Origin: Halobaculum marinum
Lineage (GTDB): Archaea; Halobacteriota; Halobacteria; Halobacteriales; Haloferacaceae
NCBI RefSeq assembly: GCF_029338555.1
Contig: NZ_CP119991.1
Location: forward strand, 186,001 to 250,000
Direction of reading: 5' to 3'
Length of the DNA: 64,000 nucleotides
Below the pieces are notes generated by a model that did not search any database, was not told the DNA's origin, and was given only the letters and a program-made list of their open reading frames with translations. The translations under genes were made by a program, and so were the position numbers. Within the stretch, counting starts at the first letter, position 1; each line of letters opens with the position of its first letter. Positions 1 through 64,000 of the stretch are shown one piece after another.

Positions 1-2646
1 AGCGACTGTGGCGCCTGGGGGTACAAATCCTTGCCTTTCCCTCCCTACGGGAACGAAGAGATGCTATCTTTCTATAAGACACTCAAAGTCACTGTCGGGG
101 TCACAATCGACCATCTCGTTCTCGGGTCCGGGAAAGAAGAGGGCCGCCTCTACCTCAATGAACGGGCGTTCGATGGCGACATGACGAAGGACGACATTCC
201 GGACGCGGTAACGGAAGTTGTCGACGTGATGACAGACGAGTGGCCGGAGGAGTGGCCTGCGTACGTTGATGAGTACGAACCTACGATTCGAACGGATGCA
301 AACAGTGAGATCGAACCGTTCACCGCGGCAGACTTTCAAGGGGAGATTGAGAGCGTACTCGAACGTCTCTCACAGGATCCGCGCGCCGTCTACCGGGAAG
401 ACGATGCAGAGTTTCGATACGAGCTGACGCTGCGGAACGCCCAAGAGATGTATGCCCTCTATCAGCGGCGTGACTATCCGTTCCGCTTGATGGTCGCGGT
501 TCAGGGGTGGGATTCCGACTCCTACGCGAGGGCTGCAGAGGAAGTCCTCGATATCGGCTATGACTATCTTGGGATCGGCGGCGTCGCAGGAAGCCCGATT
601 CACGATGTTCGAGAGATCGTGAAGGCCGTCGGGAAGACGGTGAAAGCGTTTGAACGTGATCATAACACACGTGTGGATTCTCACGTCTTCGGTTTCGCAA
701 AGACCGAAGGTTTCGAGACAATCGGACGGTCGGGAATGTCGAGTTTCGATAGTGCGAGTATGCTTCGGTCGGCGTGGACCGGAGGAGGGAACTACCGACT
801 TGATCACGACGAACGCTATGACGCCATTCGTGTCCGCTATCCGTCGAGCAGTGCTAATATTGCGGAGTCTGTCGAGGCATCACTTCGTAGCCGCGAGGTG
901 CTTGTTGCCCTACGGGCGTACGACGCAGGTGGCTCGATTCGTGATGCCCTCAACGACTGGCATTCATCCTCAGTAGATATTCTCCCGGCGGTCGAACACT
1001 ATCTCCGTGAACACCGTCACGATAACCAGTTTGATGAGCGTCTCTTAGAGGTCGTCGAGGCGGCATTCCGAGAGGACTTCGAATATGGGCGTGAACTACA
1101 GGCGAGTTTCGGCGGCGACCTCCGCCGGAAGCTCGCTAAGCTCCTTCGTGAAGACGGCCCAGAGGATCCGGTTCCGTTCTCTCAATACAGTGATCTACTG
1201 AAGACAGCTGATGAGATATTCGATCAATTCCCACATGCGCCAGTTCTCCTCAACGACTCAGACATAGTGACTGACTACGATCGCGTTTGGGCGATCGTCA
1301 GAGAGTACGCGACATGGGTCGGGGACGACGACCTCTTAGAAGAGTATCAAGAGACACTCCGTGAGCGCCCTTGGGATCGCTGTGACTGTCCACTCTGTCG
1401 TGAGGAAAGTATTGACATCTGTATCTTCCGTGGAAACGATCGAAACCGACGTCGGGGGTTCCACAACACGCGGAGGTTCTACGATGAGTTTGAGGAGGAC
1501 CTACCGAAGATTCTCGTTGCGACGAAGGGTACAGCTAAACTTAGCGGCTTTGAAACTGTCGAAAACTATCTCCGCGATGAGCATCCTGAATTCTGGGAGC
1601 AGACACACGACCTCCCTATTGCTGAACTTGGTATGTTGGATGCAAGTGGTGTGAACGAGTGGTGGGATGACACTCCTTCCATGGCGTCGTTTGACCCCGA
1701 TCGAATGGCCGCAAATATTGGTGAACAGGCCGCACGCTACCAGTATCTTTTCTTACAGGATGATGACGGGTCGATCGACGATGCGGTTATTGAAGCAGCA
1801 CGTGAGAAAGAATGTGCTGTAGAGACATACAGTGATCCAGCCGATCTTCGTGAGCAGGTGTTGGAGACTTGTGGCGAAAACTATGTTGCTGGCGAGGATT
1901 TCCTCCCACATCCACCAGAACTTGATGTGGACAACCTCGACATTTTGGTCATTGACCAGTGCTCTGGATCGAAGGATGTCCCTGATAATGCGCCAGTCTT
2001 TGACGCCGACGAGACGCTTCAATTTTCCCGAGAAGATCTCCTCGCTCGTGATAACGTCCCTGGGATCGCCGCACGCGACCTATACACTGGTCGCCAGCAA
2101 GCCAATGTCAGAGATGCCGTTCGCCGACTCCGATCGAACGGCCATGATGTTGATCGGTACTTCATCAGCGCCGGATTTGGCTTAGTCGGCGAGAACGACT
2201 ACCTCCCCCCGTACGAAGTGACGTTCAGTTCGATGAACGTGAGCGAGATCCGTGACCGGTCCGGGAAACTCTATATTCAAGAGGATCTACAGAAGGTTCT
2301 CGACGAGAGTGACTACGACGTTGTCTTCTTTACACTCAGCAAAGACTACTACACCAGTATTGACGTTGACAAAATGGTTCAACGAGTCAAAGCGGATCGA
2401 ATTGGCGTCGTGTTCAATCGTGAACTAGTCGAAGACCAGTTTGACAATATCGAGTCCATCCCCGCACGAACTGAGGATGCGAAGCGACACGGTACGATTG
2501 TCATCGGTCTCAAAGGTCTGTATATGAAGAACTTCGCCAAACAGGTTGATAATCTTGAGACGATTCGCCCGGAGACTATCGAGGAACTCTGCCGATATGT
2601 CGATGATGGACCAAACCAGACCACACTACCTCAAGAAAAGTCTTAG
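1..2646 (+). CDS. TGT/DpdA-like transglycosylase fused to a DUF6884/YaaA-like domain (5' end outside window)
   Basis: The frame is open from base 1, so the real start lies left of the window; 881 residues are visible. The N-terminal half resembles the tRNA-guanine transglycosylase barrel. DCGAWGY (visible residues 2-8) matches the DSGGF substrate Asp region and IDHLV lies near 37. GYDYLGIGG (near 187) matches the glycine-rich guanine-binding loop, and SSFDSAS fits the nucleophile Asp site. CDCPLC at nt 1381-1398, followed by a His (RRGFHN), is the TGT zinc site. The part from nt 1940 (CSGSK, LYTG, ISAGFGLV, PPYEVTF) looks like DUF6884, related to YaaA. There is no PUA domain, unlike archaeosine TGT. 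Base composition is less GC-rich than typical core genes here. It may be a DpdA relative acting on DNA, which is inference; the tRNA enzyme role is less likely because of the fusion. Confidence 0.75.
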   Translation, partial: SDCGAWGYKSLPFPPYGNEEMLSFYKTLKVTVGVTIDHLVLGSGKEEGRLYLNERAFDGDMTKDDIPDAVTEVVDVMTDEWPEEWPAYVDEYEPTIRTDANSEIEPFTAADFQGEIESVLERLSQDPRAVYREDDAEFRYELTLRNAQEMYALYQRRDYPFRLMVAVQGWDSDSYARAAEEVLDIGYDYLGIGGVAGSPIHDVREIVKAVGKTVKAFERDHNTRVDSHVFGFAKTEGFETIGRSGMSSFDSASMLRSAWTGGGNYRLDHDERYDAIRVRYPSSSANIAESVEASLRSREVLVALRAYDAGGSIRDALNDWHSSSVDILPAVEHYLREHRHDNQFDERLLEVVEAAFREDFEYGRELQASFGGDLRRKLAKLLREDGPEDPVPFSQYSDLLKTADEIFDQFPHAPVLLNDSDIVTDYDRVWAIVREYATWVGDDDLLEEYQETLRERPWDRCDCPLCREESIDICIFRGNDRNRRRGFHNTRRFYDEFEEDLPKILVATKGTAKLSGFETVENYLRDEHPEFWEQTHDLPIAELGMLDASGVNEWWDDTPSMASFDPDRMAANIGEQAARYQYLFLQDDDGSIDDAVIEAAREKECAVETYSDPADLREQVLETCGENYVAGEDFLPHPPELDVDNLDILVIDQCSGSKDVPDNAPVFDADETLQFSREDLLARDNVPGIAARDLYTGRQQANVRDAVRRLRSNGHDVDRYFISAGFGLVGENDYLPPYEVTFSSMNVSEIRDRSGKLYIQEDLQKVLDESDYDVVFFTLSKDYYTSIDVDKMVQRVKADRIGVVFNRELVEDQFDNIESIPARTEDAKRHGTIVIGLKGLYMKNFAKQVDNLETIRPETIEELCRYVDDGPNQTTLPQEKS

Positions 2647-2723
2647 AACTGGAACAAACGCGGGAACGCGCTCTCGTGGAATCGTTGCAAGGGTATACGA
2701 GTCAATCCGTGTTCCGTGGGAGT

Positions 2724-3692
2724 TCATAGCTGAGCAGGGATGAAATCGCGCCGTCGGCGCATCCCCTGGCGCTTCGATGCTTGGTCGTAGTGCGCTCCCA
2801 GAATCTTCTTGCAGACGTCGCCGCGGTCGCTGACGACCTAGCGCAGGTCCCCGCGTCGCGGTGGGTCGTGATCAACCCCGCGCGGAGCTGGTGCGGCGAG
2901 TACTCCACCCCGAACAGGTCCACCAGCTCCTCTGCCCAAATTTCGCCCGGGTAGTCGATCATGTGCTTCAACAGTCGATGCGGCGTGTCCTGACACTCCA
3001 TATTGTAGCGCCGGATCGACTCCATCGCTAGTTCGCGGACGTCCGCAATCAGCTCCAGCGTCCCGTCCGTAATCCCCGAGAGGTCGCCCGCGTCGACGCG
3101 CGACTGGAGGATGTCGACGAGTTCTGACTGACTGTAGCGCTTGAGTTCGATGTGCAGGCCGGTCCGGAAGCGCGACGACGTCTCGGCGTCGAGGCGCGTC
3201 ACGAACCGCTCGTGCTCGTGGACGACGAACACGGGCGCCACGCCGTTCGCCTCGAAGAGGACGTGTGGGAGGTGTTCGTCCTCGATGTGTTCCGCCTCGT
3301 CGAGCGTGAGGACGATGGGCGAGTCGGCGTCCTCCAACTGCGCGAGGTACGACGACGCGGCGTCGGCCTTCGGCGATGAACGCGTCTTGAGGCCGGCGTC
3401 GACCAGCGCCTCTTCCAGGATCGCAGCATGCGAGCGCGTCCGGAGGCAGTCGACGTGCGCGGTCTTCACCACCGTCTCCCGGCGGAGTTCGTGGACCGCG
3501 AACCGCGAGACAACCGTATCGCCCGCGCCAGTCGGCCTCGAGATACAGATCGGGTACGCCGGACGGTCCGAGCGGAGCGGGTCGAGGGCGTTCGCGAACT
3601 GCCCGAGCGCGGCGTCGCGGTGGGGCATCCGCTCGGGTGACGCGGTCGAGTTCCAGAACCCGCGGGACTGTGGCGCTCACTCCGTCTGCCAT
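2724..3692 (-). pseudogene. Decayed Orc1/Cdc6-like replication initiator
   Basis: An AAA+ Orc1/Cdc6-like sequence spread over two frames. The start frame reads MADGVSATVPRVLEL from 3692. Near 3635 the homology moves to another frame (SPERMPHRDAAL). It returns to the first frame near 2850, where a TAG at 2838-2840 interrupts it before VVSDRGDVCKKILG and a final TGA at 2724. The Walker A region reads PTGAGDT and lacks the catalytic Lys; Walker B is LTLDEAEH. The core from about 3628 to 2870 is well preserved, so decay may be fairly recent. Its ATG overlaps the end of the upstream decayed gene (3677-4032), which suggests a former two-gene operon. It was probably a plasmid-type initiator and is now non-functional. 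Confidence 0.7.
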
Positions 3693-4032
3693 TGGTGTCG
3701 GGGGTCGATCCAGTCCCAGTCATCGAGGTCGACGTCGGCGAAGTACTCCTCGCGTTCGGTTTACCGGACCTCCTCGGGAACATCGCGAGCGAGATCGTCG
3801 ACGCCGTCGGCGTCGAACCGCTAGGCGACGGTGTGGTTCAAGAAGTAGTCCCATACAGTGCGACCTCGCACTCATTCACGAGTCCGAGGAGTTCGAAGCG
3901 TCTCCCGTCGGCATCGGTCAGGTGGCGAGTCAGCGTGATCGCCTCGCTCGAGGAGCGGTGTTCGGCGATTGTCCACGCGAGTTCTCCCTTCGTGTGGGTG
4001 TAGAGGCTGTGTTTCGGGCTCGACTTTGACAT
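3677..4032 (-). pseudogene. Decayed small haloarchaeal gene upstream of the orc1 relic
   Basis: ATG at 4032 opens MSKSSPKHSLYTHTKGEL and the frame runs to a TGA near 3838. The coding pattern then continues in a shifted frame (DYFLNHTVA, stop, RFDADGVDDLARDVPEEVR, stop, TEREEYFADVDLDDWDWIDP) to TGA at 3677-3679. The acidic, aromatic C-terminal part is typical haloarchaeal coding sequence. One frameshift plus two in-frame stops are therefore seen. The last codons overlap the ATG of the decayed orc1/cdc6 gene. The family is not recognised. Confidence 0.6.
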
Positions 4033-4326
4033 CAAGTCGATACCAACCCGGCTCGGTATTAGAAGCGAGCCAGGGGCGGAGTGTAAGTAGAGGTACCCGG
4101 ATGCGGGCCGACGAGCCGCCGGAAGTGAACCCACTCTCTGAGATGAAGAGCCGATCAGTATACTTTCACGACAATTCGGTCTGGTAACGGCTTGTGCTCG
4201 AGAAGGAAGACTCAGCTGTTGGCCTTCGTCCATCGACTCCCCGGGGTTTGGGGGTTACCGACGGTCGATGGAAATCTGGGTGCGAAGTACTGAAGTCCGT
4301 TCCCTGAGGCACCGAAATTGGGTATG

Positions 4327-4356
4327 GTTTCAGACGAACCCTTGTGGGGTTGAAAC
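4327..4356 (+). CRISPR. Solitary haloarchaeal CRISPR-type repeat
   Basis: A 30-bp unit starting GTTTCAGACGAACCC and ending GGGGTTGAAAC. From memory it matches the repeat family of haloarchaeal type I-B arrays (GTTTCAGACGAAC...TTGAAGC). The last two bases differ from the second copy at 4645. It is separated from that copy by 288 bp that contain a small gene rather than spacers. No cas genes are in the window. Confidence 0.7.
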
Positions 4357-4465
4357 GACTGCGTCGGAGCGAGGAACTCTTCTACCAACTCGTAGCACTT
4401 CTCGAGTTCTCCGTGCTTGTTGTACTCCTCCACCGCCCTTACCGCACGTCGCCTCTCCTCGGACG

Positions 4466-4471
4466 CTTATA
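4466..4471 (+). promoter_or_regulatory. TATA-like element for the 48-aa gene
   Basis: CTTATA lies 27-32 nt before the ATG at 4498, the spacing expected for a leaderless archaeal transcript. No Shine-Dalgarno sequence is seen before this ATG. Confidence 0.45.
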
Positions 4472-4497
4472 CCAATACACCCCAATGGTAAATCGTA

Positions 4498-4644
4498 ATG
4501 TCCGAAACAATCGACGTTGACCGTGACGCTGTTGAGACGCTGTACCGCGAAGTTGTCGCCCAGACTGAGAACATCGAGGAGGAGTGGCGTAACCCTGAGG
4601 TCGATGCCGCCCTCGACATAATTGGTGAGGCCCTGTACGAGTAA
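4498..4644 (+). CDS. 48-aa acidic protein between CRISPR-type repeats
   Basis: ATG at 4498 to TAA at 4642-4644, giving a 48-residue acidic protein that begins MSETIDVDRDAVETLYRE and is predicted to be mostly helical. It has a TATA-like box at the right distance. The next CRISPR-type repeat starts at 4645, the base directly after its stop codon. The family is not recognised. The helical, very acidic character would fit a small antitoxin-like or anti-CRISPR-like protein, but nothing in the sequence proves this; it may be an ordinary small haloarchaeal protein trapped in a decayed array. Confidence 0.6.
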   Translation: MSETIDVDRDAVETLYREVVAQTENIEEEWRNPEVDAALDIIGEALYE

Positions 4645-4737
4645 GTTTCAGACGATTCCTTGTGGGGTTGAAGCGGGAAGCGAACCGACTACCGCCAGCA
4701 AATCGGGAGCTTCAGACGAACACTTGTAAGACGAAGC
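4645..4737 (+). CRISPR. CRISPR remnant: repeat, one 34-bp spacer, degenerate terminal repeat
   Basis: The repeat at 4645-4674 differs from the 4327 copy at two bases inside the unit (ATTCC for ACCCC side) and at the end (GAAGC). Then comes a 34-bp spacer at 4675-4708, and a degenerate repeat at 4709-4737 that keeps TTCAGACGAAC and GAAGC. The repeat-to-repeat period of 64 bp is normal for haloarchaeal arrays. A degenerate last repeat is common at the distal end of an array, so this looks like the tail of a collapsed array. Confidence 0.7.
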
Positions 4738-4819
4738 ATCGGATCGGTCTTCTCCTGCTTCTGTAGCTATGATCTTATTTGACTACCTGGGGTCGCGCGC
4801 CAATGTAACGGGGATCCGC

Positions 4820-4864
4820 GATGTATGCACACCCCCGGCGCGCGGGGGTCCTCGTGCATACATC
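4820..4864. repeat. Nested inverted repeat (hairpin)
   Basis: Perfect 11-bp arms GATGTATGCAC (4820-4830) and GTGCATACATC (4854-4864). The loop contains a second GC-rich inverted repeat (CCCCC...GGGGG). It lies in a gene-free stretch (4738-5012) between the CRISPR remnant and the DUF7386-like gene. It may be a terminator, an operator or a recombination/replication hairpin. Confidence 0.6.
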
Positions 4865-4983
4865 CGAACGGTCCCTCGCGTTGAGTCCGCAGTTTCGAGT
4901 GGCCGCGCGGGTAGGGGTATATAATGCGCGAACCATCCAGTAACTCCAGATCGACGCGATTCGGACTCCGCTCATACATACAG

Positions 4984-4990
4984 ATATATA
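4984..4990 (+). promoter_or_regulatory. TATA-like box for the 5013 gene
   Basis: ATATATA centred about 26 nt before the ATG at 5013, consistent with a leaderless transcript. A purine-rich GGGGGAGGT at 4992-5000 is 13 nt from the ATG. A second TATA-like string (TATATAATG) lies near 4918-4926. Confidence 0.5.
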
Positions 4991-5012
4991 CGGGGGAGGT
5001 CAGCCGCCGAAC

Positions 5013-5276
5013 ATGGGCACCGGACGAACGACCCTACGCCTCTCGGACGAACGGAAACGACTGCTGGATCAAGCCGCCGGGATCGTCGCGGCTGGCAACG
5101 ACGATGACCCGCCGCGGTCCGACGTGATCGACGCCGCGCTGATGCACCTCGTCCAGTCGGCGCGGAACGTCGAGGACGCGAGGGAGGACTACGATCCTCG
5201 GACGATCCAAGATATCGCGAATACCGACGTTCCCGGCTTTTACTACCGGACAAGTATCGAAAGCCGGTGGAGATAA
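5013..5276 (+). CDS. Ribbon-helix-helix-like small protein (DUF7386-like)
   Basis: 87 residues. The N-terminus GRTTLRLSDERKRLLDQAA followed by PPRSDVIDAALMHLV has the strand-helix-helix pattern of RHH-type DNA-binding proteins. It resembles the haloarchaeal DUF7386 family by memory. Such proteins are common on haloarchaeal plasmids and proviruses as small regulators. The C-terminal 30 residues are acidic and unassigned. It is transcribed alone, with its own TATA-like box, ahead of a lower-GC gene. DNA target unknown. Confidence 0.7.
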   Translation: MGTGRTTLRLSDERKRLLDQAAGIVAAGNDDDPPRSDVIDAALMHLVQSARNVEDAREDYDPRTIQDIANTDVPGFYYRTSIESRWR

Positions 5277-5331
5277 GCTGTATCCGAAACCCGATAATTA
5301 TTTACAACACAATTTGACACACAGTTCACAA

Positions 5332-6108
5332 ATGGCGACACTAAATGCATATTCGAATGACCCGGGGTACTATATTAGAGCCTGGACCTCAGATCTCAGG
5401 AATTTTAATTACAAAATTCGGTCCGAAGGCTGGGATATCATCGACAGTGATCCAAACCTCACAGATGGCGTTCAGATATCTTGGAAATATATTAACACTT
5501 TGAAAGCTCTTGGAGTGGTGTATACGGAAGAGTCTGGAGTGATAAGCCCCGATGACGAGAAGTTCACTCCTGACCCAGACCAAACCTCAGAGTCTCTGAG
5601 CAGGGAGGAGGCCATGGAGTTTCTGGATGCAATCCGTTCAACGAGAAATCTTTCCACCCAAGAATTGGAACAGATCTCTTCCGTACTTGGGATTGAGACT
5701 CTCGATGACAATCACGAAGAACTTGAATCTAACATATCAAGCCAAATCAAAGAAGAGTTGTCGAACAATAGGAAGTTGAGCGGTGAGGTGTGTGACAGCG
5801 TAGTTGCATTCACACCCGAATGGAAGACAGAATCCGACGATCTGTATCACCGTCTGTTCATTATTCTAGTAGTCAAGGATAACTCTGGGTCTGTGGTCAC
5901 ATCCACGACTCACACGGTTAAATTCCATGACGGAACACTTGCTGATTGGTCCGTAATAATCGAGTCTGGATGTTGGAAAGCCAGAGGCGAGGCTTACCAA
6001 CACGTTGGATCTCTTTTACCAATTGTTGTAAACAACATAGAGGAGCGTTTTCCGACTATGACGGATACTTGGTTAGATCCAGAGATTAACCTCACTGTTG
6101 AGGGGTGA
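5332..6108 (+). CDS. Uncharacterised 258-aa protein of lower GC
   Basis: ATG at 5332 is chosen; an in-frame TTG at 5314 would add six residues. The N-terminal third has aromatic and helical stretches; a segment near residues 85-120 (SREEAMEFLDAIRS, STQELEQISSVLGIE) looks helical and linker-like. The C-terminal half (FTPEWKTESDDLYHRLFIILVVKD) is beta-rich. There is no signal peptide or membrane segment. The codon choice (AT-ending codons) differs from the neighbours, which suggests recent transfer. An AT-rich TATA-like stretch (ATAATTATTTA) lies near 5295. Function not recognised. Confidence 0.6.
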   Translation: MATLNAYSNDPGYYIRAWTSDLRNFNYKIRSEGWDIIDSDPNLTDGVQISWKYINTLKALGVVYTEESGVISPDDEKFTPDPDQTSESLSREEAMEFLDAIRSTRNLSTQELEQISSVLGIETLDDNHEELESNISSQIKEELSNNRKLSGEVCDSVVAFTPEWKTESDDLYHRLFIILVVKDNSGSVVTSTTHTVKFHDGTLADWSVIIESGCWKARGEAYQHVGSLLPIVVNNIEERFPTMTDTWLDPEINLTVEG

Positions 6109-6114
6109 AACTCT

Positions 6115-6396
6115 CTATTCGATACGGGGAGATCTACTCCCTGAATAATCGGCTTCCAGTAGCAATTGCCCGGCAACCCGACGAATAGAACTACACTCGT
6201 GCACTTCCGGAACGTGTCCGTCCTCGGGAACGCGCACGAGGTACGTCTGTTCCCCCAGCCGCTCGGTGAACGCCGTGGTGTTCTCGGGAAGTTCCCCCTC
6301 GTCGTCGAGGATCCCGTCCCGTTCCAGAAAGTCCGACCGCTCCAGCATGATCCCGACGGAGTCGATCCCGATCTTCCGTAGCTGTCTGTGTGGCAT
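6115..6396 (-). CDS. Small AbrB-like/DUF8053-like protein (tentative)
   Basis: 93 residues, converging on the 5332 gene with only 6 bp between stops. RKIGIDSVGIMLERSDFLE followed by a short acidic turn resembles the swapped-hairpin AbrB-like pattern (RKIG-x-S-x-G-x-L-x-x-x-D-x-L) seen in small haloarchaeal proteins. Those are usually antitoxin-like or regulatory. The similarity is by eye only. The C-terminus is basic-acidic and unassigned. Confidence 0.55.
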   Translation of the reverse strand: MPHRQLRKIGIDSVGIMLERSDFLERDGILDDEGELPENTTAFTERLGEQTYLVRVPEDGHVPEVHECSSIRRVAGQLLLEADYSGSRSPRIE

Positions 6397-6540
6397 ATCT
6401 GGCGGCTACCCGCGGGGTGTCATAAAGCCCCGCCCGAGGGGAGGGCACCCCCACGGGGACCCCGCTGTTCAAGTCAGAGTATTAGTGAGGGGGAGGGCTC
6501 GGCCACCGGATCGGCCCCGGTTGGCCGAACGAAAAACAAC

Positions 6541-6962
6541 TCTCTCACAATTGCATACCAGGAATTCGACGCGGAGGATATCAGGGCACTCGTGCTCGCG
6601 ATCTCCACCGCGACAGGAATGGTCGGAATCGCTCAAGTATCGGCATTCGGCGTCTCGATGTCGGACGGTTCACACTCGCCGGCATCGAGACGAACATCGC
6701 GTGGCTCCTCACAGTCGGTACGTTCGTCACGGTGGTTGTCACGAACGACAACACGGAACTGCTCTCGACGGACGGGATGGACCGGATGCGCGACGAGATG
6801 GACGACGTGTACGCCTTCACCGTCGCGGGCTCGGCGGTACTTCTCGTCGCGTGGGTACTGTTCCCCGGGGTCTCCTCCTCCTTCCAGAGCGAGGACCTGT
6901 GGGGTGTGCTCTACATCGCGGGCGTCGCGGCGTCACAGGTCGCGTTGGGGTGGATGTACTGA
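6541..6962 (+). pseudogene. Frameshifted multi-pass membrane gene
   Basis: Coding sense is split between frames. The first part (ALVLAISTATGMVGIAQV, near 6585-6660) is a hydrophobic segment. The match then continues in the -1 frame near 6660-6670 (RFTLAGIETNIAWLLTVGTF) through a loop (NDNTELLSTDGMDRMRDEM) and two more hydrophobic segments to TGA at 6960-6962. One missing base near 6660 would join them into a protein with about four membrane segments. The start codon is not clear. It is followed directly by a DUF378-like gene with the same kind of lesion. Confidence 0.5.
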
Positions 6963-7194
6963 TGATCGACCTCCGCAACCCCTACGACAAGTCAGAGTCG
7001 ACGCTCGAGGTCAGGTTGTGGTTCGTCGTCGCGCTCGGGCGCTCAATTGGGGACTCATGGCTGCCGTCGACGTGAACCTCGTCACGGGGCTCCTCGGCTC
7101 GAGCGCAGACCTGACGTACCTTGCGGTGGGCGCGGCGGGCGGGCTGAACCTCCTCGAACTGTTCGGCATCGACGTGCTCGGAGGTGACGTATGA
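6962..7194 (+). pseudogene. Frameshifted DUF378-like membrane protein
   Basis: ATG at 6962 overlaps the previous stop. The first frame gives MIDLRNPYDKSESTLEVRLW then WFVVALG. Near 7040 the match moves to the -1 frame: ALNWGLMAAVDVNLVTGLLG and a second hydrophobic helix (YLAVGAAGGLNLLELFGI), ending at TGA 7192-7194. The ALNWGL motif and two-helix layout are those of DUF378/YuzA-type small membrane proteins. One missing base near 7040 explains the break. A separate 45-residue product could still start at ATG 7070. Confidence 0.55.
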
Positions 7195-7553
7195 GGCGCC
7201 GGAACGCGACAGCCGTGGTCATGGTCTCGTTCGCGCTCGCCGCGACGCTGGTCGGTGCGGTCGGCGGCGGCGCGGCGGCGGACGTGGAGCTCACAAATGA
7301 GACGGTTGGCGTCGACGTCGAGTCCGGTTGCGCTCCCGTTCTGGACTCGGAACGTCGAGTCACACGAAAGGCATCGGTGTGCGACGCCGTCCTCGTCACC
7401 GAACACCCGCGCAAACCGGCGTGCCACGTGCCAAGCACAGAATTGGCACTCCCGGTCGACAGCTCCAACTGGGGTGAATTTCCGGTTCACGCCGACCACC
7501 TCCGGCTACGCGCGCCGCTGCACGGCGTGGACCTACGTGTGGTGAGCGTATGA
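7191..7553 (+). CDS. Small exported protein, possibly frameshifted
   Basis: 120 residues; its ATG overlaps the DUF378-like stop (ATGA). The N-terminus MRRRNATAVVMVSFALAATL is a Sec-like signal peptide, with a likely cleavage after GGGAAA. The start of the mature part (VELTNETVGVDVESG) looks normal. After about residue 95 another frame (GVNFRFTPTTSGYARRCTAW) looks more protein-like, so a further frameshift is possible. It belongs to a three-gene string (6541-7553) of membrane and exported proteins, which may be a decayed virus-like or surface module. Confidence 0.4.
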   Translation: MRRRNATAVVMVSFALAATLVGAVGGGAAADVELTNETVGVDVESGCAPVLDSERRVTRKASVCDAVLVTEHPRKPACHVPSTELALPVDSSNWGEFPVHADHLRLRAPLHGVDLRVVSV

Positions 7554-7780
7554 GTTGACGCAAACCTACCCCTATCGGCATTAGACTTAGGTGCGTAAAT
7601 TGGGTTGCTGGGGAGCCATTCGCTCCAATTTCGTCCGGACGGGAACCGTCCAGACGGTGGATGGCCAACTGGTTTACATTCTATATCATTTGTCGTACTT
7701 AGTGGCGATATTTTGTTTAATCGTCTATTTCCTATCGAGCTATTAGATAAGTATGAGTACAGCCTAGCCAAGCAGGAGGT

Positions 7781-8815
7781 ATGCTATACAGACGACGAAC
7801 CCTCGATCTCTCCAGGGGGGCACTAGAGACGCCAGTTCTCTTCCCCGTGAGAAACATCGGGAAACGGTCAAGCGATAACACGCCCGAATACGTCGGTACT
7901 ATACCCGAATTTTCAGTGGCGATGATCAACACCCGGTCAATTCGGAACCGCGAACCAATGTGGAATCGTCTCACAGATGGAGTTCCTCTCCGGAAGGAGA
8001 TGGATGTCCCAGAAGACACGATCGTATTCGCGGATAGCGGTGGATTTGATTTTTCCAGCGGAGATGTCGACACCACTCCAGCACAAACCCTCGACACGCA
8101 ACGGCAACTTGACGCTGACATCTACGGAACCGTGGACCTCCCCCTCTCCAGAGAGAATCGGGACGCAGAGAATGACCGCCGTGTTGAACAGAGCACGAAG
8201 TACGCCCTTGAGGCGAGTGATTTACACGATGGAGACAGTCTCCTCATCGCGAGTGTTCACGGGTATGACCCGCAGACAGTTCGAAACAACATCCGCTATC
8301 TGGAGAAGAATGGCCACTTCGATGGCTATGCCCTTGGGAGCATGGTCCCGATCCGAACTGACTACAAAAAAGTATCTAAACTGATACTTGCTGCTCGTAC
8401 GGCGACTGACAAACATCTCCACGTTTATGGCCTTGGTGGTCTTGTCTATCAACCACTTCTTTTGTATCTTGGCGTCGACAGCTTCGACTCCTCTGCATTC
8501 ATCAGAAGTGCGGGAAATAGGAATTATCTCGTTCCTGGATTTGGTGGAGAAGCGCTTAGGAACGTTGAATCGATGGAATACCTTCCTTGCCCGTGTCCGG
8601 TCTGTGGACAGCGGTGTCTAGATGATATTCGCGAGGATCGCACCGCACTCACTCAGCATAATCTTTGGGCCCTCGCAACTGAGCTTCGACGGTTCCGCTA
8701 TGTCGCTGAGTCTGATCGTGACATCGAAGAATATCTTGATCTACGCTTCCAAGGGAATCCAGTCACACAACGCGCTTACGAGACCGCGAAGCAGCAAGTC
8801 CGGAGGCTCTCATGA
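7781..8815 (+). CDS. TGT/DpdA-like transglycosylase (344 aa), first gene of a three-gene operon
   Basis: Likely a base-exchange enzyme of the tRNA-guanine transglycosylase superfamily. Visible motifs: DSGGFD at 85-90 (substrate Asp loop), VDLPLS at 118-123, ALGSMVP near 184, GVDSFDSS at 231-238 (nucleophile Asp region), and a zinc site C270, C272, C275, H293 (PCPCPVC...QHNLW). It is shorter than archaeosine TGT and lacks the PUA and C-terminal domains, as expected for DpdA-type paralogues that act on DNA. The ATG follows GGAGGT with no spacer; no better start is visible because a TAG sits just upstream. Its stop overlaps the next ATG (ATGA). Action on DNA rather than tRNA is inference from length and gene context. 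Confidence 0.75.
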   Translation: MLYRRRTLDLSRGALETPVLFPVRNIGKRSSDNTPEYVGTIPEFSVAMINTRSIRNREPMWNRLTDGVPLRKEMDVPEDTIVFADSGGFDFSSGDVDTTPAQTLDTQRQLDADIYGTVDLPLSRENRDAENDRRVEQSTKYALEASDLHDGDSLLIASVHGYDPQTVRNNIRYLEKNGHFDGYALGSMVPIRTDYKKVSKLILAARTATDKHLHVYGLGGLVYQPLLLYLGVDSFDSSAFIRSAGNRNYLVPGFGGEALRNVESMEYLPCPCPVCGQRCLDDIREDRTALTQHNLWALATELRRFRYVAESDRDIEEYLDLRFQGNPVTQRAYETAKQQVRRLS

Positions 8816-9711
8816 GCGATGAACGTGCGACCGTCCGCCCTGTCTCACTCAGCCGACTCGTTGAGGTTACACACTCCTGTGGAGATACAGAAAAAACGAC
8901 AGCGGAGATCGAGGGTGCTTTGGACGTGACCTACCGTCGGGCACGAGAGACAGTCCTCGAGGCTACTCGAATTAATTTGCTCTCTGAGGACGACGCTGAC
9001 GCCGATTCAACTTATACAGCGACTGATGTCGGTAGCAAATTCTTGAACGCGATCCTCGATGAGAACTGGATTCAAGCGAGTCAGATACTTGAAATGCACA
9101 GCCCACACTACGGTTCGTTTATTCAGACCGTTGAGGAGGTTGAGCACGGTGATCTGACCACTGTCCTCGAACATCTTGAGGCGGAGGAGGAGTTCACCCC
9201 GTACTCATTCAACCAAACAAGTGTAGAGGTACTTGGCGATTGGGCAGAGCGACTGGGTGCAGTCCAGCGTAACGCATTCACCGGCAGTTACTACCCTGCT
9301 GCACAGACGCCGATCCCGGACAATTTCCATTATATTCTTTTAGACATTTATGATGACCTCGAACAGACTGCTGGTGTCGACCTCCGGCAACGCTACCTCT
9401 CTATCCCGCGCCTCCGCGAGGCGACATGCGAACGTCTGGGTGCTACACGTGAGGCGTTCAACGAAGCACTCCTAATTCTCTGCCAGCAGAATGTCGGAAA
9501 GCTTGAACTTTCCGGTGCTCCAATGGATACCGGAGCGAAGGACGCCACACTTGGCATTAAGCAGATTGAGCTTGCGGGCGACGACAACTTAGTCTCAACA
9601 TCTCAGTCCAGCCAACAAATTATGAGTGGTGTCGTACAATTCGGAAAACAGTACTACTACCTGGCAGTTCACGACCGCAACATCACATTCACTCAGGAGA
9701 ACTCCCCATGA
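8812..9711 (+). CDS. Winged-helix-like partner of the TGT-like operon
   Basis: 299 residues, starting inside the stop of the TGT-like gene. The first 75 residues look like a winged helix (SLSRLVEVTHSCGDTEKT, then a putative recognition helix YRRARETVLEATRINLL). Residues 90-200 form an all-helical middle part; a second winged-helix-like segment (LREATCERLGATREAFNEAL) lies near 195-220. The rest is beta-rich. No enzyme motif is seen. It may recognise DNA for the transglycosylase or ATPase. It is reminiscent in size and position of the DpdG/DpdH pair of bacterial dpd islands, but this could not be verified. Confidence 0.6.
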   Translation: MSDERATVRPVSLSRLVEVTHSCGDTEKTTAEIEGALDVTYRRARETVLEATRINLLSEDDADADSTYTATDVGSKFLNAILDENWIQASQILEMHSPHYGSFIQTVEEVEHGDLTTVLEHLEAEEEFTPYSFNQTSVEVLGDWAERLGAVQRNAFTGSYYPAAQTPIPDNFHYILLDIYDDLEQTAGVDLRQRYLSIPRLREATCERLGATREAFNEALLILCQQNVGKLELSGAPMDTGAKDATLGIKQIELAGDDNLVSTSQSSQQIMSGVVQFGKQYYYLAVHDRNITFTQENSP

Positions 9712-10865
9712 ACGATACATTCACCATCACCGACGAGCAGCAGGATTACTCACAGTACGACCTCGATGCCAACCCCTTCCCCTACAGCCCCGTACCCGCG
9801 GAAGATCCAGAGATCTACTGCGGCCAACCGCATGTGACAGAAAAGATCAGCTCTACTGTTTCATCTGTCCTCTCAACGGGGAAATCAAAACACCTCGTGG
9901 TTACTGGAAAATACGGAAACGGAAAGTCTCACACGCTCAAGTACACGCGATCACTGCTACGTGACCGCGACGATGTCGTCGTCGGGTATGTTGCTCAACC
10001 CGGTGAAGGATTTCTCGACATCTATCACGAGTTTATCTACGACCTCGGGTTCAGTCGTGTGCAGGAGATCGCCTACGAGTATCTTGCTGCTGTCACCTGT
10101 GATATCACCGACGAAAACCCAACCGGAGCAAACGAAATGGAGTCACTCCTCGACGATGGCGAGATCCTTCTCTCGGAAATTGTCCCTGAGACCATCCGTC
10201 GATTAAGTGATGTGACCAAGTTCGCAGACTTCGCTCGCGCAATCGTCCATATGGTCTATGAAGATACAAACTTGTACGCGTGGCAGTGGCTTACTGCGGA
10301 AGGAATCCGCTACGAACAGCGGAAAGAGATGGAGATACACAGCGCCCTTGACGATGACACCATGGGGGTCCGTGCGTTCACTGCTATGAAGAATATACTC
10401 TTGGATCTCAGTTATACAGGTGTGTTTGTCTTCGTCGACGAGTTTGAAAGTATTGCTCGACTCTCCCCGAAGAACGAGCAGGCGACATTGAACAGCATCC
10501 GTCACCTGATGGATCAAAACAGCAACGGACTCTGTATGCTATTTGGATGTGCGCCGGAAGTCTGGCAGGACGTCATGAGCGAGTATCATGCCTTCAGCGA
10601 GCGTATTGGCCAAGAAGTGGCACTCCGTCCACTTACTACTGAGAATCTTACCGAACTTGTTGAGGACTATCTCAGCCGAGAGCGGACAAGTGCTGTTCCT
10701 GATCCTGCCGTTCGGCCGTTCACAGAAAATAGCTTGGAGTTAATCCTACAGCGCTCTCAAGGGAATATCCGCCAAGTTCTCTCTGTCTGTAGCCGTATGC
10801 TGGATAATGCAGCAAGCGAGAGTCAAGCGGAGATAACAGCGGATTTCACACAGGAGCATATCTAA
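9708..10865 (+). CDS. AAA+/Orc1-like ATPase of the TGT-like operon
   Basis: 385 residues; ATG overlaps the preceding stop. The N-terminus has the NPFPYSPVPAEDPEIYCG pattern found in Orc1-like and DUF2791-like ATPases. Walker A is GKYGNGKS at 67-74. Walker B is VFVFVDEFES near 242-252. A sensor-like FGCAPEVW follows, and the C-terminal lid region includes SQGNIRQVLSVCSRML. The length and layout fit a clamp-loader/Orc-type DNA-dependent ATPase. In context it probably loads or times the transglycosylase on DNA, or acts as the switch of a defence system; both are inference. The operon ends here; only 56 bp separate it from the convergent homing-endonuclease gene. Confidence 0.75.
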   Translation: MNDTFTITDEQQDYSQYDLDANPFPYSPVPAEDPEIYCGQPHVTEKISSTVSSVLSTGKSKHLVVTGKYGNGKSHTLKYTRSLLRDRDDVVVGYVAQPGEGFLDIYHEFIYDLGFSRVQEIAYEYLAAVTCDITDENPTGANEMESLLDDGEILLSEIVPETIRRLSDVTKFADFARAIVHMVYEDTNLYAWQWLTAEGIRYEQRKEMEIHSALDDDTMGVRAFTAMKNILLDLSYTGVFVFVDEFESIARLSPKNEQATLNSIRHLMDQNSNGLCMLFGCAPEVWQDVMSEYHAFSERIGQEVALRPLTTENLTELVEDYLSRERTSAVPDPAVRPFTENSLELILQRSQGNIRQVLSVCSRMLDNAASESQAEITADFTQEHI

Positions 10866-10921
10866 AAGTCCAACACGCCTAACAGCATTAATACATAGTC
10901 ACAATCCCCGCACGCTCGCGC

Positions 10922-11917
10922 TCACACAGCCTCTACGCACAACCCTTCGAGCACGTACGCATCTCCCCTATCCAGCGAGATGTCGTACGTATCCCTCACA
11001 GGCCGTTCTGCCACACCGACCACCTCCGCAGACCCGTTGACCATGATCCCCGCGTACGAGCGGATCTTCCGCGACACAACAGGCCGAATCGCACTCAACA
11101 CACGGAGCCGACTATTAGCCCCACGAACGCGGACGCCCTTCTGCTCGACCACGTACTCGAACCCAAGGCGACCCAACAGCAACTGCAACGCCTTCCGTTG
11201 TTCGGGCTTCGTCTGCGTGAACCGGACAGTGTGGCCGTCGAAGGCGCCGTCAGTGTCGAACATCCCTGCGAGCCACCCCCGACAGTAGTCGAGATCGTCG
11301 ACCTGCGTCGGATCGATCGGAAGCAGTCCATCGAGAAGATCCACCTCCTTCCAGATCGTCGTCCGGATCTCGTGGAGGCTGTTGAACTCCCGCCCCTTCC
11401 GTTGCAGCCCGTACTCGTCGCGGGCGAACGCGTCGACGCGTTCGATGATCTCCTCGTCTTGACAGCGCAAGGTGGCGTTCTTCGTCGTCTTCGTTTTCAC
11501 GACACTCCCGTCGCCTGCGAACGCGCCGTGGACGTATCCGTCGCGGTACGCAACCGAATCAGGATCCGGCGTCGGCGTGAGGACGGTCTTGACGCGTTGG
11601 CCCGACCGAAAGCGACAGGCGTCACGGAAGTCGTGGGTGTACGGCAACACGCGCGCGTCCGCCGCGACCGACACGGTCACCTCGTCGGTCTGGAGTTCGA
11701 CTGTCGGCCGGCGCACGTGGGCGACGTCGGTCACTTGTGCCGTCTGGAGTCGACGTTGTCTCTGCCCGTTCTCAGCGGTAACGATCGCGAGTGTCGCGAG
11801 TTCGTCACCCGCCGAGACGGTGGAGATGGGTACCCACCCGAGGTCTGCAGTGAGCACGCGCTGCGGTGTTGGTGGATCGTGTGATGCAACTGGCGAGAGC
11901 GATTGCTGGTGGTGCAT
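10922..11917 (-). CDS. Freestanding intein-like LAGLIDADG homing endonuclease
   Basis: 331 residues from ATG 11917; an in-frame GTG at 11995 would add 26. The first 110 residues resemble a Hint/intein N-terminal module (VLTADLGWVPISTVSAGDEL, then VSVAADARVLPYTHDF). Two LAGLIDADG-type motifs follow: YVHGAFAGDGS and GWLAGMFDTDGAF. The end (TYDISLDRGDAYVLEGLCVE) matches the intein C-terminal block. However there is no N-terminal Cys/Ser before the Hint block, and the usual His-Asn pair is replaced by Glu-Ala before Val-stop. It is not inserted in any host gene. This looks like an intein that lost its exteins and splicing residues but kept the nuclease. Confidence 0.75.
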   Translation of the reverse strand: MHHQQSLSPVASHDPPTPQRVLTADLGWVPISTVSAGDELATLAIVTAENGQRQRRLQTAQVTDVAHVRRPTVELQTDEVTVSVAADARVLPYTHDFRDACRFRSGQRVKTVLTPTPDPDSVAYRDGYVHGAFAGDGSVVKTKTTKNATLRCQDEEIIERVDAFARDEYGLQRKGREFNSLHEIRTTIWKEVDLLDGLLPIDPTQVDDLDYCRGWLAGMFDTDGAFDGHTVRFTQTKPEQRKALQLLLGRLGFEYVVEQKGVRVRGANSRLRVLSAIRPVVSRKIRSYAGIMVNGSAEVVGVAERPVRDTYDISLDRGDAYVLEGLCVEAV

Positions 11918-12045
11918 GTTGTTGTTGTCGTCGGTGGAGGGCAGGGCAGTCAGTAGTCGATGCGCCGCGTGCGCCTCAGATAGCTGAGAACGCACGCATC
12001 AAGGGAGCACAAATGCCAGCGTCCGTTCGGCTGCGGAACTCACGG

Positions 12046-12297
12046 TCATCCCTCAGCCGTGACTTGTGTCGAGAACTCGTCGAGCTGTTCAGACCCTACT
12101 TGGCGCCATATGCAGCCGTTGTACTCGAACTCGTGCAGTGTCCATTTCTCACCGTCAGTCGCCGGCTCAATGGCGAGCTTCCGCGGGAGTCCGGAGTTGG
12201 GCTCCAGTTTCAGTTCGTACACAAGCGACTGGTCCGGTGTGTCGAGCAGTTCTTCGATCGGCAGCGGGCGGTCAGGCCCATCCGAGTCGGGGGTCAT
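12046..12297 (-). CDS. 83-aa acidic protein, second gene of a small duplicated operon
   Basis: ATG at 12297, one base after the stop of the 47-aa gene upstream. It begins MTPDSDGPDRPLPIEELLD and ends with a beta-rich part (LHEFEYNGCIWRQVGSEQLD). No domain is recognised. The first 45 codons have a damaged copy exactly 1500 bp further right (13655-13797). The intact frame here, compared with the broken one there, argues that this copy is the functional one. Confidence 0.6.
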   Translation of the reverse strand: MTPDSDGPDRPLPIEELLDTPDQSLVYELKLEPNSGLPRKLAIEPATDGEKWTLHEFEYNGCIWRQVGSEQLDEFSTQVTAEG

Positions 12298-12298
12298 C

Positions 12299-12442
12299 TT
12301 ATGAATCACCGCCAGTAGCGGGGAACACAAATTCGCAGTCGAGAGCCGTGATGTCGGAGATGGAACAGCACTCACGAATTCCAGTGGGGAGCCAGGGTGT
12401 CACCCGAGCACACTCGGGTGGTCCGTTGTGGTCATCGGCCAT
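12299..12442 (-). CDS. 47-aa cysteine-containing small protein
   Basis: ATG 12442 to TAA 12299-12301. Sequence features: ECARVTPWLPTGIRECCS, with four Cys plus a fifth near residue 36 (LDCEFVF). The Cys spacing could hold a zinc ion, but no standard zinc-finger pattern is complete. A TATA-like CTTTAAATAC precedes it by about 26 nt, so the transcript is probably leaderless. The 83-aa gene follows one base after its stop. A paralogue lies at 13643-13942. Confidence 0.6.
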   Translation of the reverse strand: MADDHNGPPECARVTPWLPTGIRECCSISDITALDCEFVFPATGGDS

Positions 12443-12829
12443 ACCCTATGGTCGGAGGATGACCGTATTTAAAGTTCAACGCGGATAGGTGGGATGGCTG
12501 TCGCTCAAGAGGAATGAAGGAGCGGCGGGAGCACCCGCCACCATGTGCTTTGACGAGCGCAAGTTGTCTACTGGTCCTATTAAAACGAACGGCCTAGTTC
12601 ATACGTTGCGTCTCCCAACACCCCACAACCACTGACAAGGGCGCAACGGGTTTGTCCTCAACACCGCGCGTGCACTACGATGCGGCCTCGCTGGATCCTG
12701 ACGGTCGTCGGGAGTAAGTACACACGAGATCTCCTCGACGGCGAAGGACCATGGTGGGGCCGGCTCAAACAATAGATCGTGGTCTTGGAGGATACATGGG
12801 GCCGTCAGCAGAATTTTGTGAGGACGAAG
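12443..12829. other. 387-bp stretch without a confident gene
   Basis: It holds the promoter of the 47-aa gene, a perfect GGCGGG/CCCGCC hairpin near 12525-12541 and the right part of duplication copy A. A 31-codon frame at 12679-12774 begins MRPRWILTVVGSKY but has no support beyond being open. Confidence 0.5.
12465..12474 (-). promoter_or_regulatory. TATA-like box of the 47-aa/83-aa operon
   Basis: CTTTAAATAC read on the minus strand, about 23-32 nt before ATG 12442. In the duplicate copy the same site has decayed to CTTCGAATAC (13965-13974). Confidence 0.5.
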
Positions 12830-13243
12830 TTATGTGCCATCCGGACGGGGAGCCTTCTGGTACTTGACCATCTTTTCGGGCTTGTCTGAGATGGTGTCGT
12901 AGATCTGCTGGAGGGTCTCCTCTGCGGCGAGCAGGTTGTGTTCCTCTAGGAACTCCCGTCCCTCCGCCGTGAGACCGTAGAACTTCCAGGGATAGCCCTG
13001 CCGGCGCTGATCGTCATCCAGAGCAACCTCCTTGACGATGCCGGCGTCGATGAGCTTCTGGACGTGCTTGTAGACGGTCGCGTCGCTCACGCTGGGGTTG
13101 AGCTCCCCGAGCTCGTACATCGAGGGGAGCTGTTCAGGGTGCTGGAGGATGTTGTTGATCAGCGCGAATCGCGTCTGCTGAGTGACGAAGTGGATGAGTT
13201 CACGGGATTCCATCCCGTCGGCAGTCCCCAGGCCAGTGCTCAT
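12830..13243 (-). CDS. Winged-helix transcriptional regulator (PadR/MarR-like)
   Basis: 137 residues from ATG 13243. Residues 12-85 form a winged helix: LIHFVTQQTRFALINNILQ, then a recognition helix (VSDATVYKHVQKLIDAGIV), then a wing (DDDQRRQGYPWKFYGLTAEG). A C-terminal helix (LLAAEETLQQIYDTISDK) may dimerise. GTAAAC-type repeats lie 29-65 bp upstream of the start (13272-13308), which suggests autoregulation. It sits between the two copies of the duplication, so it may control the element's small genes. Confidence 0.75.
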   Translation of the reverse strand: MSTGLGTADGMESRELIHFVTQQTRFALINNILQHPEQLPSMYELGELNPSVSDATVYKHVQKLIDAGIVKEVALDDDQRRQGYPWKFYGLTAEGREFLEEHNLLAAEETLQQIYDTISDKPEKMVKYQKAPRPDGT

Positions 13244-13271
13244 ACGAGACGATAGACGGCCTGGCGGTGAG

Positions 13272-13308
13272 TAGTTTACCCTTGAGTAAACCACCTTGGA
13301 GTAAACTA
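13272..13308. promoter_or_regulatory. Operator-like cluster of GTAAAC half-sites
   Basis: TAGTTTAC at 13272-13279 and GTAAACTA at 13301-13308 form an 8-bp inverted repeat. A third half-site GTAAAC lies between them at 13286-13291. TTGAGTAAAC and TTGGAGTAAAC form a direct repeat. A weaker TTTACTCC follows at 13328-13335. The sites stand between the winged-helix gene and a possible divergent small gene. Confidence 0.6.
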
Positions 13309-13328
13309 TGACCAGTTGAATAGGTGAT

Positions 13329-13781
13329 TTACTCCACGTTCTCAAGCGGGTGTATGGGGACGAAAAGTATCCCTTCGGCTGGATGCAGGACGGTATCTTC
13401 GAGCTGTTTGAACTCGAGGGGCAGCTGTATCGCTGGCAGACTGAGGAGGAACTCGTAGACGTGACAGAAGAACTCCCGTGACGGCGGGTGAGATCGCGAC
13501 ACAGTCTCCCGATCACGCACCTCGACGAGCGGTTGGACGACGACAAGTCTCAGCTGCTCGCAGATGCCCTTCGCCTCGCCGTAAGTACAACCCTTAGGTG
13601 GAACGATCCGCACCGTCACGCCGAGTTCATCCACGGCGGCGGTCAGATGTTCGACGAGATCGCCGGCTCGATCGCGAGCCTTCGCGGTGGTCCGGAGTTC
13701 GGCTCCAAGTTCATTCGTACACGAGCGACGTATCCATCGTGTTGAGCAGCTCTTCGATCGGCAGGAGATGGGCAGGGCCAT
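13329..13781 (-). CDS. Uncertain ORF, possible ArdC/IrrE-like fragment
   Basis: 150-codon open frame. The part GDLVEHLTAAVDELGVTVRI to GEAKGICEQLRLVVVQPL looks protein-like and faintly recalls the start of ImmA/IrrE or ArdC-type antirestriction domains. No HExxH motif follows, and the last 45 residues look non-haloarchaeal. The first 40 codons lie in duplication copy B in a frame different from the 83-aa gene and are probably not coding. Most likely this is a broken fragment. Confidence 0.25.
   Translation of the reverse strand: MALPISCRSKSCSTRWIRRSCTNELGAELRTTAKARDRAGDLVEHLTAAVDELGVTVRIVPPKGCTYGEAKGICEQLRLVVVQPLVEVRDRETVSRSHPPSREFFCHVYEFLLSLPAIQLPLEFKQLEDTVLHPAEGILFVPIHPLENVE
13350..13481 (+). 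CDS. Possible 43-aa acidic protein divergent from the regulator
   Basis: GTG 13350 to TGA 13479-13481. The frame reads VYGDEKYPFGWMQDGIFELF and then a run of acidic residues with LYRW, which is typical haloarchaeal coding composition. It starts 42 bp after the GTAAAC cluster and so could be the regulator's target. It overlaps a longer frame on the other strand (13329-13781); only one can be real. Confidence 0.35.
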   Translation: MYGDEKYPFGWMQDGIFELFELEGQLYRWQTEEELVDVTEELP

Positions 13782-13942
13782 CCGAGTCGGGATTCATCTT
13801 TGTAATCGCCACCAGTAGCGAGGAACACGTATTCGCTATCAGGAAGCGTGATATCGCAGATGGAGCAGCATTCGCGAATTCCTGTGGGGAGCCAGGGTCC
13901 GACCCGAGCGCACTCGAGTGATGCGTTTTGGTCGACCGCCAT
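13643..13942 (-). pseudogene. Degenerate paralogue of the 47-aa/83-aa gene pair
   Basis: ATG 13942 opens a protein similar to the 47-aa gene (ECARVGPWLPTGIRECCS). The original stop TAA has become AAA, so the frame reads on. Its last part (LEPNSGPPRRLAIEPA) matches the 83-aa protein, because that second gene has suffered a frameshift after SLVYE. It would make a 99-residue chimera. More probably it is decaying. Confidence 0.6.
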
Positions 13943-14175
13943 ACCCTACGGTTGGAGAATGACAGTATTCGAAGTTCGACACGAACGGGACACCAAAGCG
14001 GTCGCTCAGGAGGTGTGAAGGAGCGGCGGGAGCACCCACCGCCATGTGCATTGACAGCCGTAAACTGGTCCCACTTCATATTAAATCGAACGACCCAGAT
14101 CAGCCGCTGCTTCTGCCACACCCCTCAGCCATAAACAGGATCCCAGCGGGGGTCGTCCTCAAGAGCGCTCGTCTA
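13655..14175. repeat. Segmental duplication, copy B
   Basis: Diverged partner of 12158-12690, offset exactly 1500 bp at both start codons. The promoter TATA box, the stop of the first gene and the frame of the second gene are damaged here. Similarity stops near 13655, inside the copy of the 83-aa gene, where unrelated sequence begins. Confidence 0.7.
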
Positions 14176-16128
14176 TGATGGTACAACCTCGCTCGGACTA
14201 GAGCCCGTGGATAACTGCAACGACCGCCTAAAGTTCCCTGTTTCCTCCCAGGATCGGGTGTATGTTTCCGGCGTGTCATCCGTGACAGGCAGGGTCACAC
14301 CGCACCCCCCGACCTGGTGCAGGGCGTCGCGCATGGTCAGGTCGCCACCCGTCCATTCGTTGACGCCGTTGGGCACGGTGTGTCCAACGAGTTCCGAGGG
14401 GCGCCGGTAGCGCGTCGTGTTCACCGCCTTCGAGTTCGCACGCGGGTTCGAGCGACCGTACGCGTCCGGGTTGTGCGTCTCCACACCAGCGCCGCCGGTC
14501 TCGAACATCGCGTCCCGCCACGACGTTGCGGGCCCGTCGCCCTGCGCGACCACATCGACGTACGTGTCGCTGGTGACCGCGAACGTGAGCTGGTTCCCGA
14601 ACCCGCCGATGGCCGGGTTCGACAGCCGCACCACGTCGCCCTCGCGGAACATCGTCTCGCACCCACTGCGCTTCCACACGGTGAGCTTCCCGACCGAGCC
14701 GCCCAGCGACGTCTGGGTGACGAACGGCGACGCGTCCTCGATGTAGGCCACCTGCTGCTGCGAGGACGGGTCAGCCGGCTCGAAGAGCTCGGTCACACGG
14801 ACGAGCGCCGAGCAGCCCGACCACCACGGCTCGATGTCCATGAGGGACTGGGTGTCCGAGTGGAAGATGGCCTCCTTCGCGCGGACGAGGCCCGCCAGCG
14901 TGTCGTTCGTCCCCGCCAGCGCCGACGCCACGGTCGAGCGAATCGACTCAACATCGACCCCCGGCAGGTCGAACGCCCGGGGGTCCGCCTCCTCGATCTT
15001 CTCGACGAGGTTCATCGTCCACTCCTCAACCTCCGCGCCGTAGCCCGCGACGCCCTCCTCGTCGTAGACGATGGGCGACTCGGGGCGCGTGGTCGGCTCG
15101 TTGTGCTCGGGGTACACGAGCGCCGGGCCGCCCATCGCGCTCTCGTCGGCCCACTTGTCGGCGACGCGCTCCGTGTAGCCCACGCCGACGTTGTCGGTGT
15201 ACGCCCCACGCCCGAACGTCTGGTGGGGCAGGCGCGACGGCGCCGCCTCGGGGGCGCTCGTCCACCCGGCGTCGAAGTCCTTCGACTCACGAGCGAGCGT
15301 CCGCGACCACTCGTCGTCGTCGCTGTAGAAGTCGAAGGCGATGCTCTTGCGAACCGGGACGAACGCCGCGAGCGACTCACGGCAATCGGTAATGCGGTCG
15401 GCGACCCGAGCCTCCACCTCCTCCATCAGCTCGAGCTCCTTCCCAGTCGTGTCTTCACCTTCCGCCGCAATGCGGTCACGCACCGGGCGGGCGACCTCCG
15501 AGATCGCCGCGAGCTCCTTCTCGTTGGCGATTGCGCGCTCGAGGCTCTCGATCGTCATGTGGGAGAGTTCGGTCACGTTCCCGATGCCCAGCTCGAGCGC
15601 CTCCGCAACGGCCTCGCCGTACGCGCCGAACGACTCGCCCGTCAACAGCCCGCGATCCTCGGCCATCACGGGGGCCGGCGTCCCCTGGTCGTCGGTGCTC
15701 TCGAGCGTCTGGGCCACCTGCGTCCCCGGCTCGAACTTCGTGTTCGGGACCGCGCCAGCCGCCGCCTGGCCACCCGACCGCCCCCACTTACCGTGCTCCG
15801 CGCCGATGCCGTCGGCGACGTTCCCGTCAACCGCGCGCTTGTTCATCGAGCCAGCCGTGGAGACGATGGGTTGGCCGTCCTGCGTCTCGCCGACGACCTC
15901 GCCGACCACACTCGCGCTCTCGCTCTCGCCCTCGCTGTGCTTGAACTCGATAACCGCCCCGTGCGTGTCCTCGACCGCCACGCCGGCCTCGGCGCTCGGC
16001 GAGTCGCGGGGGATGTCGTATTCGTGCAGGTCGTCCATCATCCCGCGCTGCTCCCACATCTCGTCCATCTGCGCTTCGATCTGGTCACCGTCGGTGCTAA
16101 CGTCGTTCTGCGTAGTCTCGTCGTTCAT
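14173..16128 (-). CDS. OB-fold (RPA-like) protein of the mobile region
   Basis: 651 residues from ATG 16128. The N-terminal 250 residues are acidic and partly disordered. A helical part follows (MTIESLERAIANEKELAAIS). The C-terminal region contains an OB-fold pattern: QQQVAYIEDASPFVTQTSL, GKLTVWKRSG, FREGDVVRLSNPAIG, LTFAVTSDTYVDVVAQGDGP. That matches haloarchaeal RPA-like single-stranded-DNA-binding modules. It probably binds ssDNA during replication or transfer of the element. A TATA-like GAATTTGTG lies about 30 nt before the start. No enzyme motif is seen. Confidence 0.6.
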   Translation of the reverse strand: MNDETTQNDVSTDGDQIEAQMDEMWEQRGMMDDLHEYDIPRDSPSAEAGVAVEDTHGAVIEFKHSEGESESASVVGEVVGETQDGQPIVSTAGSMNKRAVDGNVADGIGAEHGKWGRSGGQAAAGAVPNTKFEPGTQVAQTLESTDDQGTPAPVMAEDRGLLTGESFGAYGEAVAEALELGIGNVTELSHMTIESLERAIANEKELAAISEVARPVRDRIAAEGEDTTGKELELMEEVEARVADRITDCRESLAAFVPVRKSIAFDFYSDDDEWSRTLARESKDFDAGWTSAPEAAPSRLPHQTFGRGAYTDNVGVGYTERVADKWADESAMGGPALVYPEHNEPTTRPESPIVYDEEGVAGYGAEVEEWTMNLVEKIEEADPRAFDLPGVDVESIRSTVASALAGTNDTLAGLVRAKEAIFHSDTQSLMDIEPWWSGCSALVRVTELFEPADPSSQQQVAYIEDASPFVTQTSLGGSVGKLTVWKRSGCETMFREGDVVRLSNPAIGGFGNQLTFAVTSDTYVDVVAQGDGPATSWRDAMFETGGAGVETHNPDAYGRSNPRANSKAVNTTRYRRPSELVGHTVPNGVNEWTGGDLTMRDALHQVGGCGVTLPVTDDTPETYTRSWEETGNFRRSLQLSTGSSPSEVVPS

Positions 16129-16154
16129 AGTCGGAAGTAGGGCTGCCAGTACAG

Positions 16155-16169
16155 GGGAAACACAAATTC
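16155..16169 (-). promoter_or_regulatory. TATA-like promoter of the OB-fold gene
   Basis: GAATTTGTGTTTCCCC on the minus strand, about 27-41 nt before ATG 16128. A similar AATTTGTATCCC string precedes the 17115-17567 gene, so element genes may share a promoter type. Confidence 0.4.
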
Positions 16170-16503
16170 TCCGCGCACCACCTGTGCCACCGGGTGATGC
16201 GATGTGTTTCATGTCGGGCAGAACCGCTTGCATAGCAGAGTGGCAATACCACCGCGCGGAGGCGTTGCTGTGGGTGTGTTCAGTTCTTCCAATCGGATCC
16301 CACTCAGACTTCGTGGCCCCTCCGTCCCGATCCCCTCCTATCCACGTCCTCCTTTCCAACCCGCACTAAGGGATCGTTGCGGAGCGGTCAGCGGTGGTGG
16401 AAAGCGGTAGCGGAGCGGCAGCGGCGCTGTCGCGGTCGGTAGCGGTTGCGGTTGCTGTCGCGGGGGTGGCGGGGGGGTAGCGGTCGCTGAGCGGAGCAGG
16501 GCG

Positions 16504-16634
16504 GTCAGGGGGTCACGGGGGAAGCCGGCGAGCCGCCCGCCGGTCTCCACGACCCCTCTCCGCCAGGAGATGTCGTGGAGCGGGCGTGGTCGCCGGATAT
16601 TCCCCCGCGCGGTCTGCACCAGCGTCGACGCAGT
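16504..16634. repeat. 130-bp direct repeat, copy 1, in a 506-bp gene-free stretch
   Basis: It shares GGGGGTCACGGGGG, GCCGGCGAGCCGCCCGCC and GCGGTCTGCACCAGCGTCGA with 19091-19224, in the same order and spacing. A shorter shared block lies ahead of each copy (16361-16387 and 18646-18672, GGGATCGTTGCGGAGCGG). The interval 16129-16634 otherwise shows only GCGGT-rich low-complexity sequence and no gene. Confidence 0.65.
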
Positions 16635-16856
16635 CTACTCGAACACGTCGACGATCTCGAGGACGTCGTCGATCGCGACGTACACCTCCCCGTCGTCGGT
16701 CACGACCTCGTACACTGGATCATCTTCCTCCCAGCCCTCAGGGGCGACACACTCAGCGTAGTCCATCGCCGCGATCGACTCAGCTGGTGCCACCCCCGAA
16801 CGCATCCACACATCCGACTGACTCGCGAGACGGAACACGTAGTTCACATTGAGCAT
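16635..16856 (-). CDS. 73-aa acidic protein
   Basis: ATG 16856 (an in-frame ATG at 16886 would add ten residues). The protein reads MLNVNYVFRLASQSDVW, then an acidic beta-hairpin-like end (YEVVTDDGEVYVAIDDVLEI). It resembles many small haloarchaeal plasmid proteins but no family is recognised. The right arm of repeat copy 1 abuts its 3' end. Confidence 0.5.
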   Translation of the reverse strand: MLNVNYVFRLASQSDVWMRSGVAPAESIAAMDYAECVAPEGWEEDDPVYEVVTDDGEVYVAIDDVLEIVDVFE

Positions 16857-17114
16857 CACCCGTCCGAGGACGACAAATGGGGGCATCGGCCACCCGCCGT
16901 TGCGGGGCGGCGGCGGTCGCCGCCGACGCCGACGGTCGTGTGGCGACAGCGGCAGTCGCCACCGGCCAGAGGCGAGGCGTGGCTGTCCGTGCAGCGTGCC
17001 CGTGGGGAGCCGGCGACTGGCGGAGAGCCGGCGGGCGCGGGCGCGTCGTCGACCGACGGTGCGGAGGCGGAAGCGGAACGGTGCGATCAGGGGTCGGCCC
17101 CGCGAGGGGCGAGG

Positions 17115-17567
17115 TTACAGCCGCTCGTGCGTGAGGACGACGTCCTCGACGTCGATGTCCATCCACGTACCGTCGTTCTCGAGCATCTCGTTGGCCTTGC
17201 GGCGTGCGTCGGCGGCGTCGAACCCGAGCACCGACCGGAGGGGCTCGGGGTCGCCCTTCCGAGTGAGATGCACGAGGACGGGCTGACCGGTGAAGACGAT
17301 CAGGTCCTCGCGGGGGTTCGTCGTCTGGAGGGCACCGAGATTCGCGAACTCGCGGGCACATCGGTACGAGCAGAAGGCGACCTCACCCCAGTCGGCGGCC
17401 ATGCCCTCCATGTCGCACGAGGTCGTGTAAGAGAGTTCGTGGCGCGTGTCGGCAGGCGATCCGGTGCAGTCGCCGTTGCAGCACGTCTGGGCCTCTTCGA
17501 GTGAGGCCGTCAGGTCGAACGTCGTCGAGCCGCCGCGCATCGTCGTCACTTCGGTTGTGGAAGTCAT
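17115..17567 (-). CDS. 150-aa protein with paired Cys motifs (TRASH-like zinc ribbon)
   Basis: Starts at ATG 17567 with a TATA-like box about 20 nt upstream. Cys clusters: TCCNGDCTG near 29-35, CDMEGM near 52, and FCSYRCAREF near 66-75. The last (C-x3-C followed by an aromatic) resembles TRASH/MYM-type zinc ribbons in metal sensing or DNA-binding proteins. The C-terminal half is acidic and alpha/beta (VLGFDAADARRKANEMLEND). Likely a small zinc-binding adaptor of the element; target unknown. Confidence 0.6.
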   Translation of the reverse strand: MTSTTEVTTMRGGSTTFDLTASLEEAQTCCNGDCTGSPADTRHELSYTTSCDMEGMAADWGEVAFCSYRCAREFANLGALQTTNPREDLIVFTGQPVLVHLTRKGDPEPLRSVLGFDAADARRKANEMLENDGTWMDIDVEDVVLTHERL

Positions 17568-17582
17568 CTCGCTCTTCACGGG

Positions 17583-17593
17583 GATACAAATTC
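17583..17593 (-). promoter_or_regulatory. TATA-like box of the zinc-ribbon gene
   Basis: AATTTGTATCC on the minus strand, ending about 16 nt before ATG 17567, flanked by GGGG/CCCC. Confidence 0.4.
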
Positions 17594-17790
17594 CCCGGCG
17601 GCCGCGGGGCGGGGCTGTGCGGAGCAGCCCGGAAGTCGGGAGTCGACTCGTCGACGAGCGGCTGGAGGGCGTCCGGAGCGGGGCAGTGCTGTCTGGGCGG
17701 TTGCGGGGCGGCCGACGTGTTGAGGCCCCGAGGCGGCATTCGGGGCCTCTGCACGTGTAGTAGGATCGCATTAAAAAAAGATGAACCTGC

Positions 17791-18036
17791 CTACCAGCGG
17801 GGTTCGGACAGAACGAAGTCCTTCACGATGAGCCGCAGGGAAGCGGCGGCGAGGCTGACGAGGACCTCGACGTACAGGGCGACCCCCGACCAGTCAGCTG
17901 CGACCTTCCACACCGGCGAGAGAGTGAACGCCCACGTGAACGTCGCGATGAGCCAGATGACCGCAGTCACGACGATCAGGCGGACGACGAACGCAACGAG
18001 GGGAATGTCCAACAGCGCGCGGACGTCGTCGTTCAT
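17791..18036 (-). CDS. 81-aa membrane protein with two helices
   Basis: ATG 18036 overlaps the stop of the upstream gene (ATGA), so the two are translationally coupled. Two hydrophobic segments: VAFVVRLIVVTAVIWLIATF and a second around GVALYVEVLVSLAAASL. The N-terminus is short and acidic. No family recognised; it could be a small membrane partner of the transfer apparatus (inference from the large ATPase nearby). Confidence 0.55.
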   Translation of the reverse strand: MNDDVRALLDIPLVAFVVRLIVVTAVIWLIATFTWAFTLSPVWKVAADWSGVALYVEVLVSLAAASLRLIVKDFVLSEPRW

Positions 18037-18569
18037 GCATCCACCTCCGCGTCGACGGTGTTGAAGGTGCGGTCGTCGACCCACTCGAGGGCGATCGCGT
18101 CCTGTTCCAACTGCTCGACGAGAGCGTCCACCCGGTGGGTGTTGTAGTGCGAGAACGACTTCGCGACGTACTCGGTGACGCCCCAGTAGTGCGTGCCCGT
18201 CTTCTCACGGTCTGCGAACGAGACTTCGACGAGGTCGACCACAGTGTCGACACGGACGATGGCGTACTCGTGCGAGGGGTACGAGACATCGACTTCGCCA
18301 TCCACGTGGCGAACCGTCGTCGACGGCAGGTGCTCCAAGGTGGCCTCGTCGCATTCGAGGCCATCGGGGAGCAGGTAGTAGTCGAAGTCCTCCTCGCCGC
18401 GACCGAGCTCCTGACGACGCGCCATCTTCTTCTGGTGGGTCCGGCGAGCAGCGTCGGCCAGATCGGCCTGGCGTTCCTCGTGGCGGGCGAGCTTCATGGA
18501 CATGACGCAGGGGACTTCGTCGGTGGAGTGCTGTTCAGCCATCTTCGTCGACATCGATTTCTCAGACAT
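18033..18569 (-). CDS. 178-aa uncharacterised protein
   Basis: ATG 18569 with a palindromic TATA-like element (18586-18597) in front. Residues 25-55 are a charged helix (KLARHEERQADLADAARR, KKMARRQEL); residues 65-140 are beta-rich (HVDGEVDVSYPSHEYAIVRV). It has no signal or membrane part. It forms an operon with the 81-aa membrane protein. Function not recognised. Confidence 0.55.
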   Translation of the reverse strand: MSEKSMSTKMAEQHSTDEVPCVMSMKLARHEERQADLADAARRTHQKKMARRQELGRGEEDFDYYLLPDGLECDEATLEHLPSTTVRHVDGEVDVSYPSHEYAIVRVDTVVDLVEVSFADREKTGTHYWGVTEYVAKSFSHYNTHRVDALVEQLEQDAIALEWVDDRTFNTVDAEVDA

Positions 18570-18585
18570 CTCGCTTGTCTAGCGG

Positions 18586-18597
18586 GGTATCAATACC
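18586..18597 (-). promoter_or_regulatory. Palindromic TATA-like element
   Basis: GGTAT-CA-ATACC, 17-28 nt before ATG 18569. The same GTATTGATACC string occurs in front of the ArsR-like gene at 46841, so it may simply be a common local TATA form. Confidence 0.35.
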
Positions 18598-19090
18598 GCG
18601 CGGTCTCGTTCAAGATCAGGACCAATTCCTACGTCTTCTCCCTAACCGGCACTACGGGATCGTTGCGGAGCGGCGCGGCGCGGATAGAACGGTGGCGGTT
18701 GCTGGGGCGGCGCTGTGAGGCTCCAGTCGAAACGCACCCTCGGCGGCAGAGGGTGCGTGAGGCTGGTGCCGTGTTGCCGGTCGCGGGGGCGGTTCGTCGC
18801 GGTCGCCGTCGGCTTCGATCGCCTCGACCGACCAACCGACGAGTGCTGACGGACGTGAGCGGGGCGGGTCGACGACGACTGATCTAGTGCGGTCTTCGAC
18901 GGTCATCCACCCCGACGATATCTCAACACTTGCCACTCACCTAACTGAACAACCGACCTTCTTCGAATCTCCACTACGGCTTTTCGAGGTGGAGCCTGTG
19001 AGTGAAACGAACAGGCGGAGCCGACGCGGTTCGGGGCGGTCGCGGAAGCTGTTGCGGAGCGGTCGCGGCGCGGCCGGGGCGGCGGTCGCG

Positions 19091-19224
19091 GTGAGGGGGT
19101 CACGGGGGACGCCGGCGAGCCGCCCGCCTCGGTCGACCCCTCTCGACGCCAGGAGAGATGTCGCCGAGCGGGCGCGGTCGTCGGACAGTCCCCCGGGCGG
19201 TCTGCACCAGCGTCGACGCGGTCG
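19091..19224. repeat. 130-bp direct repeat, copy 2
   Basis: Partner of 16504-16634 with several substitutions and small gaps. Copies are about 2.6 kb apart and bracket the zinc-ribbon and membrane protein genes (16635-18569). Confidence 0.65.
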
Positions 19225-19646
19225 CCGAAGCCCCCGATCCGATATGCACTCAATCTGGTAGGTCGGCATCGGCGACGACAACTCGAGTAGTGGCGATGCT
19301 GTCGCTCAAGCCAACTTCCCCCCTGGGGAGTAGGCCACCTTTCCCACTGTGGCCGGTGCGGTTCAACCCACCTCTCCCACGGGCTCGTCGGGAAGGATGA
19401 CCCCCCACCCAGCGGGTGCGGGACACACCGAGAACGAGTGCTCGATCAGAGCCGACGTTCGGCTGCTCGTCGACGTCCAAACTGGCCTGTCGATCGCCGA
19501 GTCATTCCCCCCTACTGCGACCCCCACCATCGACCGGCGGCCGGGGCCGCCGCTGCGGCTGCGGTGCGGTCGCGGTGGCCCCCGGCCACCGCCGGGTCGA
19601 CTCGACGAGTCGGCCCTGCTGGTCGTCGCCACGGTACTGGGAGTAT

Positions 19647-19667
19647 CCCACGATTCCGAATCGTGGG
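19647..19667. repeat. Perfect 9-bp palindrome
   Basis: CCCACGATT (19647-19655), three bases, AATCGTGGG (19659-19667). It lies in the gene-free region among other TCGA-rich inverted repeats such as GACTCGG...CCGAGTC near 19765-19782. Confidence 0.6.
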
Positions 19668-20271
19668 GTACGGTTCGTGATCACCAGAACCTACCAGATC
19701 GTCGATATGGGAATTCGGCCCTGTCCGGCAGGACGACCTACTGGGTCGCGGCCAGTTCGACTCGGGTATCCGAGTCCCAATCGACGACGTCGATTCGAGC
19801 TGGCCGACGGCCAGGATCTTCCCGAAGTGCTGTCGACGATCTCGACTCGACCCTGGTCGACAACCAGTCCACCCACCCCCCTCGCGAGAGGGGGGACCAA
19901 CCGACTCGGCGATCGGGGTCGAGCCGAGTCGGTCGCGTTCAACTGACCTCCCAATCTGCCTCGCTCAACCCAAGGGGGAACCACTCGAAGTTCGCCCGGA
20001 TTTCCTCCCTTTCGATGGGGCCCCACTGGCCCCCTCCTGAGGTGCTGTCAGAGACCCCTGCCCGTTGGCCCTCAGAAACAAGCTGAAATCCCTGCGTAAT
20101 CCAAAACCCCCCCCTTGATCAATACGATAAGGGGTGCGATTGGCGATTTTCCAAAACCTGAAATAAAGTCGAATGTCTCTCATACCCTTAATCGGCTGTG
20201 AAATAGGTGTATCGGGCTGCTATTGTGAGAATTCTAGATTTAATAACATTGGTCTGAATTGGGCCGATTAT

Positions 20272-20468
20272 CCCCCCTGCACACCCCCCTGCACACCCCC
20301 CTGCACACCTCCACCGTCAGCCACTATACGTGCGAATTCATTCTATTAATAAAATATTCTCTGAGCCTCGATGCTGTTCAGGGGGGTGTGCATCCCCCTA
20401 CCCCGACGCCGTCTGGTTATTTTCGCATATTGGCGTTCTACCACCCCCCTGCACACCCCCCCTGCACA
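20272..20468. repeat. 12-bp iterons CCCCCCTGCACA
   Basis: Three perfect tandem copies at 20272-20307. One inverted copy (GGGGGGTGTGCA) lies at 20381-20392. Two more direct copies lie at 20444-20455 and 20456-20468 (the last with one extra C). They flank an AT-rich core (20308-20380). The arrangement is like iterons of a replication origin or binding sites for a partition or regulatory protein. Confidence 0.7.
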
Positions 20469-21325
20469 CCCTGAGAGTGCTCTTTGAATACGGAAACAGG
20501 CGGGGGTATATCTCTGCATAGGTAATCGCGGAATAATGTGGGGGCAGATCGATGAGACAGTTGTTGGTCGAGGTTGTGAGATGAGATAGATACCCTCGGC
20601 TTCTTCGAGAAATATACTCCCGAGTCTGGTGCGGATCTCACTGTCGGGGTTGGGGAGTCCTGACCATTGTCTGGATCGACTGGGGTGCAACCGATAACGA
20701 ATGGTGGCGTCTGTTCGAGATTGAATTGCCCCCCCCTCAGATCGATATTGTGGTGAGAACACATCGCGCCTCTAAGTCCCAAACTGAGGCCCCAATCCAG
20801 AATTCGAATTATACATATACCAGATATCGTATGTATTTGTGGAGTGTACCAACAGCTCCGAGAAAATCTGCGTTGTCTTCTGAAGGCCTGAACAATATTC
20901 ATCGAATCGGCCCGTCCACCAGTCGGGATTGTAGGTCTCATTCGGGTCCGTCTCGCGGGGAGAGATTCACTCTGAAGAAAATACACCAGGGGTATGGTCG
21001 GGCCGAAAAGTGGTCGGAATGGAGTAGATTATTACAGCAAGATCCGTCGCATGACCAAAGGAGTGATCTGGCCGAATCGGATCTAGAATTCAGTCCCTTG
21101 AGATCGCATTGCTACCCCGGGTGAGTTCTGACCACTACCCGCGTTCGGTAATCCCATTTCACTACTAGCCCAGTTTGATCTTGAGTGTCTGAGTAGGGCG
21201 GGTCGATTACAGAGACTTGCGCTTCGCTGAGTCAGCACTTTGTGTAGAGGACGAGTTCAGGGACCTCTATACTGTGTAAGGAATCTAGTAGATGGTAGTC
21301 AGTATTATTCCATCACACGCTACGT

Positions 21326-24300
21326 TTACTCGGTGAGGGCTTCACCAGACTCGGTCAGTACGACCCCAATTAGCCGGGTGGCCTGTTCGCCCTTCACCCG
21401 AGTCCGCTTCTTCTCACATCCCGCCACTTCAACGAGCTCCGCGATCTTTGATTTCGGTTTGGCGTCGATCCCATTTGCCTCACAGAACGATTGGTATGCC
21501 TGAAACGCCTCGTTGCTTTCAACGTGGATGTAGTCGATATTTTCGTCGTCAATTGGCTCGGCTTCGTCGGTCATGTGCCGGTCAACGAACTCCGTGATCG
21601 AGTTCTCCGTGGTCAGTCCATCGACGCTGAAGTCCCACTGCTTCTGCGGTGGTTCGATACCTGGGTCAACTCCGTAGTGATCCTCGAAGTTCAGGATCGT
21701 CTCCCGGTACAACTCGGCCGGAAGTTCGCGCCGCGTGTACTGGCCGTTCGGTCCATCGCGGGTCACCTCCTCGAAGTCGTCCTCGGTTGCAACCCCCATT
21801 TCGAGTGCAGCGTACATCAGCGCCTTCCGGGGTACCTGCGCGTCGTCACTGAGCACGTTCAGCTTCTCTTTGACACCGACCCAGGTGTGGAGGGTTTCCT
21901 CGTCAGTGAACCTCCCTTCGGGGTGGTTGAGATCGCGGACGTTCACCGCACACGCGAGGTACGACAGAGGGGTGTACGCGGCGTCGCGTTTGTGGTCGTA
22001 CGCGACCCCCGAGTCGAGCAGGACGAAGTAGTTCTCTGACTCGCCCTTGTGGCCCAGCGGGTTGGTGCCACGGCGACCGAACCCAGTGGGCACGAGGTCA
22101 CGCATCCGCTGGTCGTACAGCTCGTTCCGCGTCCGGCCCGAACCGGGCTTGCCGTCTTCCTCGTCGAACGACGACTCCCACTCGTCGTTGCGGACGCGGG
22201 TCGTCTCGGCCTGCATGATCGCCGCGTAGCCGGGGTGGTCGGTCGCCCGCTGGATCTCGTGCCCGTCGAACAGCGGCTCCACACGAGCGCCGTGAGCGGC
22301 CTCAGACGACGCCGAGTTCGGCAGGGGTGCGACGGACCTGTTCACGCCCTCCGCGCTCGCCACGGCGACGTGGCGCCCCAGCGTGAGGAACGGGCCGAGT
22401 TCTCCGTCCGCGAAGGTGGGACGGAAGTGCTCGTCGCCGGCCCAGTCATGTGCGTCGGCGTCGATGATCGCGGTGTACGCCGACTTCGCGGCGTTTGTCT
22501 TCGCCTCACCGTAGGCGGCGAAGCGACCGTACTCCATCGTCGCGAACTCCACCGGCGAATCGCGGATGGCCTCCATCTCCTCTTGGGTCAGTTCGGTGTA
22601 GTCGAAGTGGGGGAACTGGCTGATGTACTGCGTGAGCGACTGGCTCTCGTCATCGGTGAGCGAGGAGATGTCCACCGGCGCCGGCGTCGTTCCATCTTCG
22701 TCCTCGGGGCTGTGGTGTTCCTCGAGGTACGCTTCGATTTGGGGGACGTACGCGGCGTCGTACGCGCGCCGCTTGGCGAACGACTCCAACCAGTCGCGTT
22801 CGAGTGTCGACTGGCTCTCGGCGTGCGTGAGCGCCCGCGTGGGCAGGCGAGTGATGTCGCCGTACTCCTCGACCGTATCGGTCTGTTCGAGGAGGGTGAC
22901 GTCTTCGTCGCGGCGCCACGTCTCGACCAACGCCGACAGGTGCGGCAGTGGCGGCGCAAACTCGTACAGCTTGTCCGAGAGGTAGTCGTCCAGGTCAACC
23001 TTGTCCGCACCGACGCGGGGGAGTTCGACGATGAACGACGAGATGCCCGCTTGTTCGAGGCGTGCGGCTGTGCGAATCGCGCCGTCCTCACCGGGTGCCA
23101 CGGAGTTGATCTCCATGCACTCGGTGATGGGCCCCTTCGGGGAGCGCTGGTACGTCTTGGGGATGTTCTCGGTGTCGCCCTCGACCATCGCCTCCAGCAC
23201 CTCGGCGGACGGCCGGTCGGCCTCGGCAATGGGATCGATGGTCGCCCGCTCGTTGTCCTGCACGAGATACGCCGTGGGGATGTCGTACTTCTCGATGAGG
23301 CGTTCGAGTTCCTCGACGTGGCTGTTCTTGAACTTGGTCGTGACCGGCGAGAGACACGGGATGCCGTGAGCGTTCGCCGCGATGGCGTCGGCGATACCCT
23401 CCGTGATGACCACGGGGCGGCCTTCCTCCAGCGAGTGCTCGCCGTAGATCGGCTCGGTGGTGTAGACGCCGTCGTATCCGGCGGGGAGCTTCTGGTACTT
23501 CGCGTCCGGCTTGAGGTCGCGCGGGTGGTGGCGCCCTTTCTGCGTCCGGCTGATGGCGTGGATGGCCGTCCCGTCGGCGTCGAAGTACGGGAACAGGTAG
23601 CGGCCCTTCCAGCGCGACCGGAGCATCTCGACGGCACTCAACTGGGGTGCTGCATCGGGGAACGGCACCTCCTCGATGGCTTCGCGCAGATCGGCGCCGA
23701 ACATCTCGGCGAGTGCGCCCTTGATGTCCTCCGGGACGGTCGTATCCGACTTGCTCTCGAGGTACTCTCTGATGGCCTCGATGGCAGGCCCGTCGTACTC
23801 GTCGCTGGCGAAGTGGTCGCGGATCGCGTAGTAGTCGGGACGGAACAGCCCGGTCGCGATGATCTGCTGGAACGTGAACCCCTGCTCAAGCAGTTCCTCG
23901 ACGCCGGCGCGCTTGTACGAGGGTACCCAGCCGACGCGAGCAGACTCAACGGTCTCTTCACTCCACCCACGTCCGTGATGGTGGACGCCGGCCTGCCCCG
24001 CGTGTCGGTGTGCGGAGTGCGACTCCAGGTCCTGCGTGATGATCGCGAGGTCGTCGTCACTCACGTCCCACGACGGGCCGGTGAAGTAGTCGTACTGAGT
24101 CTCAGGCAGGTACGTGAACGGCTCGCTCGTCTCGATCGTACAGCAGTCGTCACACTCGGCGGGTTGGGGGTTGCCGCTGTGACTGAAGCACGGCTCAAAC
24201 TCGACGATGGTGGTCGCCTCGGCGTGCGTCTCGTCGGCGTACTGGGCGCTGTTGGCAGGCGCCGTGTAGCCGGCGCGTTCTTCGGGGGGTAGCTGATCGG

Positions 24301-27300
24301 GTTCGAGGTCGACGCCGGCCTCGTCTCCCAACTCGCCCATCTCCAACTCATTCATCAGCATCGGTTCGTCGTCGCTCGTCGGCGGCTGCTTGTTGAGTTC
24401 GACGAGGTCGGTTGCACTGACCCCCAGCCGTTTGAGTGTCGCCCACGTCGGACTGTGAATGCCGTCAACCTCGTCTGCGTCGGCGGTCACCTCGATGGGG
24501 ACGACGCGCGCGTCGTCGACGGCCTGTTCGTGCTCGGCGACACACTCTGCACAGAACGCGGCGACGGTACAGTCGTCGCAGTCGGCGTTCGTGATCATGT
24601 GCTCACTGCACGGAATGGCGTCGACGCGGACGACGGCGGCCTCGTCGTGGCAGTGGTCACACTCACCTTCGACGCGGCAGTGGGGGCACTCGTCGTGGTA
24701 GTGGTCGTGTTCGGGCCACGCGCCGGTGTCGTCGCTGTCAGCGCTGAGCGGTTTCTGACCGGCCTCGCCACACGGCGTCCGGTACTGGTCGTCGACGTGA
24801 TCCAGCAGCGCGTTGTACCAGCCGTTGGGCTTGACCGTCCGGTCGAGCTGGTCGTGGTAGTAGTCGACGGCGGCGTCGAACGCCTCTTCCCAGCCGTCGG
24901 GTTCGGTCGTCGGGAGGAGCCCGGTAGTCGGCTCCTCGTCGCCGGGGGCATCTGCGTCGCTTGTAGGGTCGTCGCTCGCGACGGGCGTGTCCGCGTCGCC
25001 CTCGCTGGTCGGGGAGACCTCTTCGTCGGGTTGACTATCGTCGCTCGGCGTGGCGAGCGATACTGGCTCTTCAGGGTCGGTGTCGTCGGGGGCGATGAGT
25101 GGGAGGTCTTCCTCGTCGTCTTCATCGTCACCGTCGGCTCCCTCAATCGCACTCGCGACATCTTCGGGACTTGCCCCTTCGGCGACGGTGATCTCTTCTT
25201 GGTCGGCGGCGGAGTCGGTGGTCGTCGCTTCGGTGGCCCGCTCCTCCGGTTCGTCTTCGTGGTGCTCGTCCACGGCCTCGGTAGGCTCTTCGTTCTCTGA
25301 CTGGCCGTCGGCCTCGTAGTCATCGACGACCACTTGTTCATCGTCTGGCGCGGCCCCTTCCGCGGTCGCCGTGTCGGATTGGCCCGTGGTCGGCTCCGCT
25401 TCGTCGGGTTGCTCCTCAACGCCTTCTTCGGCAGGTTCGGCTTCCTCCACCTCGTCTTCCGCCGGGCCCTCACCATCGTCAGCCGGCTCACTCCGTTCGT
25501 CGGCTGGTTCGGAGTCTGCCGTGTCCGAGTCGCCCTCGGGATCGTCGCCGCCGTCCTCGTGGAACGTGTCGAACGCATCCCAGTCGATTTCGGGGCCGTC
25601 GACGTCGGCTGCGTTCAAGGCGATCATGTTGCCCTCCTGGAACAGGATGTTCGCCTCGAACGCTCGATCAACCTCTACGGCGGCGTCTTCTTTCGAGACG
25701 GTCTCCAGCACTCCTTTGACTACCGAGGGGAACGCATCCCGCGGGGTTCCCGTCTTCTTCTCCGGGTCGCCTTCGATCTTTGCCCACACCGTCTTCCACT
25801 CCTGCGGGACCTCCCGTTCGGTGATACGGACGCTGTTGTCAGTGCCATCGACTTCCTCGAGATAGCCGGCGGCGAGTGCAACTTCGATTGCGGCTGCGAC
25901 CCGCTGTTCGGTGTTGTGTTGCCCGATGAACGGCTCCACGCCTTTCGCCATGAACACGACGCTCTTTCGGGGGAGGGACCGGTCGCGGTCCTGGCCGCCG
26001 TCGGCCCACACGTTCTCCCACACGTAGCGGTTCGCGAAGCGGTCGCGTTCGCCGTCGAGGACGAGTTTCGCGTGTCGACCCTGTGGCGGGGCAAGGAAGA
26101 ATCCCAGTTCCGTCTCGACGATGTGCCCCATTTGCGAGGCATCGTAGATGGCACGGTCCCGGTTGTCCTTCATGGCGTTGCCCTTCGCGAGTGCTTTCTT
26201 CAGCTGCTCTTTCTGGAGGTGTTGGGCGTGATCGGTGTCGGCCGCGTCCCACGCTTGCTCCCAGAACACACGCGAGAAGGGGTCCTTCCCGCCGTAGTCG
26301 GTGTGCGACGTGTACTGCGGGCTGGGTCGTGGTAGTTTCTCTCCGTTAAGCAGCGCGTCTGCTTGGATCGTGTTGTCTGTCATCGGTGGCTCTGTGGTCG
26401 TGTCGTCTGCGATTTCGTCGTCCAGTTCCCCGTCCGTCTTGTCGAACCCGCGGATGAGCTCTGTCGGGAACCGCTCTCGGAACGATGGCGTCCACTCTTC
26501 TTCGGGGATGAGTGGCGAGAGGCTCTCACCGTCGTACAACTGCGGCATCGCGTCTTCGGGTGAGTTGATCAATTCGTGGTCAGTCGCGATGGTTGCGATC
26601 TCCCAGTCCACGGATTCGGGACCGTGCGTGAACTCTGCTTGAGGGAGGAACGGCCGCCGCACCCGCTTCCAGTCTTCCTCGAGCTCCTCCATCGTATCGT
26701 AGAGGAGTTCATTCCCCTTCTCACGGTAGACAACCCATTCGTCCTCGTATTTGTCGTAGCGGGCCCACGCACTGAAGGCGTTCACCGAGGGGTTGTCGAT
26801 GGCATCAGGACCGATCTGGCCTCTTTGTTTGGCATCTGCGCTCTTGCCGTCATAGAGGGTGAGTTGGCTTCCGTTCCATTCCCACACCGACTGTCCAGAT
26901 TCGCGGATGAGTGCGAACTTGTCGGCCTCGTCTTCATCAGAGAGTTCGAGGAAGTCGGGGGTGTTGTAGAGGATGTCGCTCTCGACTTCTTCTCCCTCGT
27001 CGTTGACCCAGTGGTCTCTGGATCTGACCATCGGTGGGTCTGCAAGGACGATATGAAGCCGGTTTGCGAAGGCGTCTCGCTGGCGGTTGTGGGCCCGGCC
27101 GTCGGGGACGAGGAACATCACCTTCCGGCCTTGGTTTGCACCACGGGCGAGGTTGTTCAGTGGCCCTGCGGGCTTGCGTAGGGACTTCTCCGCTTCGATG
27201 GTGATGTCTTGGTTCCCTGCGAGTTCGGTCGCGACCGGGAACTCCTCTTCAAGTTCTTTCAGCGACTCTCGCATCAGCCGCCGGGAGGTGGTGTTGACTT

Positions 27301-30300
27301 CGCCGGGGAGTTCCCCTTCTGCGTCGGCCACGTCTGCTTTCGCCTGCTGTGCGATGATGCTGACGCGGAAGCCCAACTGTGAGAACCAGTCGAATCCTTG
27401 GGCCAACATCTCTCGGTGCTCGTCGGAGGGCGTAAACTGGGCTTCGTCCGCAGAGAGGATGAACGCGAGCCCTGCGTCGGTAAGTGTGACAGCTCCTTCG
27501 TCATCGGGGATTTCGTGTGTGTCTCCCCGGCCTTCGGCGGCGATTTCTCGATACGGTGGCTGCTCGTCTGTTTCTTCACCAAGTAGCTCTTCTGCGGGGA
27601 CGTCTGGTTGAACTCCACCATCGGCTGCCTTCGCGGACTTGATCTCGTGTTCGTCTTCAACCCGAACGTAGTGCCTGATGTGATCGCGTTCGATCGACAG
27701 CCCATTCGGGTAGCCGGTGATGGGCTTTCCAGTACGATTCTCAAACGCCCGGTTCACCGCACCGAGTGCAACATATTCGCTGCCCCGCTCAAGTTGCACT
27801 TCTCGAATCGCCATGAGGAACTGGCGCTGCGTCTGGTCGTCGTTGCCGAGGTTGTGGATCAACATCGCCGTCTCGTTGATGTCGGCCTCGAGTGGCTCGA
27901 CACCGTACTTCTCGAGCGACTCTTCGATGTGCTCGTCCGCCTCTCTGTCCGTCCGCACGGGTGGGTAGTCGGCGAACGTCTCGACGGGGAGTGCGTCTGA
28001 GAGGTACTCGTCTTGTTCGCCCTGGAGGAGCACGCGGACGAACATCGTGAAGCGGGGGATCTCTTCGACGAGGCTGTAATCGACTTCCTCGCCCATCCGC
28101 TCGGCGATCAACCGAGCGTCGTCTGCCTCACCCACACCGAACGAGGTGACGGTGCGGGAGTTGGCGAACATCTGCTTTTGGATCTTCTCCGGCAGTTGGG
28201 AGGGATTCTGGTTCGCAAGGCCGACGCCCATCTTCTTCGAGCGCGCCTTCGACAACATCGCTTCGAGGTCCATCTCCTCAGTAGCAACCCAGTCGAGTTC
28301 GTCAATGAAGGTGAAGTACGGCTCGCGGTCTGCCTCCTTCTCTTTGCGTGCCTGGATCGCGGACCACACCCGCCGCATCACTGCCGTCGACACGACCTCT
28401 TTGAGCTCGTCAGAGTCGATGGGGATCTTGACGAGGATGATCTTCCCGTTCTCGACTGCCTCGGTGATGTTCACCGTCCCCTCACGGTGGGCGACGATCC
28501 CGCGAGCGATGGGATCCTCGACCCACGACTGGATACGACGGATCACAGCGTCCACCTCGTCGTCGCCCATCTCGGCGATTTGCTTGGTGTACGTGTGGAT
28601 GTTCTCCATGTCCTCGGCGTAGTCGGCACCCATCTCTTCGGCCTCTGAGAGCTGGCGACCCTCACGCGCGATCATGTCGGCGAACGCCCGTCGCGAGTGC
28701 GACGACATGAGGACGTGGTACATATCAGTGAGCGTGAAGGGCTTCGGCGACCGGATCATCGCGCGGGCGATGTTGGTCGTGATCCCCTCCATCTTGGGGC
28801 CCCAGTAGTCGCCACCCTTCAGGATCGCCGTTAGGTCGTCGACGATAGATGTGACCTCGCGGTCGAACGCCATCGTTCCGGGCTCGGCCTTCGCCTCGAG
28901 GAAGTTGATCCCGACCGTTTTGTCGAATTCGGTGGACCCTGGCTCGATCCAGATGACGTCGTCCATCCGGTGCTCCGGAATCTCGTTGATGAACTCGTCG
29001 ACGGTGTCGCCCTTGGGGTCGATGTAGCAGAGGCCGTAGCCCTTGCGGACGACCTGGTTCATGATGTTCTTCTGCTCGGTCGACTTCCCCATCCCAGTCA
29101 TCCCGAACTGGGTGAAGTGGCGGAACCACGCGTTCTCCTCAATGCCGATCTCGTGGAAGCCGACGCGGTTGTCTTTGATGTACCCCAGCCAGATTGGCTG
29201 GTCGGGGTGGTCCTCGTGACTGTCGAACAGTTCCTTCTGGACGTCGTACCCCATGTAGACGTCACCCTCGTCGGTGATCGCTTTCACCTCATACGCGCGG
29301 TCTTGACCAGTGTGGGGATCAAGACACCACTCACGCACGGTCGAGATGAACGTCTCCGAAGACGCATCGTTGTGTCGGGCGGGAACTGGGAGGTTGTCGA
29401 CCTCGTGTTTGAGCCGGTCCTCCTCGAGCCGGCGCTGTTCTTCGGCTTGTTGTGCTGCGATCTCTGCCTCGATCAGCGCCTTCTTCGACTTCGCAGTCTC
29501 CTCGTCGAAGTTCTCGAGCAGGATTTCGTAGGTCAACTCGCCCTGTTTCCACAGCTCAACAGCCTTGAGGTGCAGGTCTTTATCTTCTCCCTCTAACCGA
29601 TCACTGGGGCGCTGTGGCTGTTCCTGGAAGGTGGCCTCTCCCGTGACGGATTTAGACGCTGCCACCCGCTCACGGGCGGCCTTCACTTCGTCGTCAGGGG
29701 CTACTTCGCCCGGCAGTTGCGGTGTCCCTTCGGGAGCCGGCTCTACGTCAGTTTCATCATCTAGCTCGGGGTCTGGGAGTGCCGGCTTGGACGAGCTAAG
29801 GGCTGTTTCGGTCGTCTCTTTCCCGACGGTGTATCGGTCCATCGGGAGTGGCGAGATGCTCTCGGGCTTGCGCGACGCATCCGCGGGCGCTTGTGAACTG
29901 AGGGCTTTCCGCGTGTACTGGACGTTCGGCGTGTCGATCTCGGCGTTGGGGAGATGAGCGAGCCCACCCAGCTCGGCTGGAGTTAACGGGAAGCTCGGCC
30001 CATTTTCGCCCGTATATCGACGCCAGTCGCGCCCCACAGCCGCCTTGAGTTCCTTCTTCAGGCCACGACCGCGCTTGGGCACTTCTCTGAATCGTTGTCC
30101 GTAGTCGCGGTTTTGGTAGGTGGCACTGTATGCATTGCCGATCTGCGCCGCCGCCTTGGTCACGAAGTCGGGTTTGTCGCTGAAAACGAAGTACCGGATA
30201 TTGACGTGGAACGCCGTCTCGTCCTTCGTGTCGGAGATCGCTTTCGCGATACGGAGATCCTTCTCAGTGGGGTCTTCGAGATACCCTTTTCTGAAATCAC

Positions 30301-30961
30301 GGTGGACATAGCGGCCCTGTCTTAGTGCCCTGGAGACCTTGTCGGCGTCTGCCCGAAACGGGATCCGACGACGCCAGTTATCGCCAGCAGGCGTGAAAAT
30401 GACCTGTGCGATGGCTGTAGACTCGTTCTGCCCGATCATGGCCGAAGTGATGTTCCGAAGGGCAGCTTTTCCGGGCTCGAATTGCCCGTGAGAGTCGCCC
30501 CCGATTCCTTTGATCGGATGGAAGATGTTGTTGTTGAGGGTTAGGTGGCCGCCCGCGACGTGGTCGCCCGGCTCGAACGCTGGGAAGGCTTGGTCCTTCC
30601 TGTTCAGTTCGACTCGGGGGTAGTTCCCTGCGAGGAGCTCTCGGTGGACCTTGTACCAGAACTCATTGGGGACTGACCAGAGGAACTTGATGCTCCCGTT
30701 GTCGTACCAGATTTCAAACGAGAACGGCCCTGGGGATTTCTCTTTGCCTCTGAGCCATTTGAAGAACCCACGGGAGACGTCGTCCCGCTGGAAGTTTTTG
30801 ATTACCTCTGGACCGTACTCCTGCCCCGGGCCTTCCTTGAACGGAAGTGACTGAATGATGGTGTTGTCTCGCTCGGTCACGTAGGCTTGGAGCTCCCTCT
30901 GAAGGTTTTCGTCAATTTGGAGTGCTCTGTAGGAATTCTTACCAATTAACGGGAGGCGCAT
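21326..30961 (-). CDS. Giant 3211-aa VirD4/HerA-like ATPase and DnaG-like primase fusion
   Basis: Residues 1-350: unassigned alpha/beta part like the front of conjugation ATPases. Residues 600-1000: ATPase with Walker A GMTGMGKST (Lys about 626) and Walker B FTFIDELDW (Asp about 887), as in VirD4/TraD/HerA coupling proteins. Residues 1050-1750: unassigned. Residues 1800-2020: very acidic low-complexity linker. Residues 2085-2145: Cys/His-rich zinc-binding part (CPHCRVEGECDHCHDE). Residues 2320-2600: DnaG-like primase core; TOPRIM VVITEGIADA has Glu about 2521, followed by VQDNE and a VDLDDYL element. Residues 3100-3211: winged-helix-like end. A TATA box precedes ATG 30961. Likely couples DNA pumping to priming for transfer or replication of an integrated element. 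The domain reading is by eye. Confidence 0.75.
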   Translation of the reverse strand: MRLPLIGKNSYRALQIDENLQRELQAYVTERDNTIIQSLPFKEGPGQEYGPEVIKNFQRDDVSRGFFKWLRGKEKSPGPFSFEIWYDNGSIKFLWSVPNEFWYKVHRELLAGNYPRVELNRKDQAFPAFEPGDHVAGGHLTLNNNIFHPIKGIGGDSHGQFEPGKAALRNITSAMIGQNESTAIAQVIFTPAGDNWRRRIPFRADADKVSRALRQGRYVHRDFRKGYLEDPTEKDLRIAKAISDTKDETAFHVNIRYFVFSDKPDFVTKAAAQIGNAYSATYQNRDYGQRFREVPKRGRGLKKELKAAVGRDWRRYTGENGPSFPLTPAELGGLAHLPNAEIDTPNVQYTRKALSSQAPADASRKPESISPLPMDRYTVGKETTETALSSSKPALPDPELDDETDVEPAPEGTPQLPGEVAPDDEVKAARERVAASKSVTGEATFQEQPQRPSDRLEGEDKDLHLKAVELWKQGELTYEILLENFDEETAKSKKALIEAEIAAQQAEEQRRLEEDRLKHEVDNLPVPARHNDASSETFISTVREWCLDPHTGQDRAYEVKAITDEGDVYMGYDVQKELFDSHEDHPDQPIWLGYIKDNRVGFHEIGIEENAWFRHFTQFGMTGMGKSTEQKNIMNQVVRKGYGLCYIDPKGDTVDEFINEIPEHRMDDVIWIEPGSTEFDKTVGINFLEAKAEPGTMAFDREVTSIVDDLTAILKGGDYWGPKMEGITTNIARAMIRSPKPFTLTDMYHVLMSSHSRRAFADMIAREGRQLSEAEEMGADYAEDMENIHTYTKQIAEMGDDEVDAVIRRIQSWVEDPIARGIVAHREGTVNITEAVENGKIILVKIPIDSDELKEVVSTAVMRRVWSAIQARKEKEADREPYFTFIDELDWVATEEMDLEAMLSKARSKKMGVGLANQNPSQLPEKIQKQMFANSRTVTSFGVGEADDARLIAERMGEEVDYSLVEEIPRFTMFVRVLLQGEQDEYLSDALPVETFADYPPVRTDREADEHIEESLEKYGVEPLEADINETAMLIHNLGNDDQTQRQFLMAIREVQLERGSEYVALGAVNRAFENRTGKPITGYPNGLSIERDHIRHYVRVEDEHEIKSAKAADGGVQPDVPAEELLGEETDEQPPYREIAAEGRGDTHEIPDDEGAVTLTDAGLAFILSADEAQFTPSDEHREMLAQGFDWFSQLGFRVSIIAQQAKADVADAEGELPGEVNTTSRRLMRESLKELEEEFPVATELAGNQDITIEAEKSLRKPAGPLNNLARGANQGRKVMFLVPDGRAHNRQRDAFANRLHIVLADPPMVRSRDHWVNDEGEEVESDILYNTPDFLELSDEDEADKFALIRESGQSVWEWNGSQLTLYDGKSADAKQRGQIGPDAIDNPSVNAFSAWARYDKYEDEWVVYREKGNELLYDTMEELEEDWKRVRRPFLPQAEFTHGPESVDWEIATIATDHELINSPEDAMPQLYDGESLSPLIPEEEWTPSFRERFPTELIRGFDKTDGELDDEIADDTTTEPPMTDNTIQADALLNGEKLPRPSPQYTSHTDYGGKDPFSRVFWEQAWDAADTDHAQHLQKEQLKKALAKGNAMKDNRDRAIYDASQMGHIVETELGFFLAPPQGRHAKLVLDGERDRFANRYVWENVWADGGQDRDRSLPRKSVVFMAKGVEPFIGQHNTEQRVAAAIEVALAAGYLEEVDGTDNSVRITEREVPQEWKTVWAKIEGDPEKKTGTPRDAFPSVVKGVLETVSKEDAAVEVDRAFEANILFQEGNMIALNAADVDGPEIDWDAFDTFHEDGGDDPEGDSDTADSEPADERSEPADDGEGPAEDEVEEAEPAEEGVEEQPDEAEPTTGQSDTATAEGAAPDDEQVVVDDYEADGQSENEEPTEAVDEHHEDEPEERATEATTTDSAADQEEITVAEGASPEDVASAIEGADGDDEDDEEDLPLIAPDDTDPEEPVSLATPSDDSQPDEEVSPTSEGDADTPVASDDPTSDADAPGDEEPTTGLLPTTEPDGWEEAFDAAVDYYHDQLDRTVKPNGWYNALLDHVDDQYRTPCGEAGQKPLSADSDDTGAWPEHDHYHDECPHCRVEGECDHCHDEAAVVRVDAIPCSEHMITNADCDDCTVAAFCAECVAEHEQAVDDARVVPIEVTADADEVDGIHSPTWATLKRLGVSATDLVELNKQPPTSDDEPMLMNELEMGELGDEAGVDLEPDQLPPEERAGYTAPANSAQYADETHAEATTIVEFEPCFSHSGNPQPAECDDCCTIETSEPFTYLPETQYDYFTGPSWDVSDDDLAIITQDLESHSAHRHAGQAGVHHHGRGWSEETVESARVGWVPSYKRAGVEELLEQGFTFQQIIATGLFRPDYYAIRDHFASDEYDGPAIEAIREYLESKSDTTVPEDIKGALAEMFGADLREAIEEVPFPDAAPQLSAVEMLRSRWKGRYLFPYFDADGTAIHAISRTQKGRHHPRDLKPDAKYQKLPAGYDGVYTTEPIYGEHSLEEGRPVVITEGIADAIAANAHGIPCLSPVTTKFKNSHVEELERLIEKYDIPTAYLVQDNERATIDPIAEADRPSAEVLEAMVEGDTENIPKTYQRSPKGPITECMEINSVAPGEDGAIRTAARLEQAGISSFIVELPRVGADKVDLDDYLSDKLYEFAPPLPHLSALVETWRRDEDVTLLEQTDTVEEYGDITRLPTRALTHAESQSTLERDWLESFAKRRAYDAAYVPQIEAYLEEHHSPEDEDGTTPAPVDISSLTDDESQSLTQYISQFPHFDYTELTQEEMEAIRDSPVEFATMEYGRFAAYGEAKTNAAKSAYTAIIDADAHDWAGDEHFRPTFADGELGPFLTLGRHVAVASAEGVNRSVAPLPNSASSEAAHGARVEPLFDGHEIQRATDHPGYAAIMQAETTRVRNDEWESSFDEEDGKPGSGRTRNELYDQRMRDLVPTGFGRRGTNPLGHKGESENYFVLLDSGVAYDHKRDAAYTPLSYLACAVNVRDLNHPEGRFTDEETLHTWVGVKEKLNVLSDDAQVPRKALMYAALEMGVATEDDFEEVTRDGPNGQYTRRELPAELYRETILNFEDHYGVDPGIEPPQKQWDFSVDGLTTENSITEFVDRHMTDEAEPIDDENIDYIHVESNEAFQAYQSFCEANGIDAKPKSKIAELVEVAGCEKKRTRVKGEQATRLIGVVLTESGEALTE

Positions 30962-30978
30962 CGGTGTTGCCCGATAAA

Positions 30979-30987
30979 ATAATTAAA
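30979..30987 (-). promoter_or_regulatory. TATA-like box of the giant gene
   Basis: TTTAATTAT on the minus strand, 18-26 nt before ATG 30961. A second AT-rich string (CTTAAATAT) lies near 30990-31000. Confidence 0.5.
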
Positions 30988-30994
30988 CCCATAT

Positions 30995-31603
30995 TTAAGA
31001 ACTCGCCAGTTTGAAACCGAGCACAGCAATCCCACGACATCGTGGGTCAATCACAAAATGGACTGCTGCCGCTGGAATAATAGAGATGATTGAGGTAATA
31101 GTAAATAGTCTGGGACCGTAATTTTGGGCGACACCGAGCCGCACTCGATTCTTGGGTCGGACAACAATTTTCCCAAATTCCATACCCACGAAGGGTATTG
31201 AAATTATCAACATGTGCAGATGTACTGCGGTACTTACAAACAGTGCATAGAGTGGTTGAAAACAGCGATACACCCGAAATCGGGGGTTAGTGGTAACACC
31301 AGTAATACGGTCGGCCCTACCAAGCATCGAAAAATCACCCCACCATATAAAAAGATAACGCCGTTTGAGCTCCGTATAAGCTCGGCACCCTCCTCGTTTG
31401 CAATCATCACTACTCGATTTTACGGTCGTCGAGCGGGAATTAGACAGCAAGTTCGGCTCGCTTCCTCGGGGAACGTTATAGTGAGCACTGACTTCCGAAA
31501 GCATCGTCATCCCAATGCAGTCGGAGGTATCGATCGTCGCCGACGAGTGGAATAACTCGTACACGCAGTCTGAGAGAGAGTCGTCGAGGTCTACGAGCGT
31601 CAC
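30995..31603 (-). CDS. Uncertain low-GC ORF behind the vWA gene
   Basis: GTG at 31603 overlaps the stop of the vWA gene (GTGA), which would suit coupled translation. The 202-codon frame has two hydrophobic stretches (LYALFVSTAVHLHMLIISI and LFTITSIISIIPAAAV). The first half has no clear coding character, and the base composition is much lower in GC than the vWA gene. It may be a membrane protein or non-coding DNA between the two blocks. Confidence 0.25.
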   Translation of the reverse strand: MTLVDLDDSLSDCVYELFHSSATIDTSDCIGMTMLSEVSAHYNVPRGSEPNLLSNSRSTTVKSSSDDCKRGGCRAYTELKRRYLFIWWGDFSMLGRADRITGVTTNPRFRVYRCFQPLYALFVSTAVHLHMLIISIPFVGMEFGKIVVRPKNRVRLGVAQNYGPRLFTITSIISIIPAAAVHFVIDPRCRGIAVLGFKLASS

Positions 31604-33657
31604 TTTAGGACCACGTCGGTCACCCGTCGGTCATCGACCTCGATCTCGAACCCGTTGTCGACGCCGACGATAGTGACTGACAGCAGTTCACCGGTGAACT
31701 CGTAGACATCACCGGCTTCGTCGCCGGTCGTGCCCTTGATGACCGCGACGCCGCCGCGCGACCGAACTTGATCGCCGTCGTCGGCGGCGTTGCCGTCCGC
31801 CGCGGACTTCTCGGCCTCCCCATCGACCACAGCGGTGTACCCGAACTGGTTGTCCGCCGTCGACAGAATCTCCAGAACACTGCCGTCGCCTTCGATGCCG
31901 GTGCCGTCGGCGTACCCCTCTAACGGGTCGTCGCCGCCTGCGAGGGGGGAGACGATCTCATCGATCGGCGTCAGCCGTTCGTCGAGATAGCACTTCACCA
32001 CCGTGTCGTCGTCGAACGCGTCCACGTCGAGGAGGCGGACCAACCCGTCGACGAGGAAGCGGTCGCCGCGGAAGGCGAAGGGGTCGGCGTCGTCGGCCAT
32101 CGGCCCGGTGTCGTCGGTGACGCGGAGGTAGCCGCCAGAGGTCTCGACCGGGAGATCGAGGGTGTCGCCCACGAAGATGCCGCCGAAGCGGTCCGGTTCG
32201 AGCGTCCCGTCGACGGTCACGGTGTAATCGACCGGCCCGTTCGCCGTGATCATCAAGGAATGCTCCTCGACGTCGCGGAACTGGCGGACGCGCTCGACGG
32301 TCGTGTTACTGTCGTCGAGGTAGACGTTGTAGTCGGTGCCAGACGAGCGCGGGTCGACGTCGAACTCCTCGACGACGCCGCTAAACACGAAGCGGTCACC
32401 ACGGAAGTTCGTCGGCCCCGCGTTCTCCGGTCGCGGGCCAGTGTCGTTCGAATACGAGAACACCCCGTCGTCGACTTCCTCCGGGTCGTCGTTGTCGTCA
32501 GCCGCGAAGTCGCCGCCGTACCGGTCGGGCTGGACGGTGCCCTCGACGGCCATCGTGTACTCGATGGGGCCGTTCGCCGTGATCATGACTGTCCTGCGGC
32601 GGTCGGTCCCATCGCCCCCAGTGTCGTCCCCACAGTCTGCGTCCGCGGGGATGTCGAGCGTGGTCGAGTCTCGCTCTAGGCCTAACTGCGGATCGGCGAC
32701 GGTGACAGTGAGGTCGCGGCTCTCTCCCGCGCCAGCGTCGGTGTCGTATCGGAGGACGTACGCGGTGGTCACCAACTCCCGGATCCGGCGGAGGATCTCG
32801 GTGAAGCTCCCGCCACGGATGTCGATCCACAGGCCGTCGACCCGATCCGCGAGCACCCTGATGCTGGAGGACGGGTCGTCCTGGTCGGGAGACACAGCGA
32901 TGAAGGCGACGCCGCTCTCGCGGACTCGCCGCGCCACTTGGTCGATTGTTAGATCTGTCACGCCCGTGTCGTCGCCGCCGTAGTGGGCGAGCGAGTCGGT
33001 GATCACGACGACCACCTTCTGTGCGGCGGGCCGGAAGTCGAGCCCGAGCGTTCGCGCGATCCCGTCGAAACTGTTCTCCCGACGGGGACTGGTGCCGCCA
33101 CCTCCTGGCCGAAGGCGGTCGACTGCGGTGTCGAACGCGGCGGCGTCCGCGGTGAGCTCGCTCTCGACGCGGACTCGCTCGCGAAAGGAGACGAGCCCGT
33201 ACCGCGCGTAGATACCCGCGTCCTCGATAGCGTCCGTGAGGCCACGCACCTCGCGTTGCATCCGGACGATCTCGTCTTCCATGCTGCCGCTGTTGTCGAA
33301 GGCGAACGCGATATCGGCCGACGAACTGGTGAAGGAGAACTCCTCGATCGACTGTTCCACCCCGTCCTCGATGATCGTGAACTGGTCGACGTCGAGTTCG
33401 CCTTCGCGGCCCGGGTCGCTGTTGACGGCGACGTTCACCAGGACTGACGGGCAGTCGGTCGGGTCCACGCTGAGAATGTCGAGGTACGGATACGACGGCT
33501 GACGGTACGCCCTGCCGCGCCGCACGAACGGGAGCACCCCGACACCGAGCGCCGCCGTTTTGAGCGCCGTCCGCCTGCCGAGGCCGACCCGACCGCTCGA
33601 CTCGTTCCCACTCGACAGCCGGTTTCGGTCGTCCGTGTCGGAGGGAGGGGAGTTCAT
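31600..33657 (-). CDS. Secreted vWA-domain protein with Tat signal
   Basis: 685 residues. The Tat signal has Arg-Arg at 28-29 (LGRRTALKTAALGVG). A von Willebrand A domain follows at about 110-300 with MIDAS parts DNSGSM, a downstream TSP and DSLAH. The C-terminal half holds three beta domains: two similar copies start TVMITANGPIEYTM and SLMITANGPVDYTV. The third (VLEILSTADNQFGYTAVVDG) is shared with the beta-helix protein at 34947-37781. Exported, probably metal-dependent adhesion or surface-binding. Its divergent neighbours include a FilR1-like regulator. Confidence 0.75.
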   Translation of the reverse strand: MNSPPSDTDDRNRLSSGNESSGRVGLGRRTALKTAALGVGVLPFVRRGRAYRQPSYPYLDILSVDPTDCPSVLVNVAVNSDPGREGELDVDQFTIIEDGVEQSIEEFSFTSSSADIAFAFDNSGSMEDEIVRMQREVRGLTDAIEDAGIYARYGLVSFRERVRVESELTADAAAFDTAVDRLRPGGGGTSPRRENSFDGIARTLGLDFRPAAQKVVVVITDSLAHYGGDDTGVTDLTIDQVARRVRESGVAFIAVSPDQDDPSSSIRVLADRVDGLWIDIRGGSFTEILRRIRELVTTAYVLRYDTDAGAGESRDLTVTVADPQLGLERDSTTLDIPADADCGDDTGGDGTDRRRTVMITANGPIEYTMAVEGTVQPDRYGGDFAADDNDDPEEVDDGVFSYSNDTGPRPENAGPTNFRGDRFVFSGVVEEFDVDPRSSGTDYNVYLDDSNTTVERVRQFRDVEEHSLMITANGPVDYTVTVDGTLEPDRFGGIFVGDTLDLPVETSGGYLRVTDDTGPMADDADPFAFRGDRFLVDGLVRLLDVDAFDDDTVVKCYLDERLTPIDEIVSPLAGGDDPLEGYADGTGIEGDGSVLEILSTADNQFGYTAVVDGEAEKSAADGNAADDGDQVRSRGGVAVIKGTTGDEAGDVYEFTGELLSVTIVGVDNGFEIEVDDRRVTDVVLK

Positions 33658-33889
33658 GTCTGCCCAGCAACTGTTCTGCTGACCGAGCCAAATTCGTAGT
33701 TGCCGGTCACCAGTCGCTCGGCGATCGGATCCAAGTCAGCAAACTGCGGGTTTCGGTGGTTCAGACTACTGTTTGCGTTATTCCAGTCAGGTCAGCATCC
33801 AGACTCGGTTATGGTACACCCCGGGATACCACCCGAGAGACGGACCTCATCGCCGATCCTCTCCGTCTCGATGACGCTCTCGGCGACGA

Positions 33890-34675
33890 TCACGCCTCAC
33901 CGAGCACGATCGTCGCGTCACGTTTGAACGACTGGTACGTCTCGGTGGCCCACGATCTGACCTCGTCGGCTTCGCTCTCGAGGAGTGCACGCGGATCGCC
34001 GTCTTCGGCCACGACCAGTTGGATCACGTCGTCGAACACGATCAGACAGTAGGGGATGTTCCCCGGATACTCGTAGATGTGCCACCGCCCCGTGTCCGCC
34101 GCCGCGTCGTTCACCTCTCGGTACTGCGGTTCGGTGAGGTGCGTCTCGGCGACGGCAGGGGTCGCGACGATCTCCATCTGTGCGCCGTCTTCGATCACCT
34201 TCCTGGCCGCGACTTCGGTCGCGTGCAATCCGGTGAACGACAACAGCCCGTACGCCCGCTCGGTGTCTCGGATCGTGTCGACCTGGTGGTTGATCATCTT
34301 GTACGGGTCACCGTCGTCGGGCACGACGAGGGTCGCGTCTGCGAAGTGACGCAAGTCGAGGTCGATGTCGCCGTAGTCCACCCACTTCAACACCGGCTGT
34401 AGCCGGCCGAACACCGCCGTCGACTCGACGAGGTCGAGGAACGACTCCGCGAGGTGTCGCCCACTCGGTGTGAGCGAGTACGTTCGATAGGAGTTCGAGA
34501 CGATTTCCTTGTCGATGAGCGCTTCGAGGTTCCGCTGGACGGTCGTTCGAGAGCAGTCGACCCGATCTCGGAGGTCGGCTCGGGTGAGCTCCGAAGCAGT
34601 CGACAGTTCCTCGAGAATCCGCACTCTGGCTGTCGAACGTGCGATAAACTCGATCTCCTGAATCGACTCCTTCAT
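33890..34675 (-). CDS. FilR1/DUF1724-type transcriptional regulator
   Basis: 261 residues from ATG 34675. The N-terminal ArsR-like winged helix (FIARSTARVRILEELSTAS, then DRVDCSRTTVQRNLEAL) is followed by a DUF1724/FilR1-type sensor domain (RHFADATLVVPDDGDPYKMI, GLHATEVAARKVIEDGAQME). That layout is typical of many haloarchaeal regulators. It lies between the divergent secreted-protein genes (31600-33657 and 34947-37781), so it may control them (inference). The longer frame to 34864 is rejected as it has poor coding character. Confidence 0.8.
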   Translation of the reverse strand: MKESIQEIEFIARSTARVRILEELSTASELTRADLRDRVDCSRTTVQRNLEALIDKEIVSNSYRTYSLTPSGRHLAESFLDLVESTAVFGRLQPVLKWVDYGDIDLDLRHFADATLVVPDDGDPYKMINHQVDTIRDTERAYGLLSFTGLHATEVAARKVIEDGAQMEIVATPAVAETHLTEPQYREVNDAAADTGRWHIYEYPGNIPYCLIVFDDVIQLVVAEDGDPRALLESEADEVRSWATETYQSFKRDATIVLGEA

Positions 34676-34946
34676 GGGAGGGTTCACACCGTGACATGTC
34701 AAAAGGACAGTTGCCAGTTGACAGCGACTGGTTCTCGTGATACGTTGCGTTTGTGACGGTTCGCCGTCCTCAGATGCTGAGCCCGGCTCGTGCAGGGGGC
34801 GAACGAATGTGCACCGGTTACACTGAATCGAGAGGGCACCGAACGTGAAACCCGAAAATGACACTCAAAGAGGAGTTAGACTGCCGAAGATCAGTTCCGA
34901 AACTCGCGTCTGACCGAACACGTCTCCTTCCTCTGAGGATCCAGCG

Positions 34947-37781
34947 ATGACTGGTAGACCCAGCGCGGGCAGACGACGCGTCCTCTCTCTGTTGCTAGTC
35001 CTCGTCGTAGTATTTGGGAGCCTCACGGTCGGTGCCACCCCAGTGCGCGGACAGACGTTGGCGGAAGGCGTTGTGATCGTCGATCAGCCAGACGAAATTG
35101 TCGTCAACCAACCCTTCGACATTAGTGTTGTCACACAATTATCGCGGTCTTCAGTAACGTGTGTCAATTGGAAGTTGACTGTCTTCGAGCAGGACTTCCT
35201 CTCCAGACAGGAGATCGGTAGCACCGAGTTCAACATGCGCGCCGACCGCGTCAACGACCCCGTCGAGCGGACAGTTACGGCGACCTTGGAGAACCAGGGA
35301 GACGGAGAAGCCGAAATCTGGGTCAGACTGAACTGCGCGAGCAATCCCTTCAGTCCGCCGCTGACGACGTGGAGGACTGAGGAGGTCAGCATCCCAGTCG
35401 TCGCGCAGGGCGATGGGTCGACGCCGACGCCGACACCCACGCCGGAGCCAGACACACCTACGCCAACTCCGACGCCAACGCCGGAACCAGCTACACCTAC
35501 ACCTACGCCAACGCCGGAGCCAGACACACCTACACCTACACCTACGCCAACGCCGGAGCCAGACACACCTACGCCAACTCCGACGCCAGAACCAGCTACA
35601 CCAACACCCACGCCAACGCCGGAACCAGCTACACCTACACCTACGCCGACGCCGGAACCAGCTACACCTACGCCGACGCCAGCGTCCACCGATGTCGATA
35701 GTTGTACCACGATCACCGAGTCCGGGACGTACGACCTCACTAGCGACATCGACGCGTCCGACGATGGGCCCTGCATCCACATCCGTGCGAGCGACGTCAC
35801 GCTCGAGGGCAACGGCAACACGATCAGCGGCCCCGGCGGCGAAGACTCCCTGGGACTGCTCGTGTACAACGGTCCCGCAGACGGCTTCGGCGACGGCGAG
35901 CGGTTGACGAACGTCACCGTCCGCGACGTCGAGATCGCCGACTGGGGCGAGGGCGTCCGCGCAGGGCCCGAAGCGGGGAGCCCCGGGCCGCAGGTCGAGT
36001 TGGACGGAGTCACGCTCAGTAACGCCGGCGGCATCGGGCTGTACGGCGCCGACGACAGTGTCCTCCGGGACGTGACCGTCACCGACAGCAAGAACGGTCT
36101 CTACCTGTGGGAGACGTCGAACGTGGTCGGTGAGGGGATCACACTCGCTGACAACGCGGGCGTCGGCCTGTTCCTCGCGCAGGTCGTCGAGGACAGTCGG
36201 TTCTCTGACGTAACCATCTCTGGAAACGAGGGCGGCGGAATCGCGTTCAGCACCGACGCCGCCGGGAACACCGTCACGGACGCCACTGTGGAGAACAACG
36301 ACGAGTACGGCGTTCGGTTCTCCGACTCCAGAGACAACCTGTTCGAACAGTCGACTGTCGCGGGGTCCAGTAGTCCGGCAGTCATCGCCGACAACGCCGC
36401 CGGCGACCAGGTGGAGGCTGTCACCATCCGGAGCGGCGAGGCCGCCGCAGTCGAGATCCGTTCGGACAGTGACCTCGGCTTGGCCGACGTGTCCATCGAC
36501 TCGCAGATCAGTGTACGCACTCCAGACGGTGGCTCGCCAGCGTCGTTCGACGCCACCCGTGACAACCCCGTTCGGATCTCGACGACAGCCGTCGACGAGC
36601 TCGGCGGCGACCAGCCCGGTGAAGCGCTCGTCGAGCGCGGGGTGACCGTCAGCAATGCCGATTCGAACGTCGTAGCCACGTTCGAGCCGTCGGACCCCGG
36701 ACCGGATGCCAGCGTGCAACTGTTCCGGTTCGTCGGGGGCAGCTGGTCGCCGATCGACGGTGCGACTGGATCGTCGCCGACGGCGACGCTTTCCGGGTCG
36801 GAGTCTGTCGCCCCCTTCGGCGTCAGAGCAGTGGAGCCTGACGACGAAGAGACACCAGAGGCACCGACACCCGACGACGCTGACGACGAACAGCCGCCAG
36901 AGACACCCACTCCTGACGACGCTGACGACGAACAACCGCCAGAGACACCGACACCCGACGACGCTGACGACGAACAACCGCCAGAGACACCGACACCCGA
37001 CGACGCTGACGACGAGCAACCGCCAGAGACGCCCACTCCCGACGACGAGAGTAGCGACACCCAAGCGACGACCGAACGGACACTCGAGATCATCTCCACA
37101 GCGGAAAACGAGTTCGAGTACGAGTTCGTCTTCGAGGGAACCGCCGAGAAGAGCGAGACGGACACGATGGCAGCCGACTCGAGTGACGACGTCGAATCGA
37201 GAGACGACGGGACAGTGGTCATCTCCGGGTCAACCGGTGACAACTCCGGAGACGCGTTCGCCGTCACCGGGGAGTTCGTCAGCGGCACGATCACCGGTGG
37301 TGAGTCGAACTACGAGATTCTGCTCGGTGGCGACGACATCACCGACCAAGTAACCGCAGTGGACGACTCCGACGACGACGAAGACACCGATGTCGACGAT
37401 GTCGAAATGTCGGTGTTGCGGATCCTCTCGACGGAGGACAACCAGTTCGAGTACGAGATCGTCGTCGCCGGCACCGCTGTGAAGAGCGAAACGGACACCG
37501 AGGCCGCCGACTCGAGCGACGATGTCGAGACGAGAGGCGACGGGACGGTGGTCATCTTTGGCTCGACCGGCGACAACTCCGGCGACGCGTACGAGATCAC
37601 CGGAACGGTCGAGGAGGCTCGCGTGATCGGTGTGAGTGACGGGTTCGAGATTCTGGTCGACGGGGAGCCTATCGACGTTGAGACGGCAGCCGAATCGGAT
37701 TCCGACGACGCAGACGATAGCGACGACGCCGAAGAGAGGATCGATGCGACCATCGGTGGCGTCGGCGCCTCCCCAGTCTGA
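34947..37781 (+). CDS. Secreted right-handed beta-helix protein with repeat linkers
   Basis: 944 residues. A Sec signal (VLSLLLVLVVVFGSLTVG) starts it. Residues 35-150 are beta-sandwich-like. Then comes a TPTPTPEPDTPTPTPTP-type linker (about 155-250). A NosD/PbH1-type parallel beta-helix follows (about 250-520) with many VTLEGNGNTIS, NVTVRDVEI-like rungs. Five copies of a TPTPDDADDEQPPE unit come next. Two copies of the beta domain shared with the vWA protein end the chain (LEIISTAENEFEYEF and LRILSTEDNQFEYEI). It is probably a surface glycoprotein-like adhesin or carbohydrate-binding protein. A GAGG stands about 12 nt before the ATG. Confidence 0.75.
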   Translation: MTGRPSAGRRRVLSLLLVLVVVFGSLTVGATPVRGQTLAEGVVIVDQPDEIVVNQPFDISVVTQLSRSSVTCVNWKLTVFEQDFLSRQEIGSTEFNMRADRVNDPVERTVTATLENQGDGEAEIWVRLNCASNPFSPPLTTWRTEEVSIPVVAQGDGSTPTPTPTPEPDTPTPTPTPTPEPATPTPTPTPEPDTPTPTPTPTPEPDTPTPTPTPEPATPTPTPTPEPATPTPTPTPEPATPTPTPASTDVDSCTTITESGTYDLTSDIDASDDGPCIHIRASDVTLEGNGNTISGPGGEDSLGLLVYNGPADGFGDGERLTNVTVRDVEIADWGEGVRAGPEAGSPGPQVELDGVTLSNAGGIGLYGADDSVLRDVTVTDSKNGLYLWETSNVVGEGITLADNAGVGLFLAQVVEDSRFSDVTISGNEGGGIAFSTDAAGNTVTDATVENNDEYGVRFSDSRDNLFEQSTVAGSSSPAVIADNAAGDQVEAVTIRSGEAAAVEIRSDSDLGLADVSIDSQISVRTPDGGSPASFDATRDNPVRISTTAVDELGGDQPGEALVERGVTVSNADSNVVATFEPSDPGPDASVQLFRFVGGSWSPIDGATGSSPTATLSGSESVAPFGVRAVEPDDEETPEAPTPDDADDEQPPETPTPDDADDEQPPETPTPDDADDEQPPETPTPDDADDEQPPETPTPDDESSDTQATTERTLEIISTAENEFEYEFVFEGTAEKSETDTMAADSSDDVESRDDGTVVISGSTGDNSGDAFAVTGEFVSGTITGGESNYEILLGGDDITDQVTAVDDSDDDEDTDVDDVEMSVLRILSTEDNQFEYEIVVAGTAVKSETDTEAADSSDDVETRGDGTVVIFGSTGDNSGDAYEITGTVEEARVIGVSDGFEILVDGEPIDVETAAESDSDDADDSDDAEERIDATIGGVGASPV

Positions 37782-38132
37782 GACCGCCGTCCACGTTCTC
37801 GCTGGACACAGCCCTCCACGCCACCGTCGTGGGGATGGAACATCGCTCGCGACGAGGTGGCACTCAACGTCAAGAGTAGATTCGGCCACGTCATCCACCA
37901 CTCCGGTGGCGGTGATGCGTTACGTCGAGGTCGGAAGTGACTGAACCACGTCTGACAGCATCGCGAGACCCCGCAGAGCGGTCGCTGATCAGCCATCGCA
38001 TCGATCCCGAGGTGGTCGAACAACGTCTCCAGCCACTTGGGGTCGTGAATGTCGGCGCGATCCTGTGGGAGAGCGGCGTTCTCTCACGCGCTCACGTCCG
38101 CGTTCCCTGAGAGCATAAGAACCCAGACGGCG
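37782..38132. other. 351-bp intergenic stretch
   Basis: Nothing recognisable. It includes a GC-rich run and the promoter zone of the zinc-ribbon regulator, where ATAAGAACCC near 38115-38125 could serve as a weak TATA. No inverted repeat or gene supported. Confidence 0.4.
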
Positions 38133-38999
38133 ATGTCGGACATCATGACGCGCCAGGCGACAACTGCCGAGGACGCGTTCGCCGCACTTGGGAGCGAACC
38201 ACGGCTCACCGTGTTGCGACACCTCGCAGACGCCGAACTCGACGGCGACTCGGCGCTCACGTTCACCGAGTTGTACGATCGATTCGAGATGGACAGCACC
38301 TCTCGACTCTCCTATCACCTCGACCAGTTGACCGACGTGTTCGTTCAGAAGACGGACGACGGGTACTCGCTGACGCCGGCAGGCGATCGCGTCGTCCGCG
38401 CCGTGCTGTCGGGCACCTTCTCCGAACAGGCGTCGTTCGAGCCGACCACCGTCGACGGGAAGTGCCCGTCCTGCGGGCACACGCAGCTCGGTGCGCGGTA
38501 TCAGGACCGGTTGCTCACGGTTCGGTGTCCGTCGTGCGAGACGACCGTCGTGACGTACGATCTGCCTCCGTCCGGGACGAAGCACCGGTCGGCCATGGAG
38601 GTGTTGCGCTCCTGCAACCGACGTGTCCACCACGAATACGCTGTTGCGCTCCGAGGGACGTGCGCGCAGTGCGGTGGGCCGACTGAGGTGACCATCGAAG
38701 AGAGCGATGGCATCTCCCGGTTCACGTGTGTGACGGACTGTACGCAGTGTCGCATGCGATTGTTCGCCCCCCTCGAGGCACGGTTGCTCCACCATCCCGC
38801 CGTGGTCTCGTTCTACTGGCAGTGCGGTATCGACATCGTAGACATCGAACTGTGGAACCTCGCAACTTATCTCGAGCAGTGGGAGACAGAGTACCTCGAC
38901 GGCGAGGAATTCCGGTGTGCGGTGACGGTCACACACGGGTCCGAGACGCTCCGGACCGTCGTCGACGCCGACCTCGATGTGACGATTGTCGACACGTAG
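38133..38999 (+). CDS. ArsR-like regulator with zinc ribbons (DUF7351-like)
   Basis: 288 residues from ATG 38133 (a second ATG at 38145 is also possible). The winged helix is at 10-85 (EDAFAALGSEPRLTVLRHL, FEMDSTSRLSYHLDQLTDVF). Two zinc-ribbon-like pairs follow: CPSCGH...CPSCE near 110-140, and CAQCGG...CVTDCTQC near 180-215. The layout matches the haloarchaeal ArsR-DUF7351 family. The C-terminal part (YWQCGIDIVDIELWNLATYL) is typical of it. Likely a DNA-binding regulator upstream of the CPBP/ABC genes. Confidence 0.75.
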   Translation: MSDIMTRQATTAEDAFAALGSEPRLTVLRHLADAELDGDSALTFTELYDRFEMDSTSRLSYHLDQLTDVFVQKTDDGYSLTPAGDRVVRAVLSGTFSEQASFEPTTVDGKCPSCGHTQLGARYQDRLLTVRCPSCETTVVTYDLPPSGTKHRSAMEVLRSCNRRVHHEYAVALRGTCAQCGGPTEVTIEESDGISRFTCVTDCTQCRMRLFAPLEARLLHHPAVVSFYWQCGIDIVDIELWNLATYLEQWETEYLDGEEFRCAVTVTHGSETLRTVVDADLDVTIVDT

Positions 39000-39103
39000 T
39001 CGACCCCATCGACCGACCGTTGCTCAACGATTTTTGAGTAGTGCCACTGACAATATGACACAATAGTAACAAGATATTTCTCACCGGTGGGCAACTCCTC
39101 TCT

Positions 39104-39988
39104 GTGAACGCCTCGATCGCAGAGCAGATTCGAAACCACCGAATCGCCTCGTTTTTCGTACTGACGTACGCCCTCTCGTGGACGCTGGAGACCATCCCGA
39201 TCCTCCTCGGAATGGAGCCGTCGTGGACGCGCTGGATCATCGATGGGTTCCTCAGTCCCCTCTCGCCCGGCGTCGCCGCGGCGATCGTACTCTCCGTGAG
39301 CGGGGAGAGCGTCCGTGGATGGCTTCGCGACATCCTCCGGTGGCGCGTCCACCCCATGTGGTACGCGTTCGCCATCCTGGTCCCGTTCGGCATCACGTAC
39401 GCCGCCGGTGTCGCCGCGTGGCTGCTCGGCGGCCCCATCGACTGGGCAGCGTTCGAGGTTGACCCCACCAGTATTGTCATCGGCATCGTGCTCGGGACGT
39501 TCCTCGGTGGCGGGCAGGAGGAACTCGGCTGGCGCGGGTTCGCACAGCCCGAACTCCAGGCCCGGTACGGTGGCCTCACCGCCGCTGTCATCGTCGGCGT
39601 CTTCTGGGGACTGTGGCACCTCCCGCAGTTCGTCTTCCCGGGTGGGATGCGCGCCGACTGGCCGCTCGCGCTCACCGCCTCCTACTTCGTGGGCATCATC
39701 GCGTTCTCCATTCTCCTCGCCGTCGTGTTCAACGGGTCCCGCGGGAGCGCACTCCTCGCGATGATCATGCACGGCACCGACAACTCGACGCAGGGCCGCA
39801 TCCCGCTTGATGTCGACACGGTCCTCATCGACGGCGCCGTCAACTTCGAGTCGCTCGTCTCCCTCTACATCTCGCACGCGGTTCTCACGTGGCTCGTCGT
39901 GCTCGTGGTCGTCGCAATCGTCGGGACCGTACTCTACCAACAGCGAGTCGATCTGGGGACGCTTCGGTCCCGGACGGAGGTGCGGTGA
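39104..39988 (+). CDS. CPBP-family membrane protease (1)
   Basis: 294 residues with a GTG start at 39104. Eight or so membrane segments. Active-site motifs of the CAAX/CPBP type: EELGWRG near 145, a second motif with FWGLWHLP near 168, and a His in IMHGTDN near 228. Its stop overlaps the ATG of the ABC ATPase by one base (TGATG), so they are coupled. Substrate unknown; in haloarchaea such proteins often sit next to ABC transporters. Confidence 0.8.
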   Translation: MNASIAEQIRNHRIASFFVLTYALSWTLETIPILLGMEPSWTRWIIDGFLSPLSPGVAAAIVLSVSGESVRGWLRDILRWRVHPMWYAFAILVPFGITYAAGVAAWLLGGPIDWAAFEVDPTSIVIGIVLGTFLGGGQEELGWRGFAQPELQARYGGLTAAVIVGVFWGLWHLPQFVFPGGMRADWPLALTASYFVGIIAFSILLAVVFNGSRGSALLAMIMHGTDNSTQGRIPLDVDTVLIDGAVNFESLVSLYISHAVLTWLVVLVVVAIVGTVLYQQRVDLGTLRSRTEVR

Positions 39989-40929
39989 TGGCGGCGATCG
40001 AGACCCAGAACCTCACGAAACGCTACGGAAGCGACGTCTACGCCATCAACGACCTCTCGTTGACCGTCGAGGAGGGTGAGGTGTTCGGCTTCCTCGGTCC
40101 CAACGGTGCCGGCAAGTCGACGACCATCGACATCCTGCTCGATTACGTCCGTCCGTCCGCTGGCTCGGCGACAGTCCTGGGCTACGATGCCCAGCGCGAT
40201 GCGGACGCGATTCACCAGCGCGTCGGCATCCTCCCGGACGGCTACAGTCTGTACGACCGGCTCAGCGGGCGCGACCACATCGAGTTCGCCGTCGATCTGA
40301 AAGGGGTGAACGACGACCCCGACGACGTGCTCGACCGCGTCGGGCTCGACGCATCGGCCGCCGCGCGACCGGCGGGGACCTACTCCAAAGGGATGAGCCA
40401 ACGGCTGGCGCTCGGGATGGCGCTCGTCGGCGATCCGGACCTGCTGATCCTCGACGAGCCCTCGACGGGACTCGACCCCGACGGCATCGCCGACATCCGC
40501 GAGATCACCCTCGACCACGCCGCCGACGGCGGCACGGTGTTCTTCTCCTCGCACATCCTTAGTCAAGTCGAGGCGGTCTGTGACCGCGTCGGGATCTTGA
40601 ACCGAGGGCGACTGGTCGCCGTCGACACCATCGACGGGCTCCGCGACGCCGTCGGCACCGGCTCGACTATCAGGCTGACCGTCAACACGCCACCCAGGGG
40701 GCTCACCGCAGATTCAATGGAGGGTGTCGCCGACATCGTCGTCGACGGCGACACCGTCCACGCGACGTGTACCGACCCGGCCGCGAAGATTGCCGTCGTC
40801 GACGCGGTGCGCGCGGCAGGCAGTACCGTCCTCGACATCGAGACCCGCGAACCGTCGCTCGAAGACCTCTTCGCCGAATACACCCACACGGAGCCAGCGC
40901 CCACGACGGTCGCCGAGGTGAGCCGATGA
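39988..40929 (+). CDS. ABC transporter ATP-binding protein
   Basis: 313 residues. Walker A GPNGAGKST near 41-49, a signature like YSKGMSQRLALG near 133-144, Walker B LLILDEPSTGLD near 152-163 and switch His in SSHIL. The C-terminal 90 residues are an accessory domain as in ABC-2-type exporters. Stop overlaps the permease start (ATGA). Confidence 0.9.
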   Translation: MAAIETQNLTKRYGSDVYAINDLSLTVEEGEVFGFLGPNGAGKSTTIDILLDYVRPSAGSATVLGYDAQRDADAIHQRVGILPDGYSLYDRLSGRDHIEFAVDLKGVNDDPDDVLDRVGLDASAAARPAGTYSKGMSQRLALGMALVGDPDLLILDEPSTGLDPDGIADIREITLDHAADGGTVFFSSHILSQVEAVCDRVGILNRGRLVAVDTIDGLRDAVGTGSTIRLTVNTPPRGLTADSMEGVADIVVDGDTVHATCTDPAAKIAVVDAVRAAGSTVLDIETREPSLEDLFAEYTHTEPAPTTVAEVSR

Positions 40930-41762
40930 GCTGGCGGATCATCGCGCGCCGGGAGTTCACGGACGCGGTCCAATCCCGGCTCCTCTGGGGCGTCGTCGCC
41001 ATCGTCGCTATCATGATCGCGTTGACGTCTGCCGTCCCACTACTGCTCCCTGGCGCGAACGCGTCCGCACTCTCGGGTCTGGGCGCCGCCAGCGAGTTCG
41101 CCGCGATGCTGGTTCCGATCGTCGCGCTCGTCGCCGCGTACCTCGCCATCGCTGGCGAACGGGAGTCGGGGAGCCTGCGACTCCTGCTCGCGCTCGAACC
41201 GAACCGTCGGCGGGTCGTCCTCGGGAAGTTCGTCGGCCGGAGCGCCGTCGTCGTCGCGGGGCTGAGTATCGGCTTCCTGCTGGCCAGTGGCGTCACGTGG
41301 TTCGTCTACGGGGGCGTCCCGATCGTCCCGTTCCTGGCCGTGTTGACGCTCACCGTCGGCCTTGGGGTCGCCTTCGTGGGCCTCGCGATCGGCATCTCCG
41401 CGGCGACGAGCACCCGTTCACGAGCGATGACGCTGGGCATCGCCAGCTATCTCGGGCTGTCTCTCCTCTGGGACCTGATCCCACAAGGTGCCCACCTTGT
41501 CGTCGAGGGGGGTCCGCCCAGCGGGTCCGTCCCCGGCTGGTTCCTCCTACTCGAGGGGTTCAGTCCGTCCGGTGCCTACAGCGCTCTCGTGATCCGCGCG
41601 ATCAGCGCCAGCGATCCGTCCATGCCCAGTGCTGCGGACCTGCTCGGTGGGACACTGCCGGTCTACCTGGAGTGGTGGGTGTTCGCGCTCATCCTCCTCG
41701 CGTGGACCGTCCTGCCGCTCGTGGCCGGCTACTGGACGTTCGCACGAGCAGACCTGAACTGA
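40926..41762 (+). CDS. ABC-2 type permease
   Basis: 278 residues, MSWRIIARREFTDAVQSRLL at the start, typical of ABC-2/NatB-type permeases. About six membrane segments. It forms the export pair with the ATPase at 39988-40929. Substrate not known; possibly a peptide, ion or lipid. Confidence 0.85.
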   Translation: MSWRIIARREFTDAVQSRLLWGVVAIVAIMIALTSAVPLLLPGANASALSGLGAASEFAAMLVPIVALVAAYLAIAGERESGSLRLLLALEPNRRRVVLGKFVGRSAVVVAGLSIGFLLASGVTWFVYGGVPIVPFLAVLTLTVGLGVAFVGLAIGISAATSTRSRAMTLGIASYLGLSLLWDLIPQGAHLVVEGGPPSGSVPGWFLLLEGFSPSGAYSALVIRAISASDPSMPSAADLLGGTLPVYLEWWVFALILLAWTVLPLVAGYWTFARADLN

Positions 41763-41780
41763 CACCACCTCACAGCACCC

Positions 41781-42491
41781 GTGCCCGCAACTCCACTCGG
41801 CGACGACGCACAGACACGACCCGAATCCGGCATCGATCGCTCGTTCAGCCAGTCCCAACTCCGACGTGGCGTGATCATCCTCCTCGCGTTCGTCGCGATG
41901 CGTGCGCTCCTCTGGGGACCGCTCTGGACGCAGCCAACGCCCGCCGACCCACTCCAGTTCGGCGGACTGGTGCTCGTGACGATCATCGTCGGCTCGGTCG
42001 GACTCGTCTACGTCGGATTCACCAGGTGGGTCGGCGTGGACATCGTCTCGTGGTGGGTCGATCGAGAGTACCTGCTCCGGGACCTCGTGTGGGGGGTCGC
42101 CGGGTTCGTCCTCGCGCTCCTCGTCACACTGGGGGTGGCGGTCGGAGGCCAGTCACTGCTCGGGCCACCTCCGTCGAACGCGCCGGTCGCGGTCGCTCCG
42201 TCGCCGATTGGGACGCTCCTCCTCCTCGTGTTCGGACTCGCGGTCGCCTCATTCCAGGAGGAGACGCTGTTCCGGGGCTTCCTCCAGACCGAGCTCGCGA
42301 GCCGATACGGAGCGTGGCCCGCGGTGGTCCTCCAGGCCGGCGCGTTTTCAGTCGCCCACGTTGGGTACTACCCACTCACAGCGTGGTACCTGTTCGTGGC
42401 GTCGTTCGCTAGTGGGCTCGTCTACGGCTGGCTCCGAAAGCGCCGCGGGCGACTCCTCGCGCCGGGAATCGCTCACGGGTTGCTCGGGTGA
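41781..42491 (+). CDS. CPBP-family membrane protease (2)
   Basis: 236 residues; a GTG start 18 bp after the permease. It has motifs EETLFRG near 155, FSVAHVGYY, and IAHGLLG at the very C-terminus. The protein is membrane-embedded and belongs to the same operon as the ABC transporter. It is a second protease of the family in one operon. Confidence 0.75.
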   Translation: MPATPLGDDAQTRPESGIDRSFSQSQLRRGVIILLAFVAMRALLWGPLWTQPTPADPLQFGGLVLVTIIVGSVGLVYVGFTRWVGVDIVSWWVDREYLLRDLVWGVAGFVLALLVTLGVAVGGQSLLGPPPSNAPVAVAPSPIGTLLLLVFGLAVASFQEETLFRGFLQTELASRYGAWPAVVLQAGAFSVAHVGYYPLTAWYLFVASFASGLVYGWLRKRRGRLLAPGIAHGLLG

Positions 42492-42521
42492 GTGCGGTCA
42501 GCCCCGAGGTGGTGGCTTCGC

Positions 42522-43313
42522 TCACCCGTCGGTCGGCGGGTCCAGTCCGTGCGCAGCCTCGATGAGGTCCCGTAACCGCTGGACGAACCGTGCAGCGGGG
42601 CCACCGTCGACGACGTCGTGGTCGAACGTCACGGTGAGGTGGAGGATCTCTCGCGTCGTGATCTTTCCGTCGACGAATCGGGGTTTCTCGCTGATGCCAC
42701 CGACGGTCAACTGCACGGTGTAGTTCGTCGGACTGATCGCCCACCCACCTCCCGCTCCGAACATCCCCACGGAGGTGACACTGACCGTCCCCGCGACGTC
42801 CCTCCACCGTCGGGGGAACCACTGTGGGAGCCGCCAGACGAGTCGTCGAATGGCCCCCGGAAGCCGAAACGCCAACTCGCCCAGTCGTGAGAGGTTCGTC
42901 GGGTCTGCGGCTTCCTGTGCCGTCCGGATCTCGTCGTGGATCGAGCGTACGGACCGATCGTTCGCCGTCCTGACGACGTGCGGAACGGCCATCCGGTCAC
43001 CGCGAATCGTCGTCTCGACGAGGACGTTCACGTCGACGGCTTCGAACACGTGGACCCGCCCACGCCAGTCGCGATAGGCGTTGACGTGCGGGTGGTCGTC
43101 GAGCGCACGCGCGAGACAGTAGACGAGAAAGCCGGTGAACGACAGCGAGTCACCCGTCTCCACCTCGATGGCCTCGATACGCCGGCGTGCTTCGGTCACG
43201 TCGACCTCGATGAGGCCGTGAACGTTGCTCCGGCGGCCTGCCGCCCGCATGTAATCGACCGTCCCACGTCGACGGGTGGGGAACGGCTCGACTCGATCCC
43301 TGCGGTCGCCCAT
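42522..43313 (-). CDS. Freestanding E2-type acyltransferase domain
   Basis: 263 residues, like the catalytic domain of 2-oxoacid dehydrogenase E2 (PF00198): RRSNVHGLIEVDVTEARRRI, a long middle, and the catalytic DHDVVDGG near the C-terminus (about 236-243). There is no lipoyl or peripheral-binding domain, and no E1/E3 genes are adjacent. The role may be acyl or acetyl transfer in a different pathway. The start at ATG 43313 is plausible. Confidence 0.7.
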   Translation of the reverse strand: MGDRRDRVEPFPTRRRGTVDYMRAAGRRSNVHGLIEVDVTEARRRIEAIEVETGDSLSFTGFLVYCLARALDDHPHVNAYRDWRGRVHVFEAVDVNVLVETTIRGDRMAVPHVVRTANDRSVRSIHDEIRTAQEAADPTNLSRLGELAFRLPGAIRRLVWRLPQWFPRRWRDVAGTVSVTSVGMFGAGGGWAISPTNYTVQLTVGGISEKPRFVDGKITTREILHLTVTFDHDVVDGGPAARFVQRLRDLIEAAHGLDPPTDG

Positions 43314-43411
43314 AGCAGGTGTTCAGTGGCCGACACCATACCTCTTGACGTGGTGACGAGTTCGAGAACGCAGATAGTCCGTCAGGACAGGTGGGAGCTG
43401 TCGGACTCCTC

Positions 43412-44632
43412 TCAGGGCCCGACACCGGATGCACGCATGTACTCGTCCAGCTTTTCAGCCAACGCGCGTGCGAACGCCTCGTCGTTGATGTCTGTCTCCA
43501 GTTGGAGTAGTTCGACATCCGACGCAATGTTCTCGCGAAGCGCATCGAACAGCGCCCCATCGGCCTCAGGGTCGTAGAACTCCTCTCCCTCAACGTCGAG
43601 CATCGAGACTCCAGCGAGCGGGAGAACCAACGCCGTCGGGCCGGTCGCGCTGTTCAGTTTGTTCGCGATGATGCTACCCAACTCGGCACACTCCGCTGGA
43701 GTCGTTCGCATCAACGTCACCTGCGGGTTGTGAATGTGGAACTGTCGTCCTTCGAACTCGTCCGGGACTGAGTCACGCGGGCCGAAGTTCACCATATCGA
43801 GTGCTCCCGTCGAGACGACCTGTGGGGTGCCAGTCTCCGCAGCTGCATCCAACCTATCTGGCCCAGCGTTGAGCACGCCACCGACGAGTTCGTCCGCCCA
43901 TTCTGTCGTCGTCACATCAAGCACGCCGTCAATGATGCCCTGGCGGATGAGCTCCTCCATCGCCTTCCCGCCGGTGCCTGTGGCGTGAAAGACGATGGTT
44001 TCGTAGCCCGCATCTTCGAGATACTCTCGAGCGGTTTGGACACAGGGAGTGGTGACGCCGAACATCGTCATGCCAATCGTCGGACGGTCCTCGACCGTCA
44101 CGTCCGGCTCGTTGGTGACCATCCCGACCATCGCCAGCGCGGCGTTCGAGATGACCCGCCGTGAGAGCTGATTGAGTCCCTCGATGTCGGCAACCGAGTA
44201 CATCATCGCGATGTCCGACGAACCCACGTACGGTTCAGTGTCACCCGAAGCCATCGTCGAGACCATGAACTTCGGCACACCCACTGGGAGGGCTCGCATC
44301 GCCGTGGTCGCAATCGACGTGTTCCCAGACCCACCGAGTCCGAGCACGCCGTCCAACATTCCCGACTCGTGTAGGTCGGTGACGATGGCGGCGGCCCCCT
44401 TGCCCATTGCAGTCATCGCCTCGCCCCGATCACCATCGTCGCGTAGCGCCTCAAGGGTCGTTCCAGCAGCCTCAGCCACCTCGGCAGCGGTCGTGTCCGG
44501 CTCGATCTCGGGAGCATCCAGCACGCCTACGTCAATGATGTGAACATCGACGCCCTGCGCTTCGATCACATCACGGGCAAAGGCGAACTCCTCACCTTTC
44601 GTATCGAGCGTACCAACCAGAACGACGGCCAT
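43412..44632 (-). CDS. Tm-1-like ATP-binding domain protein (UPF0261)
   Basis: 406 residues. [20 protein letters not shown] opens the N-terminal Rossmann-like domain; GLGGSGNTSIATTAMR and HATGTGGKAMEELIRQG follow, all features of UPF0261/Tm-1-like proteins. It overlaps the cupin stop (TAATG). With the cupin and PF09370-like genes it forms a three-gene operon read right to left. These families often occur together; the reaction is unknown to me. Confidence 0.85.
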   Translation of the reverse strand: MAVVLVGTLDTKGEEFAFARDVIEAQGVDVHIIDVGVLDAPEIEPDTTAAEVAEAAGTTLEALRDDGDRGEAMTAMGKGAAAIVTDLHESGMLDGVLGLGGSGNTSIATTAMRALPVGVPKFMVSTMASGDTEPYVGSSDIAMMYSVADIEGLNQLSRRVISNAALAMVGMVTNEPDVTVEDRPTIGMTMFGVTTPCVQTAREYLEDAGYETIVFHATGTGGKAMEELIRQGIIDGVLDVTTTEWADELVGGVLNAGPDRLDAAAETGTPQVVSTGALDMVNFGPRDSVPDEFEGRQFHIHNPQVTLMRTTPAECAELGSIIANKLNSATGPTALVLPLAGVSMLDVEGEEFYDPEADGALFDALRENIASDVELLQLETDINDEAFARALAEKLDEYMRASGVGP

Positions 44633-45060
44633 TACTTCGCCTCCGGATCAACGTTCTCCGGTGTCGGTAGCTTACCGGCAGGGACGATCTCGCACTCTGG
44701 CAGGTCACGAAGAACGTCTTCTGGCCCCGGCGGTGCATACACCGCCAGCAAGACGAGTGGTTCCCACCCGATGTTGACCGTCCCGTGCTCGACGCCTTCG
44801 GGGATGAACACCATGTCGCCGGTCTCGATATCACGGGTCTCGTCGGCGACTTCTTGCTCGCCCTCGCCCCGAACGACGTACAAGATCTCGTCGCTCTCAG
44901 GGTGGGTGTGTCGCTCGTGCCCCTTTCCTGGTTCGAGTTTCACGACGCCAGCGCTGAATCGGTCGCCACCGGTAACCTCGGGCGTGCTCATCCACTTGAG
45001 GGCGCCCCAGTCGAACAGTTGACTCTCCACGTCGTCGGGTTCGACGAAGTAGTCGCTCAT
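44632..45060 (-). CDS. Cupin-domain protein
   Basis: 142 residues. Cupin motif 1 is [20 protein letters not shown] (His-x-His with a Glu); motif 2 lies around [18 protein letters not shown]. It ends at the Tm-1-like ATG. The start at 45060 overlaps the previous stop (ATGA). It is probably a small-molecule-binding or isomerase-like partner of the operon. Confidence 0.8.
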
Positions 45061-45893
45061 TGAACGTCGATCTCCTTGAACTCGCGAGCCTGGTTCTCGA
45101 TGGCCTCCTCTGTGGGCAAGCGCTCGATGCTGGAGGCACCGAAGAAGCCAACCACGCCCTCGGTGTGTTCGAGGACGTACGCCGCGTCATCGGGCCACGC
45201 AATGGGACCACCGTGACAGATGACAAGGACATCGTCGTTTACCTCCTTCGCGGCATCATGGTGGGCTTGTACCCGCTGGGCTGCGGTCTCTAAATCGAGA
45301 GAGGTCTCTGCCCCGATGTCGCCGGAGGTCGTCAGTCCCATATGCGAAACGATGACGTCAGCGCCCGCCTCGGCCATGTCACGAGCCTGCGCCTCACTGA
45401 ACACGTACGGACAGGTCAGCATGTCCTGGTTGGCTGCCTCTCGAATCATGTCGACCTCCTTATCGTAGCCCATCCCGGTCTCTTCGAGGTTCTGCCGGAA
45501 TCCGCTGTCCTCGTCGATGAGGCCGACCGTCGGGAAGTTCTGCACTCCGGAGAACCCGCGCCGCTTCAGGTCCGCAATAAACACGTCCATCTGCCGGAAC
45601 GGATCGGTCCCGTTGACGCCTGCGAGTACCGGCGTATCCTCGACGACTGGAATGACCTCGTGGCCCATCTCACAGACGATCTCGTTTGCGTCGCCGTACG
45701 GAAGCAATCCGGCGAGTGACCCGCGCCCGTTCATCCGGTAGCGACCCGAATTGTAGATGATGAGGAGGTCGACACCGCCGCGTTCGGCGAATTTCGCGGA
45801 GATACCGGTTCCCGCACCGGCACCAATTATCGGGTCTCCCTCTTCGACGGTTGCTCGAAGGCGCGAAAGCGACTCCTCACGTGTGTACTTCAT
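45057..45893 (-). CDS. Phosphoenolpyruvate-hydrolase-like TIM barrel (PF09370)
   Basis: 278 residues from ATG 45893; the frame upstream to 45932 is rejected because the promoter palindrome lies there. Motifs are [40 protein letters not shown] and a C-terminal [13 protein letters not shown]. These match the PEP-hydrolase/TIM-barrel family that accompanies Tm-1-like proteins. First gene of the operon. Confidence 0.85.
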
Positions 45894-45903
45894 GTGTGAG
45901 TTC

Positions 45904-45920
45904 CTACCAATGTATGGTAG
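45904..45920. promoter_or_regulatory. Palindrome in the operon promoter
   Basis: CTACCA (45904-45909), five bases, TGGTAG (45915-45920), 11 bp before ATG 45893. The TATA-like GTTAAATAG lies near 45922-45931. Binding here would block transcription start, so it is a likely repressor operator. Confidence 0.5.
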
Positions 45921-46194
45921 TCTATTTAACATTTCCCCGAGGTGTTCGAGTGTGAGAGTAGGCGGCTACGCTTCGGCCTCAAGATCCTGTAGCGGCTATC
46001 GATTCAGATTCGTTCGTACGAATCACACTGCTCGATTCGCGAGTTGGACGCCGGTTCATCACTCCCCCAAACCGCATCCTGCGGATGTGGACATGAGCGA
46101 ACTCGTCCGTACGAGAGCGGGTTAGCGGACGAGTTCTGTTCGAAGACGAGCCTTCGAAGTCGAATCGGCAGGTTGTTCAAGCGCACATCACCCG

Positions 46195-46333
46195 TCAGGG
46201 TACGAAAAACACGTTTGCCGCGTTGTAGTCCGCCTGAGGCGAATACCCGCACTTCAAACACCGTTTGGAGGTGTAGGCTGGACTCACCTGCTCGACTGAG
46301 ATGTCGAAGAATCCCAGTGGGCGACTCGCGCAC
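46195..46333 (-). pseudogene. C-terminal relic of an IS200/IS605 TnpB
   Basis: The minus frame reads VEQVSPAYTSKRCLKCGYSP, then QADYNAANV to TGA at 46195-46197. VSPAYTS-x-RC and the CGY...ADYNAA end are hallmark TnpB zinc-ribbon segments. The first CxxC pair and loop are deleted, and nothing remains upstream of about 46330. No IS ends are visible. Confidence 0.65.
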
Positions 46334-46427
46334 AGTATCTAACGGACGGAGCTAACAAACTTGTTAGCCAAAGGGGCATCACCAGAGCCAACACAGGAGT
46401 GTCGCCGGCCGACGACGAGGTGGGGCG

Positions 46428-46841
46428 TTACTGGTCGACCGAACTGTCGTACATCGCGTCGAACTGCCGTTCGCCGCGGATCAGTTGGTCGACGCCCTGG
46501 GTGAGCGTCACCTCGCCGAAGACGGTCGCGCGGTAGTACGTGTGGAGGCCGTCTTCGTCGCGCTCGGTCCGCTGTCGCTTCTCGATCAGGCCGACGTCGA
46601 CGAGGGTGTTGAGGTGGTAGTGGAGGGTGCTGTCGTCGACGTCCAACGCCTGCTCCAGTTCCTTCGGACTCATCGGTCCCGAGTGAACGAGTCGGTAGAG
46701 GACCTCGTAGCGGGTCCGGTGGCCGATCGCGGCGTGCATGTCGAGGTACTCGTCGAGCGTGAGGACGCTCTCCTCGGGCAGGAGGTCCTCTGGATCCTCC
46801 GGAAACGCCCCGTCGACGGCTCCCGTCTCGTTCGTGGCCAT
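46428..46841 (-). CDS. ArsR-family regulator
   Basis: 137 residues from ATG 46841. ILAV-like start is short; the core LDMHAAIGHRTRYEVLYRLV, then KELEQALDVDDSTLHYHLNT is an ArsR winged helix, with a wing (EKRQRTERDEDGLHTYYRAT). A GTATTGATACC-type TATA box lies just ahead of the start. Divergent from the frameshifted gene at 46936, which it may regulate. Confidence 0.75.
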   Translation of the reverse strand: MATNETGAVDGAFPEDPEDLLPEESVLTLDEYLDMHAAIGHRTRYEVLYRLVHSGPMSPKELEQALDVDDSTLHYHLNTLVDVGLIEKRQRTERDEDGLHTYYRATVFGEVTLTQGVDQLIRGERQFDAMYDSSVDQ

Positions 46842-46935
46842 CTGGGGTATCAATACGTACCCGTCCCGTTTAGTCGTTCTCAAGCCGAGAGCTCTCAAAA
46901 ACTGGGTTTTTATATACTCCACGAGACGGCGGATC

Positions 46936-47603
46936 ATGGCGGGGGATATCACGCGAGACCTGATCGTCGACTGGTTGGGAGACGTTCGCTACGATCGGTT
47001 CCTGTTCTACGTGATAGAGTTGCGAGCGCATACCCCCGTCTTTAGGCGCGGAAGGAGGTCAAGGGGCCGTACAAGTCGTTCAACCTCAACTACGTGCTCA
47101 GCGACGAGCAGCGGAACGAGATCGACGTCGACGACCTGCCGGGGCCGTTGCGGCGGCTGTTCCAGAACAAAGACGAGATCGACGGGGCACAGGCCCTCTT
47201 GCGCCGCGTGCAAGGGTCACTCCGGGTGAATCCCGGGGTAAACGCCTTTCTCGCACTCGACGTGGACGTCGACACCGACGAGGTGGATGCGGCGACACAG
47301 AGCATCGAGTTCACGCGGTGTAGCAACGCGACTGCGTTCGTCCTCCCGTTCCTCGGTCACAACTTCGGGGTCGGCGAGGAGGCCGGGAGCATCCTCGAAG
47401 CGCTGTCGGAGACGCACGGCGACCGCCTCGTCTTCGTTCACGAGGACGACGTGACGAGCGCGATGATCCGCTCCGCACGTGTTCGGTGGGATCTGCGAGT
47501 CGAGACGTACGAGACGGAGGCCGAACTGATCAAGCGACTCCGGTTCTTCGCCGGCGAGATCATGCAACAGGAGCGTCGCGGTGACCTCGCCCGACTGGAC
47601 TGA
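46936..47603 (+). pseudogene. Frameshifted haloarchaeal protein of unknown function
   Basis: ATG 46936 gives MAGDITRDLIVDWLGDVRYD and RFLFYVIE. Between 47015 and 47045 an unrelated stretch with a TAG intervenes. Coding then resumes in another frame: ARKEVKGPYKSFNLNYVLSD to TGA at 47603. An insertion of roughly 20-25 nt explains the break. The second part (VLPFLGHNFGVGEEAGSILE, FVHEDDVTSAMIRSARVRWD) looks intact and could be made alone from an internal start near 47094. Confidence 0.55.
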
Positions 47604-47654
47604 TCGCAGACAACGACGGGGGCAGCCGATCGACGGTGACTCACTACGAGTACT

Positions 47655-47842
47655 CAAGACGGAGTGATTGCGCTCCTCAACAAGTGTACCCACTTCTGCT
47701 GTGTGCCGGATTCAAGACGACTGGGCAGAGCGCCAGGTTCGGAGGGGAGAACCTCGTGTACTGTCCGTGTCACCAGTCCGTCTACGACCAGTTCAGCATC
47801 GAACGGCAGACGTTCATGGCGTTCCCACGGCCAGAAGAATGA
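47655..47842 (+). pseudogene. C-terminal relic of a Rieske iron-sulfur protein
   Basis: VIALLNKCTHFCCVP in one frame and GFKTTGQSARFGGENLVYCP, then CHQSVYDQFSIERQTF in the next. CTHFC and CPCH are the two Rieske [2Fe-2S] motifs. One missing G near 47712 explains the frame change. The N-terminal membrane anchor is absent. It resembles the Rieske subunit of haloarchaeal quinol oxidase-type complexes. Confidence 0.7.
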
Positions 47843-47905
47843 TCCGAGATTGCTGGCTCCGGAACTGGAGCGGGGCGGCGCCGTGACCGAGACGCAGCGA
47901 CCGGT

Positions 47906-48232
47906 TCAAAACGGCGGCGAGTAGTCCTCGTACTCGTCCATGCCCTCCATCTCTTCGGTCTTATTCGGCATGACCGCCGCCCGCGGCCCGCCCGCACGAC
48001 GGACTGTCACGGAGGAAACCTCGTCGAGTTCCTCGGGGAGTCGGCGCTCAATCGCCTTGATCGTCATCGGGGCGATCCCACATCCGGAGCACGCGCCGCC
48101 GATGGCGACAGTGACCTCACCGGTTTCCTCGTTCACATCTTCGATCTCGAAGTGCCCGCCGTGTTGCTGTATCTGCGGGACGTTGTTGCTCAGGTAGTTC
48201 GCCGTGCGTCGTTCGAGGCCTTGCGCGCTCAT
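47906..48232 (-). CDS. NifU-like C-terminal domain protein
   Basis: 108 residues. ATG 48232 is preferred to 48238 because GGAGG stands 6 nt ahead of it. The NifU core (YLSNNVPQIQQHGGHFEIED, VTVAIGGACSGCGIAPMTIK) carries the Fe-S cluster-carrier pair CSGC. The last 30 residues are acidic. It is probably a Fe-S cluster carrier. It is divergent from a DtxR-like gene, with shared CGTTTTAGG sites between. Confidence 0.85.
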   Translation of the reverse strand: MSAQGLERRTANYLSNNVPQIQQHGGHFEIEDVNEETGEVTVAIGGACSGCGIAPMTIKAIERRLPEELDEVSSVTVRRAGGPRAAVMPNKTEEMEGMDEYEDYSPPF

Positions 48233-48282
48233 ACACATCCTCCATTGAGCGATGAGAGCTTAAGTTTGTTCAGTTTGGAAGA

Positions 48283-48434
48283 CCTAAAACGCCCATTGAA
48301 GGTTTTAGCGCGCCAAAATCCGCACATTCGCCATAAATTTCGGGGTTTCGGGTTCGATCTGGCTCCAGTAGGGCCCCACGCTGGTGACGGTCGGCGAACC
48401 GCCGAGTTCACCGACAACTCTTTACCGTTTTAGG
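48283..48434. promoter_or_regulatory. Inverted CGTTTTAGG sites between nifU-like and dtxR-like genes
   Basis: CCTAAAACG lies at 48283-48291 and its inverse CGTTTTAGG at 48426-48434. A separate 7-bp inverted repeat CTAAAAC (48284-48290) and GTTTTAG (48302-48308) overlaps the first. Their position before both start codons fits an iron- or metal-dependent operator. Confidence 0.5.
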
Positions 48435-48518
48435 CAGACCGAAAACTGTGCGCGTCCGACGGCGCTCGGAGCCCTCGTGGGAGTCAGCCCGCCCAGGAAG
48501 TCACAGCCGACAGATGGG

Positions 48519-48908
48519 GTGGACGAAGTCGTGAGCAGCGCAGAGCAGTATCTCTTGGCGTTGTACATCTGTGAGTACCAGGACGATCCGCCGATCCAGA
48601 CGGGAACGATAGCTGGTCGGTTAGACCGAACCCCCGCTTCGGCGACAGAGATGATGAAAGACCTCGCGACAGACGGGCTCGTGGAGTACGAACCCTACGC
48701 TGGCGCCACACTGACAGCTGAGGGTCGCGAACGTGCCGCGGAGTTGCACGAGACCTACGTCGCACTCTCGTGGTTCTTCCGTGGGGTGCTCGATCTCGAC
48801 GACTACGAACGACAGGCGCTGGAGATCGCCGGGACGCTCAACATTGCAGTCGCCGAGCGACTCGCAGATTCACTCTTGGCCGCTGGAGACAACGGGACAG
48901 AGCGTTAG
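48519..48908 (+). CDS. DtxR/MntR-type metal-dependent regulator
   Basis: 129 residues from GTG 48519; GTG 48531 and upstream 48384 are alternatives, but conserved sequence begins at about SSAEQYLLALYICEYQDD. The winged helix (GTIAGRLDRTPASATEMMKD, LATDGLVEYEPYAGATLT) is followed by a dimerisation helix (LDDYERQALEIAGTL). Probably senses iron or manganese. It may control the divergent NifU-like gene through the CGTTTTAGG sites. Confidence 0.75.
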   Translation: MDEVVSSAEQYLLALYICEYQDDPPIQTGTIAGRLDRTPASATEMMKDLATDGLVEYEPYAGATLTAEGRERAAELHETYVALSWFFRGVLDLDDYERQALEIAGTLNIAVAERLADSLLAAGDNGTER

Positions 48909-49524
48909 CTACGTAGGTCGAATCACACGACACCAAACCCCTACTGGTCACAGACGAAGGCACACGCACGGGGGATCTTCGACCGCTGTTCACCAGTTCA
49001 ACGAGAGGAACGACTCACGACATCCGCACGCGACACCACCTCGGTCGAGGACGCCGTCTCTCCACAGTCGAGACGAGCGTGATGCAGGTCACATCGGTGT
49101 TCCACCCTCGCCCGCGGCGCTGTCGGCGAGAACTGCGGCGATATCACGAGGCTTTGTGCCGGGTTCAAACGCCAGGAGACGCTGGTGCTGTTGCGACACG
49201 TCGACGACGACACCGACACGTTCCTCGACCTGCTGACGACGCTCGAAGTCGCCAGCGACGCGCTCGCCGCACTCGGGGAGAACATAGACACCAGTCGCAG
49301 CCCGCTCCCGCTCGTGGCGGGCGTCGGCGACGCAGCCGTCCACAGCACCAAGGAGTGCTACCGGTTCGGAGTTGACGACGCATGCCCCCGCGCCGGCAGT
49401 CAGGTCGCTGTGAAACCGTTCCCACGTCGATGCTCGGTCGCGAGAGCAACACCGAAGTACGACACTGGCAAACGCCAGGCTGTGACAGTCGACGACCACC
49501 GGACGACGCCCCGGAGGCACCACG
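48909..49524. other. 616-bp stretch with a possible degenerate gene
   Basis: On the plus strand 49083-49532 is open without a normal start; it reads GDITRLCAGFKRQETLVLLR, then HVDDDTDTFLDLLTTLEVAS. It looks protein-like and acidic but belongs to no family I recognise. It ends inside the next gene's start. A relic seems more likely than a working gene. Confidence 0.35.
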
Positions 49525-50127
49525 ATGGCTGAGAAGGGCCCGATCGACGTTGGGACGTTCACGCCGGTGTGGACCGCCGGATGGCAGTGGCCCTGGGCGG
49601 TGGTCTTGGCGCTGCTGTTGGGCGGCAACTTCGTCCTCGCGGGCGACCGGATCTACCTCGGAGCCGCAATCTTGATCGGCGGGCCGGCGCTCGCGTTCGC
49701 GGGAGTCCGGGCGGTGAAACGCGGCGCCGCCGCCGCGCTCGCGGACGCGGAGGAGGATATCAAACGCGCGGCGGTCGCGGCGCTCGACAGTGGTACGGAC
49801 CGGGCCCAGACGTACACGATGACCGCCGCCGGCGATTCCGTGATCGGAATCGACGCGGCCAAACAGTACCAGGTCACGGTCGTGACCGTCGGTGAGTCGG
49901 CGTTGACGATCCGTCCAGATGCGACGGCGAATCTGCTCAACACGAGTTGGAGGCTCGGGAGTGACACCGAAACGATCCCGTACGATCAGATCGCCGAGAT
50001 CGACTACGCAGACGGCGCAGTACGTGTTCGGTTGGGCGAGGGCGAGACCCGCTCGTATCCGGCGGACGACCGACCAGTCGATCTCTTGGCTGCGATCGAG
50101 CAACAACGACAGTCGTCGGTCGCGTAG
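49525..50127 (+). CDS. Membrane-anchored protein of unknown function
   Basis: 200 residues. Two hydrophobic helices near the start (WAVVLALLLGGNFVLAGDRI, then YLGAAILIGGPALAFAGV), followed by a soluble beta-rich domain (KQYQVTVVTVGESALTIRPD, IAEIDYADGAVRVRL). The soluble domain looks PH-like, as in small membrane proteins. No partner is evident, as the next gene converges on it. Confidence 0.65.
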   Translation: MAEKGPIDVGTFTPVWTAGWQWPWAVVLALLLGGNFVLAGDRIYLGAAILIGGPALAFAGVRAVKRGAAAALADAEEDIKRAAVAALDSGTDRAQTYTMTAAGDSVIGIDAAKQYQVTVVTVGESALTIRPDATANLLNTSWRLGSDTETIPYDQIAEIDYADGAVRVRLGEGETRSYPADDRPVDLLAAIEQQRQSSVA

Positions 50128-50138
50128 CGACAACCGTT

Positions 50139-50927
50139 CTACGGCAGGTACACCGGTATCTCGACGTGGGGGATCGTGATACCGACGAGTTCGAGCCCAT
50201 GTGCGATCGGCATCCAGCCCATCACGAGGAATGCGGCGCCGAGAGCGCGGTGCAGGTGCTCGCGGTGGCGCGTCCCGACCGACCCGATGACGGTGCCGTA
50301 GAGAAACAGCGTCGGGAACGTCCCCAGGCCGAGCAGCGCGAGCGAAACGGCGCCTTTCGCCGGAGACCCTTGCACGAACGCGTAGAGGAAGGCGGGGTAG
50401 AGGATCGGACAGGGCAACAGCCCGTGTACGAGGCCGAGCCCGACGATCCCCGGACCGTTGGACAGTCGGTCGACGTGGGCGGTGAGCCGGCCATAGATCG
50501 CGCTGAACCAGCCGCCACCGCCACCGAACAGTCCGTGGCCGCCGGTCTCCCCAAGAACGTACCTGGCGCCGACGATGAGGATCGTGATGCCGACGACGAC
50601 CCCCGATACCGCGCGGACGGTGTCGCCGATAGCCACGACCGTCGACGCTGCCCCGTAGACGACCGACCCGAGTGCTCCGAATACCGCGCCGATGACGGCG
50701 TAGCTTACCGTTCGCCCGGCGTTGAAGAGGCCGTGCTGGCGGACCTCATACAGTGAGAGCACGTTCTCCCGCCCACCATCCATCCGGTCGGCATACATCG
50801 TCACCAGCGGTCCGCACATCCCAAGACAATGCGCGCCGCCGAGCACACCCACGACGAGGAAGACGACGGTTTCGACGTCACCCGTCGGAAGCGGGCCCAC
50901 ATGGGCCGGCAGCGTTGCCAGTGTCAT
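50139..50927 (-). CDS. SafE/TauE-like (UreH-2) membrane protein
   Basis: 262 residues with six or so membrane helices. The signature VLGGAHCLGMCGPLVTMYAD has Cys residues typical of UreH-2/SafE-type proteins linked to copper or cytochrome assembly. It has a glycine-rich loop (GLFGGGGGWF) in the middle. Such proteins often act in metal or sulfur compound export. No operon partner; the downstream gene converges. Confidence 0.75.
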   Translation of the reverse strand: MTLATLPAHVGPLPTGDVETVVFLVVGVLGGAHCLGMCGPLVTMYADRMDGGRENVLSLYEVRQHGLFNAGRTVSYAVIGAVFGALGSVVYGAASTVVAIGDTVRAVSGVVVGITILIVGARYVLGETGGHGLFGGGGGWFSAIYGRLTAHVDRLSNGPGIVGLGLVHGLLPCPILYPAFLYAFVQGSPAKGAVSLALLGLGTFPTLFLYGTVIGSVGTRHREHLHRALGAAFLVMGWMPIAHGLELVGITIPHVEIPVYLP

Positions 50928-51359
50928 CGGCTCCCCCGGTCGTGCACGCCGATCCCCGACGGGCGAGTATGGTTCACGTCTGTCGATACAGGTATGGAGG
51001 AGTTGGTGATTCTGGTACGGCTCTCGAACGGCCCGCTGAGCTAGCTAGTGGTCGATGCTCGCAGGTGAACGAGCGACCCACGGCGGAGGTGAGCCCCTCA
51101 CCCGGCGAGACGTGCTCACGCCCCTTCGTCTCGGTGCGTCGAGCGGAACCAGGTAGACAATCTCGCCGGGGAGTTCGTCTTCAGGAGCGATGTGGCTTCA
51201 CCGACAGCAGCGACCCCCGTAATACCACTTCGGCTTACTATCCTAAGCAAATGTGGATGCCAATATTCACCTGATCACGTCTAGAGACCTCCAGAGACCC
51301 GATATCAGGAGGCACAGCAATAAACCCAGAATAGTATATTGCATTTTGCTATACCAAAT
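50928..51359. other. 432-bp intergenic stretch
   Basis: No gene supported. The part from about 51240 is AT-rich and contains TATATTGCATTTTGCTATA-like sequence. It leads into the integrase relic and may mark an old insertion boundary. Confidence 0.4.
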
Positions 51360-51755
51360 TGCAGATCGGCCGTGCTCTCCTAGTTTGTTGGTCGTGGGAC
51401 GGAGTCGGGTTGCGACTACAGCTGGCGTTGCTTCGAGGGTCGAAGAAACAGTTGTTCAGCGTTGAAGCAGTTCGGGAGCCGCTCTTAGATTGGGGACTCG
51501 GCACCAACTTGCCATTCCCACCGGTTGCCTCAAAATAATCGATGTACGCTTCAAGAAAGCCAGCACCAATCATTATCGGTACCGTCTCGGGGCCCTCACT
51601 TGTCCTCAGATTTTTCTCTCAACGAACTTCACGTGAGGATCGTCGCTGAACAATAGCTGATCGGTCACGTCAATTCGTTCAACCTCATTCGATCGGGAAC
51701 CAACTGCCACCAGAAATGCGAGCAATACCTTCATCCAGAGTCGCCATCGCTCTAG
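51360..51755 (-). pseudogene. Relic of a tyrosine-recombinase integrase
   Basis: One frame reads YDLERWRLWMKVLLAFLVAV, then GSRSNEVERIDVTDQLLFSD (the GSRSNEV stretch carries the catalytic Arg of the family). After a stop near 51610 a second frame continues with EGPETVPIMIGAGFLEAYID and ATGGNGKLVPSPQSKSGSRT. Both parts match haloarchaeal phage-type integrase cores by memory. The N-terminus and the catalytic Tyr end are missing. It lies 145 bp from the HerA stop. Confidence 0.65.
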
Positions 51756-51899
51756 GTCGTAGCTCGCTCAATATTCATCACAATGAATAGATTGACTAAT
51801 TGAAAATATGTCTGTCACCATCAGCAGCATCAAATCAGATTGAGTTCGGGATATCCATCTCTTTAGCCACATCGCTAAGTAACCGTGATCCGATACGGA

Positions 51900-53639
51900 T
51901 CACCCGTCTCCCAATAGGTCAACTTCACCAGTCGAATCACCCCCACCCATGTCCGCATCTTCGGAACGTGTTGGATGCTCTCGTCGCTGCTCGTTCGCGG
52001 CTCGCCACCTCTCTGTTGCTGGGATGCTGTCCGCGCCGTGCTGAGTGTGTCGCTGTCGGACATGAATCAGGGCAGGCGTATTCATCGCGTCTCCAGATAC
52101 CACTGCTTGCCCCGGAGTGAGTCCCGGTAGTTCACGAAGCACATCTTCACCAGCGGCCTCAACACTACTCTCGATCGCCTTCTGATCCGTCGGGTTCTGT
52201 ATCTTCATCGTGACCTGTGTCCCACACTGTGAGAGGACGTCTTGGTCGATCTTCGACGGGCGCTGGCTGATGATGCCGAGTCCAAATCCGAACTTCCGAC
52301 CCTCAGAGGTGATCGTCCGCATGATACCCAACGAGGGGGCGGCACCGGTCGCTGGCGCGAATCTGTGGCCCTCCTCGAACAGCGAGAACAGCGGGAAGTC
52401 GATGATGTCGCCGTTGAAGTCCGGGTCATCACCACGTCCACGAACGGCGGCCAGTCGTGCCTGATACAATCGACGGAGGAGCACCGTCGCAATCATCTGT
52501 TGGTCGCGGCGACTCAGCGTGTCCATCTGGAGGACAGTACATCGGCCTGGGGCAACCAAGTCATCGAGCGGGACATTGACGTCCGTCGTGAACAGCTCGT
52601 TCCGCTGGATAGAGCGTCGAAGACGCCACTCCAGTGCTCCGACACTCGCATCATCGGGACCGTACTGATTCCGCATCTCATCCAGCAGTTCGTCGACGCC
52701 CCATGTCCGAGATTCTCGCTGCTGCATCGCTCGCCACCCTCCAGCGAGTCGTTCCTGCATCCGGTCGCTGGGGTTGTCGAGGATGGCCATAACGTCTCCA
52801 ACACTCAGTTCCGAAATCCGGATGCGGAGGTTTTCGGGGTTGAAGTACTCAACCTCAGGTCGGTACCCATCTTCGCCAGCGAACCTCCCACCTCCTCGCA
52901 TCTCCGATAAACTCCCGTACTCCCCGTGTGGATCGAACACCAGCAGTGACGCTCGAACGTCTGGCTTCATCATCTCCTCCATCAGGACACCGGCAGTGTA
53001 CGACTTCCCAGAGCCAGTGGATGCGAGGATTGCCAGGTGTGTCGCAGCGAATTCGTCGATGGGGACGTGGACGTCTACCGCACCCGCCTCGCGATTGAGT
53101 AACCACCCCATGTGAGCGAGTCCGTCTCGCGTGGCGACGTCGACCGAACCCATGTCTACCTCGCCACTCTCGTTACGAGCGTCTTCAGCACCGATCCCGA
53201 GGTTCGGGAGGACAGTTTCCAACATCGCATCCGGGGCGGTGCGAAGTTTCGTTCCCGACCGTGGGAGTTGGCGCGGATTGGAGAACGTCTGCATGTCAGT
53301 GTCGTAGAAACCGATGACTATCGCCTCAAGGCGATAGAGATCGATATCCTCCGTTGGGACTCCAAGCGTTCCAGCGACTGCCTCTGGCGCAACATGCGGA
53401 TCTGCCATGAACGTCTCTGGCAGCCCTCTTGCCTGCTCCCGATTGGTCACGCGAGCGATGACATCCCGAGGTGTCCCTTCGACAGTCACCGAGTATGTGA
53501 TGAACTCGCCGGTCTTCACCGCCTGCTCATCCGGGGTGACGATGAAGAACTCGTTCGGGCCATCCCCCGGGCCAGCTACGGTACCGATAAGGCCTCCATC
53601 GCTCCCGGACGACGTGGACGAGGTGTGTGGTGTACTCAT
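51900..53639 (-). CDS. HerA-like DNA translocase
   Basis: 579 residues from ATG 53639. Residues 15-115 form a HAS-barrel-like beta domain. Walker A is ASTGSGKS at 206-213; a Walker B-like FPLFSLFEEGHRF lies near 395, and a Q-x-x-x-Q/IISQRPSKID stretch follows. These are HerA-FtsK features of a hexameric pump. It partners NurA in end resection. The last gene of a minus-strand cluster; its ATG overlaps the stop of the HAS-barrel gene (ATGA). Confidence 0.85.
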   Translation of the reverse strand: MSTPHTSSTSSGSDGGLIGTVAGPGDGPNEFFIVTPDEQAVKTGEFITYSVTVEGTPRDVIARVTNREQARGLPETFMADPHVAPEAVAGTLGVPTEDIDLYRLEAIVIGFYDTDMQTFSNPRQLPRSGTKLRTAPDAMLETVLPNLGIGAEDARNESGEVDMGSVDVATRDGLAHMGWLLNREAGAVDVHVPIDEFAATHLAILASTGSGKSYTAGVLMEEMMKPDVRASLLVFDPHGEYGSLSEMRGGGRFAGEDGYRPEVEYFNPENLRIRISELSVGDVMAILDNPSDRMQERLAGGWRAMQQRESRTWGVDELLDEMRNQYGPDDASVGALEWRLRRSIQRNELFTTDVNVPLDDLVAPGRCTVLQMDTLSRRDQQMIATVLLRRLYQARLAAVRGRGDDPDFNGDIIDFPLFSLFEEGHRFAPATGAAPSLGIMRTITSEGRKFGFGLGIISQRPSKIDQDVLSQCGTQVTMKIQNPTDQKAIESSVEAAGEDVLRELPGLTPGQAVVSGDAMNTPALIHVRQRHTQHGADSIPATERWRAANEQRREHPTRSEDADMGGGDSTGEVDLLGDG

Positions 53640-54316
53640 CGCATCACCCCCCGGTCGACAGACGACTGCCATCGGATGTCCTTCTCGATGACGTTCAGGA
53701 CTCGCTGGTGTTCCTCTGCGGGGAACGACTCACGGAGGCGTTCCACCAGTGCCAGTGTCACCTCTGCACCGAGTGGACCGGCGACATCCAGCAGGCGTTC
53801 GATGTACGCGAGTTGAAGCCGACCGTCTTCGGTGTTATGAAATTCGCGGGTTACGCCGTCCGGACATTGTTCGACGATATCCTCGACGGCGAGTGTCCAC
53901 CGCGGCATCTGGTGGCTGGGGTTCTCAATGGTCGCATCTTTGGTAACCTCCGCGACTCCCAACAACGCGACTCCCGCGAACTTCGTCCGTTCCTCGACGT
54001 ATCCCGGTGTGAACTGCGGTTGGTCACCCTGTGCAAGTCGCGGTCCGGACCGACCCTGGTCGGGATCAACCAGTTGGGTGTCGTAGATGACGCCCATCAC
54101 GATGTACTCGTCTCCTTGAATCGTCTTCTCGATGAAAACTGGTTGGCCGAACCCACATTCGTCAGGGGAAGGGGCACGCTCGCGGTCGGTCTCGTTGTAG
54201 ATTTCGACCGTGTAATCCATGTGGCTGTTCGAACTCACGATACTACCGATCGCGAGACAGTCGTCGGTTCGGTCTCGCTGTGTGTCGGACTGGTCCGTCA
54301 GTGGTGCGTCGCTCAT
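53636..54316 (-). CDS. HAS-barrel-like accessory protein
   Basis: 226 residues. The first 120 residues (DCLAIGSIVSSNSHMDYTVE, GFGQPVFIEKTIQGDEYIVM, GVIYDTQLV) match the HAS-barrel that HerA carries at its N-terminus. The rest (RWTLAVEDIVEQCPDGVTRE) is acidic and helical. It may dock NurA or load HerA. It lies between NurA (82 bp) and HerA (4-bp overlap). Confidence 0.65.
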   Translation of the reverse strand: MSDAPLTDQSDTQRDRTDDCLAIGSIVSSNSHMDYTVEIYNETDRERAPSPDECGFGQPVFIEKTIQGDEYIVMGVIYDTQLVDPDQGRSGPRLAQGDQPQFTPGYVEERTKFAGVALLGVAEVTKDATIENPSHQMPRWTLAVEDIVEQCPDGVTREFHNTEDGRLQLAYIERLLDVAGPLGAEVTLALVERLRESFPAEEHQRVLNVIEKDIRWQSSVDRGVMR

Positions 54317-54398
54317 TGGTCGTGGTTAGTCGTGGAGATAACGGCTCCATTACCGTGATCGGGGTGCGGTTCTGTTGGCTCTCTGTGTGGCGCATGGG

Positions 54399-55673
54399 TC
54401 ATCGTCGTCGGAGTTCCTTGCTCAGTGCCTTCGCGTCCCACTCCAGCGGGATGTCGTTCGTCTCGGCCCACTTCTGTAGTAGGCGAAGGAACTGCTGTCG
54501 GTCACGTTGATCGAGTACAGCGTCGGTGTCCGCCTGCTGGAGTACTTCTGGATACCCCCGTCCGACGCCTGATTCGGCACGGACGACGTCCAGCGTGTAT
54601 TCGTACAGGTCCGCGTATCCGGACGGCCCGTCCGTCTCCAGCATCCATCCGGGGAACTCCAGCCGGTCGAGCCCCTCGCCCGGTGGGACTTTGAGATACG
54701 AGAAGTGAATCTCGTGGCCGAAATCGTACTGCACCCCGCAGTACGATACGGTGAGGGCATCGACACTCCCATCACGTCGACAGAGGAACGGCACTGTCGA
54801 GTCTCCCCAAGGGCTCATCATCCCAGCCAGCACACGGGCATCGGGGATGGTACGATCTGCACCCAGTTCATCCTGAAGCAGGAGCCGGGTCATCTTCGAC
54901 AGTTCGACGGCGTTTGTGCCTGCGACGTACCCGACGACTGGTATCCGGTGATGCTGGCTCGCGGCGAGGAGTCGACTGATGGCCGAGAGGTATCGATCTC
55001 GGACTGCCGGTCGTTTCGGGTTTGCGAATGACGCCACGAGCGGGCCGTCGTAAAGGACGACTGGACGACGTTTTAGTTCCCCACGCTCGTACTCCCCTGC
55101 CAGGTCTTCAATCCGTTCGACAAGGAGGGATGCTTCGTGGTCGTACCGTTCGAGGCCGACAAGCGAACTGTCGACGAATCGGTACTCGTCGCCGCCGTTG
55201 TCGCCTCCGGAACGGGTCACGTCCATCGGGCCGAGGAGTCGCCCCTCTCTCCCGCGTTCGAGTTTTCCCTCGGGGGAGTGGTGGTTGAGACACCACGCAG
55301 CCTGCACGTACGCGAGTGGAACATTGAACTGGGTCGTCGGGGGGATCTCAGATCCGTCGACTGCCAGCATCGGGACGTCCATCAGGAGGTCCCGTGCCCA
55401 GTCGTTGACCGCCTCGTGGCTGTCCCAGGCGTCCGATACCTCGTGGTGAATCACAAGTGAGTCTGCACTGTCGAATCTGTCTGTCGGGAGGGCCCCCGGG
55501 TACGACGAAGACGACAGATCGAAGCGGAGCTCACTCGCGTCACCCATCTCCGGAAGTCGGCGAAAGGCGTCTTGATAGCGTTCGACGAGGTCGTCATCAT
55601 CCTCCAAATACGATCGGATGACGTCGACGTTGTCGTCAAGCGCCGCCGCGACTTCGGCTTTGTCGAACACCAT
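54399..55673 (-). CDS. nurA: NurA-like nuclease
   Basis: 424 residues. AVDGSEIPPTTQFNVPLAYV near 105 carries the first catalytic Asp; VVLYDGPLVASFANPKRP near 205 the second; a C-terminal EFPGWMLETDGPSGY-like stretch fits the family's dimer region. Its ATG shares one base with the Rad50 stop (TGATG). NurA works with HerA to resect DNA ends. Confidence 0.8.
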   Translation of the reverse strand: MVFDKAEVAAALDDNVDVIRSYLEDDDDLVERYQDAFRRLPEMGDASELRFDLSSSSYPGALPTDRFDSADSLVIHHEVSDAWDSHEAVNDWARDLLMDVPMLAVDGSEIPPTTQFNVPLAYVQAAWCLNHHSPEGKLERGREGRLLGPMDVTRSGGDNGGDEYRFVDSSLVGLERYDHEASLLVERIEDLAGEYERGELKRRPVVLYDGPLVASFANPKRPAVRDRYLSAISRLLAASQHHRIPVVGYVAGTNAVELSKMTRLLLQDELGADRTIPDARVLAGMMSPWGDSTVPFLCRRDGSVDALTVSYCGVQYDFGHEIHFSYLKVPPGEGLDRLEFPGWMLETDGPSGYADLYEYTLDVVRAESGVGRGYPEVLQQADTDAVLDQRDRQQFLRLLQKWAETNDIPLEWDAKALSKELRRR

Positions 55674-58384
55674 CAGTCGCTCATCACCTCCGAGGTCTGG
55701 TCGGGTTTCTCGATGGTGATGCTGTAGTCGGTCATCGAGTCGAACGTGGAGTCGTGGCTGATGACGGTTAACTGATCGAACGCGTCCAACCTGTTGAGTT
55801 GTCCGACGAGGTTCGCCTTTTTGTCCTCGTCGAGGTTCGCCGTCGGTTCATCGAGGAACGCAATACCGAGCCCGGAGATCTGTTCCAGAATGGCCAGTCG
55901 GACTGCGAGAGCCGCAGCCATCTTCTCGCCGCCGGAGAGCGTGGAGAAGGACTTCCGAACGTCAGCGTCGACGACGACGATGTCGTAGTCCGACGTCCAC
56001 TCCAGTTGCTCGGCCTTCCGGCCCCGAATCGACCGGAAGATGGTGTCAGCGCGCGTTCCGATGCGGTCTGTAATCACGTTTCGCATCTTCGGTCCGGCTG
56101 CACGGACGTTGTCGCGTACCCACGTCGCGAACTGCTGGTCCGCCGCGAGTTCGCGCAGCGTGTCGACTTTCTCTTCCCGCTCAGCTAGTTTCTCCTCTAA
56201 CTCCTCGACTTCGGCTGCGACTCCCTCTAGTTCGTCTTCCTTCGCGCCCATCATGCCATTGAGGGTGTTAATTCGTCCCCTGAGTTCCTCTATCTCCTCG
56301 GAGAGGGACTCGAACTCGTCCTCGTCGAACGATTCCTTTACGTTCTCAAGGTCCTCGTTCAACTGCTCGTGTTCGTCACGAAGGTCCGCGGACTCTTGTT
56401 CAATCTCCGCTACCGTCTCCTCTCGTGCTTCCAGTTTGTCGGCTGTCTGCCGGTTTCGTTCGAACTGCTGGTAATCGTCTTCGTTCTCCCTCAGCGTCGC
56501 TTTCACGCCCTCGAGTTCGTCTTCGACATCGCCGAACGCAGCTATTTCTTCGTCCAGCTGCGCCATTTCGGCATCGACCGATCCGATCGACTCTTCGACG
56601 TCCACGAGGTCGTCCGGGGCATCGGCGTACTCTTCTGCTTGGACTTTCGCCGTTTGGAAGGCATCTTTCGCTTCCTCTAGCGAGTCTCGCTCGTCCTTGA
56701 GGTCGGGTATCTTTTCAATCCCTTCGGAGAGTGAGGCGATCTTATCACGAGTCTCATCGCGCTCTTCGGCCAGGTCACCGAGGACCTCTCGGAGTTTTTC
56801 TGCCCGGTTCCTGTGCATATCCAACTGTGCGACCCGTTTTTCGACCCGTTCGGCCTCCTCGAGTTTGTCTTGAACTTCGGAAAGTTCCTCTTCGAGGTCT
56901 TGGCGTTCGGATTGAACCCCCTCGAGGCGCTCCTCCCGCTCTTCGATGGTTTCCGTCCGATGCTCACCTTCCAGCGGTTTCCCGCAGGTCGGACACGGGG
57001 CATCTGCATCAGCGTCTCGGAGACGGTCGAGCCGTTCGCGGAGATCGGACGCTTCTGATTTCAGTGACGCCAGTTCGCCCTTCACGTCACTAATGCGGTC
57101 CCGAATATCGCCGGCATCCGCTACCTCGGCTGCCTCGCGCTCGATTTCCTCTATCGTTTGGACTGTTCGGCGGAGCTCAGCGAGGTCTTCGCGGGCATCA
57201 GCATCGATTGAGTCGATCTCGCCACGAAGTCGTTCTACGGTCTCGCGGTCGGCCTCGAGATCGGAGATCCGATCGTCAAGTTCTTCGTATCGCTCTTTGT
57301 CCTCCCGGTGCTCCTCGATTTTCTCCTTGGCCTGTTCGTACTTCTCTACTTGCTCCTGGAGGGTCTCTTTTCGCGTCTGGAGACGACCACGTTCACCGTC
57401 CAACTCCTGCTGCACCTCGCGTAACTCGTTCAGCTCTGCGACTTCCTCTTCGAGGTCGTCCTGCCGTTCTTTTGCTTCGGTGTACTCTTCGTATCCTTCA
57501 CGAGCGGCCTCACACTTGTCGACCGCTTGCCGTGCAGCCTCAAGTTCTTTCTTCGCGTCTCCAAGCGAGTCCTCTTTCGCCTCGATGGCCTGCTCCTTCT
57601 GCTGGATCTCTGTTTCGAGCTCTTCGATGCGCTTGCGGATCTCGTCCAGCTCTCCGTATCGGTCCTCGACCTCGGAAAGTTCAGAACGTGCCGATTCGAT
57701 CTCACCGGCAATCCGTTCGACTTCCTCCTCGAGTTTCTTCTTGTCCTCACGTTCCTTGGGGAGACTCTGTACTTCGCCTGTGAGTTCGCGAATATCTTCT
57801 CGCACACGCTGACGCTCCGCTCCGATCTCGTCTGGAACTCCTTTCAGAACGTTCCAAGAGTCCTCGTAGGCATCGATGCCGAGGAGTTCGTCGAACGTCT
57901 TCTGTCGGTTTCGGGCGGTCTGTGCGAAATCGGAGAGGAATCGTGTCTGCGGGACACCAACGCACGACTCCCAGAGTTTGCTCAGTTCGTCTCCGTCCTC
58001 GAGGTCGAACTTCGAACAGAGCCACTGCACGAGTGATTTTTTCGAGTCGATGTCCTGGTCGACCCACTCGTAGTTTTGACTGTCGTATCTTGCGACACCG
58101 TATTTCGAATACCCCGCAGACCGGGTCACGCGGTACTGCTGCCCGTCTTCGCGCTCGTCCAACTCAAGGGTGACTTCGACGGTGCCGGACGAGGCGCCCT
58201 CACGGACGAACTCGCTGTTGTTGAACGGAAGCGAGTCGAAGAGGGCGAACCCAATCGCCTCTTGTATCGTCGATTTACCGGAGCCGTTCTCCCCGAGGAT
58301 TGCCGTGACGCCCTCCTGTAGCGGCACCTCTGTTCTGTCCTCGTACGACTTGATGTTCTCCAGGGTAACACCGAGTATCTTCAT
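55673..58384 (-). CDS. rad50: Rad50/SbcC-type SMC-like ATPase
   Basis: 903 residues. Walker A GENGSGKST at 31-39. A zinc hook CPTCGKP lies near 462. Two long charged coiled coils flank it. The ABC signature STLSGGEKMAAALA and Walker B GIAFLDEPTANLD stand near 810-850. It overlaps Mre11 by four bases (ATGA). Works with Mre11 to bind and open DNA ends. Confidence 0.9.
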   Translation of the reverse strand: MKILGVTLENIKSYEDRTEVPLQEGVTAILGENGSGKSTIQEAIGFALFDSLPFNNSEFVREGASSGTVEVTLELDEREDGQQYRVTRSAGYSKYGVARYDSQNYEWVDQDIDSKKSLVQWLCSKFDLEDGDELSKLWESCVGVPQTRFLSDFAQTARNRQKTFDELLGIDAYEDSWNVLKGVPDEIGAERQRVREDIRELTGEVQSLPKEREDKKKLEEEVERIAGEIESARSELSEVEDRYGELDEIRKRIEELETEIQQKEQAIEAKEDSLGDAKKELEAARQAVDKCEAAREGYEEYTEAKERQDDLEEEVAELNELREVQQELDGERGRLQTRKETLQEQVEKYEQAKEKIEEHREDKERYEELDDRISDLEADRETVERLRGEIDSIDADAREDLAELRRTVQTIEEIEREAAEVADAGDIRDRISDVKGELASLKSEASDLRERLDRLRDADADAPCPTCGKPLEGEHRTETIEEREERLEGVQSERQDLEEELSEVQDKLEEAERVEKRVAQLDMHRNRAEKLREVLGDLAEERDETRDKIASLSEGIEKIPDLKDERDSLEEAKDAFQTAKVQAEEYADAPDDLVDVEESIGSVDAEMAQLDEEIAAFGDVEDELEGVKATLRENEDDYQQFERNRQTADKLEAREETVAEIEQESADLRDEHEQLNEDLENVKESFDEDEFESLSEEIEELRGRINTLNGMMGAKEDELEGVAAEVEELEEKLAEREEKVDTLRELAADQQFATWVRDNVRAAGPKMRNVITDRIGTRADTIFRSIRGRKAEQLEWTSDYDIVVVDADVRKSFSTLSGGEKMAAALAVRLAILEQISGLGIAFLDEPTANLDEDKKANLVGQLNRLDAFDQLTVISHDSTFDSMTDYSITIEKPDQTSEVMSD

Positions 58385-59871
58385 TCTGCATCACCTCCAG
58401 AGGCAGCAGCACTCTGTTGTTCAGCCGTACTTTCATCGGTATGTTCACCTTCGGTGAAGGGATCCTCGGCCACGTCCAGTGAGACATCCATTGTAGCGCC
58501 GGGGAATAGCTCCCGGCGACTACCAGAGACGACGTCGACGATGTCGTCTGTGCTCTCCCCGCTCTGTGCCATCCGATGGGCATCGCCGAGGAGTGTCGCC
58601 ACCTCGTCGGCGTGATCACTATACTCGGACTCGGTGGCGATCGTCACAAACACTCGTTGCTCCAGTGCTGCGGTCTGTAATCGCCCGTCGACGAACACCT
58701 CGTCGTCGGCGAGTTCCGCCAGCAGTTCTTGAATTTCAGCAGTAGTGACCCGGCTGGTGTTCGTTTGTACGTATAGAGCGTGGTAAACAGTCTCTGCTCG
58801 GTCAGCGAGCTCGTCCACTCGGAAGCTTCCTCGGTCGAACTGGAGCGTTCCCTCGAACCGGAGATCGATCATCGGCTCGCGACGGTCACTCCCCCACAGG
58901 AACTCCTCGCGGTCTGTGTACCTCTGAAGAGCTCCCTGCTCGTCCTCCAAGTGGTCGCGGAACGCGGTTTCGAGCTCACCAGCCGATTCGTAAGGAGTCA
59001 CGTCGAACTCGATGGTGTAGAACGGACGGCGTCGCGAATGGTTATGTTCGACATCGTGTGCGAGTCTCCCTGGGCCATCGTAATCGTCGTCGACCTGGGT
59101 CAGATTCACGCTGTAGTAGCCGTGGTCCCAGTCGTCTCGGGCCTCTGACGTGGAGTGTGCCTCTGGCGAACCGGGGTTGTAGATCCATCCACTCGCGTCG
59201 TATCGTTTATGTATGTGGCCCAGCGCGAGGTAGTCGACCACTTCACGCACATCCCGGAGTTCTGCGTGTGTCACGTTTCCACCGAGTGCTGGTACCTCGT
59301 CTTCGATCCCGAAGTGTGACAGAAGAACCGTGTAGTCGGGGTGGCCGTGCTCTTCTGCCGTCTCTCCGATGCCCTTTGCGACCTTCTCCAGCGCGGTGTC
59401 TGTTCGTGCACCCCGCCACTGCAATCCAAACACGCGGACCGTGCCGGAATCCGTCTCGATGTCGTAGAACCCGGCGTCCTCACCGGGTTCGTTTGGGTCG
59501 TGCGGTTCGAAAGTGGCTGCTTCCGGGCCGCTCTCTAAGTCAGCTTCGAGGAGAACGATATGCCCGCGGCGGTGGAGGTAGTTCAGCCACGTAACGTCGC
59601 GTGGCGTCAAGTTCTCGTCGTGGTTCCCGCGTGAGACGAGGACAGGGACGTCGTCAGGGACGACACTGAGACCCTTTTCTGCCGCTTCCAGCACCTTTGG
59701 ACGGAGGTCCCGCGAGTGGAACAGATCCCCCGGCAGAAGGATGGCGTCCGGGTCGTCCCGCATGATGAGTTGTAACGTTGTCTTGAAGGTGCTCGTCATG
59801 TCGTCTTCGCGCTGATTCAGTCCGTACTGACGGTGGCCGAGATGGATGTCGGCAAGGTGTCCGAGATTCAT
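58381..59871 (-). CDS. mre11: Mre11/SbcD-type nuclease
   Basis: 496 residues. Phosphoesterase motifs: DIHLG at 8-12, GDLFHS at 48-53, RGNHDE at 81-86, LSHFG near 184, ALGHIHKRYD near 218. The C-terminal half carries capping and Rad50-binding parts. The start at 59871 follows a 184-bp gap that may hold a promoter (TTTTAAGTG near 60000). Confidence 0.9.
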   Translation of the reverse strand: MNLGHLADIHLGHRQYGLNQREDDMTSTFKTTLQLIMRDDPDAILLPGDLFHSRDLRPKVLEAAEKGLSVVPDDVPVLVSRGNHDENLTPRDVTWLNYLHRRGHIVLLEADLESGPEAATFEPHDPNEPGEDAGFYDIETDSGTVRVFGLQWRGARTDTALEKVAKGIGETAEEHGHPDYTVLLSHFGIEDEVPALGGNVTHAELRDVREVVDYLALGHIHKRYDASGWIYNPGSPEAHSTSEARDDWDHGYYSVNLTQVDDDYDGPGRLAHDVEHNHSRRRPFYTIEFDVTPYESAGELETAFRDHLEDEQGALQRYTDREEFLWGSDRREPMIDLRFEGTLQFDRGSFRVDELADRAETVYHALYVQTNTSRVTTAEIQELLAELADDEVFVDGRLQTAALEQRVFVTIATESEYSDHADEVATLLGDAHRMAQSGESTDDIVDVVSGSRRELFPGATMDVSLDVAEDPFTEGEHTDESTAEQQSAAASGGDAE

Positions 59872-60055
59872 TGGATGAGTTCCATGATGGGTGGCGTTTT
59901 GTCGTTCTGTCCGAAGTGAATCCGCAGCAAGGCGGGGAATGCCGAATCAGGCCGAGATCCTGTGTGTGTAAGTGAACAGTTCTCCCGGTGGCAGACACTT
60001 AAAATCGTGTAAGCCAGGGTGAAAGTGAGCGTGGCGTATCGATGGTTGACCGGGA

Positions 60056-62122
60056 TCACGGTCGCCTCCACAAGCGGGCAAGAAACCCGTGAGTTTCAGG
60101 TTCAATTCCCGTCCACTCGTAGAACCGTTCGGGTTGTTCAAACTGGATACGGGTACGCTGAATCTCGGTGCGGATAGTCGACGGAACTACCTTGTCGTAC
60201 TTGTGGACCGCATAGCCGTCCAGGTTCTCCGAGAAGTCTGCCAGCAGAATTCCGTTCTCTTCCCGTATGTTAAACAGCCCAGTCCGGTAGGCTCGGACCC
60301 ACTTTCGTCGACCATGGTCGTGGATCCTTTCGGCGGGTGCTTCCGCGGGGAAATAGTCTGGACGGTCACGACCTGCGTAATCGTAGAGGTCGCAGAAGAC
60401 CTCACGGGCGACTGCCAGTTTATCTTCCTGGTCAGGGAGTCGAATCTCCTTCTGGAACAGCAGGTGGGCGAACCACGAGAACAACAGATTGCGCTTCTTG
60501 ATGAGCCGAGCTGTCTCCTCCCTTTCGTGCCCTTCGACATTGAACACCACGTCGAACTCGAGCATCTTCATCCGGGTTCGGTACTCGGACTTCGGGTTGC
60601 CGTCGTTCGACGTGAAAATGAACGTGGGGAACGCGACCGAACCGTCCCACGCCCCCGTCCAGTAGGTTTTCACGATATCTCGCTCGACCCGGTCCTTGTC
60701 CACGTCGTCCACCAAGAACGGAAAGACAGTGTTCGACGCCCGGCAGCGATCGATGGCGTCTTTTGTGAACTGCTGTCCCTCGACCGGTGCAGCAACAACC
60801 CCGTTCGAAATGATGTTGGCTGCGAAACGGAGGAACATCCCCTTTCCGGAGTCGTTCTGGCCGTGCACGTAGAGGAAGGGCAAATCCTTGTCAAGCTCTG
60901 CCCCATCGCGGTTCGCATACTCCTGTGCAAAGTAGTTCGCGAAGGGCGCCCAGAAGACGTAGATGATGGCCTCGTAGAAGTGGGCCATCGTCTCCTGTGG
61001 CCGCTTCGCGTCACCGAAGCGTTCGACGGTCTCGATGTACTCTTCGATGTGTGCAAGAGCCTCGTCAACCTCGGCGGGGTCGTCCGGCAGTGGTGCCGTC
61101 ATCTCCAGTGTAGTATTGTCTAACTGCATGCGTACGATCTGCTTGTCCCGGTTGACCCACATAGTCGGAAAGTCGTCGTTGAACGCACGCAGGTAGCGGT
61201 CAAACCCGGCCGCGGACCCGCGTAGTTCGGTTGGCTTGACCGAGACGTTATGCCGTGAGAGCGTCGGCTCGGCACTCTTGATAGGTTCTTCGAGGCCCTG
61301 TGGGGACAGTCGCATCTGCTGATTCGACTGCACGTCGGTGTCCTCTACAGCACCACTGCCATCGGTTGGGAGCTTCACCACCTCGTCAGCCTCCTCCGAA
61401 TCAGTGACTACGTTGACTCGCCGAACGCGGCTCTCCTCCTCGTCGAACAGTTCGACGATACGCCGATGGAGGTCGCCAGTGGGGTTGTCGGAGGGGACCG
61501 TCCCATCTACCCAAAGGTCGAAAATTCGCTCACGCTCCTCTGGATCGTCTGTCTCGGCGAGTTGCTCGGTCAAATCACCCATGAATAGCTCACACTGCTC
61601 GCGGTGTGCTTCGTAGAAGCGCTGAGCGTACCCGTCGATAATCGAGTCGCCCTCGGTCCTGAAGGCGACGACCAAGTTCGTCTGGTTACCCGACCACGCT
61701 TCTTTGGACAGGTTGGGCGACCCGAAGACGACTAGACGAGACCCATCCGAATTCTCGGCGATGTACAGCTTGCTGTGCAGTGTGACACGCTTGTCGAGCG
61801 TGAACAGTTGCAACTGATCCTGTTCAAGTAAGTGATTCAGGTGCTTGGCGAGATCAAGGTCACCTTGGAGTTGCTTCCGGTACTTCGACTGTCGATGGTC
61901 TCCGATAACGACCTCCAGCTGTTCCAACTCCAAGTCGGCGCTGGCGAACAGTTTGTGAAGTACTTGTGGCGACTGAGAGTACGTGACCGCCCGCAGTGAT
62001 TTTGTCTCTCCAAAGTAGCCAACGAACGTCCGCCATGACCGCACCATGGCTAGCTCGAGTTCGACCGAAACCTCGCCATCTCCAGTCCATGAAGGGACTG
62101 ATATCGGTGTTTTGTATTCCAT
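60056..62122 (-). CDS. PLD-nuclease/SF3-like ATPase fusion
   Basis: 688 residues. The N-terminal 200 residues are PLD-like: one HxK motif HSKLYIAENSDG near 116 with FGSPNLSKEAW following. The middle is linker-like. The C-terminal half is an ATPase with Walker A HGQNDSGKG near 421, Walker B FLVDDVDK near 470 and a sensor IFTSNDGNPK, as in SF3/D5-like helicases or virus-type motors. An SD-like GGAGGT stands 12 nt before ATG 62122. It is the first gene of the HerA-NurA-Rad50-Mre11 cluster and is likely its specific nuclease/helicase partner. Confidence 0.75.
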   Translation of the reverse strand: MEYKTPISVPSWTGDGEVSVELELAMVRSWRTFVGYFGETKSLRAVTYSQSPQVLHKLFASADLELEQLEVVIGDHRQSKYRKQLQGDLDLAKHLNHLLEQDQLQLFTLDKRVTLHSKLYIAENSDGSRLVVFGSPNLSKEAWSGNQTNLVVAFRTEGDSIIDGYAQRFYEAHREQCELFMGDLTEQLAETDDPEERERIFDLWVDGTVPSDNPTGDLHRRIVELFDEEESRVRRVNVVTDSEEADEVVKLPTDGSGAVEDTDVQSNQQMRLSPQGLEEPIKSAEPTLSRHNVSVKPTELRGSAAGFDRYLRAFNDDFPTMWVNRDKQIVRMQLDNTTLEMTAPLPDDPAEVDEALAHIEEYIETVERFGDAKRPQETMAHFYEAIIYVFWAPFANYFAQEYANRDGAELDKDLPFLYVHGQNDSGKGMFLRFAANIISNGVVAAPVEGQQFTKDAIDRCRASNTVFPFLVDDVDKDRVERDIVKTYWTGAWDGSVAFPTFIFTSNDGNPKSEYRTRMKMLEFDVVFNVEGHEREETARLIKKRNLLFSWFAHLLFQKEIRLPDQEDKLAVAREVFCDLYDYAGRDRPDYFPAEAPAERIHDHGRRKWVRAYRTGLFNIREENGILLADFSENLDGYAVHKYDKVVPSTIRTEIQRTRIQFEQPERFYEWTGIEPETHGFLARLWRRP

Positions 62123-62353
62123 ATCGATATGTTACCTCCGATTGCTTACGGTGGTGTGCGTTTGCCGCACTGAACGCGGACGAGAGGCGCCGGACAGGGT
62201 ACCCGGCGTATGAACGCCCTTCGTTGAGTGCGACGACATTTTGACCCGATTGGTTGGGACATTAACAATTATAGCGTCGGTATTGACAGTGACAACTATG
62301 CCGCCACAGTTAGAATTAGTGTCATAACTAGGGTCTATTATATGTCCGAACAC

Positions 62354-62959
62354 TCACCACGCGAAATGGACGTGGTCGAACGGGTCCACATTGTTCCCCT
62401 CGGATACGAGTAGGACCGAATCCTCCTCCCGGAGTTGGTCGTTCGCCGCGCTGACGTCGAACGCGCTCGGTTGGCCGGCGTGGCTGTATCGGTACTCGTA
62501 GCCATCGAACGCCGCCGTGAGGAGGCCCTCGCGGACCCGTTCGTAGAACTCGAGGCGTCGCTCGGAATCGAGCTGGCCGCAGTACCAGTGGGACCAGTCG
62601 AGGACCGAGGGAAACAGCGCGGCCATCTCGTGGTTCCCGAGGTGGTACCGAATCCGACCGGGCGGCGCCTCCGAGGCCAACCGGTCGATCAGTCGAACGA
62701 CGCCGGCACTGTCGGGGCCGCGGTCGATGGCGTCGCCGTTGACGACGAGCACGTAGTCGTTGCCGGCCCAGTGGAGCAGTCCGTCGGCCTCTGTGGTAAC
62801 GACCGGGTCGAACACCGACGACTCGCCGACGGCGCGCAACGCGCTGCGGGCGTCGTTTAGGTAGCCGTGGATGTCGCTGATCGAGACGATAGCGGGGGTC
62901 GTGTCGCCCGGGAGATCCGCGACGGAGTCCGGTGCGGAGCGAGTCCGGTCGGCGTCCAT
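62354..62959 (-). CDS. PPP-family phosphatase, probably C-terminally shortened
   Basis: 201 residues from ATG 62959 (GTG 62962 also possible). Motifs: SISDIHGYLND, VVNGDAIDRGPDSA, YHLGNHEMAALFP, and YSHAGQPS. These are the metal- and phosphate-binding blocks of PPP-type phosphatases. The chain stops soon after FDHVHFAW, where family members usually go on to a further His block. The shortened end lies at the edge of the nuclease island. Confidence 0.65.
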   Translation of the reverse strand: MDADRTRSAPDSVADLPGDTTPAIVSISDIHGYLNDARSALRAVGESSVFDPVVTTEADGLLHWAGNDYVLVVNGDAIDRGPDSAGVVRLIDRLASEAPPGRIRYHLGNHEMAALFPSVLDWSHWYCGQLDSERRLEFYERVREGLLTAAFDGYEYRYSHAGQPSAFDVSAANDQLREEDSVLLVSEGNNVDPFDHVHFAW

Positions 62960-63099
62960 CACACCAACACCTCGACGGTCAGGGTCGAGTAGCGCCGGAG
63001 GAGGGTCTCGACCTCGTCGTCGGTGAACCCGGTCTCGCCGATGGGCGCCGCGCTGTCGACGGTGTCGTTGGGTACGACGCCGACCCGGGTCGCGTCCAT
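62959..63099 (-). CDS. 46-aa protein coupled to the phosphatase
   Basis: MDATRVGVVPNDTVDSAAPI, then an acidic helix (TDDEVETLLRRYSTLTVEVL). Its stop overlaps the phosphatase start (TGATG). It could be a small partner or the end of a decayed gene; no family recognised. An orc1-like scrap lies just upstream. Confidence 0.4.
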   Translation of the reverse strand: MDATRVGVVPNDTVDSAAPIGETGFTDDEVETLLRRYSTLTVEVLV

Positions 63100-63148
63100 G
63101 TGGAACCCGACTGACGAGACCGGCAAAAGGCCTTCGAGGGTCGTGGCG

Positions 63149-63223
63149 CGCGGGCGCGACCGGGGACAGTCGGCGGACGCCGTGTTCACACCGTCTCCCG
63201 GCGGAGTTCGTGGACAGCGAACC
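63149..63223 (-). pseudogene. Scrap of an orc1/cdc6-like gene
   Basis: Positions 63190-63223 match 3471-3504 in the decayed orc1 gene at 33 of 34 bases (RFAVHELRRETV in that frame). Similarity continues to about 63149 with substitutions and one gap. No longer open frame. It records a second, mostly lost orc1-like gene. Confidence 0.6.
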
Positions 63224-63313
63224 TCGTGCGTGACGGAGCGAAGGCCGACGACGACACCGAACACTGACGGCTCTAGCCGAAGGGTTCTTTTTACCACATT
63301 ATCTGTCGAACGT

Positions 63314-64000
63314 ATGGCTTCACCCACGAGGCGAGCTCTGCTCGCGGGCGCCGCGAGTGGTGCGCTCGTCGGGAACGCAGGCTGTCTCGGCGGGAGTGGG
63401 CTCTCGTGTGGCGAGACGGGCGCAGTCCTCGTGCGTCGGTCGCGTGTGGTCCGGGTCACCGTCCCGTTCGACGAACCCGACGCCACTGCCGCCGTCGCGG
63501 CTGCTATCGAGTCGCAGGGCTACACCGTCACCGTCGGCGTCGACCACGCGTACGGGTCGCCCGACACGCGGACGATCCGGGTGCTCGGCGACCTGCCGAG
63601 AGCCGAGGTCGAGCGCATCGCGGCCGCCGAGGGACTCACCGTCGAGTCGGTCGGGGCCTCGACCACCGGCGACGGGCCGTTCGCCGACGTCGACGGATCG
63701 TTCCTCTCGCCGTGGGCCACGCCCCTCCTCGTCGCTCGGGCGGACGCGTACCGCTCGGCGGCCACCGAACTCGGGGTGTCTGTCCCAGACGTCCGCGTCA
63801 CGAAGACCGAGATCGGCGTCGAAGCGCCGCCCGATGGGTCGGTCGACCGCGCAGTCGACGCGATTCGCACCGCCTTCGGTCCGAGCGGGCGCGTGTCCGT
63901 GCACGTCGAGTTCCCGGATCGCGACCCGTCGACGCCGCCGCGGTACCACTTCGAGAGCGGGATCGGCGACGACGACGTCCTCGACGCGGTGGCGTATTAC
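63314..64000 (+). CDS. Haloarchaeal lipoprotein (3' end outside window)
   Basis: The frame is open to the window edge (229 codons visible). The N-terminus has an Arg-Arg (TRRALLAGAASGALV) and a lipobox-like GNAGC, so it is likely exported by Tat and lipid-anchored. The mature part has paired alpha/beta units (VRVTVPFDEPDATAAVAAAI, IRVLGDLPRAEVERIAAAEG) that look like repeated ferredoxin-like folds, as in the periplasmic domains of SecD-type proteins. A TTTTTACC box lies near 63287-63294. Confidence 0.65.
   Translation, partial: MASPTRRALLAGAASGALVGNAGCLGGSGLSCGETGAVLVRRSRVVRVTVPFDEPDATAAVAAAIESQGYTVTVGVDHAYGSPDTRTIRVLGDLPRAEVERIAAAEGLTVESVGASTTGDGPFADVDGSFLSPWATPLLVARADAYRSAATELGVSVPDVRVTKTEIGVEAPPDGSVDRAVDAIRTAFGPSGRVSVHVEFPDRDPSTPPRYHFESGIGDDDVLDAVAYY

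What the first reader, a model, noticed from the sequence alone, without database searches (positions are those of the whole stretch)
7781..10865. TGT-like, winged-helix and AAA+ operon: candidate nucleic-acid base-exchange system
Three genes overlap by 4 bp each. The first keeps TGT catalytic and zinc motifs but lacks the tRNA-binding PUA part, like DpdA enzymes that insert 7-deazaguanine into DNA. Partner genes are a winged-helix protein and an Orc-like ATPase, which would recognise and remodel DNA. Haloarchaea make preQ0 for archaeosine, so substrate is available. The exact gene set is not one I know as a described dpd cluster.
Basis: partly seen in the sequence, partly recalled or inferred. 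Interest (0 to 1): 0.82.

Follow-up and report, generated by a model that had tools for sequence, protein, structure and literature searches.

The report
Two-transglycosylase DNA modification island, haloarchaea
The three genes are an almost obligatory part of a haloarchaeal island that very probably swaps guanine in DNA for a 7-deazaguanine; they seem to put a second base-swapping enzyme, a DNA-binding protein and a BREX-like motor in place of the usual helper DpdB, a layout I found in no described system.

Summary
In detail: 7781-8815 encodes a 344-aa catalytic-domain-only TGT ('TGTx'), 8812-9711 a tandem winged-helix protein, 9708-10865 an AAA+ ATPase of the BREX BrxC/BrxD family, with ATGA overlaps. 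TGTx is not DpdA (29 bits; cut-off 200) and forms its own clade, apart from DpdA and tRNA arcTGT. But the true DpdA (265 bits) with a DpdC-like domain is the next conserved gene, entering the window at 1-2646, with queC-folE-queE-queD and a DpdJ-like helicase just upstream; about 5 kb of inserted DNA hides the link here. In 392 genomes of the order the ATPase occurs in 54, DpdA in 52, both in 50; four non-halophilic archaea of the phylum have the same set. DpdB, the usual partner of DpdA, is absent (no hit in 20 genomes, none above cut-off in 4 more). On bacterial plasmids, islands with DpdB (10) lacked a second TGT, and 3-4 without DpdB had one beside a helicase or NTPase. Best reading: a DpdB-less, two-transglycosylase variant of Dpd-type DNA modification, in which the triad helps insert preQ0 into DNA. 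DNA as the target and the division of labour are inferred, not shown.

The parts
1..2646 (+). dpdA (968 aa; starts 260 bp before the window): DNA-guanine transglycosylase with C-terminal DUF6884/DpdC-like domain
   Evidence: NF041059 DpdA 265.5 bits (cut-off 200); PADLOC DpdA 237 bits and DpdC 29.7 bits; Pfam DUF6884 at its cut-off; aligns to Salmonella DpdA 7UI4 including DCGA, catalytic Asp and Zn Cys
2647..7780 (.). about 5 kb of DNA separating dpdA from the triad; in close relatives the gap is about 100-150 bp
   Evidence: contains an AAA ATPase ORF 2702-3628 (-) and unrelated small ORFs; no flanking direct repeat of 10 bp or more found
7725..7780 (+). leader of the triad with TATA-like TAGATAAGTA and GGAGG before the ATG
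   Evidence: similar in part of 24 relatives; resemblance only
7781..8815 (+). TGTx: short (344 aa) transglycosylase, catalytic domain plus Zn site, no PUA
8812..9711 (+). tandem winged-helix DNA-binding protein (299 aa; apparently three winged helices)
   Evidence: AlphaFold2 pLDDT 82; Foldseek hits include FokI 2fok (E 1e-3, prob 1.00), VIA Z about 11 to MarR-type domains; no Pfam family for this protein
9708..10865 (+). BrxC/BrxD-family AAA+ ATPase (385 aa)
   Evidence: PF10923 58 bits, PADLOC BrxD 43 bits and SngB 32 bits; Walker A/B conserved in 19

Best explanation
The operon is the second half of a Dpd-type DNA modification core. FolE, QueD, QueE and QueC (island copies) make preQ0; DpdA exchanges guanine for preQ0 in DNA; its DUF6884/DpdC-like domain probably turns it into the 7-amido form (dADG). 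The triad TGTx + triple winged-helix protein + BrxD-like ATPase does the job that DpdB does elsewhere: the winged-helix protein grips DNA, the AAA+ ATPase loads or remodels it so that guanines can flip out, and TGTx, an apparently intact transglycosylase, works with DpdA, most likely as the second subunit of a heterodimer or on the other strand. Neighbouring DpdJ-like and other helicase/nuclease genes would restrict unmodified DNA. Shown: gene content, co-occurrence, missing DpdB, intact active-site residues. Inferred: DNA as substrate, ATP-driven base access, pairing with DpdA.
For: Same strand, about 100-150 bp behind dpdA in most relatives, next to queC-folE-queE-queD. One archaeon has a single run TGTx-wHTH-ATPase-dpdA-folE-queD-queE-queC (L125; the same contig seen as L209). 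DpdA, TGTx, wHTH and ATPase occur in the same 19 of 170 family genomes, plus one fragment. In 392 order genomes: ATPase 54, DpdA 52, both 50, Fisher p 7e-56 uncorrected for ancestry. Four non-halophilic genomes of the phylum have the triad with DpdA at 302-333 bits in the same region. DpdB: no hit in 20 genomes, none above cut-off in the other 4. Bacterial plasmids: DpdB with no second TGT 10, second TGT with no DpdB 3 clear plus 1 divergent, both 0, neither 2. TGTx is more conserved than DpdA in 29 of 30 loci (median 81% vs 68%), as expected of a core enzyme. YhhQ-like (VUT) preQ0-transporter genes, identified by eye from sequence, lie beside the triad in several loci. Haloarcula vallismortis AOLQ01000002, named as the likely source of DpdA for HVTV-1 DNA carrying about 30% dPreQ1 (PMC6884629), holds this whole module (L097).
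Against: No modified base has been measured for any of these islands. TGTx resembles the tRNA enzyme arcTGT more than DpdA, so RNA is not excluded. The bacterial test is small, most DpdB cases are related alphaproteobacteria, and the bacterial second TGTs are different clades, so the replacement idea rests on convergence. Complex formation was not modelled, and the TGTx model is weak (pLDDT 62). G329 has DpdA with no triad within the 20 kb fetched.
Confidence: 0.62

Rival explanations
1. The triad is the sensing/restriction arm: wHTH + BrxD-like ATPase scan DNA for unmodified guanines as in BREX, and TGTx tests or excises guanine at non-self sites (a base-exchange or glycosylase effector).
For: BrxD and SngB are defence ATPases; restriction glycosylases exist (PMC10273834, abstract listed); DpdJ and other helicases sit nearby.
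Against: Restriction genes around the islands differ from locus to locus while the triad is nearly constant with DpdA, as expected of modification rather than restriction. TGTx and the ATPase are the best-conserved of the four compared proteins. DpdB absence would stay unexplained.
Confidence: 0.18
2. TGTx makes a second, separate modification (other sequence context or another 7-deazaguanine such as G+), independent of DpdA.
For: Both enzymes keep full catalytic residues; the triad has its own leader and in this genome stands 5 kb from dpdA.
Against: Near-perfect co-occurrence with DpdA and no extra tailoring enzyme seen to be conserved with the triad.
Confidence: 0.15
3. TGTx is a tRNA-acting archaeosine enzyme that lost its PUA part.
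For: Best HMM is TgtA, 142 bits; closest fold 1J2B/1IQ8.
Against: The genome has a normal arcTGT and a further TGT-family hit beside it on C1; TGTx is a separate clade, patchy, found with DpdA and helicases, and the tRNA-binding C-terminal part is missing.
Confidence: 0.05

Closest known systems
Dpd system (dpdA-K; Salmonella Montevideo and other bacteria)
   Same: DpdA, preQ0 genes, DpdC/DUF6884-like domain, DpdJ-like helicase, plasmid/island setting
   Different: No DpdB; second transglycosylase + triple winged helix + BrxD-like ATPase instead; other restriction genes
BREX type 2 BrxD / Shango SngB
   Same: Small ORC/Cdc6-type AAA+ ATPase (PF10923)
   Different: Coupled to TGTx and winged helix, not to a BrxHI/SngC helicase; BrxD equivalog 44 bits vs cut-off 350
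BREX-Related Capture (BRC) system (PMC12839542)
   Same: A TGT together with an ORC/Cdc6 ATPase and a tripartite winged-helix DNA-binding protein
   Different: BRC has PglZ, DUF6079, STAND, DUF4007, HerA; none of those seen in the genes scanned here, and here DpdA and preQ0 genes are present
Archaeosine tRNA-guanine transglycosylase (TgtA, 1IQ8)
   Same: Fold, catalytic Asp residues, Zn site
   Different: No C-terminal/PUA part, separate clade, DNA-modification neighbours

Membership tests
TGT superfamily (PF01702) for ORF 1 | Pfam score above cut-off, catalytic Asp pair, Zn CxCxxC...H | tested here: met
   91.4 vs 26.3 bits; residues invariant in 17
DpdA for ORF 1 | NF041059 score at least 200; DCGA motif; DpdA clade | tested here: not met
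   29.3 bits; DSGG instead; outside the DpdA clade
DpdA for the upstream gene (window 1-2646) | NF041059 score at least 200; similarity to 7UI4 | tested here: met
   265.5 bits; E 3.5e-39 to 7UI4
arcTGT / TgtA for ORF 1 | TIGR00432 at least 350 bits and C-terminal PUA | tested here: not met
   142 bits; only residues 10-353 of 1J2B covered
Dpd system | DpdA plus preQ0 synthesis genes | tested here: met
   QueC 188 bits (cut-off 150), FolE 167.5 (162); QueD and QueE match their families below equivalog cut-offs
Dpd system | DpdB (NF041060) | tested here: not met
   0 of 20 genomes; 1 of 4 others only 24 bits, elsewhere in the genome
Dpd system | DpdC | tested here: inconclusive
   DUF6884 exactly at cut-off, PADLOC DpdC 29.7 bits
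Dpd system | DpdJ restriction helicase | tested here: inconclusive
   PADLOC DpdJ 202 bits over part of the profile; gene in two ORFs
Dpd system | 7-deazaguanine in DNA | not testable with these tools
   needs LC-MS of DNA nucleosides
BREX BrxD for ORF 3 | PF10923 domain | tested here: met
   58.2 vs 22.2 bits
BREX BrxD for ORF 3 | NF033438 equivalog at least 350 bits | tested here: not met
   44.3 bits
BREX / BRC system | PglZ, BrxC/DUF6079, HerA nearby | tested here: inconclusive
   no PADLOC model of these among the neighbours scanned; whole genome not searched
BrxA/DUF4007/FokI-type tripartite DNA-binding protein for ORF 2 | three HTH/wHTH modules in tandem and sequence relation | tested here: inconclusive
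   apparently three winged helices in the model, FokI among Foldseek hits; no DUF4007 or BrxA HMM hit

The most novel reading that the evidence does not exclude
A DNA base-exchange machine with two different transglycosylases working as a pair (one enzyme per strand, or catalytic plus positioning subunit), powered by a BREX-type AAA+ motor; and a general rule that DpdA needs either DpdB or a second TGT with an NTPase, evolved several times in archaea and bacteria.
Probability: 0.35. Interest if true: 0.85.

Novelty: new variant of a known kind. Interest (0 to 1): 0.7.

Why it matters
It would extend programmed 7-deazaguanine DNA modification to host defence islands of archaea, show that DpdB is replaceable and by what, and link BREX-type ATPases to base exchange. 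It gives concrete candidates for how HVTV-1, a virus without DpdA, gets about 30% of its G modified in a host that carries this module (PMC6884629). It also makes the role of DpdB testable by comparing the two solutions.

Tried and rejected
TGTx in viruses: no relative in the viral contigs; only weak STSV1/STSV2-type hits in phage records. Reading ORF 1 as DpdA: rejected by score and tree. One origin for all second TGTs: not supported; TGTx, the cyanobacterial type and the Paenibacillus/Deinococcus proteins do not group. Apparent exceptions to co-occurrence: G194 keeps only 51 aa of TGTx (decayed), G435 and G361 end at contig edges, G294 and G316 hold fragments of the ATPase; G329 remains unexplained. 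AlphaFold2 for TGTx was weak (pLDDT 62, shallow alignment); both prediction jobs are used. No BrxA or DUF4007 match to the winged-helix protein was found in Pfam or PADLOC scans. Papers: no open-access text found that describes a haloarchaeal two-TGT dpd island; Thiaville 2016, Gedara 2023 and the 2024 MMBR review are not held, so prior mention there cannot be excluded.

Full report
Observation. The three ORFs exist as described, with 4-bp ATGA overlaps. ORF 1 (TGTx) is a TGT catalytic domain with all catalytic and Zn residues and no C-terminal/PUA part. ORF 2 is a tandem winged-helix protein by AlphaFold2 (pLDDT 82, apparently three winged helices); Foldseek hits include FokI and several other tandem winged-helix proteins. 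ORF 3 is a BrxC/BrxD-family AAA+ ATPase with intact Walker motifs.

Surroundings. The window is G000:C3:186001-250000, on a 327-kb contig. Reading across its left edge shows an island: queC, folE, queE, queD on the minus strand (C3:182652-185185), then a 968-aa DpdA with DUF6884/DpdC-like tail (C3:185740-188646, window 1-2646). Further left are a UvrD/RecB-like pair, a DUF1998-type helicase, a P-loop protein and a DpdJ-like helicase in two ORFs with a PD-(D/E)XK-like protein. In this genome about 5.1 kb of other DNA lies between dpdA and the triad; in the close relatives inspected the gap is about 100-150 bp. The genome also has a normal arcTGT gene and a neighbouring TGT-family hit on C1.

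Conservation. TGTx has 18 orthologues (64-86% identity) in 170 family genomes, patchily spread; DpdA, wHTH and ATPase are in the same genomes plus, for wHTH and ATPase, one fragmentary one. In 392 order genomes the ATPase is in 54, DpdA in 52, both in 50. A named-genome scan gave about 35 haloarchaeal loci, nearly all keeping the triad, most beside DpdA and preQ0 genes; one runs TGTx-wHTH-ATPase-DpdA-FolE-QueD-QueE-QueC in one direction. Four more distant archaea of the same phylum have the triad with DpdA in the same region. TGTx is better conserved than DpdA in 29 of 30 loci, the winged-helix protein less so (medians 81, 68 and 65%).

DpdB. In described Dpd systems DpdA works with DpdB, an ATPase said to be dispensable in some clusters (PMC12839542). 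DpdB was not found in 20 triad-bearing genomes, nor above cut-off in the four distant ones. On bacterial plasmids, ten DpdA islands had DpdB and no second TGT; Picosynechococcus, Nostoc NIES-3756 and Paenibacillus sp. 37 had a second short TGT beside DEAD helicases or a KAP-type NTPase and no DpdB; Deinococcus taeanensis fits with a divergent DpdA-like protein; two had neither and none had both. Counting the clear cases Fisher p is 0.02, with the divergent one 0.008, uncorrected for shared ancestry. Cyanobacterial DpdAs of 57-66% identity to one another's reference occur with either solution.

Tree. TGTx is one clade (100/99) of halophilic and non-halophilic archaeal sequences, apart from arcTGT (99/99), DpdA (89/98) and the cyanobacterial type (100/99); its weakly supported sister (91/79) is another haloarchaeal TGT family. 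So the second TGT was probably recruited more than once.

Mechanism. Shown: gene set, co-occurrence, intact active-site residues, missing DpdB. Inferred: DNA as target (from DpdA and preQ0 genes), ATP-driven DNA handling by the wHTH-ATPase pair in place of DpdB, TGTx working with DpdA. The restriction part is inferred from DpdJ-like and other helicase/nuclease neighbours, which vary between loci. Haloarcula vallismortis, proposed host source of DpdA for the 7-deazaguanine-rich virus HVTV-1 (PMC6884629), carries this module (L097); that is suggestive only.

Verdict. A new variant of Dpd-type DNA modification.

Noticed in passing
L192 12121-25068 (Haladaptatus sp. YSMS36 plasmid); L127, L128, L201: Another haloarchaeal TGT family: a short TGT followed by a GHKL ATPase, with one or two long TGTs, AAA, DEAD helicases, PLD and DUF6884 genes around it in L192, and no DpdA seen there; possibly a further DNA base-exchange system.
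   Followed up: partly
L182 12789-18450, L181 3832-9403, L190 12986-15873: Cyanobacterial/Deinococcus short TGT next to one or two DEAD helicases, with or without DpdA nearby.
   Followed up: partly
window 10922-11995 (-): Free-standing LAGLIDADG homing-endonuclease-like ORF directly after the operon, with intein-like N-terminal sequence.
   Followed up: no
L005 6036-9127 (C3:178036-181127): UvrD/RecB-like gene appears as two ORFs 12 bp apart; similar halves are separate in L101 and L103.
   Followed up: no
L046 13876-14553 and relatives: Csa3-like CARF-type regulator gene next to the x283/ATP1171 helicase module of several islands.
   Followed up: no
window 7725-7780; L114-L118 upstream of TGTx: TATA-like box and similar leader before the triad; in the Halorubrum-type loci GAGCT-TATCG-CAGCTC, possibly an operator.
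   Followed up: partly
L102 and L124 (Halospeciosus flavus plasmid): Two copies of the island on one plasmid, both with apparent frame breaks in several genes.
   Followed up: no

Follow-up and report, generated by a model that had tools for sequence, protein, structure and literature searches.

The window analysed here is the whole stretch of 64,000 nucleotides at positions 186001-250000 of a contig of 326,684 bp from Halobaculum marinum, a genome of 3.5 Mb in 3 contigs. Judging from its size and from the complete plasmids on which relatives of the locus sit, the contig is probably a megaplasmid. The window contains a reading frame that starts with an ATG at 30961, ends with a stop codon at 21326 and has no internal stops. 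The plus strand of the same interval contains many stops, and only the minus strand is open. The gene is followed by non-coding DNA with short repeats and then by a second, GC-rich non-coding stretch:

21326-30961, minus strand: reading frame of the fusion protein, 3,211 aa, with full-length relatives elsewhere
20075-21325, strand not applicable: AT-rich non-coding cis region, 1.25 kb, GC 0.50
20272-20472, strand not applicable: iterons CCCCCCTGCACAC, five exact copies and one inverted variant at about 20383-20393
20401-20424, minus strand: GAAAATAACCAGACGGCGTCGGGG element, between the repeat groups and common to both branches of the family
19000-20074, minus strand: GC-rich non-coding stretch, the counterpart of a structured-RNA candidate in Halorubrum loci, with weak support in the window's branch

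Other features of the window were noted as well. Three plus-strand genes may represent an island for 7-deazapurine modification of DNA or for defence: one at 31-2646 for a DpdA-like protein (TGT family) whose DUF6884 part matches DpdC, one at 7781-8815 with a second, weak DpdA match, and one at 9708-10865 for a BrxD-like ATPase. The interval 4327-4739 apparently preserves remnants of a CRISPR array, with two CRISPR-DR24 repeats (Rfam) separated by 318 bases and one more copy that is degenerate. An ORF at 2702-3643 (minus strand) has a partial Orc1/Cdc6 match (TIGR02928, 64.5 bits over positions 12-234, below the cut-off). At 51900-59871 (minus strand), genes for HerA, NurA, Rad50-like and Mre11-like proteins are clustered, and a gene for a PLD-domain protein adjoins them at 60056-62122.

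The domain order of the fusion protein is N domain, TraG/VirD4-type ATPase, middle, acidic linker, Cys clusters, DnaG/TOPRIM core and winged helix. Its parts, all on the minus strand, are as follows:

29852-30961, minus strand: N domain, residues 1-370 (profile N), a separate gene adjoining VirD4 in haloarchaeal T4SS operons (pNVE500)
27932-29281, minus strand: TraG/VirD4/HerA-type ATPase, residues 561-1010, Walker A 620-627, Walker B FIDE 885-888
26492-27511, minus strand: MID domain, residues 1151-1490, with D1213, E1256 and E1258 conserved
25592-26329, minus strand: conserved alpha/beta segment, residues 1545-1790 (profile WH)
24887-25564, minus strand: acidic linker, residues 1800-2025, core about 40% D+E
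24143-24871, minus strand: Cys clusters (residues 2092-2140) and CHC2-like motif (C2258/H2261/C2270/C2273), absent from the Halorubrum branch
22892-24025, minus strand: DnaG-type primase core with TOPRIM, E2521, D2569/E2571, D2656-D2659
21632-22891, minus strand: region after TOPRIM, residues 2691-3110, a second confidently modelled helix/hairpin domain
21326-21619 including the stop codon, minus strand: C-terminal winged helix, residues 3115-3211, like the P4 origin-binding domain and RFX DNA-binding domains
21368-21415, minus strand: wing hairpin, residues 3183-3198, the site that covaries with the repeat in relatives

The ATPase half was assigned by Pfam matches over residues 605-960, where TrwB_AAD_bind scored above the cut-off and DUF87 and TraG-D_C fell just below it. 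These are not matches to an FtsK/SpoIIIE-type motor, and no SF3/D5_N family match indicative of an SF3 helicase was obtained for the protein. The whole chain contains one Walker A motif (GMTGMGKS at residue 620) and no membrane anchor or transmembrane segment, the maximum 19-residue hydropathy being 1.02. Bacillus phage G gp156 is 25% identical to the ATPase half (E 2e-17). Structure prediction for residues 601-1800, which cover the ATPase-MID part, gave a pLDDT of 38 and no usable model. An assignment of MID as a PD-(D/E)xK nuclease built on D1213, E1256 and E1258 was dropped, as the likeness was limited to the motif and found no further support.

For the primase half, the signal obtained by sequence comparison was weak (NCBIfam dnaG E 1.6e-3, Toprim_2 E 0.06), and DNAG_N gave a clear match in relatives. 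On the other hand, the structure predicted for residues 2031-3211 from an alignment of 15 sequences matched the DnaG RNA polymerase domain (Foldseek E 3.6e-6, VIA Z 13.4), and the TOPRIM acids are conserved as E2521, Q-D2569-x-E/D and K-x-D-L-D-D. The predicted model thus confirms a DnaG-type core with the RNA polymerase domain fold and the TOPRIM acids. For residues 3115-3211 the model, mostly of high confidence, shows a winged helix. It resembles RFX DNA-binding domains, at Z values of 9.2 and 8.6, and the origin-binding domain of P4 (1ka8: Z 7.2, rmsd 2.6, 80 of 100 residues), the latter with a middling Z and at the level of the fold only. An earlier note made from the DNA letters had described a 3211-residue protein at this position with a VirD4/TraD/HerA-like ATPase, a long acidic linker and a DnaG-type TOPRIM core, and all of these were borne out; the note had also raised the prospect that no TOPRIM fold would be predicted, and such a fold is predicted. 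The Cys/His zinc parts that it listed fared less uniformly: Cys clusters and a short CHC2-like motif (C2258-x2-H2261-x8-C2270-x2-C2273) are present in the window and the motif recurs in close relatives, but Halorubrum members lack them.

At least 10 other full-length fusions, ranging from 3,114 to 3,389 aa, were found in other haloarchaeal genomes. They include proteins from Haloferax elongans (3,114 aa), Natronorubrum thiooxidans (3,314 aa), Halorubrum sp. Atlit-26R (3,310 aa), Hrr. persicum (3,210 aa), Hrr. laminariae (3,343 and 3,342 aa) and Hrr. distributum (3,293 aa), along with two from a further genus (3,375 and 3,389 aa). The earlier note had proposed a search for the fusion on plasmids, and it does occur there: the 3,197-aa protein of Halobaculum magnesiiphilum is annotated as one CDS on a complete plasmid. 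Reduced forms were also identified. The TOPRIM part is missing from Hrr. salinarum pHAR01 and from one genome of the window's genus, and both of these members retain the ATPase, the tail and the repeats. Conversely, Haloferax gibbonsii pHG3 and H. rubrum lack the ATPase but retain the primase, the tail and the repeats; in H. rubrum, 63 residues of the ATPase (60% identity) survive as a remnant just upstream of the primase. The Hrr. ezzemoulense copy is truncated at its N terminus and has an IS630 gene directly upstream. The tail domain is retained in all reduced forms. Coupling of ATPase and primase in one chain, as suggested in the earlier note, is therefore real as a fusion, but relatives can lose either enzymatic half. 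Loci with one half, and the one with an ATPase remnant upstream of its primase, are what might be expected if a mistake in assembly or frame had merged two genes, or if the protein were a decaying chance fusion. The other full-length fusions, with their conserved order and catalytic residues, make this explanation exceedingly improbable, and the independent full-length copies rule out an assembly artefact, a concern that the note had raised itself. In the literature available for searching, this fusion is not described. In databases these proteins are named 'DUF87' or 'TraM recognition' proteins, and the primase, the tail and the cis site have been overlooked as a result.

The DNA directly 3' of the stop codons of these genes is non-coding, with a GC content of 0.46-0.57 over the first 1,250 bases. 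An unbiased scan detected a locus-specific 11-mer in 4-9 copies in 18 loci with this tail, as compared with at most 3-4 in dinucleotide shuffles and at most 3 in GC-matched windows from that plasmid (n=33); the count of a repeated 11-mer is by itself a poor test, since 5 or more are common in random plasmid windows. The repeat of the two divergent fusions is a different one, and such counts can arise by chance in GC-rich DNA. In the window, GTGTGCAGGGGGG occurs five times in the cis region and has no exact match in the rest of the genome. Repeat positions hardly vary within the Halorubrum branch (about 290+, 330-, 490-, 520+, 560-, 690+ and 730-), whereas the repeat sequences do (CCCCCCGGATA, CCCCCTTGACCAC, CCCCTCCGACA, CCCCCGGACA).

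Comparison of related loci indicated that the repeats change together with the wing of the winged helix. Over the 400 residues before the tail, locus L013 has 97% in common with L019, and L018 has 86% in common with L120. However, L013 and L120 have the wing RPRFE-[ND]-x-PRKTVWF and the repeat CTTGACCAC in common, while L018 and L019 share the wing RPS-[VI]-x-x-GKQVRTWF and the repeat CCGGATA. The DNA of L013/L019, and likewise of L018/L120, is about 85-100% identical up to the last 120 nt of the gene, where identity breaks down. Similarly, L025 and L020 have EGRGRPRC and CCGGACA in common with a domain identity of just 44%. In H. rubrum, the body and the far-downstream DNA are like those of another Halobaculum-type locus (87% protein, 91% DNA), whereas the tail and repeats are like those of H. 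magnesiiphilum (97% protein, 89% DNA). Mantel tests gave a wing-repeat correlation of r 0.62 (p 5e-4) for ten Halorubrum-type loci and of r 0.69 (p 5e-5) when the rest of the domain was controlled for, as opposed to r 0.21 (p 0.16) between protein body and repeat for nine loci; these p-values are optimistic, as wings and repeat cores were delimited by eye and the wing was chosen after viewing the alignment. When the whole tail was compared with repeat similarity over all pairs, the association was weak and did not clearly exceed the one for the body (0.35 vs 0.34), and within clades it was 0.24 and not significant. Judged from these sequences, wing and repeats are exchanged together as a cassette, with breakpoints in the wing codons. 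The pattern strongly suggests that the wing recognises the repeats, which fits the RFX fold match because RFX1 reads the DNA major groove with its wing (PMC4333399).

Past the repeats, at +0.85 to +2.15 kb, the DNA is GC-rich and conserved and has no convincing ORFs. RNAalifold analysis of eight Halorubrum-type loci gave energies for four segments that were lower than in any of 60 column shuffles (z -2.8 to -7.9), and in the middle segment 64 compensatory cells were counted vs 28 +/- 10. A large structured RNA of about 1.1-1.3 kb is therefore likely to follow the repeats in Halorubrum loci (L018 13760-15040). An Rfam search of the stretch returned no family. In Halorubrum loci, L019 among them, the RNA candidate is followed, about 2.2 kb from the stop codon of the fusion, by a short conserved ORF whose product begins with hydrophobic residues (MNTLLALVVF...).

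What might such a protein do at its repeats? The reading that we favour, and to which we give about an even chance, is that of a plasmid-encoded, site-anchored initiation machine similar to P4 alpha but with a conjugation-type ATPase in place of the SF3 helicase. The P4/RFX-like winged helix would bind the repeats downstream of its own gene, with the wing reading their variable part, and would thereby place the DnaG-type primase and the TraG/VirD4-type ATPase on the AT-rich segment. There the primase would make the first primers and the motor would remodel the DNA or translocate it, in the manner of P4 alpha with its SF3 helicase. The DnaG core match, the conserved TOPRIM acids, the P4/RFX tail match, the repeats and the wing-repeat association support initiation; DNA binding, primer synthesis, motor activity and replication by the protein are inferred. 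The P4 alpha winged helix binds origin repeats, after which unwinding and priming with a TOPRIM primase follow, and in the archaeal plasmid pRN1 the origin lies in non-coding DNA downstream of the rep gene (PMC4234260). In addition, stand-alone DnaG-like primases related to the primase half are the largest gene of the small plasmids p13, phalar02, pFA-1 and Halomarina unnamed5, on which an Orc query gave no match. Our preference for initiation rests on the P4 alpha layout, the origin position in pRN1, the absence of VirB4 described below and these Orc-less relatives. Orc1/Cdc6 was detected on every other plasmid tested, which rules out the fusion protein as the sole replication initiator and argues against initiation in that a further origin is not needed; the site would be an additional origin beside the Orc1/Cdc6 origins of the megaplasmid. 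The reading is also weakened by the only motor being of conjugation type, with no SF3 helicase, and by the two TOPRIM-less members that retain ATPase, tail and repeats. Finally, nothing clear of this repeat type was seen behind the small-plasmid primase genes, and the GC skew of the 327-kb contig gave no useful origin signal, both of which count against it.

The data do not decide between initiation and transfer, the pair of options that the earlier note had put forward and that is still the right one, even though the note had missed the P4/RFX-like tail and the repeats. A transfer machine, which we consider possible with the chances against it, would work like Streptomyces TraB at clt: the winged helix would load the ATPase on the repeats, plasmid DNA would be pumped to the mate, and the primase would start the complementary strand. 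Such a machine would derive from a T4SS coupling protein and have become independent of the T4SS. For TraB itself, recognition of 8-bp repeats leads to assembly at clt, and no T4SS is required (PMC4170104). The ATPase belongs to the TraG/VirD4 family; in haloarchaea, its relatives have the N domain encoded by a separate gene and share an operon with genes for pilin and a conjugal-transfer ATPase. One divergent genome has a VirB4 relative at a distance of about 4 kb from its fusion, and the TOPRIM-less members keep motor, tail and repeats. Against transfer, a haloarchaeal VirB4-like query detected no relative at E<=0.001 in the window's own genome, and none was found in the complete plasmid records W01-W05 or in Hrr. 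distributum (G469); T4SS coupling in the own host was rejected on this ground, and most other genomes with a fusion likewise lack a VirB4 relative. Haloferax elongans has a separate VirD4/N/VirB4 set beside its fusion. Moreover, the protein has no transmembrane segment, its ATPase is not FtsK-type, the ATPase-less members keep primase, tail and repeats, and the plasmids are typed as non-mobilizable in PLSDB. The persistence of tail and repeats after loss of either enzymatic half would also suit a maintenance or segregation device, in which the repeats would be centromere-like, the ATPase would move or resolve sister plasmids and the primase would be auxiliary. We regard this as unlikely, because it leaves the conserved primase core with its catalytic acids unexplained and no SMC or Par gene is conserved beside the fusions (an SMC-like gene follows in one locus).

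With initiation as the preferred reading, the locus may be seen, a little short of even confidence, as a replication or transfer module of a new type: one polypeptide that unites a motor of the conjugation type with a DnaG-type primase, a wing-repeat pair that can be exchanged as a cassette and would define compatibility groups, and then about 1.1 kb of conserved non-coding DNA, which looks like a large structured RNA in Halorubrum loci. If true, a T4SS-type motor was recruited into an initiator-like protein, blurring the border between conjugation and replication. The natural wing swaps provide matched protein-DNA pairs for studying how the wing reads DNA and how compatibility evolves among haloarchaeal megaplasmids.

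Four known systems come closest to the fusion. The small-plasmid DnaG-like primases share the DnaG/TOPRIM core and the region following it, but have no ATPase, recognisable tail or clear repeats. Coupling proteins of the pNVE500 VirD4/TraG type resemble it in the N domain, the ATPase and a weakly similar MID domain; there, however, separate genes encode N and ATPase, with those for pilin and VirB4 next to them, and primase, tail and repeats are lacking. With Streptomyces TraB and clt it has in common a translocase-type motor protein with a predicted winged helix and short plasmid repeats as a candidate cis site, although TraB is FtsK-type and the fusion's ATPase is TraG/VirD4-type. To our knowledge, TraB carries no primase. 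P4 alpha, for its part, is several times smaller than the fusion; it differs in that the fusion's motor is TraG/VirD4-type rather than SF3 and lies on the N-terminal side, and in that the fusion's repeats are locus-specific and directly downstream. Yet both combine a primase of the TOPRIM kind with one motor and a winged helix at the C terminus, the last with a fold match to 1ka8.

Follow-up and report, generated by a model that had tools for sequence, protein, structure and literature searches.

Gene content of the locus and the proteins it encodes

The window analyzed here is the whole 64-kb stretch C3:186001-250000 of the Halobaculum marinum assembly (G000), a haloarchaeal genome of 3.5 Mb in three contigs. 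An earlier note on this DNA had described a HerA-HAS-NurA-Rad50-Mre11 cluster on one strand with tight overlaps, and we found the same arrangement at the coordinates it gave: six intact ORFs, all on the minus strand, run from 62122 to 51900 in the 5' to 3' order PLD/P-loop protein, mre11, rad50, nurA, a gene for a 226-aa protein, and herA. Table 1 lists these genes; we refer to the five from mre11 to herA as the cassette. The mre11 and rad50 ORFs overlap by 4 nt (ATGA), rad50 and nurA overlap at TGATG, and herA probably starts at 53639 (579 aa), in which case it shares an ATGA with the small gene. The nearest neighbors of the cluster are a metallophosphatase gene and ordinary genes, with no defense genes among them. 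PADLOC found no multi-gene system that fits the window, its matches being to generic HerA and Rad50-like models, and no convincing terminal repeats were found at the cluster edges. The integrase relic reported in the earlier note was not recovered: contig C3 gave no integrase-family match at E <= 0.1, and a search of the ORFs flanking the cluster for integrases gave no family match either.

Table 1. Genes and intergenic gap of the H. marinum cluster, with positions in the 64-kb window.
Feature	Position	Strand	Basis or remarks
AgaP-like protein, 688 aa	60056..62122	-	PLD nuclease domain and C-terminal P-loop (SF3/AAA+-like) ATPase domain; AgaP homology over full length
Gap of 184 bp between PLD gene and mre11	59872..60055	-	TTTTAA box, possible separate promoter
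mre11, 496 aa	58381..59871	-	Second copy, of the type of non-haloarchaeal archaeal operons; Pfam, P. furiosus Mre11 match, tree
rad50, 903 aa	55673..58384	-	CPTC zinc hook, complete ATPase motifs
nurA, 424 aa	54399..55673	-	PF09376, E=4e-25; alignment with invariant DGS, YDG and others
Stand-alone HAS-barrel-like protein, 226 aa, helical C-terminus	53636..54316	-	AlphaFold model, Foldseek, position
herA, 590 aa as called	51900..53672	-	Central domain (DUF87), E=3e-36; nearest solved structure T. kodakarensis HerA

All four enzyme families of the operon are represented with intact active-site motifs. Mre11 (Pfam Metallophos, 1e-11) matches P. furiosus Mre11 at E=3e-22 and retains GNHD and GHIH; Rad50 (AAA_23 of the Rad50 type, 2e-19) has its zinc hook (CPTC) together with Walker A, LSGGE, and LDEP; HerA carries STGSGKS, EEGH, and SQRP, and the T. 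kodakarensis protein that is its nearest solved structure (E=7e-38) is the HerA of a HerA-NurA pair. The 226-aa protein has no family match. Its AlphaFold model (pLDDT 82) retrieved HerA chains from the PDB in a Foldseek search (E=2.6e-6), and we therefore describe it as a stand-alone HAS-barrel-like protein, in agreement with the HAS label of the earlier note. Nearly all cassettes have the gene for this protein between nurA and herA, and weak homologues occupy the same position outside the Halobacteria.

The first gene of the cluster had been read as a PLD/SF3 fusion, of which the PLD half is supported. The PLDc_2 profile matches all 22 aligned family members and scores the window protein at 1.5e-5 and 25.2 bits, just below the 27-bit cut-off; the domain is a single-motif one with an intact active-site motif (HSK...GSPN), and the predicted catalytic residues H116, K118, G134, S135, and N137 are present. 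The SF3 label holds at the motif level only: searches against PDB, Pfam, and PHROGs gave no decisive SF3 profile for the C-terminal domain, and the structural model of the protein (pLDDT 54) is too poor beyond the PLD domain. The P-loop region itself, with GQNDSGKG at 421, LVDD (VDD at 471), and FTSN (TSN at 504), is conserved and common to the AgaP family. The Walker A motif of this domain is atypical in having a G behind GK (GKG), and the domain may therefore lack activity. The AgaP paper (PMC11442185) uses neither the word ATPase nor the word P-loop.

The published N. pellirubrum AgaP is a full-length homologue of the window protein (32% over 99%; 843 bits with the family HMM); it has been shown to restrict plasmids by means of the PLD active site, and without Argonaute it is toxic (PMC11442185). 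The closest named relative, at 66% identity, comes from Natrinema zhouii, where its gene immediately follows one for a Piwi protein. A tree of 42 members of the family nests the window protein, with its counterparts from G333 and G135, among proteins linked to Argonaute, and this lineage therefore seems to have exchanged or lost its Argonaute. A Piwi/Argonaute search of the H. marinum genome gave no match, and neither G333 nor G135, in both of which the PLD gene adjoins the cassette, has a Piwi match.

Ancestry and mobility of the cassette

The housekeeping Mre11 (632 bits with the NCBI model) and Rad50 (1323 bits; 1322.6) of H. marinum are encoded together on contig C1, and the cluster copies score 45 bits (Mre11) and 148 bits (147.7; Rad50) with the same haloarchaeal models. 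A quick tree of 59 Mre11 sequences, some of whose branches are long, joins the cassette Mre11s with those of non-haloarchaeal operons and sets them apart from every haloarchaeal housekeeping copy at 100% SH-aLRT support. The suspicion raised in the earlier note is thus correct: the Mre11-Rad50 of the cluster is not the housekeeping pair and has a separate ancestry. The order mre11-rad50-nurA-herA recurs in 11 of 12 regions from other members of the phylum (L166-L177), with a small HAS-like gene recognized between nurA and herA in 8 of those 11. From the Mre11 grouping and a gene order common to other archaea, we therefore concluded that the cassette is the ancestral archaeal end-processing operon, mre11-rad50-nurA-HAS-herA. 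This identity of the five-gene block, as well as the place of the PLD protein in the published AgaP family (PMC11442185), goes beyond the earlier note. The housekeeping Mre11 is above cut-off in 56 of 59 genomes sampled. Two genomes, G002 and G157, have no strong Rad50 apart from that of the cassette, which may therefore serve repair there; in G002 the cassette Mre11 is also the only Mre11 match.

Of 391 Halobacteria species genomes, about 40, from at least 20 genera, have a NurA of the cassette type. Among the named carriers are Halohasta, Halovenus, Halosimplex, Natronomonas, Halorubrum, Natrinema, and Halococcus, and both chromosomes and plasmids bear the cassette. A search of 10 other genomes of the same genus recovered the cluster in none of them (0/10), and elsewhere the cassette lies at different places, with its five genes kept together and its flanks varying. 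The condition that the earlier note had set for its own refutation, a sole mre11-rad50 locus kept at one place in all relatives, therefore does not hold, as H. marinum also has the pair on C1. In haloarchaea the block is not a general core operon of the lineage; the numbers above (about 40/391 and 0/10) make it a derived, accessory form of the archaeal operon. Cassette copies from two GTDB families (f3 and f1) share 95.3% DNA identity over 8.0 kb with homology ending at the cassette edges, which shows recent transfer between the families, and the homology between the window and G304 is confined to 51907-59878; the PLD gene and the cassette have been transferred as separate blocks. The operon was lost from the haloarchaeal core and persists as an accessory, horizontally exchanged block, and this accessory and mobile nature stands even if some of the defense linkage described below is hitch-hiking. 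In the empty-site comparison with the congeners, the flanks had diverged too far for an insertion point to be defined. A viral origin was rejected, as viral contigs contained no relatives of NurA or of the PLD protein and phage records contained no relatives of the PLD protein.

Association with AgaP-like and other defense genes

An AgaP-like gene and the cassette co-occur in 28 genomes against 9.4 expected, and in 18 of these 28 both lie within 15 kb of each other, the chance expectation being about 0.9% for each. Rows with cassette linkage occupy about four separate places on the PLD tree (window/G333/G135; G275/G334; G141; and a clade of 14 such rows), which requires at least five changes of state for cassette linkage. 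AgaP-like genes and the cassette have come together on about four independent occasions. The PLD gene is located 136-224 bp 5' of mre11 on the same strand in four genomes. In Argonaute-linked AgaP loci (L110-L114 and L120) the neighbor is instead an AddAB-like set (UvrD_C protein, PDDEXK nuclease, and UvrD+PDDEXK), and four further AgaP-like loci (L115, L116, L122, and L127) have a divergent Mre11-Rad50-NurA-HerA set, with or without Argonaute. The same position can thus be taken by AddAB-like or divergent engines, and the pairing of an AgaP-like nuclease with an adjacent ATP-driven end-processing engine recurs with differing proteins.

Other defense genes surround the cassette in relatives, namely Argonaute, Shango SngABC, Tiamat TmtA, OLD/AriA-TOPRIM, and McrB-like genes, and in these cassettes such genes lie 5' of mre11. 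A divergent Argonaute (pAgo) is found 25 bp 5' of mre11 in G275 and G334, and Shango (SngC) lies about 205 bp from the cassette on the same strand at two independent loci, in N. zhouii and Halorubrum laminariae. Among 57 cassette loci (one counted twice, L130/L140, and a few of them contig fragments), 33 carry one or more of the listed partner families, PLD included, in the stretch examined, and 24 have none of them there. As a control, 20 further stretches from these genomes were taken, in which 0 of 345 proteins belong to the listed families; the control is biased in that the families were picked from the cases themselves. The earlier note had offered a defense island or a specialized recombination module: a defense or specialized module is supported, while the window neighbors are ordinary and the island character is seen in the relatives.

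Proposed function and relation to known systems

These results suggest the destruction of foreign DNA rather than routine repair as the role of the cassette. We propose, with a probability of roughly 0.55, that the cassette and its AgaP-like nuclease form a defense module in which the PLD protein cuts, Mre11-Rad50 opens ends, HerA-NurA degrades, and the HAS protein serves as adaptor. The PLD nuclease, under the control of the P-loop ATPase domain, would nick or break invading plasmid or viral DNA; Mre11-Rad50 would bind the resulting ends and open blocked ones; a HerA hexamer would then pump duplex DNA into NurA, with the small HAS-barrel protein as adaptor or collar, and NurA would degrade both strands. 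The HerA-NurA of T. kodakarensis digests both strands, and its authors propose a role in defense (PMC12977600). Several observations run against the defense reading: the cassette supplies the only strong Rad50 in G002 and G157, no defense genes lie next to the cluster in the window, 24 of 57 cassette loci have none of the listed partners in the stretch examined, the P-loop domain of the PLD protein could be inactive, and AgaP is toxic in the absence of Argonaute, there being no Piwi here. With AgaP toxic alone and no Piwi in the genome, the partner logic must therefore differ in H. marinum. More broadly, and more tentatively, the cassette may be a shared, exchangeable DNA-degradation engine for haloarchaeal sensors and cutters (Argonaute, AgaP-like PLD, Shango, Tiamat, OLD/TOPRIM, and McrB-like proteins), archaeal HerA-NurA being at root an anti-invader machine and not an end-resection enzyme; we consider this possible, with the odds against it.

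The strongest rivals are accessory repair and hitch-hiking in islands. As a repair module the cassette would process breaks or repair forks as in thermophiles and methanogens, as back-up or replacement, and would have defense neighbors because plasmids and islands gather accessory genes. Its gene order is that of other archaea, it supplies the only strong Rad50 in G002 and G157, and its HerA is nearer to the HerA-NurA type than to the anti-phage HerAs, but nearly all genomes sampled (56/59), H. marinum included, have a housekeeping Mre11, the cassette moves between families, and the repeated AgaP-like linkage, with swaps for AddAB-like or divergent engines in AgaP loci, speaks against repair; we regard this explanation as unlikely. 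Less likely again is that the cassette, defensive or not, merely shares exchange hot spots with AgaP-like, Argonaute, Shango, and Tiamat genes and does not work with the PLD protein. The wide variation of partners, the transfer of PLD gene and cassette as separate blocks, and the possible promoter of its own before mre11 would fit such a passenger, yet the short same-strand gaps (136-224 bp for PLD, 25 bp for pAgo, and about 205 bp for SngC) and the independent recurrence of the AgaP-cassette pair argue against it.

The cassette might also repair or clear the damage that a toxic PLD nuclease inflicts on host DNA, and so replace Argonaute as the restraining partner. The toxicity of AgaP without Argonaute (PMC11442185) and the PLD gene beside the cassette in three genomes without a Piwi match (H. 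marinum, G333, and G135) speak for this, but many cassettes have no PLD neighbor, and we find it improbable. A housekeeping locus conserved at one place was rejected as next to impossible, given the separate pair on C1 and the absence of the cluster from congeners. Among these readings we favor the defense module.

The role of archaeal HerA-NurA is disputed between end resection and the degradation of both strands, perhaps in defense (T. kodakarensis, 2026; PMC12977600), and the pair is essential in Sulfolobus, where it is hard to study. A movable operon in about one in ten haloarchaea, where it is presumably dispensable, offers a tractable setting in which to separate repair from defense, and it raises the prospect that archaeal Argonaute/AgaP immunity draws on an exchangeable DNA-degrading engine. 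Published accounts describe HerA-NurA as missing from haloarchaea or as not apparent in them (PMC7776575, PMC12977600), and NurA and HerA are listed among the repair genes of Natrinema altunense (PMC9995536). A search of open-licence papers found no description of the combination, of its accessory status in haloarchaea, or of the link to AgaP/Argonaute.

Every part of the cluster belongs to a known family or fold. The anti-phage systems SIR2-HerA/Nezha and HerA-DUF4297 resemble it in pairing a HerA-type ATPase with a nuclease, but their partner (SIR2 or DUF4297) is not in the cluster, which has NurA and Mre11-Rad50 and a HerA nearer to the HerA-NurA type. The AddAB/RecBCD-type engines beside pAgo (L110-L114 and L120) are likewise ATP-driven DNA-end degraders next to an Argonaute/AgaP module; their proteins are unrelated to the cassette and only the position is analogous. 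The APAP system of haloarchaea (long-A Argonaute plus AgaP) shares the full-length AgaP-homologous PLD protein. In APAP, however, Argonaute is adjacent in the operon, whereas the H. marinum locus has the cassette in its place; with no Argonaute gene in the genome, the locus is therefore not classed as APAP. The PLD motifs also differ in spacing, being compact (HxK-x15-GSxN) in the H. marinum protein and split (x49) in N. pellirubrum AgaP. A helicase gene near some loci is noted in the APAP paper, which names none of HerA, NurA, Mre11, and Rad50 (PMC11442185). A further counterpart is the archaeal herA-nurA-mre11-rad50 operon of Thermococcus, Sulfolobus, and other Halobacteriota, which is alike in the four enzymes and, in other Halobacteriota, also in the order mre11-rad50-nurA-small gene-herA and in the Mre11 clade. 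Elsewhere this operon is general and chromosomal, whereas the haloarchaeal form is accessory, patchy, transferred, and defense-linked, and stands beside a separate housekeeping pair.

Cassette copies in other genomes

In two relatives that carry the mre11-rad50-nurA-HAS-herA cassette (genomes G002 and G157, loci L091 and L094), no Rad50 was found above the haloarchaeal cut-off, and no strong Rad50 match exists apart from the one in the cassette; a housekeeping Mre11 match is also absent from G002. This raises the question of whether the housekeeping pair may have been naturally replaced by the cassette copy in these genomes. Haloarchaeal-type cassettes (56-63% identity) also occur in metagenome bins labelled Halanaerobiaceae and Sumerlaeota (L149, L162), which are probably misbinned contigs.

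Other features of the window

The window contains a CRISPR array relic and a dispersed repeat with strong hairpin potential, further copies of which lie on contigs C1 and C2 of the same genome, and the congener G385 has three. The 3211-aa ORF in the table contains an internal weak DUF87/HerA-type match (25.9 bits) and is adjoined by a VWA-domain protein.

Additional features of the window
Feature	Position	Strand	Remark
Dispersed repeat, ~95 bp	63132-63226; 3412-3507		81% between both copies
CRISPR-DR24 repeats, two and a degenerate third	4327-4356; 4645-4674; near 4711		Rfam
3211-aa ORF	21326-30961	(-)	High coding score

Neighbors of AgaP-like genes

An Eco57I-type DNA methyltransferase gene recurrently adjoins the cassette-linked AgaP-like gene (loci L075, L081, L082, L084, L095, and L132-L134); the two possibly form a PLD-type restriction-modification pair. 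At L115, L116, L122, and L127, AgaP-like proteins are linked to a second, divergent Mre11-Rad50-NurA-HerA set, whose NurA gives a marginal Pfam match (22.2 bits). At six further loci (L110-L114 and L120; for example L110:8919-17453), Argonaute and the AgaP-like gene are followed by an AddAB-like set consisting of a UvrD_C protein, a PDDEXK nuclease, and a UvrD+PDDEXK protein, accompanied by a divergent AAA/STAND-like gene. The published AgaP paper mentions such neighbors solely as a nearby helicase gene (PMC11442185).
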